A stretch of DNA of 64,000 nt from Helianthus annuus (Eukaryota > Streptophyta > Magnoliopsida > Asterales > Asteraceae): contig NC_035441.2 of NCBI RefSeq assembly GCF_002127325.2, positions 52,985,339 through 53,049,338 on the forward strand, read 5' to 3'. Each line of letters opens with the position of its first letter. Within the stretch, counting starts at the first letter, position 1. The notes beneath the pieces were generated by a model. The model made no database searches and had not been told where the DNA came from. It saw only the letters and a program-made list of their open reading frames with translations. The position numbers were made by a program, and so were the translations under genes. Positions 1 to 64,000 of this stretch are shown piece by piece.

Positions 1-156
1 TAACGTTCAAGTGGACTTCTTCTCCCAAAGACTCGTGCCAATCTGTTGGAATAAGAATGTTGAAGTCGGAAGACGTGGACTACAACGTTCACAAAGGGAA
101 TATCGTTTTATCCCGGATTTGTAGGCTAGTTAGTTAGTTAGTTAGTTTTGTTTTAC

Positions 157-165
157 TATAAATAG
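157..165 (+). promoter_or_regulatory. LTR TATA box of A1
   Basis: The sequence TATAAATAG lies mid-LTR, followed about 20-60 bp later by an ACACAC-rich stretch typical of plant LTR transcription starts. The same box recurs in the A1 3' LTR and in A2. The start site itself is inferred. Confidence 0.6.
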
Positions 166-356
166 GATTGATCGGATCAGATAAGGACACACACAATCTT
201 TCGAACACTCTTGCTCTCTAGCTGTAATTATTCACAATACACTTGCACTTGTATTCAAATCACATTGTAACACTTAGTTGATCCACATCATATCCCGCAC
301 TGTATCCTGACATTTAAAGTAATAAGAAGAACAAGGAAGCTGCGATTGTCAGCTCC

Positions 357-401
357 CGAGGTTTTGTGCCGGCGATCTAGATTGATCAAGGGCTTTCCTC
401 G
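357..401 (+). other. LTR stem-loop conserved in both families
   Basis: CGAGG at the left pairs with CCTCG at the right around a GATC...GATC centre. The same block (CCCGAGGTTTT, TGCCGG, GATC, TTGATCAAGGGC, CCTCGTA) is kept in every complete LTR of families A and B-E although the surrounding LTR sequence differs. Its place upstream of U5 would suit an R-region or poly(A) hairpin, which is inference. Confidence 0.5.
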
Positions 402-595
402 TACATCTCGTGTCACCCTTTACATTTTTGCCCATTGTTTGACTGTAGATACAGCTCGATATCCTGAGCCGTATCCTGAAAACTGTTTTTGCAAACAACT
501 AAATCAGCATATTTTCGATACACATTCTTAGCACACAACCTCACTTGACTAATTTGATCACTTAATTTCTTCGGTAATTCTTGACCAAAACAATT

Positions 596-613
596 TGGCG
601 CCGACCGTGGGGC
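596..613 (+). other. primer binding site of A1
   Basis: It begins TGG, the complement of a tRNA CCA end, three bases after the LTR. It reads TGGCGCCGACCGTGGGGC, differing at one base (G for C) from the other elements. I cannot assign the tRNA with certainty. Confidence 0.8.
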
Positions 614-696
614 AAGTGGTGCTATTTCTACTAAAAGCTTTTGCAAAATCATTACTTGGTTTTCTATTTTCAAAACTTTTTGCTACACTATTTTAA

Positions 697-2255
697 ATGG
701 CCTCGAGATCAAACATGAGCTCTTCTACTGTGTCGGCCACCACCTCTGCAACAATTGGTTCGGTGCTTCCACCACCTCCTCCGAGGACGCAATCCTCTTC
801 ACAACCTCAGGATGTTATCCCCGCTCGGAATATTCAGGGATCTGCTCCTGTTTTGGCCTCTAATGATGAAATTCTAACTTTGTTTGGTAGTCTACAGGAT
901 CCGATAAAGCAACAGCAGGAGACCAACCAAATGCTGATAAGAGAGATACAACTCTTGAAATCCAGCTCAAGCAGGCCCGCTGAGGATGTTGTCACCCCCT
1001 TGCAGCCCAGAGCTTTGAACTTCAGTTCGGCAGTATATACTGAGGATAACAGGGGGAATATTATGCCTAGCCATTCCCAGAGTCATATTCCTTAGATACC
1101 CTCTTCGATTAGGGTGTCAACTGTGAGAAGTTCATGATATTCTTCAGGGTATGGCCAGAATCCTCAGACTGGTAACGTATCTAATAATAATAATACTCTT
1201 GCTACTAATGGTATTGGATCTTTGAAGGATGCAGGTATGACAATCGCACTATCCAGGGAGCTTCAGAAGTTGAAGGACATGATATCCAATGTACCTGGAG
1301 TAGTCCAGCCAATCCCAGAAGTATCCTAGGATAGCCACAAGATATCTCGGTTTGCATATCCTATATGTGATGCCGAAATCCCAAAGAGATTTCAAACCCC
1401 CAACATGAAGCTCTATGACGGGACCACGGATCCTGAAGAGCATATTGCTCAGTATAAGGAAAGGATGGAAATCAACCATATCCCTCCAGATCTCAAAGAA
1501 GCATGCCTCTGCATGGGTTTTGGTTCTACCTTAACAGGATCAGCCTTAAAATGGCTCTTAAACGATCCTTCTCATTTAATTACATCATTTTCTCAATTAG
1601 TCAATTTATTTAATAGTCAATTTTCTTGCAGTCGAAGTTTTGAGAAACTAACCAGTGATCTCTACAGGATAACTCAGGGACCTCAGGAATCCTTGAGAGA
1701 TTATGTGAACAAGTTTAGCTGGGAATCCTTAGATATCCCACATCTCGATGTTGCAACAGCTGTGTAGGCTTTCAAGATGGGATTGCAAAAAGATTCTCAA
1801 TTTTACCAGGATCTTGTAATGAACCCATGCAGGAACCTGGATGAAGCTCGGAACAGGGCTTTAATATATATTCAACTGGAGGATGAGACAAAGATGCAAG
1901 AGAGGATGAATTCATCTTCAACCTACGAATCAACCAACAGGAAGTCGGAATCCTCGTACAAGCCATATCGTTCTAAGCCATATGGCAGGAATGACAGCAA
2001 GAAAGTGAATGTTGTTGAAGACGAGGATCCTGAAGAGTATCCTGAATTGTCAAAATATTGTTTTTTGCTAATATACCTGAACTGATGTATGTTATGCAGG
2101 GTTTAGGAGACAAAGCAAGGTGGCCTAGGAAGAACCAACAAAAACCTGATTGGAAGGATAAGTCCAAGTGGTGTGCCTTCCATGAGGATTTCAGGCATGT
2201 TACTGAGGATTGCATTGCTCTAAGGAAATAAATAAGACTCAGGCATCTTCTGAGC
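697..2255 (+). pseudogene. gag: A1 gag, disrupted
   Basis: It encodes the capsid/nucleocapsid polyprotein. The ATG at 697 starts MASRSNMSSS. A low-complexity Ser/Pro/Gln N-terminus is followed by the retrotransposon gag domain (from KLYDGTTDPEEHI near 1405 to ALIYIQLED near 1880) and a variant zinc knuckle C-x2-H-x4-H-x4-C near 2170-2215. In-frame stops lie at about 1093, 1135, 1327 and 1765, most explained by C-to-T or G-to-A changes relative to A2, and there is a frameshift near 2060. It is a pseudogene; the family assignment is firm. Confidence 0.9.
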
Positions 2256-2264
2256 AAGGGATAT

Positions 2265-2977
2265 TTGAAGGATCTCCTGGGAAGAAAGAAGAATAAGACT
2301 CAGGATACTGAGAAGGATCCTAAACGAGCAGCATCACCTCCTGCGGATGCCAAGATAATTAACTTTATTTCAGGAGAATTCGATATCTGCAGAACTTCTT
2401 ATTCTGCAACCAAAAGACATGCAAAGGAGGCTAAGGCCGAAAGGGGAGATAAGCCAACCAGGATGACGACCCTCACAACTGATGAAGTGATCACGTTCGA
2501 CAGTAATGAAAGGGATACTATCCAGGATCCTCATCATGATGCTCTGGTGATAATGTTATATGTTGCTAATCATTTTGTACGCAGGATACTGGTGGATAAT
2601 GGCAGCTCCGTCAACATAATTCAACTAGAGACATTGAAGAGGATGAATGTATCCCCGATGGATATCACTTCGAAATCCACTGTACTTGTTGGATTCAGTG
2701 GAGAGGCCAGGAATACTGTGGGAGAGATAAAATTGTCAGTTTATGTTGAAGGGGTCAACTCAATGCAACGCTTTTGTGTCATGGACTCCTTATCCTGCTA
2801 TAATATTATATTGGGTAGGCCGTGGATCCATGATCTTAAAGCTGTGCTGTCTACCTATCATCAATGCATCAAGATCCCCACCCCTTGGGGGTAGTCAAGG
2901 TGGAAAGTAATCAACAGGAAGCAAAGGAGTGATATTCTTCTTCGATGAAATCCTCGACAAAGCCCAATGCAGCATAA
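2265..2977 (+). pseudogene. pol: A1 protease region, frameshifted
   Basis: This is the C-terminal part of the Gag-PR open frame. It contains the retropepsin-like motif ILVDNGSSVNII near 2590, where the usual Asp-Thr-Gly is Asp-Asn-Gly, and the flap/end motif LGRPWIHD near 2812. A single-base loss near 2885 (CCTTGGGGG against CCTTGGGGAG in A2) breaks the frame. The frame ends at TAA 2975-2977 followed by CAATTA, at the place where the other elements have UAG. Confidence 0.87.
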
Positions 2978-4329
2978 CAATTAAAGATGCAAGCCTAGGA
3001 TATCGTGGAAGCTTCAGAACAGGATGTTAAGAAATTATCCTGGATCAGGATAATCCAGATATCTCGGTGCTTGTAGGAACCAATATCCCACAGGATATTG
3101 AGAATCAGTTAACTAACTTTTTGAAATGCAGGATGTCAACATTTGCATGGAAGCACGAGGATATGACAGGTATTTCCAAAGATGTTATCACTCACAAGCT
3201 TGGAATTGACAAGTCGTTCAAGCCTGTTCAGCAAAAGAGAAGGAGTTTGCTCCTGAACGAAATACAATTATTCAAGAGGAAGTTGAAAGATTATTGAAGT
3301 CCAAGATGATCAGGGAGGTCAAATTTCCAAGATGGCTAGCAAATGTAGTTGTGGTGCAGAAGAAAAATGGGAAATGGAGAGTTTGTGTAGATTACACAGA
3401 CTTGAACAAAGCTAACCCCAAAGACCCATTTCCTCTACCTCATATTGACTCAATGGTGGATGGTACTGCTGGCCATGAGATGTTAACGTTCATGGATGCA
3501 TCCTCCGGATTCCAGCAGATCCAAATGGAACCTTCAGACCAGGAGGATACTGCTTTCATGACACCAACAGGTATTTATTGTTATACTGCTATGCCATTTG
3601 GTTTGAAAAAAGCAGGTGCAACGTACCAAAGATTGGTGAACATGATGTTTAAAGACAAGCTGGGGGACACCATGGAGGTGTACATTGATGACATGGTAGT
3701 AAAATCTAAGAAGGCCGAGGATCACCTCCAGGATATTAAGGGGGCATTTGATATCCTGGATCAATATAACATGAAGTTAAATCCTGCCAAGTGCCATTTG
3801 GAGTGGGGGCAGGAAAGTTTTTAGGATATATGGTGACTAAAAGGGGGATAGAAGCAAGCCCAGAACAGATCAAAGCCATCTTGGATATCAAGTCACCTTC
3901 GAACATGAAAGATGTACAAAGACTGACAGGGCGAGTAGTAGCATTAAACAAATTTATCTCAAGATCCTCGGAAAAATGCAAGGAATTTTGAAGCAATATC
4001 TTTCAACGGCACCTCTATTGATGAAGCCTGAGGATGGTGAACCATTATCCCTGTATCTCGCAGTATCAAGGAATGTTGTAAGTGCTGTTCTTGTAAAGGA
4101 TCATGAAGGTCAGCAGTATCCTGTCTATTATGTTAGTAAAAGTTTATTAGATGCTGAAACTAGATATTCTCATTTAGAAAAATTAATATTAGCCCTGGTT
4201 ATGGCATCAACGAAGCTTAGACACTATTTTGAGACACATAGGATTCATGTTAAAACTAATTATCCTGTTAAAAACATGCTTAGGAAACCCGAGATGTCAG
4301 GCAGGATGGCTAAGTGGTCAGTAAGTTAA
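2978..4329 (+). pseudogene. pol: A1 reverse transcriptase and first RNase H, broken
   Basis: RT motifs are visible in order: WKHEDMTGI, VVVQKKNGKWRVCVDYTDLN (about 3340-3405), MDASSGFQQIQM, the catalytic YIDDM near 3680, and KAGKFLGYMVT-like sequence. Frameshifts lie near 3240, 3295 and 3800. After RT about 65 bp are deleted at 3990 relative to A2. The remaining Ty3-type RNase H reads LSLYLAVS, PVYYVSKSLLDAETRYSHLEK, RHYFETH. Not functional. Confidence 0.88.
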
Positions 4330-6212
4330 GTGCCTTTGATCTAGTATATGAACCTAGAAATGCCATAAAGTCTCAGGCTCTAGCTGACTTTGTGGCTGAT
4401 TTCAGTAGTGATATCCAAAATGAAGTAGACCTAGAAGTGCAACAACTAGGAGAAAACTTAGAATCCTTGACATTATATACTGATGGTGCATCTAATGTGA
4501 GGGGTGTAGGATTGGGTATACTACTAAAATCGCCACAGGGGGATATACTACCCCAAACCATTAGGTGTGAATTTCCTGCCACTAATAATGAAGCAGAATA
4601 TGAAGCCTTAATTGCAGGATTAGAGTTGGCTAAGAGCATGAATATTAAAAGTTTACAAGTATTTGTTGATTCCTTGTTAATTACTAATCATTTTAATGGG
4701 ACCTATGCAGTTAAAGGTGAGAAGTTAATCGAGTATCTCGAAATTCTCAAAAAATTAGCAGGATATTTCGATGTTTTTACACTTGAACAAGTACCAAGAG
4801 AAGATAATACTGAAGCAGATGCCTTGGCAAATTTAGGATCATCAGTCAGGATACAAGAAGGAACCCAAATACCAATACTTCACATCCTATATCCTGCAAT
4901 GGATCTTTTCAAATCTCGGGATAAGGAAGTAACAAGTATTCAGGATCCTGGTCATGATCCTGATGAGGATCCTAAGTCCTGGATGGCTCCAATCATAAGA
5001 TATCTCAAGGAAGGACACATCCCTAAGGATGAGAATCCTAAGGCCTTTAGAATGAAGGTATCACAATTCGCTATTATAAATAATGTTTTGTATAAGAAAT
5101 CTCTTGCAGGACCATATCTGAGGTGCTTGGAGGATCCCGAAACTAAAGAAGTGCTTCAGGATATACACGAAGGGGATTGTGGTAACCGTACTTGGGGCAG
5201 GTCATTATTCTCAAGAGTATTAAGAACATGATACTATTGGCCGACGATGAGAAAAGATGCTACAGAATATGCTTGAAGAGGTGATGCATATCAAAGGCAT
5301 AGTAATATATTACATCAACCAGCTGAACCACTATATCCTATAGCTTCCCCTTGGCCATTCATGAAGTGGGGGATGGACATAGTAGGGAAATTGCCGAAAG
5401 CTCCAGGAGGAAAAGTCTTTATGCTGGCGATGACTGATTATTTCTCTAAATGGGTTGAAGCCAAAGCAGTTGTTCAAGTTAGAGACCAAGAAGTAGTATC
5501 CTTCAAAAAAAGTAATATCCTGACCAGGTTTGGAGTAGCACCCGAGATAACTTGTGATAATGGCTCTCAGTTTATAAGTAAGAGGACTACTAACTTTTGC
5601 AAGAGTTGGGGAATCAAAATGATCACGTCTACTCCAGTACATCTTCAAGCAAATGGACAAGCAGAATCCTTGAACAAGATAATTGTCAACAATTTGAAGA
5701 AGAGACTAGGAGCTAAGAAAGGAAGATGAGCAGAAGAATTACCCTTTGTTTTGTGGGCTGATAGAACAACAATAAAGAATGCAACTGGCCAAACTCCATT
5801 CTCCTTAGTATTTGGAGCAGAAGTAGTGATCCCAACAGAAATGGTGATACCTACGGCAAGATTTAACCTCCGGGATCCTGAGCAGAATCCTGAAGCTTTG
5901 TGCCAAGAATTGGACACTGTGGATGAGACAAGGGATGCGGCGAAGTTAAGAATGGCAGCATATCAACAGAGGATATCCAGAGCATATAACCAGAATATAA
6001 GGACTAGAAGGTTTCAAGTTGGAAATTGGGTGTTAAGAAAAGCTTTTCAAAATACTACTAATCCTGCCAATAGAAAGTTAGCTCCAAAGTGGGCAGGACC
6101 ATATGAGGTTGAATCAGAATCTGGAAAAGGAGCATACCGACTCAAGAATATGAAATGGGATATGCTACCAAGATCCTGGAATGCTATACACCGAAAGCTC
6201 TATTTCAAGTGA
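4314..6212 (+). pseudogene. pol: A1 archaeal-type RNase H and integrase, broken
   Basis: The second RNase H carries LYTDGASNVRG, NNEAEYEALIAGL, VDSLLITNHFNG and EADALANLGSS (about 4470-4850). The integrase follows with the His-His-Cys-Cys zinc region (HEGDCGN near 5170, damaged), core motifs [14 protein letters not shown] near 5372, CDNGSQF near 5550 and NGQAESLNK near 5655, and a C-terminal domain ending KLYFK at 6212. Stops near 5231, 5275 and 5729 break the frame. Confidence 0.88.
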
Positions 6213-6528
6213 GTTTAGAATTTAATTTCTAACTCAAGATGGTATGAATTCTATCTCTTTTAAATATAATTCTATTTTATTATGTTTGAACCCAGTACTG
6301 ACTTAAGCATCGGAGGGGTGTTAGCCAGGCTAACACCCACCTTAGTTTACAGTTGTTTTGCAGAATATGCTTAGGGATATAGCACCGGGATATACACTCA
6401 GGATAATTCGAAAGATTAGAGGATTGGCCCCCTCTCTCACGTTTAAGGGATACTGATCCCTTCACAGGTTTAAAGGTATTCACCTTTCTCTTGATTTGGG
6501 TTTAAACACCCCGCCTGGAGCGCAAGTT

Positions 6529-6610
6529 ATCCAGGGATAGTTCAAGATAGCGGTACCAGTCCATGTAAAAGTGGCTGACAAATTTCGTTATTGTTGGCTA
6601 TATCCTGGAT
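6529..6610 (+). other. covarying long stem-loop, copy A1
   Basis: ATCCAGGGATAG (6529-6540) can pair with CTATATCCTGGAT (6598-6610), enclosing about 57 bases with the shared motif GGCTGACAA. The element occurs at the same position in A2, B2, B3, C and D with paired changes. The function is unknown. Confidence 0.6.
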
Positions 6611-7361
6611 CCTAAAGGTATATGAGGATTGATCACCCTCTCTCGCGAAAGGGTATTTTCATGCTCTCTAAGGTTTAAAGGTTTTCACCTTTCTAAGTCT
6701 TGGAGTTTAAACACTCCCGCCTGTAGCGCATGAAAACTTGGGATTTTCCACAGAATACCTATGGGTTTATCCCCAGAACACTAAGGATTTATCTCCAAGA
6801 TATTTTAGCGTTTTGCCCCTGTAATACAAAAATTATACAAACAGTTGCAATTGATGTCCAGAAAATTTCTAAGTATTCGAAGACATAATGCACAGGGGAC
6901 ATTCCTACTAAGGCATTGTGAAGAACTCAGGGGATCAAGTTTGGGCTTAGTTCACTAAGTGTCCCAGACTGGGACATCTCCAGTGGAGAAGTTGCAAAAG
7001 GATTGAAGTCTGAGGACAGGATTATACTCTGTATCTGGTATGATCTTTCCTTTTTGTTCCTTTAAAAGCCTTATCTAAATTGTCTAAATTTCTGGAACTT
7101 TATTTGACAAAAGTTTTATTAAAACATTTATGAGTATAATACCTAGATTGAGGATATCCTGATCAGGATATATTTTTAGGATATATTCTCAGGATATATT
7201 TCGGGATATTTGCTCAGAATGTTGAGGTATGATAATTAGATTGAAAATTGAAACTATACTTGAGTCAAACAACTGTTATCAAAACAAGCTTTGTAAAAAT
7301 AAAAATGAACAACAATGGATAAGGCCAAAAGAAGGTTATATTATTAACATAGCAAACGTTC

Positions 7362-7563
7362 GTGCTTTTGGTTTGATCTCAAACTGAGATCCATCCACCA
7401 AAAGCACAATTGGTTTCTAACCATACTTACTTAGCAGTTGAAGGTTTCATCTCGAACCGAGACCCATCCACCTCCAACTGTTATATTGTTCAAAACAAAC
7501 CATACTAACTGATGACCAAAGGGCTTCGTCCTGAAACTCAGGATCCCTCCACCTTTGGCCATC
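7362..7563 (+). other. array of three CATCCACC-type hairpins, copy A1
   Basis: Three hairpins sit about 75 bp apart: 7362-7407 (outer stem GTGCTTTTGG with CCAAAAGCAC), 7435-7480 (CAGTTG with CAACTG) and 7512-7563 (CCAAAGG with CCTTTGG). Each has an inner stem of the type TCTC-GAACC-GAGA followed by CCATCCACC or CCCTCCACC. Outer stems differ but stay self-complementary. Confidence 0.6.
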
Positions 7564-7698
7564 ATATTGTTTTAATGCAGGAAAGTAAATTGTTTAAAGG
7601 ACAGGAAACGAAATTCTACAAACAACTACAACCATCAAATTTAAAAGAATGGACCCCGGCCTCGGCATCAACATCCATCATCGCCCATTTTGCTGCTT

Positions 7699-7984
7699 TC
7701 AAGGGGCAGCACCCTCTTCCACCATGGCTTCATCAGTGCCAGCATCCTTCCCAAGATCCTTCCCAGCATCGCCACCGGCATCCTTTGTGGCATCAGCATC
7801 ACCCACCTTCTCGACCACCCTTAGCAGGCTCCTCCGTAACAGACTTCACAGGAGGCTCCACAAGGTTACCACCAAGATCTTTCAACTTCACCTCCCAAGC
7901 CTCAACGTTCCATGAAGTGCATTCGAAGCCCAGGGCCTTAGCCTTATAGGCCATTTTTAATCTAGCCTGAAAGAGGGAGAGTAC
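7699..7984 (-). pseudogene. A1 antisense gene, last-exon remnant
   Basis: On the minus strand an exon begins at 7984 after a TTTTCAG acceptor and reads FQARLKMAYKAKALGF...WNVEAWEVKLKDLGG, matching the last exon of the antisense gene in A2 and, more distantly, exon 4 in B2, B3, C and D (MYKIQLQMA...STWDVEGWKARLAELED). The earlier exons are gone, and the acidic tail is frameshifted. The aligned stop is at 7699-7701. Confidence 0.65.
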
Positions 7985-8194
7985 CTGAAAAATTGTTTGA
8001 AGTGTGATGATCATAATGCAGAATAGTCCGGCTAAATATAGGCTGGATGTAGGGGGTATTGAGTAAATATCGCATGGGGAGTTATAGCGTGTCACTTCAA
8101 CCGTCGTTTCAACTTAATAACCTCGATATACGAGATAAGCTTTAAAATATATCCGTTGGAATTGGTACACCAATAGATATATTTTGGGGACAAT

Positions 8195-8806
8195 TGTTAT
8201 GGGTGGTTTTCTGCTCATATATCCTGAATAATATTCTGACTATGTTTCTTTTGTTATGATCAGGATACCGGATCAATATATTGGTAACATCCTGATACAG
8301 TATCCTGGTAGTGACTAATTAATTCACGTGCAGATTAATGGTGCAAGTCTATAACGTTCAAGTGGACTTCTTCTCCCAAAGACTCGGGCCAATCTGTTTG
8401 AATAAGAACGTTGAAGCCTGAAGACGTGGACTACAACGTTCACAAAGGGAATATTCGTTTTATCCCGGATTTGTAGGCTAGTTAGCTAGTTTTGTTTTAC
8501 TATAAATAGGATTGATCGGATCAGATAAGGACACACACAATCTCTTGAACTCTCTTGCTTTCTAACTGCAATCACTCACAATACACTTGCACTTGTATTC
8601 AAATCACATTGTAACACTTAGTTGATCCGCATCATATCCCGCACTATATCTTGACATTTGAAGTAGATACAGCTCGATATCCTGAGCCGTATCCTGAAAA
8701 CTGTTTTTGCAACTAAATCTGCATATTTTCGATACACATTCTTAGCACACTACCTCACTTGACTAATTTGATCACTTAATTGCTTTGGTAATTTTTGACC
8801 AAAACA
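8195..8806 (+). repeat. A1 3' LTR with internal deletion
   Basis: It starts TGTTATGGG after the tract ATTTTGGGGACAAT and ends AAAACA at 8806. Relative to the 5' LTR about 127 bp are missing at about 8664, between GAAGTA and GATACAGC, across a GTA microhomology. The lost part includes the conserved LTR stem-loop. Confidence 0.92.
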
Positions 8807-9077
8807 CTATGTTACTCGTTGTGTGCTCGCTAATCGCAATCGCTATTCTCAAACGCGTGAACTTTGAATGATAGTTTTCTGTATTCTGACTGCTTTATGT
8901 GCTTACTTGCCTTACGTGTTTACGTGCTCCTACGTGCTTATGTGTTCTGTGATTATGTGCTTATGTGATTATGTGTTTATGTGGTTGATTGTGTTCCTGA
9001 GCTTTAGTAGTAGTACGTTTGAGGTGAGATTCGATTATATAGCGTTTTGAATCCTATGGCGCTGTCTATTGCAAATA
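8807..9077 (+). other. leader of the foreign gypsy gag
   Basis: This stretch of about 270 bp joins the A1 3' LTR to the foreign gag. It has no recognisable gene. It is T-rich with repeated TTATGTG-like words near 8930-8990 and is most simply the untranslated leader of the element that owns the gag. Confidence 0.45.
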
Positions 9078-10060
9078 ATGTCGTCATTTGAATCATTTCA
9101 CTCACGCTCCGCTCGCCGCAATCACGATGACAAACGTATCGCCTCTCTGGTCGCTAATCAGATAGCAAACGTCATCCCACAAATTGTTAGCGAGCTGAAT
9201 GAGAATGCTAGCAAGTCTTCTGAAGAGTCCCAGACTGATACTCCTAAAGCTGCTTTTAGCTTCAAGCAGTTCAAAGCCTGCGGGCCGAAGGAATTTAGTG
9301 GCGAAGATGGCCCTACGGCCATGTTTCAATGGTTTGATTCTATTGAAGTCACCCTGCGCCAGAGTGGCGATCCTGACAATCTCCGTACTCTGAATGCAAC
9401 TGGCGTCTTCCAGTCCCGCACTTTAGACTGGTGGACGGCCGAGAGAAACAAACACATAAATGACGCAGCTTACGGGCTGACGTGGGATGAGTTGAAGGAC
9501 GTTAAGATGCAAGAGTTCTGCCCTACCCACGAGCGCCAAAAGCTGGAGGACGAATTCTGGCATATCAAGCAGAAAGATGGAGACAACGCTGGTTTGACTG
9601 CTCGCTTCAAGCAGTTGAATATAATCTGTCTGAGCCAAGTTACTACACCCGAAATCACCATCAAGAAATACATCCGTTCTATTCCAGATTGTGTGGTTGA
9701 TTTCGTTCAAGCTGCCAAGACAACGGCCATCAAGGAAACTTTTCTACTCGCTGCTGAGATCAACGACAAGCGAGTCAAAGCTGGGTATTGGCATAAAGCT
9801 TCCAAGAATCTGCATCAAGCCACCACTGCTGCAACCGCTGAAACCGCCGCCGCTCCGCAATCTTCAAAGTCCTCTCGTCGTAAGAGGAAGAACAACAACA
9901 ACAGTAGCAACAAAATTGCACTCTCACCACTACTGCCCCGCTCCAATCAGTTCCAGCTCAACCGCAGCCTCAACACCGACAAGCTGCAGCACCAGTAACC
10001 TTTGAACCGCCGGCCAAGCATGCATACACTTGTCCTCACCCTGCTTGCCCATCGTGTACC
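9078..10060 (+). pseudogene. gag: gag of a different Ty3/gypsy element, truncated
   Basis: The ATG at 9078 (MSSFESFHSRS) leads into a gag domain with FKACGPKEFSGEDGPTAMFQW, DWWTAERNKH, WDELKDVKMQEFCP, LEDEFWHIKQKDGD and a basic SSRRKRKNNNN stretch. It shows little similarity to the Tat-type gags of the window. A frameshift near 9920 ends the frame at 9998. In another frame the protein continues as PVTFEPPAKHAYTCPHPACPSCTC, the start of a cysteine-rich zinc knuckle, where B1 has inserted (left duplication copy gtacc at 10056-10060). The lineage (chromovirus or other) is not certain. Confidence 0.82.
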
Positions 10061-10786
10061 TGTTGTGGGAGGATTTTATAATCCTAAGGATCATGCATCC
10101 TTAAGTGCTGTCGGGGTCAGGGATCCTCAGTTCTGTTTGAATTAGTGATCCTCAGGGAATGTTGCAGGATCAGGATCCAGGATCATTAATGTTATCCTTA
10201 AACTAATGATTTTCCATTTCAAATATGAAGTTGTTTTGCAGGAGCTAAAGCATGGACCAAGTCTTACCGAAGTTCCTGGAGCATATTCCTTCAATATTCC
10301 ACACGTGCAAAGCTTTTATGGACGTTATGGAGATCGTGGGGAGCTAGCATAACTGTCGGATAGTTTGTTAGCATAGTTATTTTCTAATTTAAAATGGGGA
10401 TAACAAGCTTGAGTAGAACACTTAGCTATTTTTGGCATACACACACACTCGCAAACAGCTCTCAGTCAGCTCTCGAATAATTACTTGGCAATTTCAAACA
10501 CCTTATTGCACATTACACACTAGTGATCCGTGTAACAAGCTTGTTATCATCCCGAGTTGTAAACTTCGTTTGTTTAATCTTAATTGGTGATCAGTAGTTT
10601 CCATCACCCGAGGTTTTTTATGCCAGAGATCAACTCTTGATCAAGGGCTTTTTCCTCGTATAAATCCTTGTGTCATTTGTTCATTACATTTGATTGTTAT
10701 CTTTAACATTGTTCATTGGTTCAAGCATCACACCTCACAACAAAAGATTTGGTTGCATTATCTTTGCTTGATATTTGACCAAAACA
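10061..10786 (+). repeat. B1 5' LTR
   Basis: This 726-bp LTR runs from TGTTGTGGGAGG to GACCAAAACA. It is the same length as the minus-strand LTR of B3 at 33575-34300 and similar throughout. It inserted into the foreign gag, and the 5 bp before it are gtacc. The matching right-hand duplication copy is outside the window. Confidence 0.92.
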
Positions 10787-10789
10787 GTT

Positions 10790-10807
10790 TGGCGCCCACC
10801 GTGGGGC
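10790..10807 (+). other. primer binding site of B1
   Basis: TGGCGCCCACCGTGGGGC begins three bases (GTT) after the LTR end, as in C, D and E. Confidence 0.85.
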
Positions 10808-10873
10808 AATTGGTTCTTCATTTCTGAGAAATTTTGTTCATTTCGGTCATTTCGGTTCATCACCTTCAACCAC

Positions 10874-11869
10874 ATGGTTTCTCAAGAAAAAACCACTTCA
10901 AGTGCAATGCCGGCAATCAATTCATCCCAGGGCGTTCCACCTTTGCCTCCACCACCTTCTGGATCCCAGAAGAATGCTGAAAATCCTGCAAAGAGACCGA
11001 GCCCTATTTTCTCAAAACCTCCGACTTCTTCTGTTTCTTATAATCCTACTACTAGTGACCTCTTTACTTTGATTTTGCAGTAGGATAAGACCAACGAAAA
11101 AATTCTCAAAGAAATTGGAGATATCAAGAAGCAGAAAAGATCAGCGGAGGATCATTCCCCATTGATGCCTAGGTCTCTGAATTTCGACACTCCAGTCACA
11201 ACCTCCCAGCATTCTGCAGCTCCGGATGTCCAATACTTGGGTGGAATAAGAGGAATGCATTACGGATCCTCAGCAATGACTCAGGCCCTAGGATCCTATT
11301 TTCAACCAGCAGGATCCTTCTCTCAGCATCCAGGATCATTCGCCAGCTCAAGAGGATACATGGGGACGTAGGCAGTTCAAGGATCCTCTCAGGTTCAAGG
11401 ATCCTCTCAGGTTCAAGGATCCTCTCAGGTTCAAGGATCCTCTCATGTTCAAGGATCCTCCTTTCAGCCTCAAGGATCCTCTCAGGTTTTCGGATCCATG
11501 GATTATCCTCCTAGACCCCCGTTCACAGCACATCAAGGATCCAATTTCTCTCAGGATCAAGGATCCTTCAGAAGCTTGCAGTTTGGAAGTTCAGATGTCC
11601 ATCAAGGAGATTTCATCCCAATGCAGACCATTGCTTCTTCTGGCCCTTCGGTTATACCAGAATCCCGACAATATGGATTCACATCTGGGATTTCGAACTT
11701 GAATCCACTGGGAGGTAACACTTTTAATAATTCATATACCACTAACCATGGCCTTATGCAGGATACAGGTATCAATCAAGCTATGGTTAGGGAGTTACAG
11801 AAGCTTAAGGATATGATATCCAGCGTTCCAGGAGTGGTTAAACCCATTCCTGAGATTGGAGATGGGAGC
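10874..11869 (+). pseudogene. gag: B1 gag, N-terminal part
   Basis: The ATG at 10874 begins MVSQEKTTSSAM. One frame runs through a Pro/Ser-rich N-terminus, a short helical region (ILKEIGDIKKQKRS), a GSSQVQ repeat and the conserved ELQKLKDMISSVPGVVKPIPEI. It contains two in-frame stops (TAG at 11081 beside a short deletion, and TAG at 11369). It is cut at 11869 by B2, just before the conserved gag domain. Confidence 0.87.
11376..11493 (+). repeat. 18-bp minisatellite in B1 gag
   Basis: About six units of the type TTCAAGGATCCTCTCAGG, each with a GGATCC, encode GSSQVQ repeats. Confidence 0.85.
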
Positions 11870-11891
11870 TGTTAGGGGAGGATTTCTCAAT
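11870..11891 (+). repeat. B2 5' LTR, first 22 bp
   Basis: TGTTAGGGGAGGATTTC followed by TCAAT is identical to the start of the B2 3' LTR at 33104. TCAAT (11887-11891) is the left copy of the A2 target-site duplication. Confidence 0.9.
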
Positions 11892-12637
11892 TGTTATGGG
11901 CCATTTTCTGAAACCATATCCTGACTAATATTCTGATTGTGATTGTTTATTTGTGATCAGGATACTGGACGGGGATATTGCTAACATCCTGGATAATATC
12001 CCGAGGTATATCAAATTAATCACGTGCATGTTAAGGGCTGGGACTTGCTAACGGTCAATTGGACTTCTTCTCCTCAAGACTCGGGCGTATCTGTTGAGGG
12101 AGAGACGTTGAATCCGAAAGACTAGGTCTACAACGTTCGGCTAAGGAATATTCGTTGGATCCCGGTTTTAGAGGATAGTTAGTTATATTATCTTTGCTAT
12201 AAATAGATGGGGGCGGATCAGTTTAAGGCACACAACTTTTCACTAACACTCTCGTACACTTTCACTCTCGAGCTTACTACAAACAGCACACTTGTATCCG
12301 AATTATATTGTAACACTTAGTCGATCCGCACCACATCCTGCACTGTATCCTGAAATTTGAAGCAATAACAAGAACAAGGCAGCTGCGATTGTCAGCTCCC
12401 GAGGTTTTATGCCGGAGATCTAGATCGATCAAGGGCTTTCCTCATACATATCGTGTCAACCCCTTTACTTTTTGCTCATTGTTTGATCGTAGATACAGCT
12501 CGATATCCTGAGCCGTATCCTGAAATTGTTTTTTGCAAAGAATTTAATTAACACTTTTTTGAACATATTCTCTTAGCACACTACCTCACAAAACTAATTT
12601 GATCACTTAATTACTTAGGTAATTTTTGACCAAAACA
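11892..12637 (+). repeat. A2 5' LTR
   Basis: This 746-bp LTR runs from TGTTATGGGCC to GACCAAAACA. A TATA box (CTATAAATAG) lies near 12198. It retains the conserved LTR stem-loop near 12400-12445. Confidence 0.93.
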
Positions 12638-12640
12638 ATT

Positions 12641-12658
12641 TGGCGCCCACCGTGGGGC
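12641..12658 (+). other. primer binding site of A2
   Basis: TGGCGCCCACCGTGGGGC follows the LTR after ATT. Confidence 0.85.
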
Positions 12659-12741
12659 AAGTGGTGCTCTCTTTGCTAAAATTTTTTGTGAAATCGCTAA
12701 TCGGTTTTCTGTTTTCAAAACTTTTTGCCACATTGTTTACA

Positions 12742-14290
12742 ATGGCCTCGAGATCAAACGTGAGCTCCTCCACTGTGTCTGCTACAACTTCTGCTACTAC
12801 TGGTCCGGTGCTTCCACCACCTCCTCCAAGGATGCAATCTTCTTCACAACCTCGGGATACTATCCCTACTCGGAATGTTCAGGGATCTGCTCCGATTTTG
12901 GCTTCTAATGATGAAATTCTAAACTTGTTTGGAAGTGTGCAGGAACAAATGAGGTAGCAACAGGAAATAAACCAGATGCTGTTAAGGGAAATACAACTCC
13001 TGAAGTCCGGCTCGAGCAGATCTGCCGAGGATATCGTCACTCCACTACAGCCCAGAACTTTGAACTTTAGTTCGGCTGTGTATACTGAGGATAATAGGGG
13101 GAATATTGTGCCCAGCCTTCCTCAGAATCATACTCCTGAAATACCCTCCTCAGTTTGAATGTCAACCGTGAGGAGCTCAGGATATGCTTCAGGATATGGG
13201 CAGAATCTTCCGACTGGTAACGTGTCCAATAATAATAATACTATTGCCACTAACAGTGTTGGATCTTTGCAGGATACAGCCGTAACGTCAGCATTATCCA
13301 GGGAGCTTCAGAAGCTAAAGGATATGATATCCAGTGTACCTGGGGTGGTTCAGCCAATTCCTGAAGTATCCCAGGATAGCCACAGGATATCTCGGTTCGT
13401 ACGTCCTATTTGTGATGCTGAAATCCCAAAAAGATTCCAGACTCCAAACATGAGGCTTTATGATGGAACCACGGATCCTGAAGAGCATATTGCCCAGTAT
13501 AGGGAGAGGATGGAGATCAACCCTATCCCTCCGGGGCTCAAGGAAGCTTGCCTGTGCAAGGGTTTCGGTTCTACTCTGACAGGATCAGCCTTAAAATGGC
13601 TGTTAAATGTTCCTCCGCATTCGATTACATCATTCGCTCACTTAGTGAATTTATTTAACAGTCAATTTTCTCGCAGTCGGAGTTTTGAGAAACTAACCAG
13701 TGATCTTTACAGGATAACTCAAGGGCCTCAGGAATCCTTGAGGGATTATGTGAACAAATTCAGTCGAGAATCCTTGGATATCCCACATCTTGATGTTGCA
13801 ACAGCCGTGCAAGCTTTTAAGATGGGGTTGCAAAAGGATTCTCAGTTTTATCAGGATCTTGTAATGAATCCCTGCAGGAATCTCGACGAGGCTCGTAACA
13901 GGGCTCTAAGATATATTCGATTGGAGGATGACAAGAAAATGCAAGAAAGGATGAATGCATCCTCAACATACGAATCGACTAACAGGAAATCGGAATCCTC
14001 GTACAAACCATACCGCTCCAAGCCATATGGAAGAAGTGATAACAAGAGAGTGAATGCTGTCGAAGACGAGGATCTTGAAGAATATCCTGAATTATCCGAA
14101 TATTGTTTTTCTGTTAATATACCTGAACTAATGTATGCTATGCAGGGTTTGGGAGATAAAGCCAGGTGGCCTCAGAAGAATCAACAAAAAGCTGATTGGA
14201 AGGACAAATCCAAATGGGTGTGCCTTCCATGAGGATTTCAGACATGTTACGGAGAATTGCATTTCCTTGAGGAAGGAAATAAGCTATCTT
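12742..14290 (+). pseudogene. gag: A2 gag, nearly complete but broken
   Basis: The ATG at 12742 begins MASRSNVSSS. Stops lie at 12955 (TAG) and 13156 (TGA). From 13159 the frame is open through ELQKLKDMISSVPGVVQPIPEV, the gag domain (MRLYDGTTDPEEHIAQYRERMEINPIP to ALRYIRLEDD) and ARWPQKNQQK. One extra G near 14217 shifts the frame, so the variant knuckle CAFHEDFRHVTENC continues in another frame. Confidence 0.9.
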
Positions 14291-15019
14291 CTGAGCAAGG
14301 GATATTTAAAAGATCTCTTGGGAAGAAAGAAGAATAAAGGTCAGGATACTGAGAAGGATCCTGAACGAGCAGCCTCACCTCCAGCGGATGCCAAGATAAT
14401 CAACTTCATTTCGGGAGGATCCGACATTTGTGGGACTTCGTATTCGGCGGCGAAGAGACATGCAAAAGAAGCTAAGGCTGAGAGGGGAGACAAACCTGTC
14501 AGGATGACTACCCTCACAACTGAAAAAATGATCACGTTTGATGCTGATGACAGGGATACTGTCCAGGATCCTCATCATGATGCTCTGGTAATAACGTTAT
14601 ATGTGGCTAACCATTTTGTACGCAGGATACTGGTTGATAATGGCAGTTCCGTCAATATAATCCAACTAGAGACTCTGAAGAGAATGAATGTGTCTCCGAT
14701 GGATATCACTTCGAGGTCTACTGTGCTCATTGGTTTCAGTGGAGAAGCTAAGAACACGGTGGGAGAGATAAAGTTGCCGGTATATGTTGAAGGAGTCAAC
14801 TCGATACAACGTTTCTGTGTGATGGATTCTCTATCCTGCTATAACATCATACTAGGAAGACCTTGGATCCATGATATGAAGGCCGTACCATCAACATATC
14901 ACCAATGCATCAAGATCCCTACCCCTTGGGGAGTTGTCAAAGTCGATAGCGATCAGCAGGAGGCGAAAGAATGTTACTCATCCTCAATGAAATCCTCGAC
15001 CAAATCAAGTGCAGCATAG
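14291..15019 (+). pseudogene. pol: A2 protease region
   Basis: The frame is open up to the TAG at 15017-15019. It contains GYLKDLLGRKKNK, the protease motif ILVDNGSSVNII near 14628 (Asp-Asn-Gly in place of Asp-Thr-Gly) and LGRPWIHDMKAVPSTYHQC. The domain looks intact, but it is out of frame with the upstream gag. Confidence 0.87.
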
Positions 15020-15025
15020 CAATTA
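15017..15025 (+). promoter_or_regulatory. candidate stop-codon readthrough site, A2
   Basis: TAG is followed by CAA TTA, fitting the UAG-CAR-YYA readthrough context. Here a second in-frame TAG follows at about 15061, so readthrough would no longer help this copy. Confidence 0.6.
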
Positions 15026-16390
15026 AAGATGCGGGCCCAAGATATCGTGGAGAGTTCGGAGTAGGATGTGAAGAAAGTTATCCTGGATTGGGATAACCCT
15101 GATATCTTGGTGCTCGTAGGAACCAATATACCTCAGGATATTGAAGATCAATTAACTAACTTTTGAAATGCAGGATGTCAACATTCGCATGGAAGCATGA
15201 GGATATGACAGGTATATCCAAAGACATTATTACTCACAAGCTTGGAATTGACAGGTCATTCAAGCCTATACAACAAAAGAGAAGGAAATTCGCCCCTGAG
15301 CGGAATGCAATTATCCAAGAGGAAGTTGAAAGATTATTGAAGTCTAAGATGATCAGAGAAGTCAAATTCCCTAGATGGCTAGCAAATGTGGTAGTGGTTC
15401 AAAAGAAGAATGGGAAGTGGAGAGTTTGTGTAGACTACACAGACCTGAACAAAGCTTGCCCAAAAGACCCATTCCCTCTGCCTCATATAGACTCGATGGT
15501 GGATGCCACTGCCGGTCATGAAATGTTAACCTTCAGACCAGGAGGATACTGCTTTCATGACACCAACAGGTATTTACTGTTATACTGCTATGCCTTTCGG
15601 TTTGAAAAATGCAGGTGCAACGTACCAGAGATTGGTGAACATGATGTTTAAAGACAAACTGGGGGACACCATGGAGGTGTACATTGACAATATGGTAGTC
15701 AAATCTAAGAAGGCTGAGGATCATCTCCAGGATATTAAAGGAGCATTTGATATCCTGGACCAGTATAATATGAAACTAAATCCTGCAAAGTGCCATTTTG
15801 GAGTGGGGGCAGGAAAGTTTTTAGGATACATGGTGACAAAAAGAGGGATAGAGGCAAGCCCGGAGCAGATCAAAGCTATCCTGGATATAAAGTCACCCTC
15901 GAATATGAAGGATGTTCAACGGTTAACAGGACGAGTGACAACCTTGAATAGATTTATCTCAAGATCCTCGGAAAAATGTAAAGAGTTCTATGATATCTTG
16001 AAAAAGAATAAGAAATTTGAATGGGGTGAGAAGCATGAAGCAGCCCTGCAGAAATTGAAGCAGTATCTCTCAACCGCGCCTCTATTGATGAAGCCTGAAG
16101 ATGGTGAACCATTATCCCTGTATCTTGCAGTATCAGGGAATGCAGTAAGTGCGATCCTTGTAAAGGATCACGAAGGTCAGCAGTATCCTGTTTATTATGT
16201 TAGCAAAAGTTTGATAAATGCTGAAACTAGATATTCTCACCTAGAAAAGTTAATACTGGCTCTAGTTATGGCATCAACAAAGCTTAGACATTATTTTGAG
16301 ACACATAGGATTCATGTTAAAACTAATTATCCTGTTAAGAATGTGCTTAGGAACCTGAGATGTCGGGTAGAATGGCTAAGTGGTCGGTAA
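15020..16390 (+). pseudogene. pol: A2 reverse transcriptase and first RNase H, inactive
   Basis: RT motifs KNGKWRVCVDYTDLNKACPKD and PFGLKNAGATYQRL are present, but about 44 bp covering MDASSGFQQIQM are deleted near 15535. The catalytic box reads YIDN (Asn codon 15689-15691) in place of YIDD. Ty3-type RNase H follows (YLAVSGNAVSAIL, YVSKSLINAETRYSHLEK). A frameshift near 16360 separates it from the aRNH. Confidence 0.9.
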
Positions 16391-17793
16391 AATTAAGTGC
16401 CTATGATCTAATATATGAACCAAGAAATGCAATAAAGTCTCAGGCTCTAGCAGACTTTGTGGCTGATTTCAGTAGTGATATTCAGAATGAAGTAGACCTA
16501 GAAGTGCAACAGCTAGGAGAAAACTTAGAATCGTGGACATTATATACTGATGGTGCATCTAATGTAAGAGGTGTAGGTTTAGGTATACTACTAAAATCGC
16601 CACAGGGGGACATAATACCCCAGGCTATTAGGTGTGAATTTCCTGCTACCAATAATGAGGCAGAATATGAAGCTTTGATTGCAGGATTAGAATTGGCTAA
16701 GAATATGAATATCAAGAATTTGCAAGTAGATGTTGATTCCTTGTTAATTACTAATCATTTTAATGGATCCTACGCAGTCAAGGGTGAGAAATTAATCGAA
16801 TACCTCGGTATTCTCAAAAAATTAGCAGGATATTTCAATATTTTTACACTTGAACAGGTAACAAGAGAGGATAACGCCGAAGCAGACGCATTGGCAAACT
16901 TGGGATCATCAATCAGGATACCAGATGGGACCCCAATACCAATATTACATATCCTGTATCCTGCAACGAATCCTCAGGATAAAGAAGTAGCAGGTATTCA
17001 GGATCCTGGAGCGGTGTATTCTGAAGAGGATCCTAAATCCTGGACGGCTCCAATCATGAGATATCTCAAGGAAGGACATATCCCCGGAGATGAAAATCCT
17101 AAGGCGTTTAGGATGAAGGTATCACGATTCACTATTATAAATAATATTTTATACAAGAAATCTCTTGCAGGACCATACTTGAGATGCTTGGAGGAACCTG
17201 AAGCCAAAGAAGTACTTCAGGATATACATGAAGGGGATTGTGGTAACCATACTGGGGACAGGTCATTATTCTCAAAAGTGTTGAGGACAGGATATTATTG
17301 GCCAACAATGAGAAAAGATGCCGCAAAATATGCTCGAAGATGTGATGCATGTCAGAGACATAGTAACATATTGCACCAGCCTGCTGAACCGTTATATCCT
17401 ATTATTTCCCCTTGGCCATTTATGAAGTGGGGTATGGATATAGTAGGAAAGCTTCCAAAGGCTTCAGGAGGGATGGTTTTTATGTTGGCAATGACAGATT
17501 ATTTCTCCAAATGGGTTGAAGCCGAGGCATTTGTTCAAGTTAGGGATCAAGAAGTAGTATCCTTCATAAAGAGAAATATCTTGACCAGATTTGGAGTACC
17601 AGCCGAGATTATCTGTGACAACGGTTCTCAATTCATTAGTAAAAGAACTACTGACTTCTGCAAGAGTTGGGGGATCAAAATGATAACATCTACTCCAGTA
17701 CATCCTCAAGCGAATGGACAAGCAGAATCCTCAAACAAGATAATTGTCAACAATTTGAAGAAAAGACTTGGGGCTAAGAAGGGAAGATGGGCA
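16360..17793 (+). pseudogene. pol: A2 aRNH and integrase, first part
   Basis: It is open from MSGRMAKWSVKLSAYDL through aRNH (LYTDGASNVRG, NNEAEYEAL, EADALANLGSS) into integrase: HEGDCGNH then CDACQRHSN (zinc region), [21 protein letters not shown] and NGQAESSNK. The frame enters foreign sequence after GAKKGRWA near 17793. The integrase C-terminus resumes at about 18649. Confidence 0.9.
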
Positions 17794-18100
17794 GTCTGGA
17801 TCTTTGGACTTAGATTCGATGTTGCTGACGAGCATCCTTTGTAGTATAATGAAACATCTTGTTGTACACTTGAAGATTTCATTTTTCTAATCTTCTTTAA
17901 CTCAAGTTCATGTGTTTCAATCTTCTCAATGAATGTGCTAAGGTTGAATCCGACATACTCCAAATTATTTTTCAACACCAACAGATAAGTGCCCCATTCA
18001 TCGTATGGTAACGCATCCGCTAGCTTATCAACCCATTCATCATCCGTTTTATTTATGCTCAACCTCTTCATCTCAACAACCAGATGGCAGTATCTCTCGA
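17794..18100 (-). pseudogene. foreign gag fragment, C-terminal half, inverted
   Basis: On the minus strand the frame reads RYCHLVVEMKRLS, TDDEWVDKLADALPYDEW, STFIEKIETHELELKKI, resembling the second half of a Ty1/copia-type (UBN2-like) gag by memory. It is placed head to head with the other half at 18126-18640. The inferred order is an original gag split by an internal inversion. No target-site duplication is visible around the insert. Confidence 0.65.
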
Positions 18101-18125
18101 ATCTCCAGCCAGTATCGTGTAAAAT

Positions 18126-18645
18126 GTGAACATGGAAAATGAACTCGGTACAATGCAGAAACCGCCGAAATTAAAAGACATTGATGAGTATGCTAGATGG
18201 TCAGAAAGGTTTAAGACTTGGGTGCAAGCCAACCATTTCGAATGTTGGATGAAAATCGAGTCTAAGTATGTTCCTCCAATGAATGGTTCGAGAATAGAGA
18301 AAACTATTGGAAGTTTAACTCCACTTGAACAAGAAGGTTTCAAAGTAGAAAAGAAAATGATGAGTATCCTACAGCAAGCCATCAAAGAGGATATCTTAGT
18401 AATGCTGCAACATCAGGGAAACTCACAGTCCGTCTAGAATGCTTTGAAAGTAAAGTTTCTTGGAAGTGTGTCTATGATAAAAAGTAAAAATGCTTTGCTG
18501 AAGAAAGAGTTTGACATCTTCACGGGTATTAACGGTGAGACAACTAAGGAATTGTGGGGAAGGGTTAGGCTTGGGTTAAAGGTAAGTGGTTTTGGGTTAG
18601 TGGGTAGTAAAAAGGGCGAAAAGCGTAAAAAGCCTCGGTCGTTGT
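18126..18645 (+). pseudogene. foreign gag fragment, N-terminal half
   Basis: On the plus strand MNMENELGTMQKPPKLKD, YARWSERFKTWVQANHFECWM and LLKKEFDIFTGINGETTKELWG read in one frame with a single TAG at 18435, where a Trp codon is expected. The similarity is to copia-type gag N-termini. After ELWG the sequence becomes non-homologous and ends at about 18648, where A2 integrase resumes with the loss of a few bases. Confidence 0.65.
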
Positions 18646-18648
18646 AAA

Positions 18649-19124
18649 ACTTACCATTTGTCCTATGGGCTGACAGGACAACTGTGAAGAATGCTACTGG
18701 GCAAACTCCATTTTCCTTAGTATTTGGAGCAGAGGCAGTAATCCCGACAGAGATGGCGATACCTACAGCAAGATCCAACCTCTGGGATCCTGAGAAGAAT
18801 CCTGAAGCCCTATGTTAAGAATTGGATACTATTGATGAAACAAGGGATGCGGCAAAGTTGAGAATGGCAGCATATCAACAAAGAATAGCCAGAGCATATA
18901 ATAAGAATATCAGGACCAGAAGATTTAAGGTTGGAGATTGGGTGTTAAGAAAGGCTTTTCAGAAAACTACGAATCCTACTGATGGGAAGTTGGCCCCAAA
19001 ATGGGAAGGACCCTATGAGATTGAATCAGAATCCAGAAAAGGAGCATACCAGCTTAAGAATATGGAAGGGGATATACTACCAAGATCCTGGAATGCTATA
19101 CATCTCAAAGCCTATTTCAAGTGA
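18649..19124 (+). pseudogene. pol: A2 integrase C-terminal part
   Basis: It resumes [20 protein letters not shown] and continues to the C-terminal domain (FKVGDWVLRKAFQKTTNP, LAPKWEGPYEIESE) and ends at 19124. One stop (TAA near 18816) interrupts it. Confidence 0.87.
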
Positions 19125-19433
19125 GTTTAGAATTTAATTTCTAACTCAAGATGGTATGAATTCTGTCTCTTTTGAATATACTTTATTTTATTTGAACCCA
19201 ATACTAACTTAAGCATCGGAGGGGTGTTAGCCAAGCTAACACCCACCTTAGTTTTGGAATGTTTTGCAGTATATGCTTCGGGATATAGTTCCAGGATGCA
19301 CACTCAAGATGTTTCACAAGACTAGAGGATTGGCCCCCTCTCTCACGAATAAGGGATCCTATACCTTCATAGGTTTAAAGGTATTCACCTTTCATCCGAA
19401 TTGGGTTTAAACACCCCGCCTGGAGCGCAAGTT

Positions 19434-19514
19434 ATTCGGGAATAGTTCAAGGTGGCGGGACCAGTTCATGTAAAAGTGGCTGACAATTTCGTTACTGTTG
19501 GCTATATCCTGAAT
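19434..19514 (+). other. covarying long stem-loop, copy A2
   Basis: ATTCGGGAATAG can pair with CTATATCCTGAAT. Relative to A1, a C-to-T change on the left (ATCC to ATTC) is matched by G-to-A on the right (GGAT to GAAT), a compensatory change. Confidence 0.6.
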
Positions 19515-20364
19515 TCTAAAGGTATATGAGGATTGATCATCCTCTCTCACGAAAGGGTATTTTCATACTCTCTAAGGTTTAAAGGTTTTCACCTTTCTGA
19601 GTATTGGAGTTTATACACTCCCGCCTGTAGCGCATGAAAATTTGGGATTATCCCCAGGATACTAAGGATTTATCTCCAGGATGTTTTCGGATTTTACCCC
19701 AATAACACAAGAACTGTCTATGCAGTCTAAGTAAGTTTTTCTAAGTATTGATAGATTTTGTACACAGGGGACATTTCTCCTAAGGCAATTATGTAAGGCA
19801 CTAAGAGTCAAGTTTGGACCAAGCATGCAAGGACTGGGGACATCTTGGTACAAGGAATTGCAAAAAGGATTGAAGTTTGAAACTAGGCTTATACTCTATT
19901 CCTGGTATGATCTTTCCTTTGAGAATCCTACGCAATTTGATTGAGCTTTTGAAACCATGTCAGAAGTTTAATCATCCTGACTAGGATATATCTTCAAGAT
20001 ATATCCTCAGAATATATTCTCAGGATATAATACAGGATATCTGTTTGGAATATTTGGTGTGCGGAACTTAAGTTTAAAATTAAAATGGAATTTGTTTATG
20101 AAAGCTAAGTAGACCATTTTATTCCTTTGAACACTTTAAACTATTTGAGGTCTTACAAAGAACAAACTATTTTGAAACTCTATCCAAGATATGGGGATTT
20201 TGAGAAGATCTATTTGCCAAAGTTTGTTTTTACGAGATATTGCTAAAAATATGGATTGAGGTATTTAAATGATTACAAAACTAAACAGTATATAATGAGA
20301 AACTAAAGCATTGACAAAGGCAAATAAGTCAAAGGTAGGTTATATTATTAACATGTAAAAAGTT

Positions 20365-20567
20365 GTGCTTTTGGTTTCACCTTAAACTAAGGCCCATCCA
20401 CCAAAAGCACAACAGTTTCCTAATTAGATTTACTTAACAGATTGAAGGCTTCGTCTCAAACCGAGACCCATCCGCCATCACCTGTTATAATGTTCAAAAT
20501 ATACCATACTGACTAATGACCAAGGGCTTCGTCCTGAAACCCAGGACCCATCCACCTTTGGCCATTA
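20365..20567 (+). other. array of three hairpins, copy A2
   Basis: Hairpin 1 (20365-20410) keeps outer stem GTGCTTTTGG/CCAAAAGCAC, and its inner stem is CCTT-AAACT-AAGG against ATCTC-AAACT-GAGAT in A1. Hairpin 2 (about 20441-20486) is weaker. Hairpin 3 (20514-20567) has TAATGACCAAGGG facing CCTTTGGCCATTA. Confidence 0.55.
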
Positions 20568-20707
20568 TACTGTCTTAATGCAGGAAAGTAAATTGTTCTA
20601 AAACAGGAAAAGGAAATTGTTCAGGGATTATAAATCATAACCATCAAGTTTAAAAAAGTGGGCTCCGGCCTCGACATAAACATCCATCATTGCCCACTTC
20701 GCTGCTT

Positions 20708-22500
20708 TCAAGGGGCAGCACCCTCTTCAGCCACTACTCCATCAGCACCTGCTCCAGCATCACCCCCGGGATTCTTCTCAGCATCAGCCGCTTCCTCCGC
20801 TGCCTTGGAAGGCTCTTCACCCGCAAGCTTGGCAGGATATTCAATGGGACTTCCCCCGAGGTCTTTCAGTTTTGCCTCCCAAGTCTTCACATTCTAGGAA
20901 GGGCATTCAAAGCCCAAAGTTTTGGCTTCATAAGCCATCTTTCGCCTGGCTTGTAGGAGGGAGATTACAACTGATCCTTGAGACCTTCTCGGTAGGAAGT
21001 CTTATCCTGCTCGAATTGGAGTTGGGCGGCGTCCATCTTGGCTTGGGCATCTTCGTTGGCCTTGTTGATAGCAGCTTTGGCTTCTTGGGTCACGGCCTTG
21101 AACTTGTCTTCATAATGCTGAGATTGTGCTTTGGCGATCATCCCTTGGTCAGCAATGGTTTCTTCAGCTTTCTTGAGCTTGATCTCCAGCATCTTGTTAA
21201 GCCTGCAAGCATCCTCGTAAAGGAACATGAGACGTTCCAGACCCTACAACCGAAAGCACAGGCATCAATATATATGTAAAATAACCAGTATATGCTGCAG
21301 GATATAGGTTAACGATATGAATCTGATTAAGAAAGCCAGTCATGAAGCCGCTGGATTCAACAAACCCGTGGTTTCCAAAGGGAAAGGTTTCAGATAAGGC
21401 TGGAGAGTCAGTCTCCTTTCTTTTTCAGGAACTTGAGGCACGTGGCTTGGTAGCAGGAGAAGGTTTAGGAACAACTGCCGGTTTAGGGCCGGATGCTGGT
21501 TTGGAAGTAGAGGCAGGCTTGCTGGGTTCCTTCTTCACTTGGACAGGAATGGGATAACTATCCAATTCATCGAGATCAAAGACCTCTGGAGCTTTGACCG
21601 GTGCTGCTAAACAGGGAAAATATCTAAAACTTTACTCTTGTCTCTTACTATAATATTAATAAATGTGCAAAATTTATGAGATTCTTACCAGACATATCTG
21701 ACGAGGAGTACTGGCTTGAACTTGGAAGATGCTGTGAAAAGGATTTGTCACAATCAGGCAACTGGTAGATCCGGTTGATTCGTTCTTGAGATTCTTCAGA
21801 AGGAGGAGCTAACTCTTTGAAGTTTGCTGCAAATGGGAGAAATCAGGATATTAGCACATGATACATCACCAGGATACGTTTGGGAATATCTAAAAACCCT
21901 AAACCCTACTGGAGGTCAACCATTTCACCGGAAGGCTTTCGCCCTCGGGAATGGAATCCCGTCTAAAAAAGAAGAATTTTCGTTGCCACCCATCCTCGTT
22001 TTTTGAAGCTTTGAGGATGAGGGGATTGCTAGAGGTTGAAAAAAGCAAGAAGTGACTATTGCCGTGAGATCGGAGGCGGTAAGCAAGTGGAAGGTCTTCG
22101 ATACAGAGATCGGGGACGTGAAGGGTTTTGATTTGATTAAGCATAATCAGCACTCTCCAGACCATAGGTATCGTCTGGGTAAAGCAGAGACCGGTAATTT
22201 GAAAGAACTCCATGATGAATTCCGGGAATGGATATCGGAGACCAAGAGAAAAAGGATAATCGCTGTGTCGGAAAAAGCACCGGAGGTTCTTAACGCGTTG
22301 ATATCAGCATTATCGAAGGAGCACACCTCCTTCTCGGGATTTTTCAGCAGATTCTTGTTGAAAAACGACGAAGTGGACTCGCCGGAGTGAGAACGTGTTC
22401 TGGTGGCCATCGGGAAATTTGAACGAGAAAAAGTTAAGAGATAAGAAGAGAAAAGTACCTGAGAATTTCGAGAGAGATGATCGTATATCAACAAGAAAGA
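20708..22500 (-). pseudogene. A2 antisense gene, degraded
   Basis: On the minus strand, first-exon homology lies at about 22400-21900 (YPFPEF, ITGLCFTQTIPMVWRVL, KFFFFRRDSIPEGESLP), with frameshifts near 22265. A last exon lies at about 21228-20708: a coiled-coil stretch (LNKMLEIKLKKAEETIADQ), then MAYEAKTLGF, WEAKLKDLGG and an Ala/Gly/Glu-rich tail, with a frameshift and a stop near 20895-20965. It is homologous to the intact antisense genes of B2, C and D. Confidence 0.75.
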
Positions 22501-22529
22501 GAGAAAAGTACCTGAGAATTCCGGAGTGA

Positions 22530-23257
22530 GAAACCATATCCTGACTAATATTCTGATTGTGATTGTTTATTTGTGGTCAGGATACTGGACGGGGATATTG
22601 CTAACATCCTGGATAATATCCCAAGGTATATCAAATTAATCACATGCAGGTTAAGGGCTGGGACTTGCTAACGGTCAATTGGACTTCTTCTCCTCAAGAC
22701 TCGGGCATATCTGTTGAGGGAGAGACGTTGAATCCGAAAGACTAGGTCTACAACGTTCGGCTAAGGAATATTCGTTGGATCCCGGTTTTAGAGGATAGTT
22801 AGTTACATTATCTTTGCTATAAATAGATGGGGGCGGATCAGTTTAAGGCACACAACTTTTCACTAACACTCTCGTACACTTTCACTCTCGAGCTTACTAC
22901 AAACACCACACTTGTATCCGAATTATATTGTAACACTTAGTCGATCCGCACCACATCCTGCACTGTATCCTGAAATTTGAAGCAATAACAAGAACAAGGC
23001 AGCTGCGATTGTCAGCTCCCGAGGTTTTATGCCGGAAATCTAGATCGATCAAGGGCTTTCCTCGTACATATCGTGTCAACCCCTTTACTTTTTGCTTATT
23101 GTTTGATCGTAGATACAGCTCAATATCCTGAGCCGTATCCTGAAATTGTTTTTTGCAAAGAATTTAATTAACACTTTTTTGAACATATTCTCTTAGCACA
23201 CTACCTCACAAAACTAATTTGATCACTTAATTACTTAGGTAATTTTTGACCAAAACA
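22530..23257 (+). repeat. A2 3' LTR lacking its first bases
   Basis: The match to the 5' LTR begins at GAAACCATATCC. The first 18-19 bp (TGTTATGGGCCATTTTCT) are replaced by antisense-gene flank (CCGGAGTGA), so the 3' tract and LTR start were deleted after insertion. The right end AAAACA is followed by duplication copy tcaat. Confidence 0.9.
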
Positions 23258-23957
23258 TCAATGACCTGTGATCCTCAGTTATTGTTCTGTTTGGTGATCC
23301 TCACTTCTGTATCAATTAGTGATCCTCAGAAGTGCTTCAGGATCAGGATCATGGATCATCTTAAGGATCCTTATACTAATGATTGTCTACTTTGAATATG
23401 GTATTATTTTGCAGGAGTACCAGCTTGGACTTGGTCTTGGCAACGTTCCTGGAGAATATTCCATGTTTATTCCGCACGTGCTTGGCTGGAAGTGGACGTT
23501 ATGGAGTCGTGGAGGACTTGCATGATTTGCGGAATGTTAGTTAGTGTAGTTATTTTTCTATTTTAAAGGGGTAGCGAGCAAATTAGAGAAGAATTGGCTA
23601 TTCTTGGCTACACACACACTCGTACAACTGCTCTCACCAGCTCTCGGCAATTTACTTAGCAATTTCACACATTTTTTACACAATACACTATAGTGATCCT
23701 TGTACTTAGCTCGCTATCATCCGAAGTTGTAGCATGTTTATTATTTAATTTGAGTTGGTGATCGGCAGTTTTCATCACCCGAGGTTTTTTATGCCGGAGA
23801 TCATTCATTGATCAAGGGCTTTTTCCTCGTATAAATCTTTGTGTCACTTGTGCATTTCATTTCTGAGTGATCCTTATTGTCATTCTTCAATTCAAGCATC
23901 ATACCTCACTACAGAAAGTTTGGTTACATTGTCTTAGCTTGATTTTTGACCAAAACA
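23258..23957 (+). repeat. B2 5' LTR, main part
   Basis: It resumes after A2 with tcaatGACCTGTGATCC and ends CAAAACA at 23957. With the first 22 bp it makes a 717-bp LTR. Confidence 0.92.
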
Positions 23958-23960
23958 GTT

Positions 23961-23978
23961 TTGCGCCCACCGTGGGGC
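23961..23978 (+). other. primer binding site of B2, mutated
   Basis: It reads TTGCGCCCACCGTGGGGC, with T where the other elements have the second base G of TGG. Confidence 0.75.
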
Positions 23979-24044
23979 AATTGATGCTTCATTCCTAAGA
24001 GATTCTTATTTTCGTGATCATTTTGGTTCATTACATCCAAGCAG

Positions 24045-25960
24045 ATGGCTTCATCATCAAAGAACACTTCCAGTGCGATGTCTGCAGTCAATTCATCCCA
24101 GGGCATTCCACCTTTGCCTCCACCACCTTCTGGATCTCAGAAAAATGCCGAGAAGAAAACAACTCCCATTTTTTCAAAACCTCCAACTTCTTCTGCTTCT
24201 TATACTCCTACTACTAGTGACTTGTTTACTTTAATTTTGCAGATGAAGGAGCATATACAGCAGCAGGATAAGACCAATGAAAGGATTCTTAGAGAAATTG
24301 GAGATATCAAGAGATAGAAGAGATCGGCAGAGGATCATTCCCCATTGATGCCCAGATCTTTGAATTTCGATACTCCGGTTATGACTTCTCAGCCTTCAGT
24401 GGTTCCAGGCGTTCAATATGTGGGAGGACCAAAAGGAGTGCACTACGGATCATCAGCAATGACTCAGGCATCGGGATCATACTTCCAACCAGTAGGATCC
24501 CTCCCTTAGCATATAGGATCCTTCGCTAGCTCAGGAGGATACTTGGGAGCGCAGCAGATACAAGGGTTCTGGCCGTCTCAAGGATCCTCGTAGGTTCAAG
24601 GATCCACTCAGGTTCAAGGATCCTCTCAGGTTCAAGGATCCTCTCAGGTTCAAGGATCCTCTTAGGTTCAAGGATCCTCTCAGGTTCAAGGATCCTCTCA
24701 TGTTCAAGGATCCTCTCAGTTTCATGGATCCTTCCAGTTTCCTAGATCCTTAAGGAGTTTGCAATCTGGGAATTCGGATATCCATCAGGGAGATTTTATT
24801 CCAATGCAGACCATTGCTTCTACTGGTCCTTCGATCATTCCAGAGTCTCAACACTATGGATTCACATCCGGTGTTCCTAATTTGAACCCAATGGGAGGTA
24901 ACACTTTCAATAATTCTTATACCACTAACCATGGCCTCATGCAGGATACAGGTATCAATCATGCTATGGCTAGGGAATTGCAAAAGCTGAAGGATATGAT
25001 ATCAAGTGTTCCAGGAATAGTTAAGCCTATCCCGGAGATTGCAGATGGGAGCCATAAGATATCTTGTTTTGCACCACCCATCTGTGATGTTGAGATACCC
25101 AAGAGGTTCCACGTGCCAACCATGAAGTTGTATGATGGCTCAACAGATCCTTAAGAACACATAGCACAATACAGGGAAAGGATGGAGATCAATCCCATCC
25201 CAGAAAGGTTAAAGGAAGCATGTCTGTGCAAGGGATTTGGATCCACTCTTACTGGATCGACTCTTAAATGGCTGCTAAGTCTTCCCCCTTACTCTATTAC
25301 CTCGTTTTCTAATCTAGTTAACCTGTTTAATAATCAGTTTTCTTGTAGTAGAAAATTTAAGCGTTTAACTAGTGATTTGTATAGGATAACCCAAGGTCAT
25401 AATGAATCATTAAGAGATTATATCACTAAGTTCAGTAAAGAATCCTTAGATATCCCTAACCTAGACATAGCAACAGCTGTTGAAGCCTTTAAAATGGGAT
25501 TGCTTAGGGATTCATTATTCTATGATGATCTTGTTATGACACCTTGCAGGAATCTAGATGAGGTAAGAACCCGGGCACTTAGGTTCATTCGGCTAGAGGA
25601 TGACAAGAGGATCCAGGAAAGGTTGGCAGGATCCTCAAAGCAAGAGAAGCAAGGATCCTCATTCAGGAACAATAAGTTCAGATCCTACAACAAGTCCGAT
25701 AACCAGAATGTGCATGCTGTAGAACAGGAAGAGGATGATGAGGATTATCCTCCAATTTCTGAATACTGTTTTTCTGTTGATAACAATGTACTAATCCTTG
25801 CGATGCAGAATCTAGGTGATAAAGCCAGGTGGCCGAGAAAGAATGACAAACCATCTGCAACGAAAGATAAATCAAAATGGTGTGCATACCACGAAGATTT
25901 TGGTCATCTCACAGAAGAATGCATCGCATTGAGAGAAAAATTGGATACTTGTTAAGCAAG
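24045..25960 (+). pseudogene. gag: B2 gag, several stops
   Basis: The ATG at 24045 begins MASSSKNTSSAMSAV. One frame covers the Pro-rich N-terminus, a GSSQVQ repeat, ELQKLKDMISSVPGIVKPIPEI, the gag domain (MKLYDGSTDP to ALRFIRLEDDKRIQERL) and the variant knuckle WCAYHEDFGHLTEEC. In-frame stops lie at about 24315, 24508, 24589, 24661 and 25152, and a one-base shift lies near 25940. Confidence 0.9.
24583..24735 (+). repeat. 18-bp minisatellite in B2 gag
   Basis: About eight units of TCAAGGATCCTCTCAGGT type, each with a GGATCC. There are more copies than in B1, so the array changes length between elements. Confidence 0.85.
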
Positions 25961-26680
25961 GGGCACTTGAAAGAACTATTGGGGAGAAAGAAATCAAGAA
26001 CTCAGGATCCTGAAAGGATCCCAGAGAAAGCTCCAGCCCCTCCAGCAGATGCACAAGTTATAAACTTCATATCTGGAGGATCAGACATTTGTGGAACATC
26101 CTTTTCAGCAGCCAAAAGACATGCAAAGGAAACCAAGATGGATAATGGGGATAGACCCATTCGAACATCCAGTGTCTCGGAAGGAAAAATCATAACTTTT
26201 GATGAGGATGATCGTGTTGACATTCAGGATCCTCATCACGATGGTTTGGTTATTACTCCTTTTATTTCTAACCATTTTGTTCGCAGGATCCTTATAGACG
26301 GAGGAAGCTCTGTGAATATCATCCAGCTTGATGTTCTTAAGAAGATGAATATTCCCGAATCGGATATCATACCAAGATCCTCTGTGCTCGTGGGATTCAG
26401 TGGCGAGACTAAGAATACTCTGGGGGACATTAAACTCCCAATCTACGTTGAAGGGCTACATATTTACCAAAAGTTTTGTGTTATTGATTGTTTATCTTGT
26501 TGTAATGTTATCCTTGGCAGGCCTTGGATACACGACATGAAGGCAGTCACATCCACTTATCATCAATGTGTGAAGCTTCCTAGTCCTTGGGGGATAGTGA
26601 AGATTGATAGTGATCAGCAGGAGGCTAAGAACTGCTACACCTCATCAATGAAACCAGCCTCAAAGTCAAGGGAGCAATAG
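25961..26680 (+). pseudogene. pol: B2 protease region
   Basis: The frame is open and runs from GYLLSKGHLKELLGRKK through protease motif RILIDGGSSVNIIQ (Asp-Gly-Gly) near 26285 to LGRPWIHDMKAV and ends with TAG at 26678-26680. The domain is intact but separated from gag by a frameshift. Confidence 0.88.
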
Positions 26681-26686
26681 CAATCA
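26678..26686 (+). promoter_or_regulatory. candidate stop-codon readthrough site, B2
   Basis: CAA-TAG-CAA-TCA, fitting UAG-CAR-YYA. The downstream pol is in the same frame and has no ATG at its beginning. Confidence 0.65.
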
Positions 26687-27571
26687 AAGCATACTCCAAG
26701 AGATGTCTTGGAGGCAAGAGAGCAGGATGTAGTAGAAATCCTTATGGATCCTGATGATCCTGAGTCTAAAGTTTACATAGGATCAGGGATCCTTGCCGAA
26801 ATGAAAGAAGACCTCATATCCTTCCTCAAAAGGAGAAAGACTACCTTTGCATGGAAACACGAAGATATGACAGGTATATCTAAAGATATAATCACTCACA
26901 AACTTGGCATTGACAGGTCGTTCAAACCAATCCATCAAAAGAGGAGGAAGTTTGCACCAGAAAGAAATGCCATTATCCATGAGGAGGTAGAAAAATTACT
27001 CCGAGCAGGTATGATTAGAGAGGTTAAATATCCAAGATGGTTGGCCAATGTGGTTGTTGTTCAAAAGAAAAACGGAAAGTGGAGGGTATGTGTCGATTTC
27101 ACAGATTTAAATAAGGCATGTCCCATGGATCCTTTCCCATTACCCCACATTGACTCCATGGTGGATGCAACCGCGGGTCATGAACTGTTAACTTTTATGG
27201 ATGCTTCATCTGGATTTCAGCAAATTCAGATGGAACCATCTGATCAAGAGGATACAGCCTTTATGACTCCAACTGGTATATACTGTTATATTGCTATGCC
27301 ATTTGGACTAAGAAATGCAGGTGCAACTTATCAAAGGCTAGTAAATATGATGTTCAAGGATCAGATTAGACATACTATTGAAGTTTATATAGACGATATG
27401 GTGGTTAAATCTGAAAAGGCTGAGGATCACCTGGGGGACTTGGAGGAAGCATTCAATATCCTTGACAGATATAACATGAAACTTAATCCTTCAAAGTGTC
27501 ACTTTGGTGTTAAAGCAGGTAAATTCTTAGGATATATGGTGACAAAGAGAGGCATTGAAGCCAGTCTATGA
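26681..27571 (+). pseudogene. pol: B2 reverse transcriptase
   Basis: Open from the readthrough site through WKHEDMTGI, KNGKWRVCVDFTDLN, MDASSGFQQIQM, YIDDM (near 27388) and KAGKFLGYMVTKRGIEAS. About 130 bp that follow in D (from PEQIKA to KCKEF) are deleted at 27564, shifting the frame. Confidence 0.9.
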
Positions 27572-29857
27572 TATCTTGAGGAAGAACAAAAAGTTTGATT
27601 GGACTGAAAAGCACGAAAATGCTCTCAAAGCTCTCAAGGATTACCTGTCCTCGGCTCCTGCCTTGATGAAACAAGAAAAAGGAGACGTGTTATCCTTATA
27701 TCTAGCAGTATCCTCAAAAGCAGTAAGTGTCGTCCTCGTTAAGGATCACGAAGGTACACAACATCCTGTCTATTATGTAAGTAAGAGTTTACTTGATGCT
27801 GAATCCAGGTATTCACACTTAGAAAAACTTATCCTTGCATTAATTATGGCATCTACTAAATTGAGACATTATTTTGAAACTCATGCCATTATTGTTAAAA
27901 CTAATTTTCCAATTAAGAATGTTCTCAGGAAACCTGAAATGTCAGGAAAGATGGCTAAGTGGGCAGTGAAGCTTAGTGCTTATGATATAAGATATGAGCC
28001 TAGGACAGCCATTAAATCCCAAGCCTTAGCTGACATTGTGGCAGATTTCAGTAGTGATTTGCAAAAGGAAGCTGAATTAGAAGTCCAACAGCTAGAGGTG
28101 ACCAAGGATCCTTGGATACTCTATACTGATGGATCCTCAAATGTCAAAGGAACAGGGCTCGGAATACTATTAAAATCGCCACAGGGGGACATAATACCCC
28201 ACTCTATAGCTTGTGAGTTCCAAACTACTAACAATGAGGCTGAATATGAAGCCTTGATAGCTGGTTTGCAAATCGCTTAGCATATGAGGATCAGGTATCT
28301 TGAGGTACATGTAGATTCATTATTAATCACTAATCACTTTAATGGATCCTATGCTGTTAAAGGTGAAAAGCTAACCAAATATTTGGAGATAGTCAAAGAA
28401 TTGGCACTCTCTTTTGTTTCCTTTAGTTTGACACAGGTACCAAGGGAAGAAAATACAGAAGCTGATGCATTAGCTAATCTAGGATCATCTTTGAAGATCC
28501 CGGAGGATATAAGTATCCCCATTATCCATATCCTGACCCCTGCCATCGAGGATCATGTGGCTATGGAGATAGGAGAGGATTCTGCAATCATCCCCAGTGA
28601 TGATACTCAATCTCATTCAGGATCATGGATCCTCCCAATCATGAGATACTTACAACATGGAGAGATTCCTACAGGAGAAAACCATAGGGCTTTCAAAATG
28701 AAGGTATCTCAATTCTCAATATTAAATAATATGTTGTATAAACGATCTCTTGCAGGACCATATTTAAGATGCATTGAGGATCCTGAAATCCAAGAGGTCC
28801 TAAAGGATTTCCATGAAGGAGATTGTGGAAACCACACTGGGGGCAGGGCATTATTCTCAAGGATCCTGAGGACTGGATACTATTGGCCAACTATGAAGAG
28901 AGATGCTGTGGAGTATGCTAAGAAGTGTGATCCTTGTCAGAGACACAGCAATATCCTTCATCAACCGGCTGAATTTTTGCATCCTATATCCTCCTCTTGG
29001 CCATTTATGAGATGGGGTATGGATATAGTTGGTAAGCTTCCTAAGGCACCTGGTGGAAAAGCGTTCATGCTTGCTATGACTGATTACTTCTCCAAGTGGA
29101 TAGAGGCTGAAGCTTTTGCCCAAGTCAGAGAAAAGGAAGTTATATCCTTCATTAAAAGAAATATTATAACTAGATTTGGTATTCCTTATGAAATTATATG
29201 TGATAATGGTTCCCAATTTATTGGGGGCAGAACTACTAACTTTTGTGACAGCTGGGGGATTAAGATGATAACATCAACACCAGTCCACCCACAAGCTAAT
29301 GGTCAGGCAGAATCATCCAATAAGATCATCATCAACAATTTGAAGAAGAAGCTTGGATCCAAGAAAGGGAAATGGGCAGAAGAACTACCTTATGTGCTTT
29401 GGGCTGATCGGACAACTCCTAAGAATGCTACAGGCCAAACTCCATTCTCTTTGGTATTTGGGGCAGAATCAGTGATCCCTACAGAAATGGTGGTTCCAAC
29501 TGCTAGAAAAAGTATTCGTGATCCTGAAGAAAATGATGAAAACTTGGTTCAAGACCTGGACACTATAGAAGAAATCAGGGATTTGGCAAGGATAAGGATG
29601 GCTAGTATCAGCAGAGGATGGTTGGAGCCTACAATAAAAATGTCAGGATCAGGAAGTTCCAAGTTGGTGATATGGTGTTGAGGAAAGCATTTCAGAATAC
29701 CACCAATCCTGCTGATGGAAAGTTGGCACCAAAATGGGAAGGACCTTACTTAATTGAAGCTGAGGCAGGAAAGGGGGCATATCGATTGCTAACAATGGAA
29801 GGTGATTTGCTACCTAGAGCCTGAAATGTTGTCCATTTGAAGAAATACTTCATATGA
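27565..29857 (+). pseudogene. pol: B2 RNase H, aRNH and integrase
   Basis: It runs YDILRKNKKFDWTEK, Ty3-type RNase H (LYLAVSSKAVSVVL, YVSKSLLDAESRYSHLEK), aRNH (LYTDGSSNVKGTG, NNEAEYEAL, VDSLLITNHFNG, EADALANLGSS), then INT ([47 protein letters not shown]). Damage: TAG at 28278, a one-base loss near 29610, and a Trp-to-TGA change at 29822. Confidence 0.9.
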
Positions 29858-30136
29858 TAAGGATCCATGATCCTCACGTGATAAGTACCCTTGAAGGATC
29901 CCTAGAGCACAGATGATCCTTATTTTGGTAACATTCTAATCTCAAACTACTTCATTCTCTTACTTTCTCATATAAGGATAAGGATCCTGCATCCTTTATC
30001 CACCTTTCACTTGATTCTGAGTTTTGAAGGTTCAGGTATCCTTAGCAAAGGGTTGATTATCCACAGAAGCAACCAATTACATGGGCTTGACCCCAGTTAT
30101 TTGGGCTTGGCCCCAGTTTCGCCAGTAGCGCACGAT

Positions 30137-30219
30137 GATCCTGGTATAGTTCATGGCAGTGGGACCAGTACTCGCTTTAGGGGCTGACAATTCCATTGTA
30201 CTGGCTATACCTAGGATCC
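30137..30219 (+). other. covarying long stem-loop, copy B2
   Basis: GATCCTGGTATAG can pair with CTATACCTAGGATC. Inside, CCAGTAC faces GTACTGG around GGGGCTGACAA. Confidence 0.65.
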
Positions 30220-30863
30220 TACGTATAATGGTAGACGTACCATACACCCGTTCCTAAGGTTTCTAACGTTTTCACGTTAGCTAAGGTTTTGGCATTTTCA
30301 TGTCACTAAGTTTGGATAGTCGACAGTGAGGGCCATACTCCAATTTACACACGATCCTTGGGCTTGTCCCCAGTTATCCTTTGGGCTTGTCCCCAGTTGC
30401 TAACTTTTATCTTATATTGGCTTAGTCCCAAGTTGTATCCTATTTCAGGTTTTTGAAGCTAAACGTCCAAGGATCCTTGATCCTTACCTTCTCCTAAGGT
30501 TTGTCTTATGGTTATCCTGATTATAATATTAAGGGTTAGGATCCTAACTTGGATTCTCAGGTATGATCCTTAACTATTTTGATTTTATTCTTTGTTTATT
30601 TGAATAACCCTTATACTTTGACAACTGAACTTATGATTCTTAAACTATATCACTTTTAGAACTTGTCGGTTATGGGATATGTGATCCTTGATCATATCCT
30701 AAACTTTTTGGATATTTTTTAATTTTTCAAGGCTTGATAAGTATTAACAAAATGAACATTACAGTTGGAAAGTAAAATATTAACAAGGATATCAACACAA
30801 AATAAGCCAAAAAGTAAAAGTTATTTTATTCACAAGAGTTTAAACCATTTAAGGTTGTCAAAA

Positions 30864-31026
30864 TTGCCAACCCACGTTTCTACCAGCAAAACATGGCCCG
30901 TCCACATGGGTTGGCAAAGGGTGTCCATTGTTTATGCGGTTATAGCAAGTGCAGGAAATTAAAGGCGGCAGGATCACAATGGCTTCATCCCCCAAATAGA
31001 GGATCCCTCCACTATTTGTAATCCTA
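30864..31026 (+). other. two-hairpin array, copy B2
   Basis: TTGCCAACCCA (30864-30874) pairs perfectly with TGGGTTGGCAA (30907-30917) around CCCGTCCAC. A second hairpin (30969-31026) has GGATCACAA facing TTGTAATCC around GAGGATCCCTCCAC. Confidence 0.6.
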
Positions 31027-31186
31027 CCTATTGTCCAAAGGATCCTTGATCCTAAAACCTAAAGCTATTGTTCAAGTACAGACCATCATTGTTTAAAACA
31101 TCACAATCACAAAAAACCACTACCAAGTTTTAAAAATTAGGCTCTCGCTATGTCTAGAAGTGTCCATCATTGCCCAATCATGCAGC

Positions 31187-32800
31187 CTACACCTTCGCTG
31201 CATCATCATCCCCTCCAGCTCCAGTATCCTTCACCCGATCCTTTCCACTGCCTCCAGCCTCGATTGCCAAAACCTCTTCAGCCTCTTCATCATCCTCCAG
31301 ATCAGCTAGCCTCGCCTTCCAGCCCTCAACATCCCAGCTGCTTCTGTCGAAGTCAGGATCTTGAGCTTCCTGGGCCATCTTCAGTTTTGTCTTATACATT
31401 GTGATGGCAGCGGAGACCTTCGTACCTTCCACGAGCTCATGCTTCTCATAGTCAATATCAATCAGGATTTTAGCTGTATGAGTCTTGGCGTCTTGAAGGG
31501 CTTTTTCGAGATCAGCAATCTTAAGATCCTTGAGCACTGCAACTTGTTGGAGGTCAGCAATCTTCTTGTCCAGCTCCTCAACGCTCCCAACATAGTCTTC
31601 GATCTCAGCAAATTTCTGCAAAAAAGATAGAGCACAGTTCAAGATCAGGTGATCCTCAAATAAGCAGGATACTTAGGTAGAATCAGTGATCCTCACGTCA
31701 TTAAAGTATTCAAGGAACTGGTGGCGGATCAGTGGCAGGCCTTGCAGATCCTCAACCTTAGAGTTTTTCCTCTTTTTGCCACCTCTTCCCTTAGTGGGTG
31801 CCTTGGGGATCGAGACACTAGGGCTTGCAGTGGCCTTCTTCTTGGTGGATCGTACAGTGTCGAGATCGGCAATGCTGAACTTGGAGGCAGGCTTGGAAGA
31901 TTTTCCGGCACCTACACATTCAAAACAGATAAGTATCCTTATCTTATTTCTATTTAACTATTTATTTAAGTCTTTAACTGTACAAAAAACAGGATACTTA
32001 CTTGACATGGTGATAGAACCTGAGGATACTTCTTGTGAATCCTGGGTGTCTGTTTTGAACGACCTTGTTGCAGGTTCAAGTCTTCTAAAAGCAGCAAGCC
32101 TTTCCTTGGCGGCAGGTGATGGTATGAGGTGCGAAACAGAAACAACTGTGCAACATAAAACAAAGGGGTGTTAGTGATCCTCATACAAAAACAAGATTAT
32201 CTGGTGATCCTTCTCAGGATCCTCTATCCTACCATAGGTGGAGCACTTCCTTGGTAGATCCTTTCCGTTTAGGATAGAATCCCTTCTGACAAAGAAAAAA
32301 CGCCTTTTCCATTTTGCATCATTCTTGGTGGCTTTAAAAATGGGGTGTTCTTCACCAGGTTTTCGCTTAAATAGATATCGGTGGGATCCAAACGTCGTGA
32401 GGTCATACATCTCTGCCAACTCCGACATTCCTAAATCAATCCCTTCTTGCTCAATGATCCTTTCAAGGGTATATAAGACCCTCCAGATCATTGGCATAGC
32501 TTGAATATAGGAGATGCCGGTGAGGGAGAAGAAAGACTGGGTGAATTGAGGAAAAGGATGCGAGTATCCTATGGTGAAAGGAGTGACCGGGAAAGCTACC
32601 CAAGTCTCTGAAATATAATCGCTCAGAACAGTGGGATCGAACGGTTTGAAAAAGGTGTTCGCCGGAAAGCGGTGCCGGATTCTGTCAACTTGTGGATCAG
32701 TAAAGCAGCACCTCTTGTTCGCCGAATCTTTGATGATCCCTTGGCTCTTTAAAGGGCTGTTCTTCTGGTGATCCTTGGCGAGAAAGGATCGGAGCATCAT
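31187..32800 (-). CDS. B2 antisense four-exon gene, open
   Basis: Predicted exons on the minus strand are 32800-32233, 32145-32002, 31911-31697 and 31615-31187, all with GT donors and AG acceptors. The spliced length is 1356 nt, 451 residues, without a stop. Exon 1 has the conserved stretches MPMIWRVLYTLERIIEQEG and RRFFFVRRDSI. Exon 3 is Ser/Lys-rich with a nuclear-localisation-like GGKKRK. Exon 4 is a heptad-rich coiled coil (KKIADLQQVAVLKDLKIADLEK) with an acidic tail. From memory exon 1 resembles the Pfam putative gypsy-type transposon family (Transposase_28); unverified. The gene is intact although the host element's pol is dead. The role is unknown. Confidence 0.75.
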
Positions 32801-32940
32801 TCTTGCCGTGATGATGGTAAAGAAAGAAAAACAGAGTAAGAAGAGGAAGAAGGAGAGAGGAGTACCTGATTGATCTTCGGATACGAATATAAAGGGAGTT
32901 ATCTTGAATTTAAATGTGAATCGATCCCTATCCCTAACTC

Positions 32941-32986
32941 TTATTTATAATCATGATCTTGCAGGCTAGTCACTTCAGTGACGTCA
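32941..32986 (-). promoter_or_regulatory. antisense promoter of B2
   Basis: On the minus strand the palindromic bZIP-type site TGACGTCA (32979-32986) lies about 30 bp upstream of a TATA box TTATAAATAA (32941-32950), which is about 145 bp upstream of the ATG. AACGGC/CCGTT words lie further upstream (33010-33030). The layout is conserved in C and D. Confidence 0.6.
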
Positions 32987-33103
32987 AAAGGGTAATGGCT
33001 AGTTCGATCTTAACGGCTATATATCCGTTGGCTTGTTACGGATAAGAACGGGAAAATACAACTCGTTTATTTACATAACTACTCCTTATATTTTGGGGGC
33101 AAT

Positions 33104-33299
33104 TGTTAGGGGAGGATTTCTCAATGACCTGTGATCCTCAGTTATTGTTCTGTTTGGTGATCCTCACTTCTGTATCAATTAGTTATCCTCAGAAGTTCTT
33201 CAGGATCAGGATCATGGATCATCCTAAGGATCCTTATACTAATGATTGTCTACTTTGAATATGGTTTTTTATGCCGGAGATCATTCATTGATCAAGGGC
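33104..33299 (+). repeat. B2 3' LTR remnant
   Basis: It starts TGTTAGGGGAGG after TTTTGGGGGCAAT. It follows the 5' LTR to TTTGAATATGG, jumps about 400 bp to TTTTTTATGCCGG, then ends at TCAAGGGC, where RT sequence begins. Two deletions are present. Confidence 0.88.
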
Positions 33300-33574
33300 A
33301 TGTTGTTCAAAAGAAAAATGGAAAGTGGAGGGTACGTATCGATTTTACTGATTTAAATAAGGCATGTCCCAAGGATCCTTTTCCATTGCCCCACATTGAC
33401 TCCATGGTGGATGCTACCGCGGGTCATAAACTGTTAACTTTTATGGATGATTCATCTGGATTTCAGCAAATTCAGATGGAACCATCTGATCAAGAGGATA
33501 CAGCCTTTATGACCCCAACTGGTATATATTGTTATATTGCTATGCCATTTGGACTAAGAAATGCAGGTGCTACT
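33300..33574 (+). pseudogene. pol: RT fragment, probably B1
   Basis: VQKKNGKWRVRIDFTDLN, FMDDSSGFQQIQM and PFGLRNAGAT, family-B RT without the catalytic box. It is cut at 33574 by the B3 LTR. CTACT (33570-33574) is the candidate left duplication of B3. Confidence 0.85.
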
Positions 33575-34300
33575 TGTTTTGGTCAAAAACCAAGCAAAGA
33601 TAATGCAACCAAATCTTTAGATGTGAGGTGTGATGCTTGAATCAATGAACAATGCTAAGGATAACAATCAAATGTAATGAACAAATGACACAAGGATTTA
33701 TACGAGGAAAAAGCCCTTGATCAAGAGTTGATCTCCGGCATAAAAAAACCTCGGGTGATGGAAACTACCGATCACCAACTAAGATTAAACAATAAAAGAT
33801 TACAACTCGGGATGATAACAAGCTTGTTACTAGGATCACTAGGGTGTAATGTGCAAAAATGTGTATGAAATCGCCAAGTAATGTTCAAGAGCCAACTGAG
33901 AGCAGTTACGAGTGTGTGTGTATGCCGAATATAGCAAAAGGTGTTCTAATCAAGCTTGTTATCCCCATTTTAAATTAGAAATAACTACATTAACAAACAA
34001 TCCGACAATCACGCAAACTCCCCACGATCTCCATAACGTTCATGAGAATTCAGCACGTGAGGAATATTAAGGGAATATGCTCCAGGAACTTCGGTAAGAC
34101 TTGGTCCATGCTTCAGCTCCTGCAAAACAACTTCACATTCTAAATAGACAACCGTTATCATGAGGATAACAATAATGATCCTGAATCCTGATCCTGCAAT
34201 ACTCCCTGAGGATCACTAATTCAAACAGAATTAAGGATCCTTGATCCCGACAGCACTGGAGGATCCATGATCCTTAGGGTTGTAAAATCCTCCCCTAACA
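33575..34300 (-). repeat. B3 3' LTR
   Basis: A 726-bp LTR in reverse: it starts TGTTTTGGTC and ends CCTCCCCTAACA, followed by the reversed tract ATTGCCCCCAAAATATA. Confidence 0.92.
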
Positions 34301-34417
34301 ATTGCCCCCAAAATATAAGGAGTGAAATGTAAATTGCCAAGTTGTATATTGTTGATCCTATCCGTAACAAACTAACGGATATATAGCCGTTAGGATAGAA
34401 CTATCCGTTACAAATTC

Positions 34418-34460
34418 GACGTCACCTGAAATGACATCCCTACAAAATCATGATTATAAA
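34418..34460 (+). promoter_or_regulatory. antisense promoter of B3
   Basis: GACGTCA (34418-34424) lies 30 bp before TATAAA (34455-34460). Upstream, TAACGG and CCGTTA words repeat at 34370-34410. Same layout as in B2, C and D. Confidence 0.5.
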
Positions 34461-34610
34461 TTCAAGTTAGAGATAAGGGTTGAGGAGCATTTAAATTCAT
34501 GCGTTACATCCTTTAAATCCTCATCCGAAGATCAAACAGGTACTTCTTCCTCTCCCTTTCTCTTCTCATTCCTACTATGTTCCTTCTTTTTTCGTAATCA
34601 CAATGAAGCT

Positions 34611-36192
34611 ATGATCATCCCCTGCTAAGGATCATCATAAAGAAGATTCATTACGAGGCCAGGAGATCATCAAGGATTCCCCGAAGGAACGATGCTGCTT
34701 TACCGATCCTGAAATCGATAGGATTCGCCATTGCTTTCCGGCGGACTCTGTTTTCAAACACTTTGATCCCACAACCCTGAGCGATTTTGTTTCCGAAACC
34801 TGGGTTACCTTTCCAGTCACCCCGTTTATGATAGGGTACGCCTATCCTTTTCCTGCCTTTACCCAGTCTTTCTTCTCTCTTACCGGCATCTCCTATGTCC
34901 AGGCAATGCCTATGATTTGGAGGGTTCTGCATACCTTCGAAATGATCATAGAGCAGGAGGGCATAGAACTAGGGATGTCCGAGTTTGCTGAACTGTACAA
35001 ACTTGTGAGCCATGGTTCACACCGATTTTTATTCAAACACAAGCCTGGTGAACCTCATCCAATTCTGAAAACCACCAAAAATGACACCAACTGGAAGAAG
35101 CGATTCTTCTTTGTCAGGAGGGATTCCATCCCAAATGGGAAGGATCTCCCTAGAGAATGGGCCACCCATGGTAGGATAAAGGATCCTTAGAGAAGGATGA
35201 TAGGAAAACCCTGGTCCTATAAGGATAACTGATTTCTTCTTTGTTGTTTGTAGCGATTTCCGTCTCTCACCTCATTCCATCACCTGCAATGAAGGAAAGG
35301 ATCACCGCTTTCTGGAGTCTTGACCCTGCGATAAGATCATTCCAAGCAATCACCAAGGATTCTCAAGAAGTATCCTCAGGCTCTGTCACGATGTCAAGTA
35401 AGTATCCTTGCTTATATGTAGTTAAATATTTCAAATAGAACAAGAATACTTATTTGTTTTTTTGAATTGACAGGTGCTGGAAAATCATCCAAGTCTGCCT
35501 CTCGCTTCAGCGTTAGCGATCTCAGCAACGTTGGCCCCCGATCCGCAAAAAAGAAAGGTGCTGCTAGCCCGAGCACAATAATCCCCAAGCCTATGACCTC
35601 CAAAGGGGGAAAGAAAAGAAAGGTCACCGAAGTTGAAGACCTTGACGGGCTGTCCCTAATCCGCCATCAATTCTTGGAGTATTTTTCAGAGGTAAGGGTC
35701 CTGGATCCTGACTGAGTATCCTGCCCAGTTAAGGATCACAAGTTCTAAACTTTACTTTGTCTTTTGCAGAAATTTGGCGAGATCCAGAAGTGGTATGCCG
35801 CATATGTTGAAGAAGCTGAACAGAAACATCTGGAGTTCCATAAAACTTTCCTAGCCAAGGACCAGACCATCTCCTCTCTCGAAAAGGAGCTCAACCAAGC
35901 AAAGAAGCAGGTGGTCGCCACTCAGATAAATGCTGATTACGAGAAGCATGAGATCATGGAGGATGCTAAAGTCTCTGCTTCCATCACTATGTACAAGATA
36001 AAACTGCAGATGGCCCATGAAGCTGAGGATCCTAACTTTGATAGGAGCACTTGGGACAAGGAGGGCTGGAAGGAAAAATTGGCGGAGCTGGAGGATGAGG
36101 AGGAGGCTACCGAGGTTCTGGCAATCGAGGCAAGTGGCAGCGGGAAGGACAAAGCTGAAGGTGATGCTGGTGAAGATGCGGCCAAGGTGTGA
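34611..36192 (+). pseudogene. B3 antisense four-exon gene (plus strand)
   Basis: Exons are 34611-35170, 35254-35397 (144 nt), 35474-35691 and 35770-36192, with donors GTAGGA, GTAAGT, GTAAGG and acceptors TGTAG, GACAG, TGCAG. Exon 1 is 560 nt against 568 in the intact copies, so the first ATG is out of frame with the conserved part (from about KDHHKEDS); otherwise the frame is open to TGA at 36190. It carries the same domains as the B2 copy: MPMIWRVLHTFEMIIEQEG, RRDSIPNGKDLP, basic KGGKKRK, coiled coil and acidic end. Confidence 0.72.
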
Positions 36193-36344
36193 GCTGCAAG
36201 GATGGGCGATGATGGACATTTCTAGACACAGTCGGAGCCCATTTTTTAAAGTTTGGTAGTTTTTTGTGGTTGTGATGTTTTGAAACAATGTTGGGTTGTA
36301 CTCTGAACTATAGTTTTAGGTTTAAGGATCATCGATCCTTTGGA

Positions 36345-36513
36345 CAATAGGTAGGATAATAGGTGGTGGAGGGATCCTCTGTTTGGGGGATGAAGCCACT
36401 TGTTATCCTGCCGACTTTTATTTCCTGCACTCTTATGACCAGTTAAACAATGGACACCCTTTGCCAACCCAAGTGGACGGGCCATGTATTGCTGGTAGAA
36501 ACTTGGGTTAGCA
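36345..36513 (-). other. two-hairpin array, copy B3
   Basis: Read on the minus strand, TTGCTAACCCAAG faces CTTGGGTTGGCAA (one G-U pair) around CCCGTCCAC. The GAGGATCCCTCCACC hairpin follows. Confidence 0.5.
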
Positions 36514-36989
36514 ATTTTGACAACCTTAAAAGGGTTTAATATTTTGTGAATAAACAAAACTTTAACTTTTTGGCTATTTTTCGCGTTGTTATCCTTATGA
36601 ACTCTTTACTTTCCAACTGTTGTTACACATCTTATTTGAATTTATTAAGTAAAGAAGAACAATAGAACAAATTATGTTTCAAAAGTTTTAGGATATGATC
36701 AAGGATCAAATATCCTAAATTCGATAAGTTCAGAAAGATTATGTAACTTAAGGATCATTAGTTCTGTTGTCAAAGAATAAGGGTCACTTATATAGATAGA
36801 ATAAAAATGAACAAGGATTATACCTGAGAATCCAAGTTAGGATCCTAACTCCTTAACAATTATAATCAGGATAATCAAAAGACAAACCTTAGTAGAAGGT
36901 AAGGATCAAGGATCCTTGCTTGTTTTAGCTTCAAAAACCTGAAATAGAATATAACTTGGGACTAAGCCAATATAAGAGAAGAGTTAGTA

Positions 36990-37095
36990 ACTGGGGACAA
37001 GCCCAACAATTCTGGGGACAAGCCCAATATATTGGGGACAAGCCCAAAGGATAATTGGGGACAAGCCCAAAGGATAACTGGGGACAAGCCCAAAG
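36990..37095 (-). repeat. GGGCTTGTCCCCAG minisatellite in B3
   Basis: About five imperfect units of 18-24 bp, seen here as CTGGGGACAAGCCCAA. A related 19-bp series with GGGGTCAAGCCC lies at 37335-37456. Confidence 0.8.
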
Positions 37096-37232
37096 AATCT
37101 TGTGTAAACTGGAGTATGGCCCTCACTGGCGACTATCCAAACTTTGTGACATGAAAATGCCAAAACCTTAGATAACGTGAAGACGTTAGAAACCTTAGGA
37201 ACGGATGTATGGTACGTCTACCATTATACGTA

Positions 37233-37315
37233 GGATCCCGGATACAGCCAGTACAATGAAATTGTCAGCCCCTAAAGCGAGTACTGGTCCCATTGCCATG
37301 AACTGTACCAGGATC
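37233..37315 (-). other. covarying long stem-loop, copy B3
   Basis: On the minus strand GATCCTGGTACAG faces CTGTATCCGGGATC. Relative to B2, left TATAG to TACAG is matched on the right by CTATA to CTGTA, a compensatory change. Confidence 0.6.
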
Positions 37316-37675
37316 ATCGTGCGCTGCTGGCGATACTGGGGACAGGCCCAAACTGGGGACTAGCCCAAAGAACTGGGGTCAAGCCCAAATAACTGGGGTC
37401 GAGCCCGAATAACTGGGGTCAAGCCCAAATAACTAGGGTCAAGCCAAAATAACTGGATACTTCTATGGAGACTTATCCTCTGCCAAGGATACCCAAACTT
37501 TCTGCAAAACTTAGAAACAAGTAAAAGGAGGATTAAGGATCCATGATCTTTATCCTTAAGTACATGATATATGAAGAGTTAAACAGTTTGAGATTAAATT
37601 ATTACCATAACGAGGATCCTCCATTTTGCAAGGATCCTTCAAGGATCATTGTCGGCCAAGGATCATGGATCCTTA

Positions 37676-38959
37676 TCACATGAAATATTTTTTCAAGTGG
37701 ACAGCATTCCAAGCTCTTGGTAGCAAATCACCTTCCATTGTTAGCAACCGATATGCCCCCTTTCTTACTTCAGCTTCAATCAAATAAAGGCCTTCCCACT
37801 TTGGTGCCAACTTTCCATCAGCGGGATTGGTAGTATTCTGAAATGCTTTCCTCAGTACCATATCACCAACTTGGAATTTCCTGATCCTGACATTCTTATT
37901 GTAAGCTCCAGCCATCCTTTGTTGATAACTGGCCATCCTTATCCTTGCTAAATCCCTGAGTTCTTCTATAGTATCCAGGTCTTGAACCAAGTTTCAGCAT
38001 TTCCTTCAGGATTACGAATGCTTGTTCTTGCAGTAGGAACCACCATTTCTATAGGGATTACTGATTCTGCCCCAAATACCAAAGAGAATGGAGTTTGACC
38101 AGTAGCATTCTTGGGAGTTGTTCTGTCAGCCCATAATACATAAGGTAGCTCTTCTGCCCATTTTCCTTTCTTGGATCCAAGCTTCTTCTTCAAATTGTTG
38201 ATGATAATCTTGTTGGATGATTCTGCCTGGCCATTAGCTTGTGGGTGGACTGGTGTTGATGTTATCATCTTAATCCCCCAGCTATCACAAAAGTTAGTAG
38301 TTCTACTCCCAATAAATTGGGATCCATTATCACATACAATTTCAGAAGGGATATCAAATCTAGTAATAATATTACTCTTGATAAAGGATATCACTTCTTT
38401 TTCTCTGACTTGAGCAAAGGCTTCAGTCTCTATCCACTTTGAGAAATAGTCAGTCATAGCAAGCATGAACACTTTTCCACCAGGTGCCTTCGGAAGTTTA
38501 CCAACTATATCCATCCCACATCTCATAAATGGCTAAGAAGAGGATATAGGATGAAAGAGCTCTGCTGGTTGGTGAAGGATATTACTGTGTCTCTGACAAG
38601 GATCACATCTTTTAGCATAATCCACAGCATCCTTCTTCATAGTAGGCCAATAGTATCATGTTCTCATGATCCTTGAGAATAATGCCCTGCCCCCAGTGTG
38701 ATTTCCACAATCTCCTTCATGAAGATCCTTTAAGACTTCTTGGATTTCAGGATCCTCAATACATCTTAGATATGGTCCTGCAAGAGATCGTTTATATAGC
38801 ATATTATTCAATATTGTAAACTGAGATACCATAATTTTGAAAGCCCTGGGGTTTTCTCCTGTAGGGATCTCTCCATGTTGGATATATAATGAGATCCTGT
38901 GTCATCACTAGGGATAATTGCGGAATCTTCTCCTTTTTCCATAGCTGTGTGATCCTCAA
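37676..38959 (-). pseudogene. pol: B3 integrase, broken
   Basis: The C-terminal domain (37990-37676, ending KKYFM) and the core (38526-37966; [25 protein letters not shown]) lie in different frames. The zinc region (CDPCQRHSN near 38600) has stops, including a Trp-to-stop change near 38533. It is interrupted by C at 38960. Confidence 0.88.
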
Positions 38960-39676
38960 TGTTAGGGCTGGATTTTTATAATACATGATCCTTACATGTG
39001 ATCCTAACCAGTGATCCTTGTTTCTTTGGCAGATAGTGATCCTCAGCAGAGTTCCAGGATCAGGATCACGGACTATCATAGGATCCTCATGATAACAGTT
39101 GCTTTCATTGAACTTAATGTCATTTTGCAGGAATGTCTAGCAGGATCCGCTCTTAGCATCACAATCAAGGGACGCGTCTTTACAACTTTGGCATATGCTT
39201 AATCAGAGATGAACGTTGTGAAGGATATGGAAACTTGGCATGATTTAAGGGCGATAATTTAGGCTAGATTTACTTTTATTTCTAAAGGGGTAATGAGCTG
39301 ATTATTAGTTTGTTTACCTAAAATAGGCCACTCACACTTGTATATATAACACTCTTCCCCATTCGGAAGACACACAACACAATTCTCTCACGCTTAGACA
39401 CTCGAAACTATAGTGATCCTTGTACTCAGCTCATTATCATCCGAAGTTGTAACCATTTTTCTTATATTGAAGTTTGGTGATCGGTAGTTGCCATCACCCG
39501 AGGTTTTTTATGCCAGAGATCATACATTGATCAAGGGCTTTTTCCTCGAATAAATCCTTGTGTCTCTTGCATATTTCTTACTAAAGTGATCCTTTACTTT
39601 TTCAACAAACCAAGCATCATTCCCCGTTTACTTAGAGTTTGGTTGCATTATCCTTGTGTGATTTTTGACCAAAACA
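38960..39676 (+). repeat. C 5' LTR
   Basis: 717 bp, TGTTAGGGCTGG to GACCAAAACA, with TATATATAAC near 39350 as the likely TATA box. It contains eight GATCC and four GGATC by my count. Confidence 0.95.
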
Positions 39677-39679
39677 GTT

Positions 39680-39697
39680 TGGCGCCCACCGTGGGGC
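39680..39697 (+). other. primer binding site of C
   Basis: TGGCGCCCACCGTGGGGC, three bases after the LTR. Confidence 0.87.
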
Positions 39698-39753
39698 AAT
39701 TGGTGCTTCATTCATAAGAAAACTTTCTGTTCGAAATCATTTCAAAGAGTTAC

Positions 39754-42345
39754 ATGGCTTCATCATTGAAGAATACATCCACAGCGATGTCGGCAGTCAA
39801 TTCATCTACTGGCATTCCACCTTTGCCTCCACCACCAGCTGGATCTCAGAAAAATGCTGAGAAGAGACCAACTTCTATCTCCTCTAAACCATCATCTTCT
39901 GCTCTAACTTCTTCTGTTCCCAGTACTAGTGATATATTTACTTTGATTTTGCAGATGAGGGATCGTATGCAGCAGCAGGATGAAACTAATGACAGGATCC
40001 TCAGAGAAATCGGAGATCTCAAAAGGCAAAAGAAAACGGCAGAGGATCATTCCCCACTAATGCCCAAATCTTTGAATTTTGATACTCCAATGATTACTTC
40101 TCAGCCATCAGAGGTCCCAGACATTCAATATATGGGTGGATCAAGAGGAGTGCATTTCAGCCCAGCAACAATGACTCAGGCATCAGGATCATATTTCCAA
40201 CCGGCGGGATCCTACGCCCAGCATTTGGGATCTTTCATGAGCTTAGGATCCTCCTTAGTCCCAGGATCATCCCAGGTTCAAGGATCCTCCTTCGTTCCGG
40301 GAACATCCCAGGTTCAAGGATCCTCCTTTGTTCTAGGATCATCCCAGGTTCAAGGATCCTCCTTCGTCCCAGGATCATCCCAGATTCAAGAATCCCTACA
40401 GATACAAGGATCCTTGAAGAATTTGCAAACAGGAAGCCTAGATGTCCATCAAGGAGATTTTATTCCAATGCAGACCATTGCTTCCACTGGTCCATCCATT
40501 ATCCCAGAATCCCAGCAATATGGATTCACACCCAATGTTGCTAACTTGAACCCGATGGGAGGTAACACCTTAAATAATTATCTTACCACTAACCATGGAT
40601 TCGTGCAGGATACAGGTATCAATCATGCTATGGCCATGGAGTTACAGAAGCTGAAAGATATGATCTCAAGTGTTCCAGGGGTAGTCAAGCCTATCCCGGA
40701 GATTGCAGATGGAAGCCATAAGGTATCTCGTTTTGCACCACCAATTTGTGATGCAGAGGTACCCAAAAGGTTCCATATCCCTACTATGAAGCTGTATAAT
40801 GGTACAACGGATCCTGAGGAGCACATAGCACAATACAGGGAGAGGATGGAGATCAATCCAATCCCAGAAAAGTTAAAGGAAGCATGCCTATGTAAAGGAT
40901 TTGGATCCACCCTTACTGGATCAGCTCTTAAATGGCTGCTAAGTCTTCCCCCTTACTCTATCACTTCATTTGCTAATTTAGTTAATTTATTCAATAACCA
41001 ATTCTCTTGTAGTAGAAAATTTGAAAGATTAACTAGTGATTTATATAGGGTAACTCAAAGTCATAATGAATCATTAAGGGATTATATAACTAAATTCAGT
41101 AAAGAATCCTTGGACATTCCCAACTTGGATATGGCCACGGCTGTTGAGGCCTTCAAAATGGGACTGCTTAAGGATTCATTGTTCTATGATGATCTTGTTA
41201 TGACACCATGCAGGAACCTAGATGAAGTAAGAACTCAGGCACTCAGGTTCATCCGGCTAGAGGATGACAAGAGGATCCAGGAGAGGCAAGTAGGATCCTC
41301 AAAACAGGAGAAACAAGGATCCTCTTTCAAGAACAATAAGTTCAAATCCTACCATAGAAATGACAACCAGAACGTGCATGCTGTTGACCAAGAAGAGGAT
41401 GACGAGGATTATCCTCCGATTTCTGAATATTGTTTTTCTGTTGACAATCATGAACTAATCCTAGCAATGCAGAATCTAGGAGAAAAAGCCAGATGGCCCA
41501 GAAAGAATGACAAATCATCCGGGACTAAAGACAAGTCAAAGTGGTGTACATACCACGAGGATTTCGGGCATCTAACTGAAGAATGCATAGCATTAAGAAA
41601 AGAAATTGGATATCTGTTAAGCAAGGGGCATCTAAAAGAATTGTTGGGGAGAAAAAAGCAAAGGACTCAGGATCCTGAAAGGATCCCTGAAAAGGCTCCA
41701 GCCCCTCCGGCGAATGCACAAGTGATCAACTTTATTTCCGGAGAATCAGATATTTGTGGTACATCCTTCTCGGCAGGCAAGAGGCATGCAAAGGAAGCAA
41801 AAATGGATAATGGAGAAAGACCTATTCGAACATCAAGTGTCTCGGAAGGAAAGACGATAACGTTTGATGAGGATGATCGCATTAACATCCAGGATCCTCA
41901 TCATGATAGTTTAGTTATCACTCTCTTTATTTCTAACCATTTTGTCCGCAGGATCCTTATCGACGGAGGAAGCTCAGTAAACATTATCCAGCTTGATGTT
42001 CTAAAGAAAATGGGTATCCCAGAATCAGACATCACACCAAGATCCTCCGTGCTTGTGGGATTCAGTGGAGAAACGAAGAAAACTCTGGGGGACATCAAAC
42101 TCCCAATCTACGTGGAAGGATTACATAATTATCAAAAATTTTGTGTTATTGACTGTTTATCTTGTTGCAATGTTATCCTTGGCAGGCCCTGGATACATGA
42201 TATGAAAGCAGTCCCATCCACCTACCATCAATGTGTGAAACTCCCTAGCCCATGGGGGATAATCAAGATCGACAGTGATCAGCAGGAGGCTAAGGATTGT
42301 TATACCTCATCCATGAAGCCAACCTCGAAGCCAAGGGAACAATAG
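39754..42345 (+). CDS. gag: C Gag-protease polyprotein, complete
   Basis: An open frame of 863 residues from the first ATG after the leader (MASSLKNTSTAM). Layout: Pro/Ser-rich N-terminus, helical RILREIGDLKRQKK (about 88-101), Gly/Ser/Gln repeat (about 165-225), gag domain from MKLYNGTTDPEEH (about 345) to LEDDKRIQERQ (about 512), variant knuckle C-x2-H-x4-H-x4-C (about 598-611), protease with ILIDGGSSVNIIQ (about 735) and LGRPWIHDMKAV. It would form particles and process itself. The stop is a UAG in readthrough context, with pol in the same frame. Confidence 0.93.
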   Translation: MASSLKNTSTAMSAVNSSTGIPPLPPPPAGSQKNAEKRPTSISSKPSSSALTSSVPSTSDIFTLILQMRDRMQQQDETNDRILREIGDLKRQKKTAEDHSPLMPKSLNFDTPMITSQPSEVPDIQYMGGSRGVHFSPATMTQASGSYFQPAGSYAQHLGSFMSLGSSLVPGSSQVQGSSFVPGTSQVQGSSFVLGSSQVQGSSFVPGSSQIQESLQIQGSLKNLQTGSLDVHQGDFIPMQTIASTGPSIIPESQQYGFTPNVANLNPMGGNTLNNYLTTNHGFVQDTGINHAMAMELQKLKDMISSVPGVVKPIPEIADGSHKVSRFAPPICDAEVPKRFHIPTMKLYNGTTDPEEHIAQYRERMEINPIPEKLKEACLCKGFGSTLTGSALKWLLSLPPYSITSFANLVNLFNNQFSCSRKFERLTSDLYRVTQSHNESLRDYITKFSKESLDIPNLDMATAVEAFKMGLLKDSLFYDDLVMTPCRNLDEVRTQALRFIRLEDDKRIQERQVGSSKQEKQGSSFKNNKFKSYHRNDNQNVHAVDQEEDDEDYPPISEYCFSVDNHELILAMQNLGEKARWPRKNDKSSGTKDKSKWCTYHEDFGHLTEECIALRKEIGYLLSKGHLKELLGRKKQRTQDPERIPEKAPAPPANAQVINFISGESDICGTSFSAGKRHAKEAKMDNGERPIRTSSVSEGKTITFDEDDRINIQDPHHDSLVITLFISNHFVRRILIDGGSSVNIIQLDVLKKMGIPESDITPRSSVLVGFSGETKKTLGDIKLPIYVEGLHNYQKFCVIDCLSCCNVILGRPWIHDMKAVPSTYHQCVKLPSPWGIIKIDSDQQEAKDCYTSSMKPTSKPREQ
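40245..40400 (+). repeat. 36-bp minisatellite in C gag
   Basis: About four units encode GSSFVPGSSQVQ. Each has AAGGATCCTCC and AGGATCATCC words. D has a diverged array at 45918-46045. Confidence 0.85.
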
Positions 42346-42351
42346 CAATTA
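42343..42351 (+). promoter_or_regulatory. candidate stop-codon readthrough site, C
   Basis: CAA-TAG-CAA-TTA. UAG CAA UUA is the well-studied tobacco mosaic virus readthrough context. The frame after it is open and has no ATG until about 42466, inside the conserved pol start. Confidence 0.75.
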
Positions 42352-44604
42352 CAGATTCCTCCAAGGAATGTCTTGGAGGCAAGGGAACAAGATGTGGACG
42401 AAATCCTCTTGGATCCTAGTGATCCTGAATCAAAAATCTATATCGGATCAGGGATCCTTGGCAAGATGAAAGAAGACATAATATCCTTCATCAAAAGAAG
42501 AAAATCTACCTTTGCATGGAAACATGAAGATATGACAGGTATATCTAAGGATATTATCACTCATAAACTTGGCATTGACAGGTCTATCAAACCAATCCAT
42601 CAAAAAAGGAGGAAATTTGCACCAGAAAGGAATGCCATTATCCAAGAAGAAGTAGAGAGACTACTTCGAGCAGGTATGATCAGAGAGGTAAAATATCCAA
42701 AATGGTTAGCCAATGTGGTTGTTGTCCAAAAGAAAAACGGAAAGTGGAGGGTATGTGTCGATTTCACTGATCTGAATAAGGCATGTCCCAAGGATCCTTT
42801 CCCACTACCCCACATTGACTCCATGGTGGATGCAACGGCGGGGCATGAACTGTTGACCTTTATGGATGCATCATCTGGATTCCAACAAATTCAGATGGAA
42901 CAATCTGACCAAGAGGATACAGCCTTTATGACCCCAACCGGTTTATATTGTTATATTGCCATGCCTTTTGGACTAAGAAATGCAGGTGCAACATATCAAA
43001 GGCTGGTGAATATGATGTTCAAAGATCAAATAGGACAAACTATGGAAGTATACATAGATGATATGGTAGTCAAGTCAAAGAAGGCTGAGGATCACCTAAG
43101 GGACTTGGAGGAAGCATTTGATATCCTTGATAATTATAACATGAAGCTTAATCCTTCAAAATGCCACTTTGGTGTTAAAGCAGGTAAATTTCTAGGATAT
43201 ATGGTAACTCAGAGGGGCATCGAAGCAAGCCCGGAGCAAATTAAAGCGCTAGTGAATATCAAGTCCCCTGCCAATGCTAAGGATGTGCAAAGGCTAACAG
43301 GCAGGATAGCAGCTCTAAACAGGTTCATATCAAAATCCTTAGAAAGATGTAAAGAATTTTATGATATCCTAAGGAAAAACAAAAAATTTGAATGGACTGA
43401 AAAGCATGAGAATGTTTTACAAGCCCTTAAAGAATATATGTCCTCAGCACCAGCATTAATGAAACCCGGAAAAGGAGATGTGTTATCCTTGTATCTGGCG
43501 GTATCCTCAACCGCTGTAAGTGCAGTCCTTGTTAAGGATCACGAAGGTACACAACATCCTATCTACTATGTAAGTAAGAATTTACTTGATGCCGAATCCA
43601 GGTACTCACACCTTGAAAAACTTATTCTTGCATTAATTATGGCATCAACTAAGTTAAGACATTATTTTGAAACCCACACTATTGTTGTTAGAACTAATTT
43701 TCCAATCAAGAATGTCCTCAGGAAACCAGAGATGTCCGGAAGAATGGCTAAGTGGGCAGTAAAGCTTAGTGCCCATGATATAAGATATGAGCCTAGAACA
43801 GCCATTAAATCCCAAGCACTAGCTGACTTTGTGGCTGATTTCAGTAGTGATCTACAAAAGGAAGCAGAATTGGAAGTCCAGCAGCTGGATGAGACCAAGG
43901 ATCCTTGGATAATACACACTGATGGATCCTCAAATGTCAAGGGCACAGGGCTCGGGATACTACTAAAATCGCCACAGGGGGACATAATACCCCACTCCAT
44001 AGCCTGTGAGTTCCAAGCAACCAACAATGAGGCTGAATATGAAGCCTTAATTGCTGGCTTGCAAATTGCTAAGGATATGGGGGTGAAATATCTTAAAGTA
44101 TATGTAGACTCATTATTGATCACCAATCACTTTAATGGATCCTATGCTGTTAAAGGTGAAAAACTAACCAAATATTTAGAGATAGTCAAAGAATTGGCAC
44201 TCTCTTTTGTCTCTTTCAGCTTAACACAGGTACCAAGGGAGGAAAACACAGAAGCTGATGCATTGGCCAACCTAGGATCATCCTTGAAGATTCCAGAAGA
44301 TATAAGTATCCCCATCATCCATATCCTGGCTCCTGCTATTGAAAATCAGGTGGCCATGGAAATAGAAGAGGATACTGCAGTGATCCCTAGTGAAGAAGCT
44401 CAATCTTATTCAGGATCATGGATCTCACCAATTATGAGATACTTGCAATACGGGGAGATTCCTATGGGAGAAAATCCTAAAGCTTTCAGGATTAAGTTAT
44501 CTCAATTCACAATCTTAAATAATATGCTATATAAACGATCTCTTGCAGGACCATATTTAAGATGTATCGAGGATCCTGAAATTCAAGAAGTATTGAGAGA
44601 CTTC
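42346..44604 (+). CDS. pol: C pol, part 1 (RT, RNase H, aRNH, start of INT)
   Basis: Open in the gag-PR frame for 753 codons. RT: KNGKWRVCVDFTDLN, MDASSGFQQIQM, YIDDM near 43051. Ty3-type RNase H (LYLAVSSTAVSAVL, YVSKNLLDAESRYSHLEK). aRNH (HTDGSSNVKG, NNEAEYEALIAGL, EADALANLGSS). D inserts exactly at a codon boundary after RDF at the beginning of the integrase zinc region. Position 44604 is the end of the left duplication. Confidence 0.92.
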
Positions 44605-45321
44605 TGTTGGGGCTGGATTTTACTATAAATGATCCTTATACGTGATCCTGACAAATGATCCTTGTTTCTTTGGCAGATAGTGATCCTCAGCCAGACTTCA
44701 GGATCAGGATCATGGGACGATATGGTGATCCTTATACTAACGGTCATTTTCGATTACTACAATATTATTTTGCAGGAATATCTAGCAGGATATGCCCTAC
44801 ATATCATGATCCAGGGACGCGCTTTTACAAATATGGCAAGAGCTGAATTGAAGATGAACGTTGTGCCGGATATGGAAACATGGCTTGATCTAAGGGCAGC
44901 AATTTAGGCTAGATTATCTTTATTTCTAAAGGGGTAATGAGCTGATTAGTGGTCTATCTACCTAAAATAAGTTACCTACACATGTATAAATACCCATCTT
45001 CCTCATTCGGAAGAACACACACAACATACGACACAACTCTCAACACTTAGACACTCAGTGATCCTTGTACTCAGCTCATTATCGTCCGAAGTTGTAACTA
45101 CATTTTTGTTATATTGAAATTGGTGATCGGTAGTTGCCATCACCCGAGGTTTTTTATGCCGGAGATCATACATTGATCAAGGGCTTTTTCCTCGTATAAA
45201 TCATTGTGTCTTTGCATCTTTATCACAGAAGTGATCATTTACTTTCATAGCTAACCAAGCATCATACCCCATTTACATAAAGTTTGGTTACATTATCCTT
45301 GTGTGATTTTTGACCAAAACA
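44605..45321 (+). repeat. D 5' LTR
   Basis: 717 bp, TGTTGGGGCTGG to GACCAAAACA. The probable TATA box is TATAAATA at 44985-44992, followed by ACACACAC near 45017. Confidence 0.96.
45145..45194 (+). other. conserved LTR stem-loop, D copy
   Basis: CGAGG (45145-45149) faces CCTCG (45190-45194), with inner TGCC facing GGGC and a GATC-TACATT-GATC core. Same block as A1 357-401. Confidence 0.5.
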
Positions 45322-45324
45322 GTT

Positions 45325-45342
45325 TGGCGCCCACCGTGGGGC
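45325..45342 (+). other. primer binding site of D
   Basis: TGGCGCCCACCGTGGGGC, three bases after the LTR. Confidence 0.88.
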
Positions 45343-45399
45343 AATTGGTGCTTCATTCATAAAGAAAATCTTTTATTCAAAATCATTTCAAAGAGTTAC

Positions 45400-47970
45400 A
45401 TGGCTTCATTATTGAAGAACACTTCCACGGCGATGTCTGCAGTCACCTCGGCACAAACTACTCTACCTCCTCCACCGGCAGGATCCCAGAGAAATGCTGA
45501 GAAGAGACCAACCCCTTCTTTCTCTAAACCTACATCTTCTTCTGCTATGAATTCTTCTATTCCCAGTACTAGTGATGTGTTTGCTTTAATTTTGCAGATG
45601 AAGGATCGTATGCAGCGGCAGGATGAAACTAATGACAGGATCCTCAGGGAGATTGGAGATCTCAAAAGACAAAAGAAAGCGGCAGAGGATCATTCCCCAC
45701 TGATGCCAAAATCCTTGAGTTTTGAGACTCCAATGGTCACCTCTCAGCCATCAGGGATCCCAGACGTACAGATCACAGGGGAGACGAGAGGACTACATCT
45801 CAAGTCAGCAGCAATGACTCAGACATCGGGCTCGTATTTTCAGCCAGCAGGATCCTATCCTCAGTATATGGGATCCTTCATGAATCCGGGAGCCTATCCG
45901 GGGGCACAACAGTTTCAAGGATCCTACTTTATCCCAGGATCATTCCAGGGCCAAGGATCCTCCTTTATTCCAGGATCATCCCAGGTTCAAGGATCCTCCT
46001 TCGTTCCAGGATCATCCCAGATACCAGGATCCTTACAGATGCCAGGATCCCTAAAAAGTTTGCAAACAGGGAGTCTAGATGTCCATCAAGGGGACTTCAT
46101 TCCAATGCAGACTATTGCTTCCACTGGTCCCTCCGTTGTTCCAGAATCCCAGCAATATGGATTCCCTAACTTGAACCCAGTGGGAGGTAACACTTTAAAT
46201 AATTATCCTACCACTAACCATGGATTCATGCAGGATACAGGTGCCAATCATGTTATGGCCAGGGAACTACAGAAACTAAAGGACATGATCTCAAGTGTTC
46301 CAGGGGTAGTCAAGCCTATCCCAGAGATTGCAGATGGGAGCCACAAGGTATCTCGCTTTGCACCACCAATCTGTGATGCAGAGGTACCCAAAAGGTTCCA
46401 TATCCCTACCATGAAGTTGTATGACGGCACAACGGATCCAGAGGAGCATATAGCACAATACAGGGAAAGGATGGAGATCAATCCTATCCCGGAAAAATTG
46501 AAGGAAGCATGCCTATGTAAAGGATTTGGATCTACTCTTACTGGATCAGCCCTCAAATGGCTGCTAAGTCTTCCCCCTTACTCTATTACTTCATTTGCTA
46601 ATTTAGTTAATTTATTCAATAACCAATTTTCTTGTAGTAGAAAATTTGAAAAATTAACTAGTGATTTGTACAGGATAACTCAAAATCATAACGAATCATT
46701 AAGAGATTATATAACTAAATTTAGTAAAGAATCCTTGGATATTCCCAACTTGGATATGGCTACGGCCGTTGAAGCCTTCAAAATGGGACTTCTTAAGGAT
46801 TCATTATTCTATGATGATCTTGTCATGACACCTTGCAGGAACTTAGATGAAGTAAGAACTCGAGCACTCAGGTTTATCCGGCTAGAGGATGACAAGAGGA
46901 TCCAGGAGAGACAAGTAGGATCCTCAAAACAAGATAAGCAAGGATCCTTCTTCAAAAGCAACAAGTTCAAATCCTACCATAGAAACGAGAACAAGAGTGT
47001 GCATGCTGTCGACCAAGAAGAGGATGATGAAGAATATCCTCCAATCTCAGAATATTGTTTTTCCGTTGATAATCATGAACTAATCCTTGCAATGCAGAAT
47101 CTAGGTGAAAAGGCTAGGTGGCCCAGGAAGAATGATAAACCATCCGGGACTAAAGACAAGTCCAAATGGTGTGCATACCATGAGGATTTCGGCCATCTGA
47201 CTGAAGATTGCATAGCTTTAAGAAAGGAAATTGGATACCTGCTAAGCAAGGGACATCTAAAAGAATTGCTGGGGAGAAAAAAGCAAAGGACCCAGGATCC
47301 TGAAAGGATCCCCGAAAAAGCCCCAGCACCTCCGGCAAATGCACAAGTGATCAACTTCATATCCGGAGGATCAGACATTTGTGGTACATCCTTTTCAGCG
47401 GCCAAAAGACATGCAAAAGAATCAAAAATGGACAATGGAGAAAGGCCTATTAGAACATCAAGTGTTTCAGAAGGGAAAACGATAACCTTTGATGAGGATG
47501 ATCGCATCAACATCCAGGATCCTCATCATGATAGTTTAGTTATTACTCTCTTTATTTCTAACCATTTTGTCCGCAGGATCCTTATCGATGGAGGGAGCTC
47601 AGTGAACATAATCCAGCTTGATGTCTTGAAGAAGATGGGAATCCCAGAATCAGACATCACACCAAGATCCTCCGTGCTTGTAGGATTCAGTGGAGAAACG
47701 AAGAAAACTCTGGGGGACATCAAACTCCCAATCTACGTGGAAGGATTACATAATTATCAAAAATTTTGTGTTATTGACTGTTTATCTTGTTGCAACGTTA
47801 TCCTTGGCAGGCCTTGGATACATGACATGAAAGCAGTTCCATCTACCTACCATCAATGTGTAAAGCTCCCTAGCCCATGGGGGATAATCAAGATCGACAG
47901 CGATCAGCAAGAGGCTAAGGATTGCTATACCTCATCCATGAAGCCAACCTCGAAGCCAAGGGAGCAATAG
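45400..47970 (+). CDS. gag: D Gag-protease polyprotein, complete
   Basis: The ATG at 45400 (MASLLKNTSTAM) starts an 856-residue frame. I chose it because it aligns with the C and E starts; the frame is open further upstream into the LTR but without ATG. Gag domain from about residue 338 (MKLYDGTTDPEEH) to 504, variant knuckle WCAYHEDFGHLTEDC near 590-604, protease ILIDGGSSVNIIQ near 727. It ends at the UAG of the readthrough site. Confidence 0.95.
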   Translation: MASLLKNTSTAMSAVTSAQTTLPPPPAGSQRNAEKRPTPSFSKPTSSSAMNSSIPSTSDVFALILQMKDRMQRQDETNDRILREIGDLKRQKKAAEDHSPLMPKSLSFETPMVTSQPSGIPDVQITGETRGLHLKSAAMTQTSGSYFQPAGSYPQYMGSFMNPGAYPGAQQFQGSYFIPGSFQGQGSSFIPGSSQVQGSSFVPGSSQIPGSLQMPGSLKSLQTGSLDVHQGDFIPMQTIASTGPSVVPESQQYGFPNLNPVGGNTLNNYPTTNHGFMQDTGANHVMARELQKLKDMISSVPGVVKPIPEIADGSHKVSRFAPPICDAEVPKRFHIPTMKLYDGTTDPEEHIAQYRERMEINPIPEKLKEACLCKGFGSTLTGSALKWLLSLPPYSITSFANLVNLFNNQFSCSRKFEKLTSDLYRITQNHNESLRDYITKFSKESLDIPNLDMATAVEAFKMGLLKDSLFYDDLVMTPCRNLDEVRTRALRFIRLEDDKRIQERQVGSSKQDKQGSFFKSNKFKSYHRNENKSVHAVDQEEDDEEYPPISEYCFSVDNHELILAMQNLGEKARWPRKNDKPSGTKDKSKWCAYHEDFGHLTEDCIALRKEIGYLLSKGHLKELLGRKKQRTQDPERIPEKAPAPPANAQVINFISGGSDICGTSFSAAKRHAKESKMDNGERPIRTSSVSEGKTITFDEDDRINIQDPHHDSLVITLFISNHFVRRILIDGGSSVNIIQLDVLKKMGIPESDITPRSSVLVGFSGETKKTLGDIKLPIYVEGLHNYQKFCVIDCLSCCNVILGRPWIHDMKAVPSTYHQCVKLPSPWGIIKIDSDQQEAKDCYTSSMKPTSKPREQ

Positions 47971-51276
<3,306 letters not shown>

Positions 51277-51568
51277 ACATGATCCTTCCTGCATGTGATC
51301 CTTACATTGAAGTATCCTTGAAGGATCCTGGAGATATCGGTGATCCTTACTCAGGTAATATGCTTATCCTAAAACTATTGCATTTTCTTACTTTTTGCCT
51401 AAGGATAAGGATCATGTATCCTTCATCCTCTACTCACAAACCATTTGAGTTATGATAGTTCAGGTATCTTCAGCAAATTGTCAAAGATCACCAAAAGCAC
51501 CACAGATCCTTGGGTACAACCCCAGTTATCCTTGGGATTATCCCCAGTTTCCGCCAGCAGCGCACGAT

Positions 51569-51650
51569 GATCCTGATATAGTTCACGTCTTTGGGATCAG
51601 TACCCATTTTCGGGGCTGGCGACCTCATCGTACTGGCTATACTTGGGATC
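51569..51650 (+). other. covarying long stem-loop, copy D
   Basis: GATCCTGATATAG faces CTATACTTGGGATC (weaker centre), with inner CAGTAC facing GTACTG. Confidence 0.5.
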
Positions 51651-51790
51651 CTACGTATAATGGTGGACGCACCATACATCCGTTCCTAAGGTTTCTAACG
51701 TTTTCACGTTAGCTAAGGTTTTGACATTTTCATGTCACTAAAGTTTGGATAGTTGCCAGAAAGGGCCATACTCCAGTTTACATACGATCC

Positions 51791-52015
51791 TTTGGGCTTG
51801 TCCCCAGTTATCCTTTGGGCTTGTCCCCAGTGATCCTCCGGGATCATCCCCAGTTATCCTTTGGGCTTGTCCCCAGTGATCCTCCGGGATCATCCCCAGT
51901 TATCCTTTGGGCTTGTCCCCAGTGATCCTCCGGGATCATCCCCAGTTATCCTTTGGGCTTGTCCCCAGTGATCCTCCGGGATCATTCTCAGTTATCCTTT
52001 GGGCTTGTCCCCAGT
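51791..52015 (+). repeat. 23-bp minisatellite with 46-bp higher-order unit
   Basis: About ten units. TTTGGGCTTGTCCCCAG and TCCGGGATCATCCCCAG types alternate, separated by TTATCC or TGATCC, giving a 46-bp dimer repeated four times. C has only four units. Confidence 0.9.
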
Positions 52016-52464
52016 TACTAACTTATCTTTTATATTGGCTTAGTCCCAAGTTATATTCCATTTTTTCAGGTTTTCGAAGTTAAACGATTAAGGATCCTTA
52101 ATCCTTATTATCCATTAAAGTTTTACCTACGGTTGTTCCAATTAAAGGTTAGGATCCAAACTTGGATCCTCAGGTATGATCCTTAACTACTTTTAATTTC
52201 ATTATTCACTTGAATAACCTTTAGACCTTGACAACTGAACCTATGATCCTTAAAATAAACTATCTTGGAAACTTTCGATTATAGGATATTTGATCCAGGA
52301 TCATATCCTAAATTTCTTAAACATAATTTGCTCAAACTTTTCAAACAAACATGTGTCAAAACAATTGAAAATCAAAAAGGATAACAACACAAGATAAGCC
52401 AGAAAGATTAAAGTTATATTATTAAACCAAAGGATCATTAACCCTTTCAAAAAAGTTGTCAAAA

Positions 52465-52627
52465 TTACCTACCCAAAGCTTCTACCAGCAATACGTGGCC
52501 CGTCCGCTGGGGTAGGTAAAGGGTATCCATGATAATAGGTTCAAAAGTATTGCAGGGAAATTAAAAGGCGGCAGGATCACAACGGCTTCATCCCCCAAAC
52601 AGAGGATCCCTCCACCATGTGTAATCC
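52465..52627 (+). other. two-hairpin array, copy D
   Basis: TTACCTACCC (52465-52474) pairs perfectly with GGGTAGGTAA (52510-52519). Relative to B2 (TTGCCAACCC/GGGTTGGCAA) two positions changed on both strands, so pairing is kept. The second hairpin is at 52572-52627. Confidence 0.65.
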
Positions 52628-52794
52628 TACCTATTGTTCAAAGGATCCAGGATCCTTAACCCTAAAGAAACTACTGTTCAGAAATTACAGACCATAATCG
52701 TTCACAAACCATCAACCACAAACCACTACCAAAAAACCTAAAAAATTGGGCTCCGGCCTAGTCAACAATATCCATCATCGCCCAATCATGCAGC

Positions 52795-54405
52795 CTACTT
52801 CTCTGCTGCTCCATCTCCACCAGCATCTTCACCTTGATCCTTGCCAGCATCACCTCCCTCCAGCATTGGGATGTCCTCAGCATCATCGTCATCTTCCAAT
52901 TCTGCTAGCCTTGCCTTCCAACCTTCAACATCCCATGTGCTCCTGTCAAAGGAAGGATCCTGAGCCTCCGTAGCCATCTGCAGTTGTATCTTGTACATGG
53001 TTACCGCAGCAGAGACCTTAGCGTCTTGGGTAATGTCATGCTTCTCATAATCAAACTTGATCAACGCTTTAATAGCCTCATCTTTGACTGCCCGGATCTC
53101 CTTCTCAAGATCGGCAATCTTAAGATCCTTCAGCCCACACGTCTGTTGAAGGTCAGCAATTTGACGATCCTGATCCTCAACCTGATTGACGTAAGTCTCC
53201 ATTTCGGAGAATTTCTAAAGAAGACAACAGGAAAGCAACATCAGACACATGTGATCCTCGGACTCGTCGAAGACAATTAACAGGGGCAGTGATCCTAACC
53301 TCATCAAAATAGTCAAGGAATTGCTGACGGAGAAGAGGAAATCCTTGAAGGTCATCTGAAGCCTTCCTCTTTTTCCCTTTGCCTCGGGCAGGTGCTTTAG
53401 GGGCTGAGACTGAAGGGCTGGCAGCAGGAGCCTTCTTCTTCTTAGAAGACGTGACATTGGCAAGGTCACTTATCCCAAACATGGAGGCAGATTTAACAGA
53501 CCTGGCAGACTTTCCGGCACCTACACAATTCAAAAACAAGATAAGTTCCCTTGTTAAATTAAATACTTTCACATAAAACTTATTGTCTATGAGGATACTT
53601 ACTTGACATTGTGGCAGATGCAGAGGATATCTCTTGAGAATCTTGGATAATAACCTGGAAACTTCGAACTTCAGGATCAAGCTTCTTGAAAGCTAACACT
53701 CTCTCTTTGGCAGCAGGGGTCAAGTTTAAATGAGCAACGGAGATAGCTGCATAAAAAGACAAAAAAGAAAAGACATCAGTGATCCTTATCATACGAGACA
53801 GGACTGATAGTGATCCTTCAAGGATCCTCTACCCTACCATGAGTGACCCATTCCTCGGGCAGATCCTTCCCATCCGGGATGGAATCCCTCTTAACAAAGA
53901 AAAACCGACGTTTCCAGTTTTTATCATTCTTGGTAACTTTGAAGATAGGGTGATCCTCCCCAGATTTCCGTTTCAACAAGTACCGGTGAGAACCAAAGGT
54001 GGTGAGATCATAGAGCTCAGCTAACTCTGACATCCCCAAATCAATCCCTTCTTGCTCGATGATCCTCTCAAAGGTATATAGAACCCTCCAGATCATCGGC
54101 ATAGCTTGGATAAATGAGATGCCGGTAAGAGAAAAGAAAGATTGGGTAAATGTCGGAAAAGGATATGAATACCCGATGAGGAAAGGAGTAGCAGGAAAGG
54201 CCACCCAAGTGTCCGAAACAAAATCACTCAGAGCAGTAGGATCAAAGGGTTTGAAAACAACATTCGCTGGGAAACAATGGCGAATCTTGTCTATTTGGAT
54301 ATCGGTAAAACAGCATCTCTCCATAGGAGAATCTTTGATAATCCCCTGGCTTTTCAAGGGACTATCCTTCTTAGAGCCTTTGTGCGGTGAATTCCGAAGA
54401 AGCAT
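52795..54405 (-). CDS. D antisense four-exon gene, open
   Basis: Predicted exons: 54405-53838 (568 nt), 53746-53603 (144), 53520-53300 (221), 53214-52795 (420). The sum is 1353 nt, 450 residues. Introns of about 75-92 nt have GT-AG ends. Exon 1 (residues 1-189) carries TDIQIDKIRHCFPAN, PMIWRVLYTFERIIEQEG and RRFFFVKRDSIPDGKDLP. Exon 3 has SSKKKKAP and GKGKKRK, suggesting nuclear import. Exon 4 has a coiled coil (QIADLQQTCGLKDLKIADLEKEI) and a Gly/Asp-rich end. It has no signal peptide or membrane segment, so an env role is unlikely. The function is unknown. Confidence 0.78.
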
Positions 54406-54550
54406 ATTCGAGAAGAAAACAGAGTAAAAGCACGAAAGAACAGAGCAAAGAAGAGAAAGAGGAGGATGATACCTGATCAAGAGTCTTCAATGATGGTTAT
54501 AAAGGGAGATACTTCGAATTTAAATACAAAATGATCCTAACCCTATCTCC

Positions 54551-54593
54551 TATTTATAATGATGATTTGCAGGGATCGTCACATCAGTGACGT
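54551..54593 (-). promoter_or_regulatory. antisense promoter of D
   Basis: Minus-strand TTATAAATA (54559-54551) with TGACGT at 54588-54593 (read here on the plus strand) about 30 bp upstream. AACGGCTAG occurs twice beyond (54603-54630). TATA to ATG is about 150 bp. Confidence 0.6.
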
Positions 54594-54715
54594 AAATGTC
54601 ACAACGGCTAGTCCATATGTAACGGCTAGTAACCCGGAATCGTCCGTTAGAGATAAGCTTAAAACAAAATATAACTCATCTATTTACAATTAACTCCTTA
54701 TATTTTGGGGGCAAT

Positions 54716-55432
54716 TGTTGGGGCTGGATTTTACTATAAATGATCCTTATACGTGATCCTGACAAATGATCCTTGTTTCTTTGGCAGATAGTGATCCTCA
54801 GCCAGACTTCAGGATCAGGATCATGGGACGATATGGTGATCCTTATACTAACGGTCATTTTCGATTACTACAATATTATTTTGCAGGAATATCTAGCAGG
54901 ATATGCCCTACATATCATGATCCAGGGACGCGCTTTTACAAATATGGCAAGAGCTGAATTGAAGATGAACGTTGTGCCGGATATGGAAACATGGCTTGAT
55001 CTAAGGGCAGCAATTTAGGCTAGATTATCTTTATTTCTAAAGGGGTAATGAGCTGATTAGTGGTCTATCTACCTAAAATAAGTTACCTACACATGTATAA
55101 ATACCCATCTTCCTCATTCGGAAGAACACACACAACATACGACACAACTCTCAACACTTAGACACTCAGTGATCCTTGTACTCAGCTCATTATCGTCCGA
55201 AGTTGTAACTACATTTTTGTTATATTGAAATTGGTGATCGGTAGTTGCCATCACCCGAGGTTTTTTATGCCGGAGATCATACATTGATCAAGGGCTTTTT
55301 CCTCGTATAAATCATTGTGTCTTTGCATCTTTATCACAGAAGTGATCCTTTACTTTCATAGCTAACCAAGCATCATACCCCATTTACATAAAGTTTGGTT
55401 ACATTATCCTTGTGTGATTTTTGACCAAAACA
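54716..55432 (+). repeat. D 3' LTR
   Basis: 717 bp after the tract TATTTTGGGGGCAAT. One mismatch to the 5' LTR. Confidence 0.97.
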
Positions 55433-55437
55433 ACTTC

Positions 55438-56484
<1,047 letters not shown>

Positions 56485-56775
56485 ACAGGATCCTCCAAGC
56501 ATATGATCCTTACATTGGAAGCATCCTCGAAGGATCCCGGCGATATCAGTGATCCTTACTCTGGTAAAGTCCTTATCTCAAAATTTTTCCGTTTCCTTAT
56601 TTTTACCTAAGGATAAGGATCATGCATCCTTCATCCTCTTCTCACGAGAATTTGAGTTATGATAGCCCAGGTATCCTCAGCATATCGTTAAAGATCTTCA
56701 AAAGCACCTCAGATCCTTGGGTCCAACCCCAGTTATCCTTGGGCTTGTCCCCAGTTTTCGCCAGTAGCGCACGAT

Positions 56776-56857
56776 GATCCTGGTATAGTTCACGTCTTTG
56801 GGACCAGTACCCACTTTCGGGGCTGACAACCTCATCGTACTGGCTATACCCGGGATC
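56776..56857 (+). other. covarying long stem-loop, copy C
   Basis: GATCCTGGTATAG faces CTATACCCGGGATC, inner CCAGTAC faces GTACTGG. Confidence 0.62.
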
Positions 56858-57543
56858 CTACGTATAATGGTAGACGTACCATACATCCGTTCCTAAGGTT
56901 TCTAACGTTTTCACGTTAGCTAAGGTTTTGACATTTTCATGTCACCAAGTTTGGATAGTCGCCAGTAAGGGCCATACTCCAGTTTACATACGATCCTTGG
57001 GCTTGTCCCTAGTTATCCTTTGGGCTTGTCCCGAGTGATCCTTTGGGCTTGTCCCCAGTTATCCTTTGGGCATGTCCCCAGCTACTAATTTATCTTTTAC
57101 ATTGGCTTAGTCCCAAGTTATGTTCCATTTTTCAGGTTTTCGAAGTTAAACAGATAAGGATCCTTAATCCTTATTATCCATTAAAATCTCACTTATGGTT
57201 ATCTTGATTAAAGGTTAGGATCCTAACTTGGATTCTCAGGTATGATCCTTGACTATTTTGATTATACTTGTTATTTTGAATAACCCTTACACTTTGACAA
57301 CTAAACCTATGATCCTCGATCATAAACTATTTCTGAAAATTTTCAATGATAGGATATTTGATCTAGGATCATATCCTAAATTTCTTAAACATGATTTGCT
57401 CAGCTTTTGTCACTTTGACAAATATGTTTCTAAAATAATTGGACAACAAGAGGATAAATAAAGGATAACAACACGAGATAAGCCAAAAAAGATTAGAGTT
57501 ATTTTATTAACAAAGGATTTTAAACCCTTTAAAGTTGTCAAAA

Positions 57544-57706
57544 TTGCCAACCCACGTTTCTACCAGCAAAACGTGGCCCGTCCACATGGGTTGGCAAAGG
57601 GTGTCCATTGTCTATGCGGTCATAGCAGGTGCAGGTAATTAAAAGCGGCAGGATCACAAAGGCTTCATCCCCCAAACAGAGGATCCCTCCACCATTTGCG
57701 ATCCTA
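57544..57706 (+). other. two-hairpin array, copy C
   Basis: TTGCCAACCCA pairs with TGGGTTGGCAA (57544-57597). The second hairpin is at 57649-57706. Confidence 0.6.
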
Positions 57707-57867
57707 CCTATTGTTCAAAGGATCCATGATCCTTAATCCTAGAAACTATTGTTTAAGTACAGACCATCATTGTTTGAAAACATCACAACCACAAAAACCA
57801 CTACCAAATTTTAAAAATTGGGCTCCGGCCTAGTCTCGAAATATCCATCATCGCCCAATCCTGCAGC

Positions 57868-59442
57868 TCAAACAATTGCTGCTCCGTCTCCACCCTGATC
57901 CTTGCCAGCCTCACCACCTTCCAGCATTGGGATCTCCTCAGCTACGTCCTCATCCTCCAGCTCAGCCAATCTTGCCTTCCAACCCTCCACGTCCCATGAG
58001 CTTTTATCAAAGGCAGGATCCTGAGCCTCCGCAGCCATCTGCAGTTGTATCTTATACATAGCTATTGCGGCAGAGACCTTGGCATCCTGGGTGATCTCCT
58101 GCTTCTCACCATCCATGTTGACCAGCATTTGAGCAGCTTTATCCTTGGTGGCCCGGAGCTCCTTCTCAAGATCAGCAATCTTGAGATCCTTCAGCACACC
58201 CATCTGTTGGAGGTCGGCAATTTGGCGGTCTTGATCCTCAACGTGGCCAATATATGTTTCTATTTCAGCGAGTTTCTGCAGAAAGGGAAAAGGGTAAGTT
58301 CAGGATTAGGTGATCCTCAAACAAGCAGGATATACAAGCAGGAGCAGTGATCCTTACTTCGTTAACGTAATCAAGAAACTGTTGGCGGAGCAGGGGAAAT
58401 CCTTGAAGATCCTCAGAAGCCTTTCTCTTCTTTCCCTTACCCCTAATAGGAGCTTTAGGGGCTGAAGCAGATGGACTAGCAGCAAGGGTCTTCTTCCTTG
58501 TAGACTTAACATTGGCAAGCTCGTCAAAACCAAACTTGGAGGCAGACTTGACAGATTTCCCAGCGCCTACACAATCAAAACAAGATAAGTACCCTAACTA
58601 ATTTAAAATCTTACATAGAACTGCTCTTTAAATAAAGATGCTTACTTGACATAGTGGCAGATGAGGAGGATACTTCCTGTGAATCTTGAATGGCAACTTG
58701 AAAACTTCTGGTCTCAGGATCAAGCTTTTTGAAGGCTAGAACTCTCTCTCTGGCAGCAGGGGTCAACTTGAGACGAGCAACGGATATAGCTGCACAAGAG
58801 ACAAAAAAGACATTAGTGATCCTCATCATAAGGAACAAGTCTGATGGTGATCCTTCCAGGATCCTCTATCCTACCATGAGTAGCCCACTCCTTGGGCAAA
58901 TCCTCCCCATTAGGGATGGTATCCCTCCTAACAAAGAAGAATCGCCGCTTCCAATTCATGTCATTTTTGGTGACCTTAAGAACAGGGTGATCCTCTCCAG
59001 CTTTCCATTTGAGCAAATATCGACAGGATCCGAACGTTGTGAGATCATATAGCTCAGCCAGTTCCGCCATCCCTAGGTCAATCCCCTCCTGCTCAATGAT
59101 CCTTTCAAGGGTATACAAAACCCTCCAGATCATCGGCATGGCTTGGATGTAAGAGATGCCGGTCAGGGAAAAGAAAGATTGGGTGAAAGCTGGAAAGGGA
59201 TACGAATATCCTATGGTAAACGGAGTTACAGGAAAAGCCACCCATGTGTCGGAAACAAAATCGCTTAAAGCAGTGGGAGTGAAAGACTTGAAGATAGCAT
59301 CCGCCGGAAAACAGTGACGGATCCTATCAATGTGAGCATCGGTGAAGCAGCACCTCTCGGTGGGAGAGTCTTTAATGATCCCTTGACCTTTCAAAGGGCT
59401 ATTCTTCATGTGATCCTTGTGAGGAGAATTCCGGAGCAACAT
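57868..59442 (-). CDS. C antisense four-exon gene, open
   Basis: Predicted exons: 59442-58875 (568 nt), 58789-58646 (144), 58566-58358 (209), 58275-57868 (408), sum 1329 nt, 442 residues, all GT-AG. The ATG begins MLLRNSPHKDHMKN. It has the same domains as D: PMIWRVLYTLERIIEQEG, RRFFFVRRDTIPNGEDLP, basic GKGKKRK, coiled coil LKDLKIADLEKEL, acidic end. Length differences among copies fall in exons 3 and 4 only and are multiples of three overall. Confidence 0.78.
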
Positions 59443-59585
59443 ATTCGCAGAAGAATAGAAAGAGAAAGAAAAACAGAGTAAGAGAAGGAAAGAAAAGAGA
59501 AAGAATACCTGATCGATCTTTCGGACGAGATTATAAAGGGAGTAGCTCTTGAATTTAAATGCAAATTGATCCTAACTCTATCTCC

Positions 59586-59627
59586 TATTTATAATGATGA
59601 TCTGCAGGATTGTCACGTCTATGACGT
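59586..59627 (-). promoter_or_regulatory. antisense promoter of C
   Basis: TATA box on the minus strand at 59594-59586 and TGACGT at 59622-59627. AACGGCTAG twice in 59636-59665. Confidence 0.58.
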
Positions 59628-59749
59628 AAGGGTTGCAACGGCTAGTCCGAGTTTAACGGCTAGTTATCCGAGTCGTTCGTTGCAGATAAGATCAAAGCAA
59701 AATATAACTCATTTATTTACAAAATCACTCCTTATATTTTGGGGGCAAT

Positions 59750-60466
59750 TGTTAGGGCTGGATTTTTATAATACATGATCCTTACATGTGATCCTAACCA
59801 GTGATCCTTGTTTCTTTGGCAGATAGTGATCCTCAGCAGAGTTCCAGGATCAGGATCACGGATTATCATAGGATCCTCATGATAACAGTTGCTTTCATTG
59901 AACTTAATGTCATTTTGCAGGAATGTCTAGCAGGATCCGCTCTTAGCATCACAATCAAGGGACGCGTCTTTACAACTTTGGCATATGCTTAATCAGAGAT
60001 GAACGTTGTGAAGGATATGGAAACTTGGCATGATTTAACGGCGATAATTTAGGCTAGATTTACTTTTATTTCTAAAGGGGTAATGAGCTGATTATTAGTT
60101 TGTTTACCTAAAATAGGCCACTCACACTTGTATATATAACACTCTTCCCCATTCGGAAGACACACAACACAATTCTCTCACGCTTAGACACTCGAAACTA
60201 TAGTGATCCTTGTACTCAGCTCATTATCATCCGAAGTTGTAACCATTTTTCTTATATTGAAGTTTGGTGATCGGTAGTTGCCATCACCCGAGGTTTTTTA
60301 TGCCGGAGATCATACATTGATCAAGGGCTTTTTCCTCGTATAAATCCTTGTGTCACTTGCATATTTCTTACTAAAGTGATCCTTTACTTTTTCAACAAAC
60401 CAAGCATCATTCCCCGTTTACTTAGAGTTTGGTTGCATTATCCTTGTGTGATTTTTGACCAAAACA
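59750..60466 (+). repeat. C 3' LTR
   Basis: 717 bp after TATTTTGGGGGCAAT. Five mismatches to the 5' LTR. Followed by ctcaa. Confidence 0.95.
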
Positions 60467-60471
60467 CTCAA

Positions 60472-61322
60472 TAGCAGGGGTTAGGATATGAATAATAGGG
60501 ATCTTGATATCCTCTGGGATTTTCAAGGATGATCCCAGATTGGCCAATGCATCAGCTTCTGCATTCTCTTCTCTGGGTACCTGTGTCAAACTAAAGGAAA
60601 CAAAAGAGAGTGCCAAATCTTTGACTATCTCTAAATATTTGATTAGCTTTTCACCTTTAACAGCATAGGATCCATTAAAGTGGTTAGTGATTAATAATGA
60701 ATCTACATGTACCTCAAGATACCTGATCCTCATATGCTTGGCAATTTGCAAACCAGCTATCAAGGCTTCATATTCAGCCTCATTGTTAGTAGTTTGGAAC
60801 TCACAAGCTATAGAGTGGGGTATTATGTCCCCCTGTGGCGATTTTAGTAGTATTCCAAGCCCAGTTCCTTTGACATTGGAGGCTCCATCGGTGAAGAGTA
60901 TCCAAGGATCCTTAGTTTCCTCTAGCTGTTGGACTTCCAATTCAGCTTCCCTTTGCATGTCACTGCTGAAATCTGCCACAAAGTCAGCTAAGGCTTGGGA
61001 TTTAATGGCAGTTCTAGGTTCATATCTTATATCATAAGCACTGAGCTTCACTGCCCACTTAGCCATCCTTCCTGACATTTCAGGTTTCCTGAGAACATTC
61101 TTAATTGGAAAATTAGTCTTAACAATAATGGCATGAGTTTCAAAATAGTGTCTTAATTTAGTAGATGCCATAATTAAAGCAAGAATAAGTTTTTCTAAAT
61201 GTGAATACCTGGATTCAGCATCAAGCAAACTCTTACTTACATAATAGACAGGATGTTGTGTACCTTCATGATCCTTAACAAGGACGACACTTACTTCTTT
61301 AGAGGATACTGCGAGGTATAAG
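60472..61322 (-). pseudogene. pol: B3 RNase H and aRNH, reverse strand
   Basis: The minus frame is open: YVSKSLLDAESRYSHLEK, RHYFETHA, GRMAKWAVKLSAYDIRYEP (Ty3 RNase H), then LFTDGASNVKGTG, NNEAEYEALIAGLQ, EADALANLGSS. At 61322 it is cut by E0 within YLAVSS. Confidence 0.9.
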
Positions 61323-61857
61323 TGTTAGGGCTGGATTTTTATAATACATGATCCTTACATGTGATCCTAACCAGTGATCCTTGTTTCTTTGGCAGATAGT
61401 GATCCTCAGCAGAGTTCCAGGATCAGGATCACGGACTATCATAGGATCCTCATGATAACAGTTGCTTTCATTGAACTTAATGTCATTTTGAAGGAATGTC
61501 TAGCAGGATCCGCTCTTAGCATCACAATCAAGGGACGCGTCTTTACAACTTTGGCATATGCTTAATCAGAGATGAACGTTGTGAAGGATATGGAAACTTG
61601 GCATGATTTAAGGTCGATAATTTAGGCTAGATTTACTTTTATTTCTAAAGGGGTAATGAGCTGATTATTAGTTTGTTTACCTAAAATAGGCCACTCACAC
61701 TTGTATATATAACACTCTTCCCCATTCGGAAGACACACAACACAATTCTCTCGCGCTTAGACACTCGAAACTATAGTGATCCTTGTACTCAGCTCATTAT
61801 CATCCGAAGTTGTAACCATTTTTCTTATATTGAAGTTTGGTGATCGGTAGTTGCCAT
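61323..61857 (+). repeat. E0: C-type LTR cut by E
   Basis: Starts TGTTAGGGCTGG inside B3 (left 5 bp ataag) and matches the C LTR until GTTGCCAT at 61857, where E begins. The rest of E0 would lie beyond E, outside the window. Confidence 0.9.
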
Positions 61858-62575
61858 TGTTAGGGCTGGATTTTTATAATACATGATCCTTACATGTGAT
61901 CCTAACCAGTGATCCTTGTTTCTTTGGCAGATAGTGATCCTCAGCAGAGTTCCAGGATCAGGATCACGGACCATTATAGGATCCTCATGCTAACAGTTGC
62001 TTTCATTGAACTTAATGTCATTTTGCAAGAATGTCTAGCAGGATCCGCTCTTAGCATCACAATCAAGGGACGCGTCTTTACAACTTTGGCATATGTTTAA
62101 TCAGAGACGAACGTTGTGAAGGATATGGAAACTTGGCATGATTTAAGGGCGATAATTTAGGCTAGATTGACTTTTATTTCTAAAGGGGTAATGAGCTGAT
62201 TATTAGTCTTTTTACCTAAAATAGGCCACCTACACTTGTATATATAACACTCTTCCCCATTCGGAAGACACACAACACAATTCTCACACGCTTAGACACA
62301 CATTACGATAGTGATCTTTGTACTCAGCTCATTATCATCCGAAGTTGTAACCATATTTTTGATATATTGAAGTTGGTGATCGGTAGTTGCCATCACCCGA
62401 GGTTTTTTATGCCGGAGATCATACACTGATCAAGGGCTTTTTCCTCGTATAAATCATTGTGTCTTTGCATATTTCATTCTGAAGTGATCCTTTACCTTTT
62501 CAATAAACCAAGCATCATTCCCCATTTACTTAGAGTTTTGGTTGCATTATCCTTGTGTGATTTTTGACCAAAACA
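61858..62575 (+). repeat. E 5' LTR
   Basis: TGTTAGGGCTGG to GACCAAAACA. Close to the C LTRs. Confidence 0.93.
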
Positions 62576-62578
62576 GTT

Positions 62579-62596
62579 TGGCGCCCACCGTGGGGC
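62579..62596 (+). other. primer binding site of E
   Basis: TGGCGCCCACCGTGGGGC. Confidence 0.87.
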
Positions 62597-62652
62597 AATT
62601 GGTGCTTCATTCATAAGAAAACTTTCTGTTCGAAATCATTTCAAAAAGTTAC

Positions 62653-64000
62653 ATGGCTTCGTCATTGAAGAATACATCCACAGCGATGTCGGCAGTCAAT
62701 TCATCTACTGGCATTCCACCTTTGCCTCCACTACCAGCTGGATCTCAGAAAAATGCTGAGAAGAGACCAACTTCTATATCCTCTAAACCATCATCTTCTG
62801 CTCTAACTTCTTCTGTTCCCAGTACTAGTGATATATTTACTTTGATTTTGCAGATGAGGGATCGTATGCAGCAGCAGGATGAAACTAATGACAGGATCCT
62901 CAGAGAAATCGGAGATCTCAAAAGGCAAAAGAAAACGGCAGAGGATCATTCCCCACTAATGCCCAAATCTTTGAATTTTTGATACTCCAATGATTACTTC
63001 TCAGCCAACAGAGGTCCCAGACATACAATATATGGGTGGATCAAGAGGAGTGCATTTCAGCCCAGCAACAATGACTCAGGCCATCAGGATCATATTTTTC
63101 AACCGGCGGGATCCTACGCCCAGCATTCGGATCCTTCATGAGCTTAGGATCCTCCTTTGTCCCTGGATCATCCCAGGTTCAAGGATCCTCCTTTGTTCCA
63201 GGATCATCCCAGGTTCAAGGATCCTCCTTCGTTCCGGGATCGTCTCAGATACCAGGATTCTTCCAGATGCCAGGGATCCCTAAAAAAGTCTGCAAACAGG
63301 AAGTCTAGATATCCATCAAGGGGACTTCATTCCAATGCAGACCATTGCTTCCACTGGTCCTCCGTTATCCCAAAATCCCAGCAATATGGATCCACACCCA
63401 ATGTTCCTAACTTGAACCCGATGGGAGGTAACACCTTAAATAATTATCCTACCACTAACCATGGATTCGTGCAGGATACAGGTATCAATCATGCTATGGC
63501 CAGGGAGTTACAGAAGCTGAAGGACATGATCTCAAGTGTTCCAGGGGTAGTCCAAGCCTATCCCGGAGATTGCAGATGGGAGCCATAAGGTATCTCGTTT
63601 TGCACCACCAATTTGTGATGCAGAGGTACCCAAAGGTTCCATATCCCCACTATGAAGCTGTATGATGGTACAACGGATCCTGAGGAGCACATAGCACAAT
63701 ACAGGGAGAGGATGGAGATCAATCCAATCCCAGAAAAGTTAAAGGAAGCATGCCTATGTAAAGGATTTGGATCCATCCTTACTGGATCAGCTCTAAATGG
63801 CTGCTAAGTCTTCCCCTTACTCTATCACTTCATTTGCTAATTTAGTTAATTATTCAATAACCAATTCTCTTGTAGTAGAAAATTTGAAAGATAACTAGTG
63901 ATTTATATAGGGTAACTCAAAGTCATAATGAATCATTAAGGGATTATATAACTAAATTCAGTAAAGAATCCTTGGACATTCCCAACTTGGATATGGCCAC
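62653..64000 (+). pseudogene. gag: E gag, partial, many one-base indels
   Basis: The ATG at 62653 (MASSLKNTSTAM). Sequence is very close to C gag but the frame breaks repeatedly: an extra T near 62980, an extra C near 63081, changes near 63097, 63127, 63270-63290, 63360, 63552, then single-base losses in runs near 63633, 63793, 63810, 63849 and 63892. Substitutions are few. Either true decay or base-calling errors near a contig end; I favour errors. Confidence 0.8.

Follow-up and report, generated by a model that had tools for sequence, protein, structure and literature searches.

How is the polymerase of a retrotransposon translated when a stop codon stands in frame between its protease and its RT? 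The question is raised by five element copies (A1, A2, B2, C, and D) in a stretch of 64,000 nucleotides of Helianthus annuus DNA, hereafter the window. How the excess of Gag over Pol arises in plant LTR retrotransposons is largely unsettled. According to the excerpted text of a 2025 review, in which the term readthrough does not occur, there are two main strategies, frameshifting and the use of separate transcripts (PMC12786077). A conserved leaky stop of the viral type in young elements would be one answer, and it is an answer that can be tested with a short reporter.

The comparisons described below make it probable that the ratio of Gag-PR to Gag-PR-Pol is set by programmed UAG readthrough of the type known from tobacco mosaic virus (TMV), with the context UAG-CAR-YYA. 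The majority of ribosomes would terminate at the UAG and release Gag-protease. Meanwhile, a minority would decode the stop as an amino acid (in plants, the TMV context yields tyrosine), stay in frame, and produce Gag-PR-Pol, and the ratio of readthrough would fix the excess of Gag. This would account for the production of much capsid and little polymerase. We infer from the sequence both the passage of ribosomes through the stop and the rate at which it would take place.

Structure of the elements and of the protease/RT junction

Element D (44605-55432) is flanked by a 5-bp target duplication and is nested inside the pol of copy C. The coordinates of the features are given in Table 1. Two further regions of the window, 38960-39676 and 59750-60466, share 99.3% identity along their 717 bp and are possibly the LTR pair of copy C, which is probably young as well, like D. 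The TAA in the integrase frame of D (50710-50712) is absent at that codon from the other copies aligned there, and the pol frame reopens past this private stop (50713-51276).

Table 1. Junctions, downstream RNA structures, ORFs, and LTRs of the element copies in the window
Feature	Positions	Strand	Remarks
Copy A1, junction GCA-TAA-CAA-TTA	2972..2983	+	Stop 2975-2977; degenerate copy with further stops
Copy A2, junction GCA-TAG-CAA-TTA	15014..15025	+	Stop 15017-15019
Copy A2, longer-range stem	15030..15118	+	120-nt fold z -4.08; differs from the hairpin of B2, C, and D
Copy B2, junction CAA-TAG-CAA-TCA	26675..26686	+	Stop 26678-26680
Copy B2, hairpin	26694..26713	+	13 nt past stop; 8 bp
Copy C, Gag-PR ORF	39718..42345	+	875 aa stop to stop; Pfam Retrotrans_gag
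Copy C, junction CAA-TAG-CAA-TTA	42340..42351	+	Stop 42343-42345, hexamer 42346-42351
Copy C, pol ORF (RT, RNase H, aRH)	42346..44628	+	760 aa; interrupted by insertion of element D at 44604/44605
Copy C, hairpin	42358..42379	+	12 nt past stop; 9 bp, 4-nt loop
Element D, 5' LTR	44605..45321	+	717 bp, 99.86% identical to 3' LTR; ACTTC at 44600-44604
Copy D, Gag-PR ORF	45307..47970	+	887 aa stop to stop
Copy D, junction CAA-TAG-CAA-TTA	47965..47976	+	Stop 47968-47970
Copy D, pol ORF (RT, RNase H, aRH, integrase)	47971..50712	+	Closed by private TAA at 50710
Copy D, hairpin	47983..48004	+	12 nt past stop; 9 bp; A-U changed to G-U, pair kept
Element D, 3' LTR	54716..55432	+	ACTTC target duplication repeated at 55433-55437
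Copy C, pol continuation (integrase) beyond D	55438..56289	+	ORF 55366-56289 begins within the D LTR

The Pfam analysis of D placed gag in ORF 1 and RVT_1 (127-286), RNase H (350-475), RVT_3 (525-643), and integrase (744-913) in ORF 2. No Pfam match to a protease was obtained in the Gag-PR ORFs of C and D, and the protease assignment relies on homologous proteins annotated as "aspartic peptidase domain superfamily". The domain order GAG-PR-RT-RH-aRH-INT fits both Ogre and Retand elements (PMC6317226). A preliminary description of the window had called the elements Tat-like, with which the domain order, the paired LTRs, and the target-site duplication of D agree. The elements belong to the Tat/Retand LTR retrotransposons and stand close to Helianthus members of that group. 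Protein searches placed sequences of Helianthus annuus nearest, with a best cluster (103 members) that shares 96% identity with the query across 97% of its length. By size, with an LTR length of 717 and an internal length of 9,394, D resembles the published clusters Helianthus annuus 4 and 5, described as having no TRP28, LTR lengths of 719-720, and internal lengths of 9,310-9,313 (PMC11963269). A long region between pol and the 3' LTR with an antisense TRP28 ORF counts among the marks of Tat/Retand elements. In D, this region is approximately 3.4 kb long, and TRP28 was not seen in the two antisense ORFs that were tested. More fragments with RNase H/aRH and integrase domains lie on the minus strand at 60425-61324 and 37969-38532.

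An in-frame stop between protease and RT, followed by CAA-TTA or CAA-TCA, is present in all five window copies. The stop is UAG in four of them and UAA in A1, and CAR-YYA follows it in 5/5. The preliminary description had reported TAG-CAA-TCA for B2, TAG-CAA-TTA for A2, and TAA-CAA-TTA for A1, as well as a Gag-PR of C and D that ends in CAA-TAG-CAA-TTA and is followed by a pol in the same frame with no initial ATG; the letters and the ORFs confirmed all of this. The Gag-PR and pol ORFs of C and D abut without a gap, and since they share one frame, frameshifting was rejected. The first in-frame ATG of pol is codon +41 in C and D and codon +22 in B2, and the ATGs ahead of it are in another frame. 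This comparison at the DNA level covers the five window copies, which have a common ancestry.

Conservation around the stop codon

The codons of the other copies were mapped onto D, to which 1610 codons of A1, 1620 of A2, 1904 of B2, and 1631 of C could be aligned. The junction proved to be the sole internal stop common to all five copies. The remaining internal stops are private to single copies, save one that A1 has in common with A2. D, A1, A2, and B2 also share the TGA that terminates pol.

Among C, D, and B2, dN/dS was 0-0.06 for the 30 codons that precede the stop and 0.08-0.23 for the 30 that follow it. For codons +1 to +15, it was 0.22-0.30, a value based on few sites that indicates weaker selection there. 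Both flanks of the junction are under purifying selection. The low dN/dS on either side means that pol is selected as a protein upstream of its first ATG, and it seems to be translated from near its own start. The dS in the flanks was ~0.3 between C and D and 0.7-1.05 in the comparisons with B2, and the stop was retained while the flanking synonymous sites diverged to this extent.

The hexamer was examined in the same way. In the linker, which comprises 18 codons (-8 to -1 and +1 to +10), the CAA at +1 alone is identical in the five copies. Codon +2 is TTA in four copies and TCA in B2, the latter being still compatible with CAR-YYA, and the two deviants (TAA at the stop of A1 and TCA at +2 of B2) both obey the readthrough rule. 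The gapped mapping of codons -20 to +30 showed 4/36 codons identical in five copies, namely -10, +1, +16, and +19. Between D and A2, CAA was retained at 17/36 codons and TTA at 10/36, and 9-mers conserved as well as the junction were found in 8/150 surrounding windows for A2-C and 5/150 for A2-D. The conservation of the hexamer as a stand-alone proof was discarded, as it is unremarkable in comparison with the surrounding windows and the general codon retention. The preliminary description had argued that a random stop would not keep its six downstream bases in two families. The presence of the stop is indeed beyond chance, as it is the only internal one found in five copies, but the conservation of the hexamer is modest, and because of the comparable 9-mers nearby and the ordinary retention of CAA and TTA, that sentence was overstated. 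The argument rests on the hexamer combined with the stop and the selection.

A hairpin is located 3' of the stop in B2, C, and D. When all 30-nt windows were ranked by stability, with the overlapping windows of the hairpin itself included, it took rank 3/1618 in C, 4/1949 in D, and 3/1890 in B2. Copy A2 ranked 477/1687 in the 30-nt windows and 6/1663 in the 100-nt windows. Its longer-range stem begins at about the same distance from the stop as the hairpin of the other three. The 120-nt folds starting from the stop had z values of -1.39 in C, -0.99 in D, -3.81 in B2, and -4.08 in A2, and the stop-centred 120-nt folds of C and D were not unusual (z 0.74 and 0.16). Other stems are kept as well, at +358 in C, D, and B2 and at +1787 in C and D, the last matching +1659 in B2. 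The conservation of the hairpin was discarded as a proof, given the other kept stems, the post hoc choice of the site, and the ordinary 120-nt folds of C and D. With a site picked post hoc and stems conserved elsewhere, we put forward as a suggestion that the hairpin may aid readthrough.

Relatives outside the window

Three overlapping searches (60 proteins, 58 proteins, and the best 120 of 266) yielded 175 proteins. The first of these scored only the 7996 candidates with the most words in common. The motif of the protease end was found in 86 of the 175 proteins among the matches listed (88 had no match and one false match was removed). Of these motif-bearing proteins among the matches listed, 71/86 end at most 11 residues past the motif and 15/86 are longer.

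The tail past the motif is exactly 8 residues long in 15/15 proteins from Helianthus (7), Deinandra (3), Tagetes (2), Erigeron (2), and Bidens (1) among the matches listed, and also in P0002, P0018, P0021, P0023, and P0034; in four further proteins among these matches, the tail measures 6, 89, 95, and 139 residues. In Centaurea, the tail is 6 residues in 9/10 of the matches listed. Outside the Asteraceae, the matches listed gave a tail of 6 in 19/20 spinach proteins (2 in the other one), a tail of 7 in 10/12 Silene proteins (32 and 49 in the others), ends 5-11 residues past the motif in beet (2), quinoa (4), Saponaria, dodder, Salvia, and Tripterygium (1 each), and an end 2 residues past the motif in the one hop protein. 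The non-Asteraceae Retand-like Gag-PR proteins (Spinacia, Beta, Chenopodium, Silene, Saponaria, Cuscuta, and Salvia) mostly end 5-11 residues past the motif. The named relatives beyond Helianthus keep the same end at 51-75% identity of the aligned part.

The proteins of carrot (4/4), celery (1/1), Arctium (3/3), and Smallanthus (1/1) among the matches listed extend past this position, some by predicted introns; those of carrot and celery do so with no stop. Two of them are single frames with a tyrosine in the place of the stop. The Smallanthus protein P0049 reads ..TRQA-Y-QLKK.., with the Tyr at the stop position of its kin, and the Arctium protein P0060 reads ..KQSI-Y-QLQ.., where 9/10 of the Centaurea relatives among the matches listed end. 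Either Tyr-Gln-Leu could have arisen from UAR-CAR-YUR through the change of a single base. From these two proteins, we infer that CAR-YYA may occur beyond the window.

These relatives were compared at the protein level, which covers the position of their ends. The counts tilt to two-ORF forms, as the length limits of the searches excluded full-length polyproteins. They are tilted further by the loss of the motif from gene models that skip the stop, by spinach, which supplies 20/71, and by the restriction to the best 120 of 266.

Among viral contigs, there was no sequence match, and the 36 pattern matches included none encoding a relative. The search of genome contigs gave one distant locus only, with 33% identity. 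It is located on the contig SVBD01000032.1, binned to an Erysipelotrichaceae MAG, where the encoded pol is 33% identical to that of the window; this locus is probably a eukaryotic contamination and was left out of the comparison.

Readthrough, its rivals, and known systems

TMV itself has CAA-UUA after the stop. Type I leaky UAG stops of this kind are known from plant RNA viruses. The junctions of C, D, and B2 share with them the stop, the flanking CAA codons, and CAA-UYA; they differ in lying in a retrotransposon, between protease and RT, with a hairpin nearby. In the context studied in plants, UAG stands between CAA codons and is followed by CAA-UYA (PMC2754532); these three junctions match it exactly (CAA-UAG-CAA-UYA). 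In the excerpted text of the same study, 25 nt around the stop of TMV are said to be sufficient, tyrosine is inserted in plants, UAA and UGA are less efficient, and the wild-type context reached 32% in transient assays of readthrough, whereas the data from stable lines were consistent with 6-10% (PMC2754532).

The interpretation of the junction as a readthrough site, made in the preliminary description, is supported by the stop common to diverged copies, the selected flanks, the abutting ORFs, the plant context, and the lack of a usable splice donor. Readthrough is the best supported explanation because, among other points, the Gag-PR of other genera ends at the same residue. Counterpoints are the second stop of D (50710), which lies in the integrase, and the carrot and celery relatives that extend past the position with no stop.

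The serious rival is alternative splicing of a short stop-containing intron, in which unspliced transcripts would give Gag-PR and spliced ones Gag-PR-Pol. This is the arrangement of Ogre, which belongs to the Tat lineage and has two ORFs (Gag-PR and RT-INT) as here, but parted by a spliced intron. The splicing of GAG-PROT/RT was shown experimentally for the pea and Medicago Ogre, whose ORFs are on average 274 bp apart (PMC6317226), whereas those of the window abut. Two Tagetes gene models, P0031 and P0062, join PWGV to QLKK and skip the codons up to the stop position; if their DNA resembles that of the window, the AG within the stop would serve as acceptor. Several further models omit the stop, P0074 (JGI, 880 aa) has one continuous Gag-PR-RT frame without the stop stretch, and one AG located 9 nt past the stop is kept in 5/5 copies. 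The models, however, are predicted ones, and the frame of P0074 could have arisen by deletion. This protein, either a deletion or a spliced copy, resembles the Centaurea and Arctium proteins.

The window copies were scanned for splice sites with a simple GT/AG consensus, and no convincing ones were found in the five copies, with 250 nt upstream covered for donors. No GT with at least 6/8 matches to the donor consensus was present within 250 nt upstream in the five copies, no GT was common to the five copies at equal ungapped offsets, and the nine GTs that B2, C, and D have in common reach 2 to 4 matches out of 8. Splicing would also excise coding sequence that is under protein-level selection on both flanks. 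We consider splicing improbable. A leaky stop may itself account for some gene models in which the elements are split or the stop is spliced away.

Two other rivals, inherited nonsense and internal initiation, agree less well with the data than readthrough does. It is very unlikely that the stop is a functionless nonsense mutation inherited from a master element that was amplified using the enzymes of other copies. A1, A2, and B2 are damaged, D has an extra stop, and stop-free relatives exist, as this explanation would have it. Against it, C, D, and B2 have many synonymous differences and little protein change around the stop, the same Gag-PR end recurs in the named relatives outside Helianthus at the identities given above, and the remaining internal stops are private or limited to A1 and A2. 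A separate start of pol, by internal initiation, reinitiation, or a second promoter, is hardly credible in spite of the two abutting ORFs, with the first in-frame ATG 41 (C and D) or 22 (B2) codons into pol and the codons before it selected as protein, less strongly in the first 15.

The idea of readthrough is not wholly new in this lineage. The rice gypsy-type elements (ref. 19, RIRE2, Ohtsubo et al. 1999) were named as readthrough candidates (PMC2754532), and RIRE2 was placed in Retand (PMC6317226). RIRE2 thus shares the lineage of the window elements and the proposed mechanism, but it is a monocot element. Among the literature titles and openings of abstracts listed, none describes a junction of this kind in elements of sunflower or of the Retand lineage. 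The preliminary description had stated that frameshifting, splicing, or a single frame is usually assumed for Tat-like elements; a single ORF is indeed common, but the statement passes over the earlier proposal for RIRE2. A single gag-pol ORF was reported in 37/63 clusters, and the figures of 29% and 83% in the excerpted text seem to give the proportion of one-ORF clusters in monocots and eudicots, respectively (PMC11963269). If 83% is read as the eudicot share, then most recently active eudicot Retand clusters would be without such a stop. We advance only tentatively, and with more doubt than confidence, the wider idea that UAG/UAA-CAR-YYA between protease and RT could be an old, recurrent device of eudicot Retand elements, aided by the 3' hairpin and lost by a one-base change to Tyr; the one-ORF figures (PMC11963269) lower its odds. 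If it is true, few other sets of TMV-type readthrough sites in plant genomes would be as numerous as that of the eudicot Retand elements.

Two other systems may be compared. For SIRE1 of soybean, suppression of a stop codon was reported ahead of the env-like frame (PMC2829016). SIRE1 is of the Ty1/copia lineage and its junction is that of pol and the env-like frame, whereas the window junction is that of protease and RT. In Moloney murine leukaemia virus, readthrough of an in-frame UAG, stimulated by a 3' pseudoknot, yields Gag-Pol (PMC5009743). The window elements resemble this virus in the proposed UAG readthrough, the pseudoknot being a feature of the virus. In gammaretroviruses, the protease lies after the stop, while in the window elements it lies before it.
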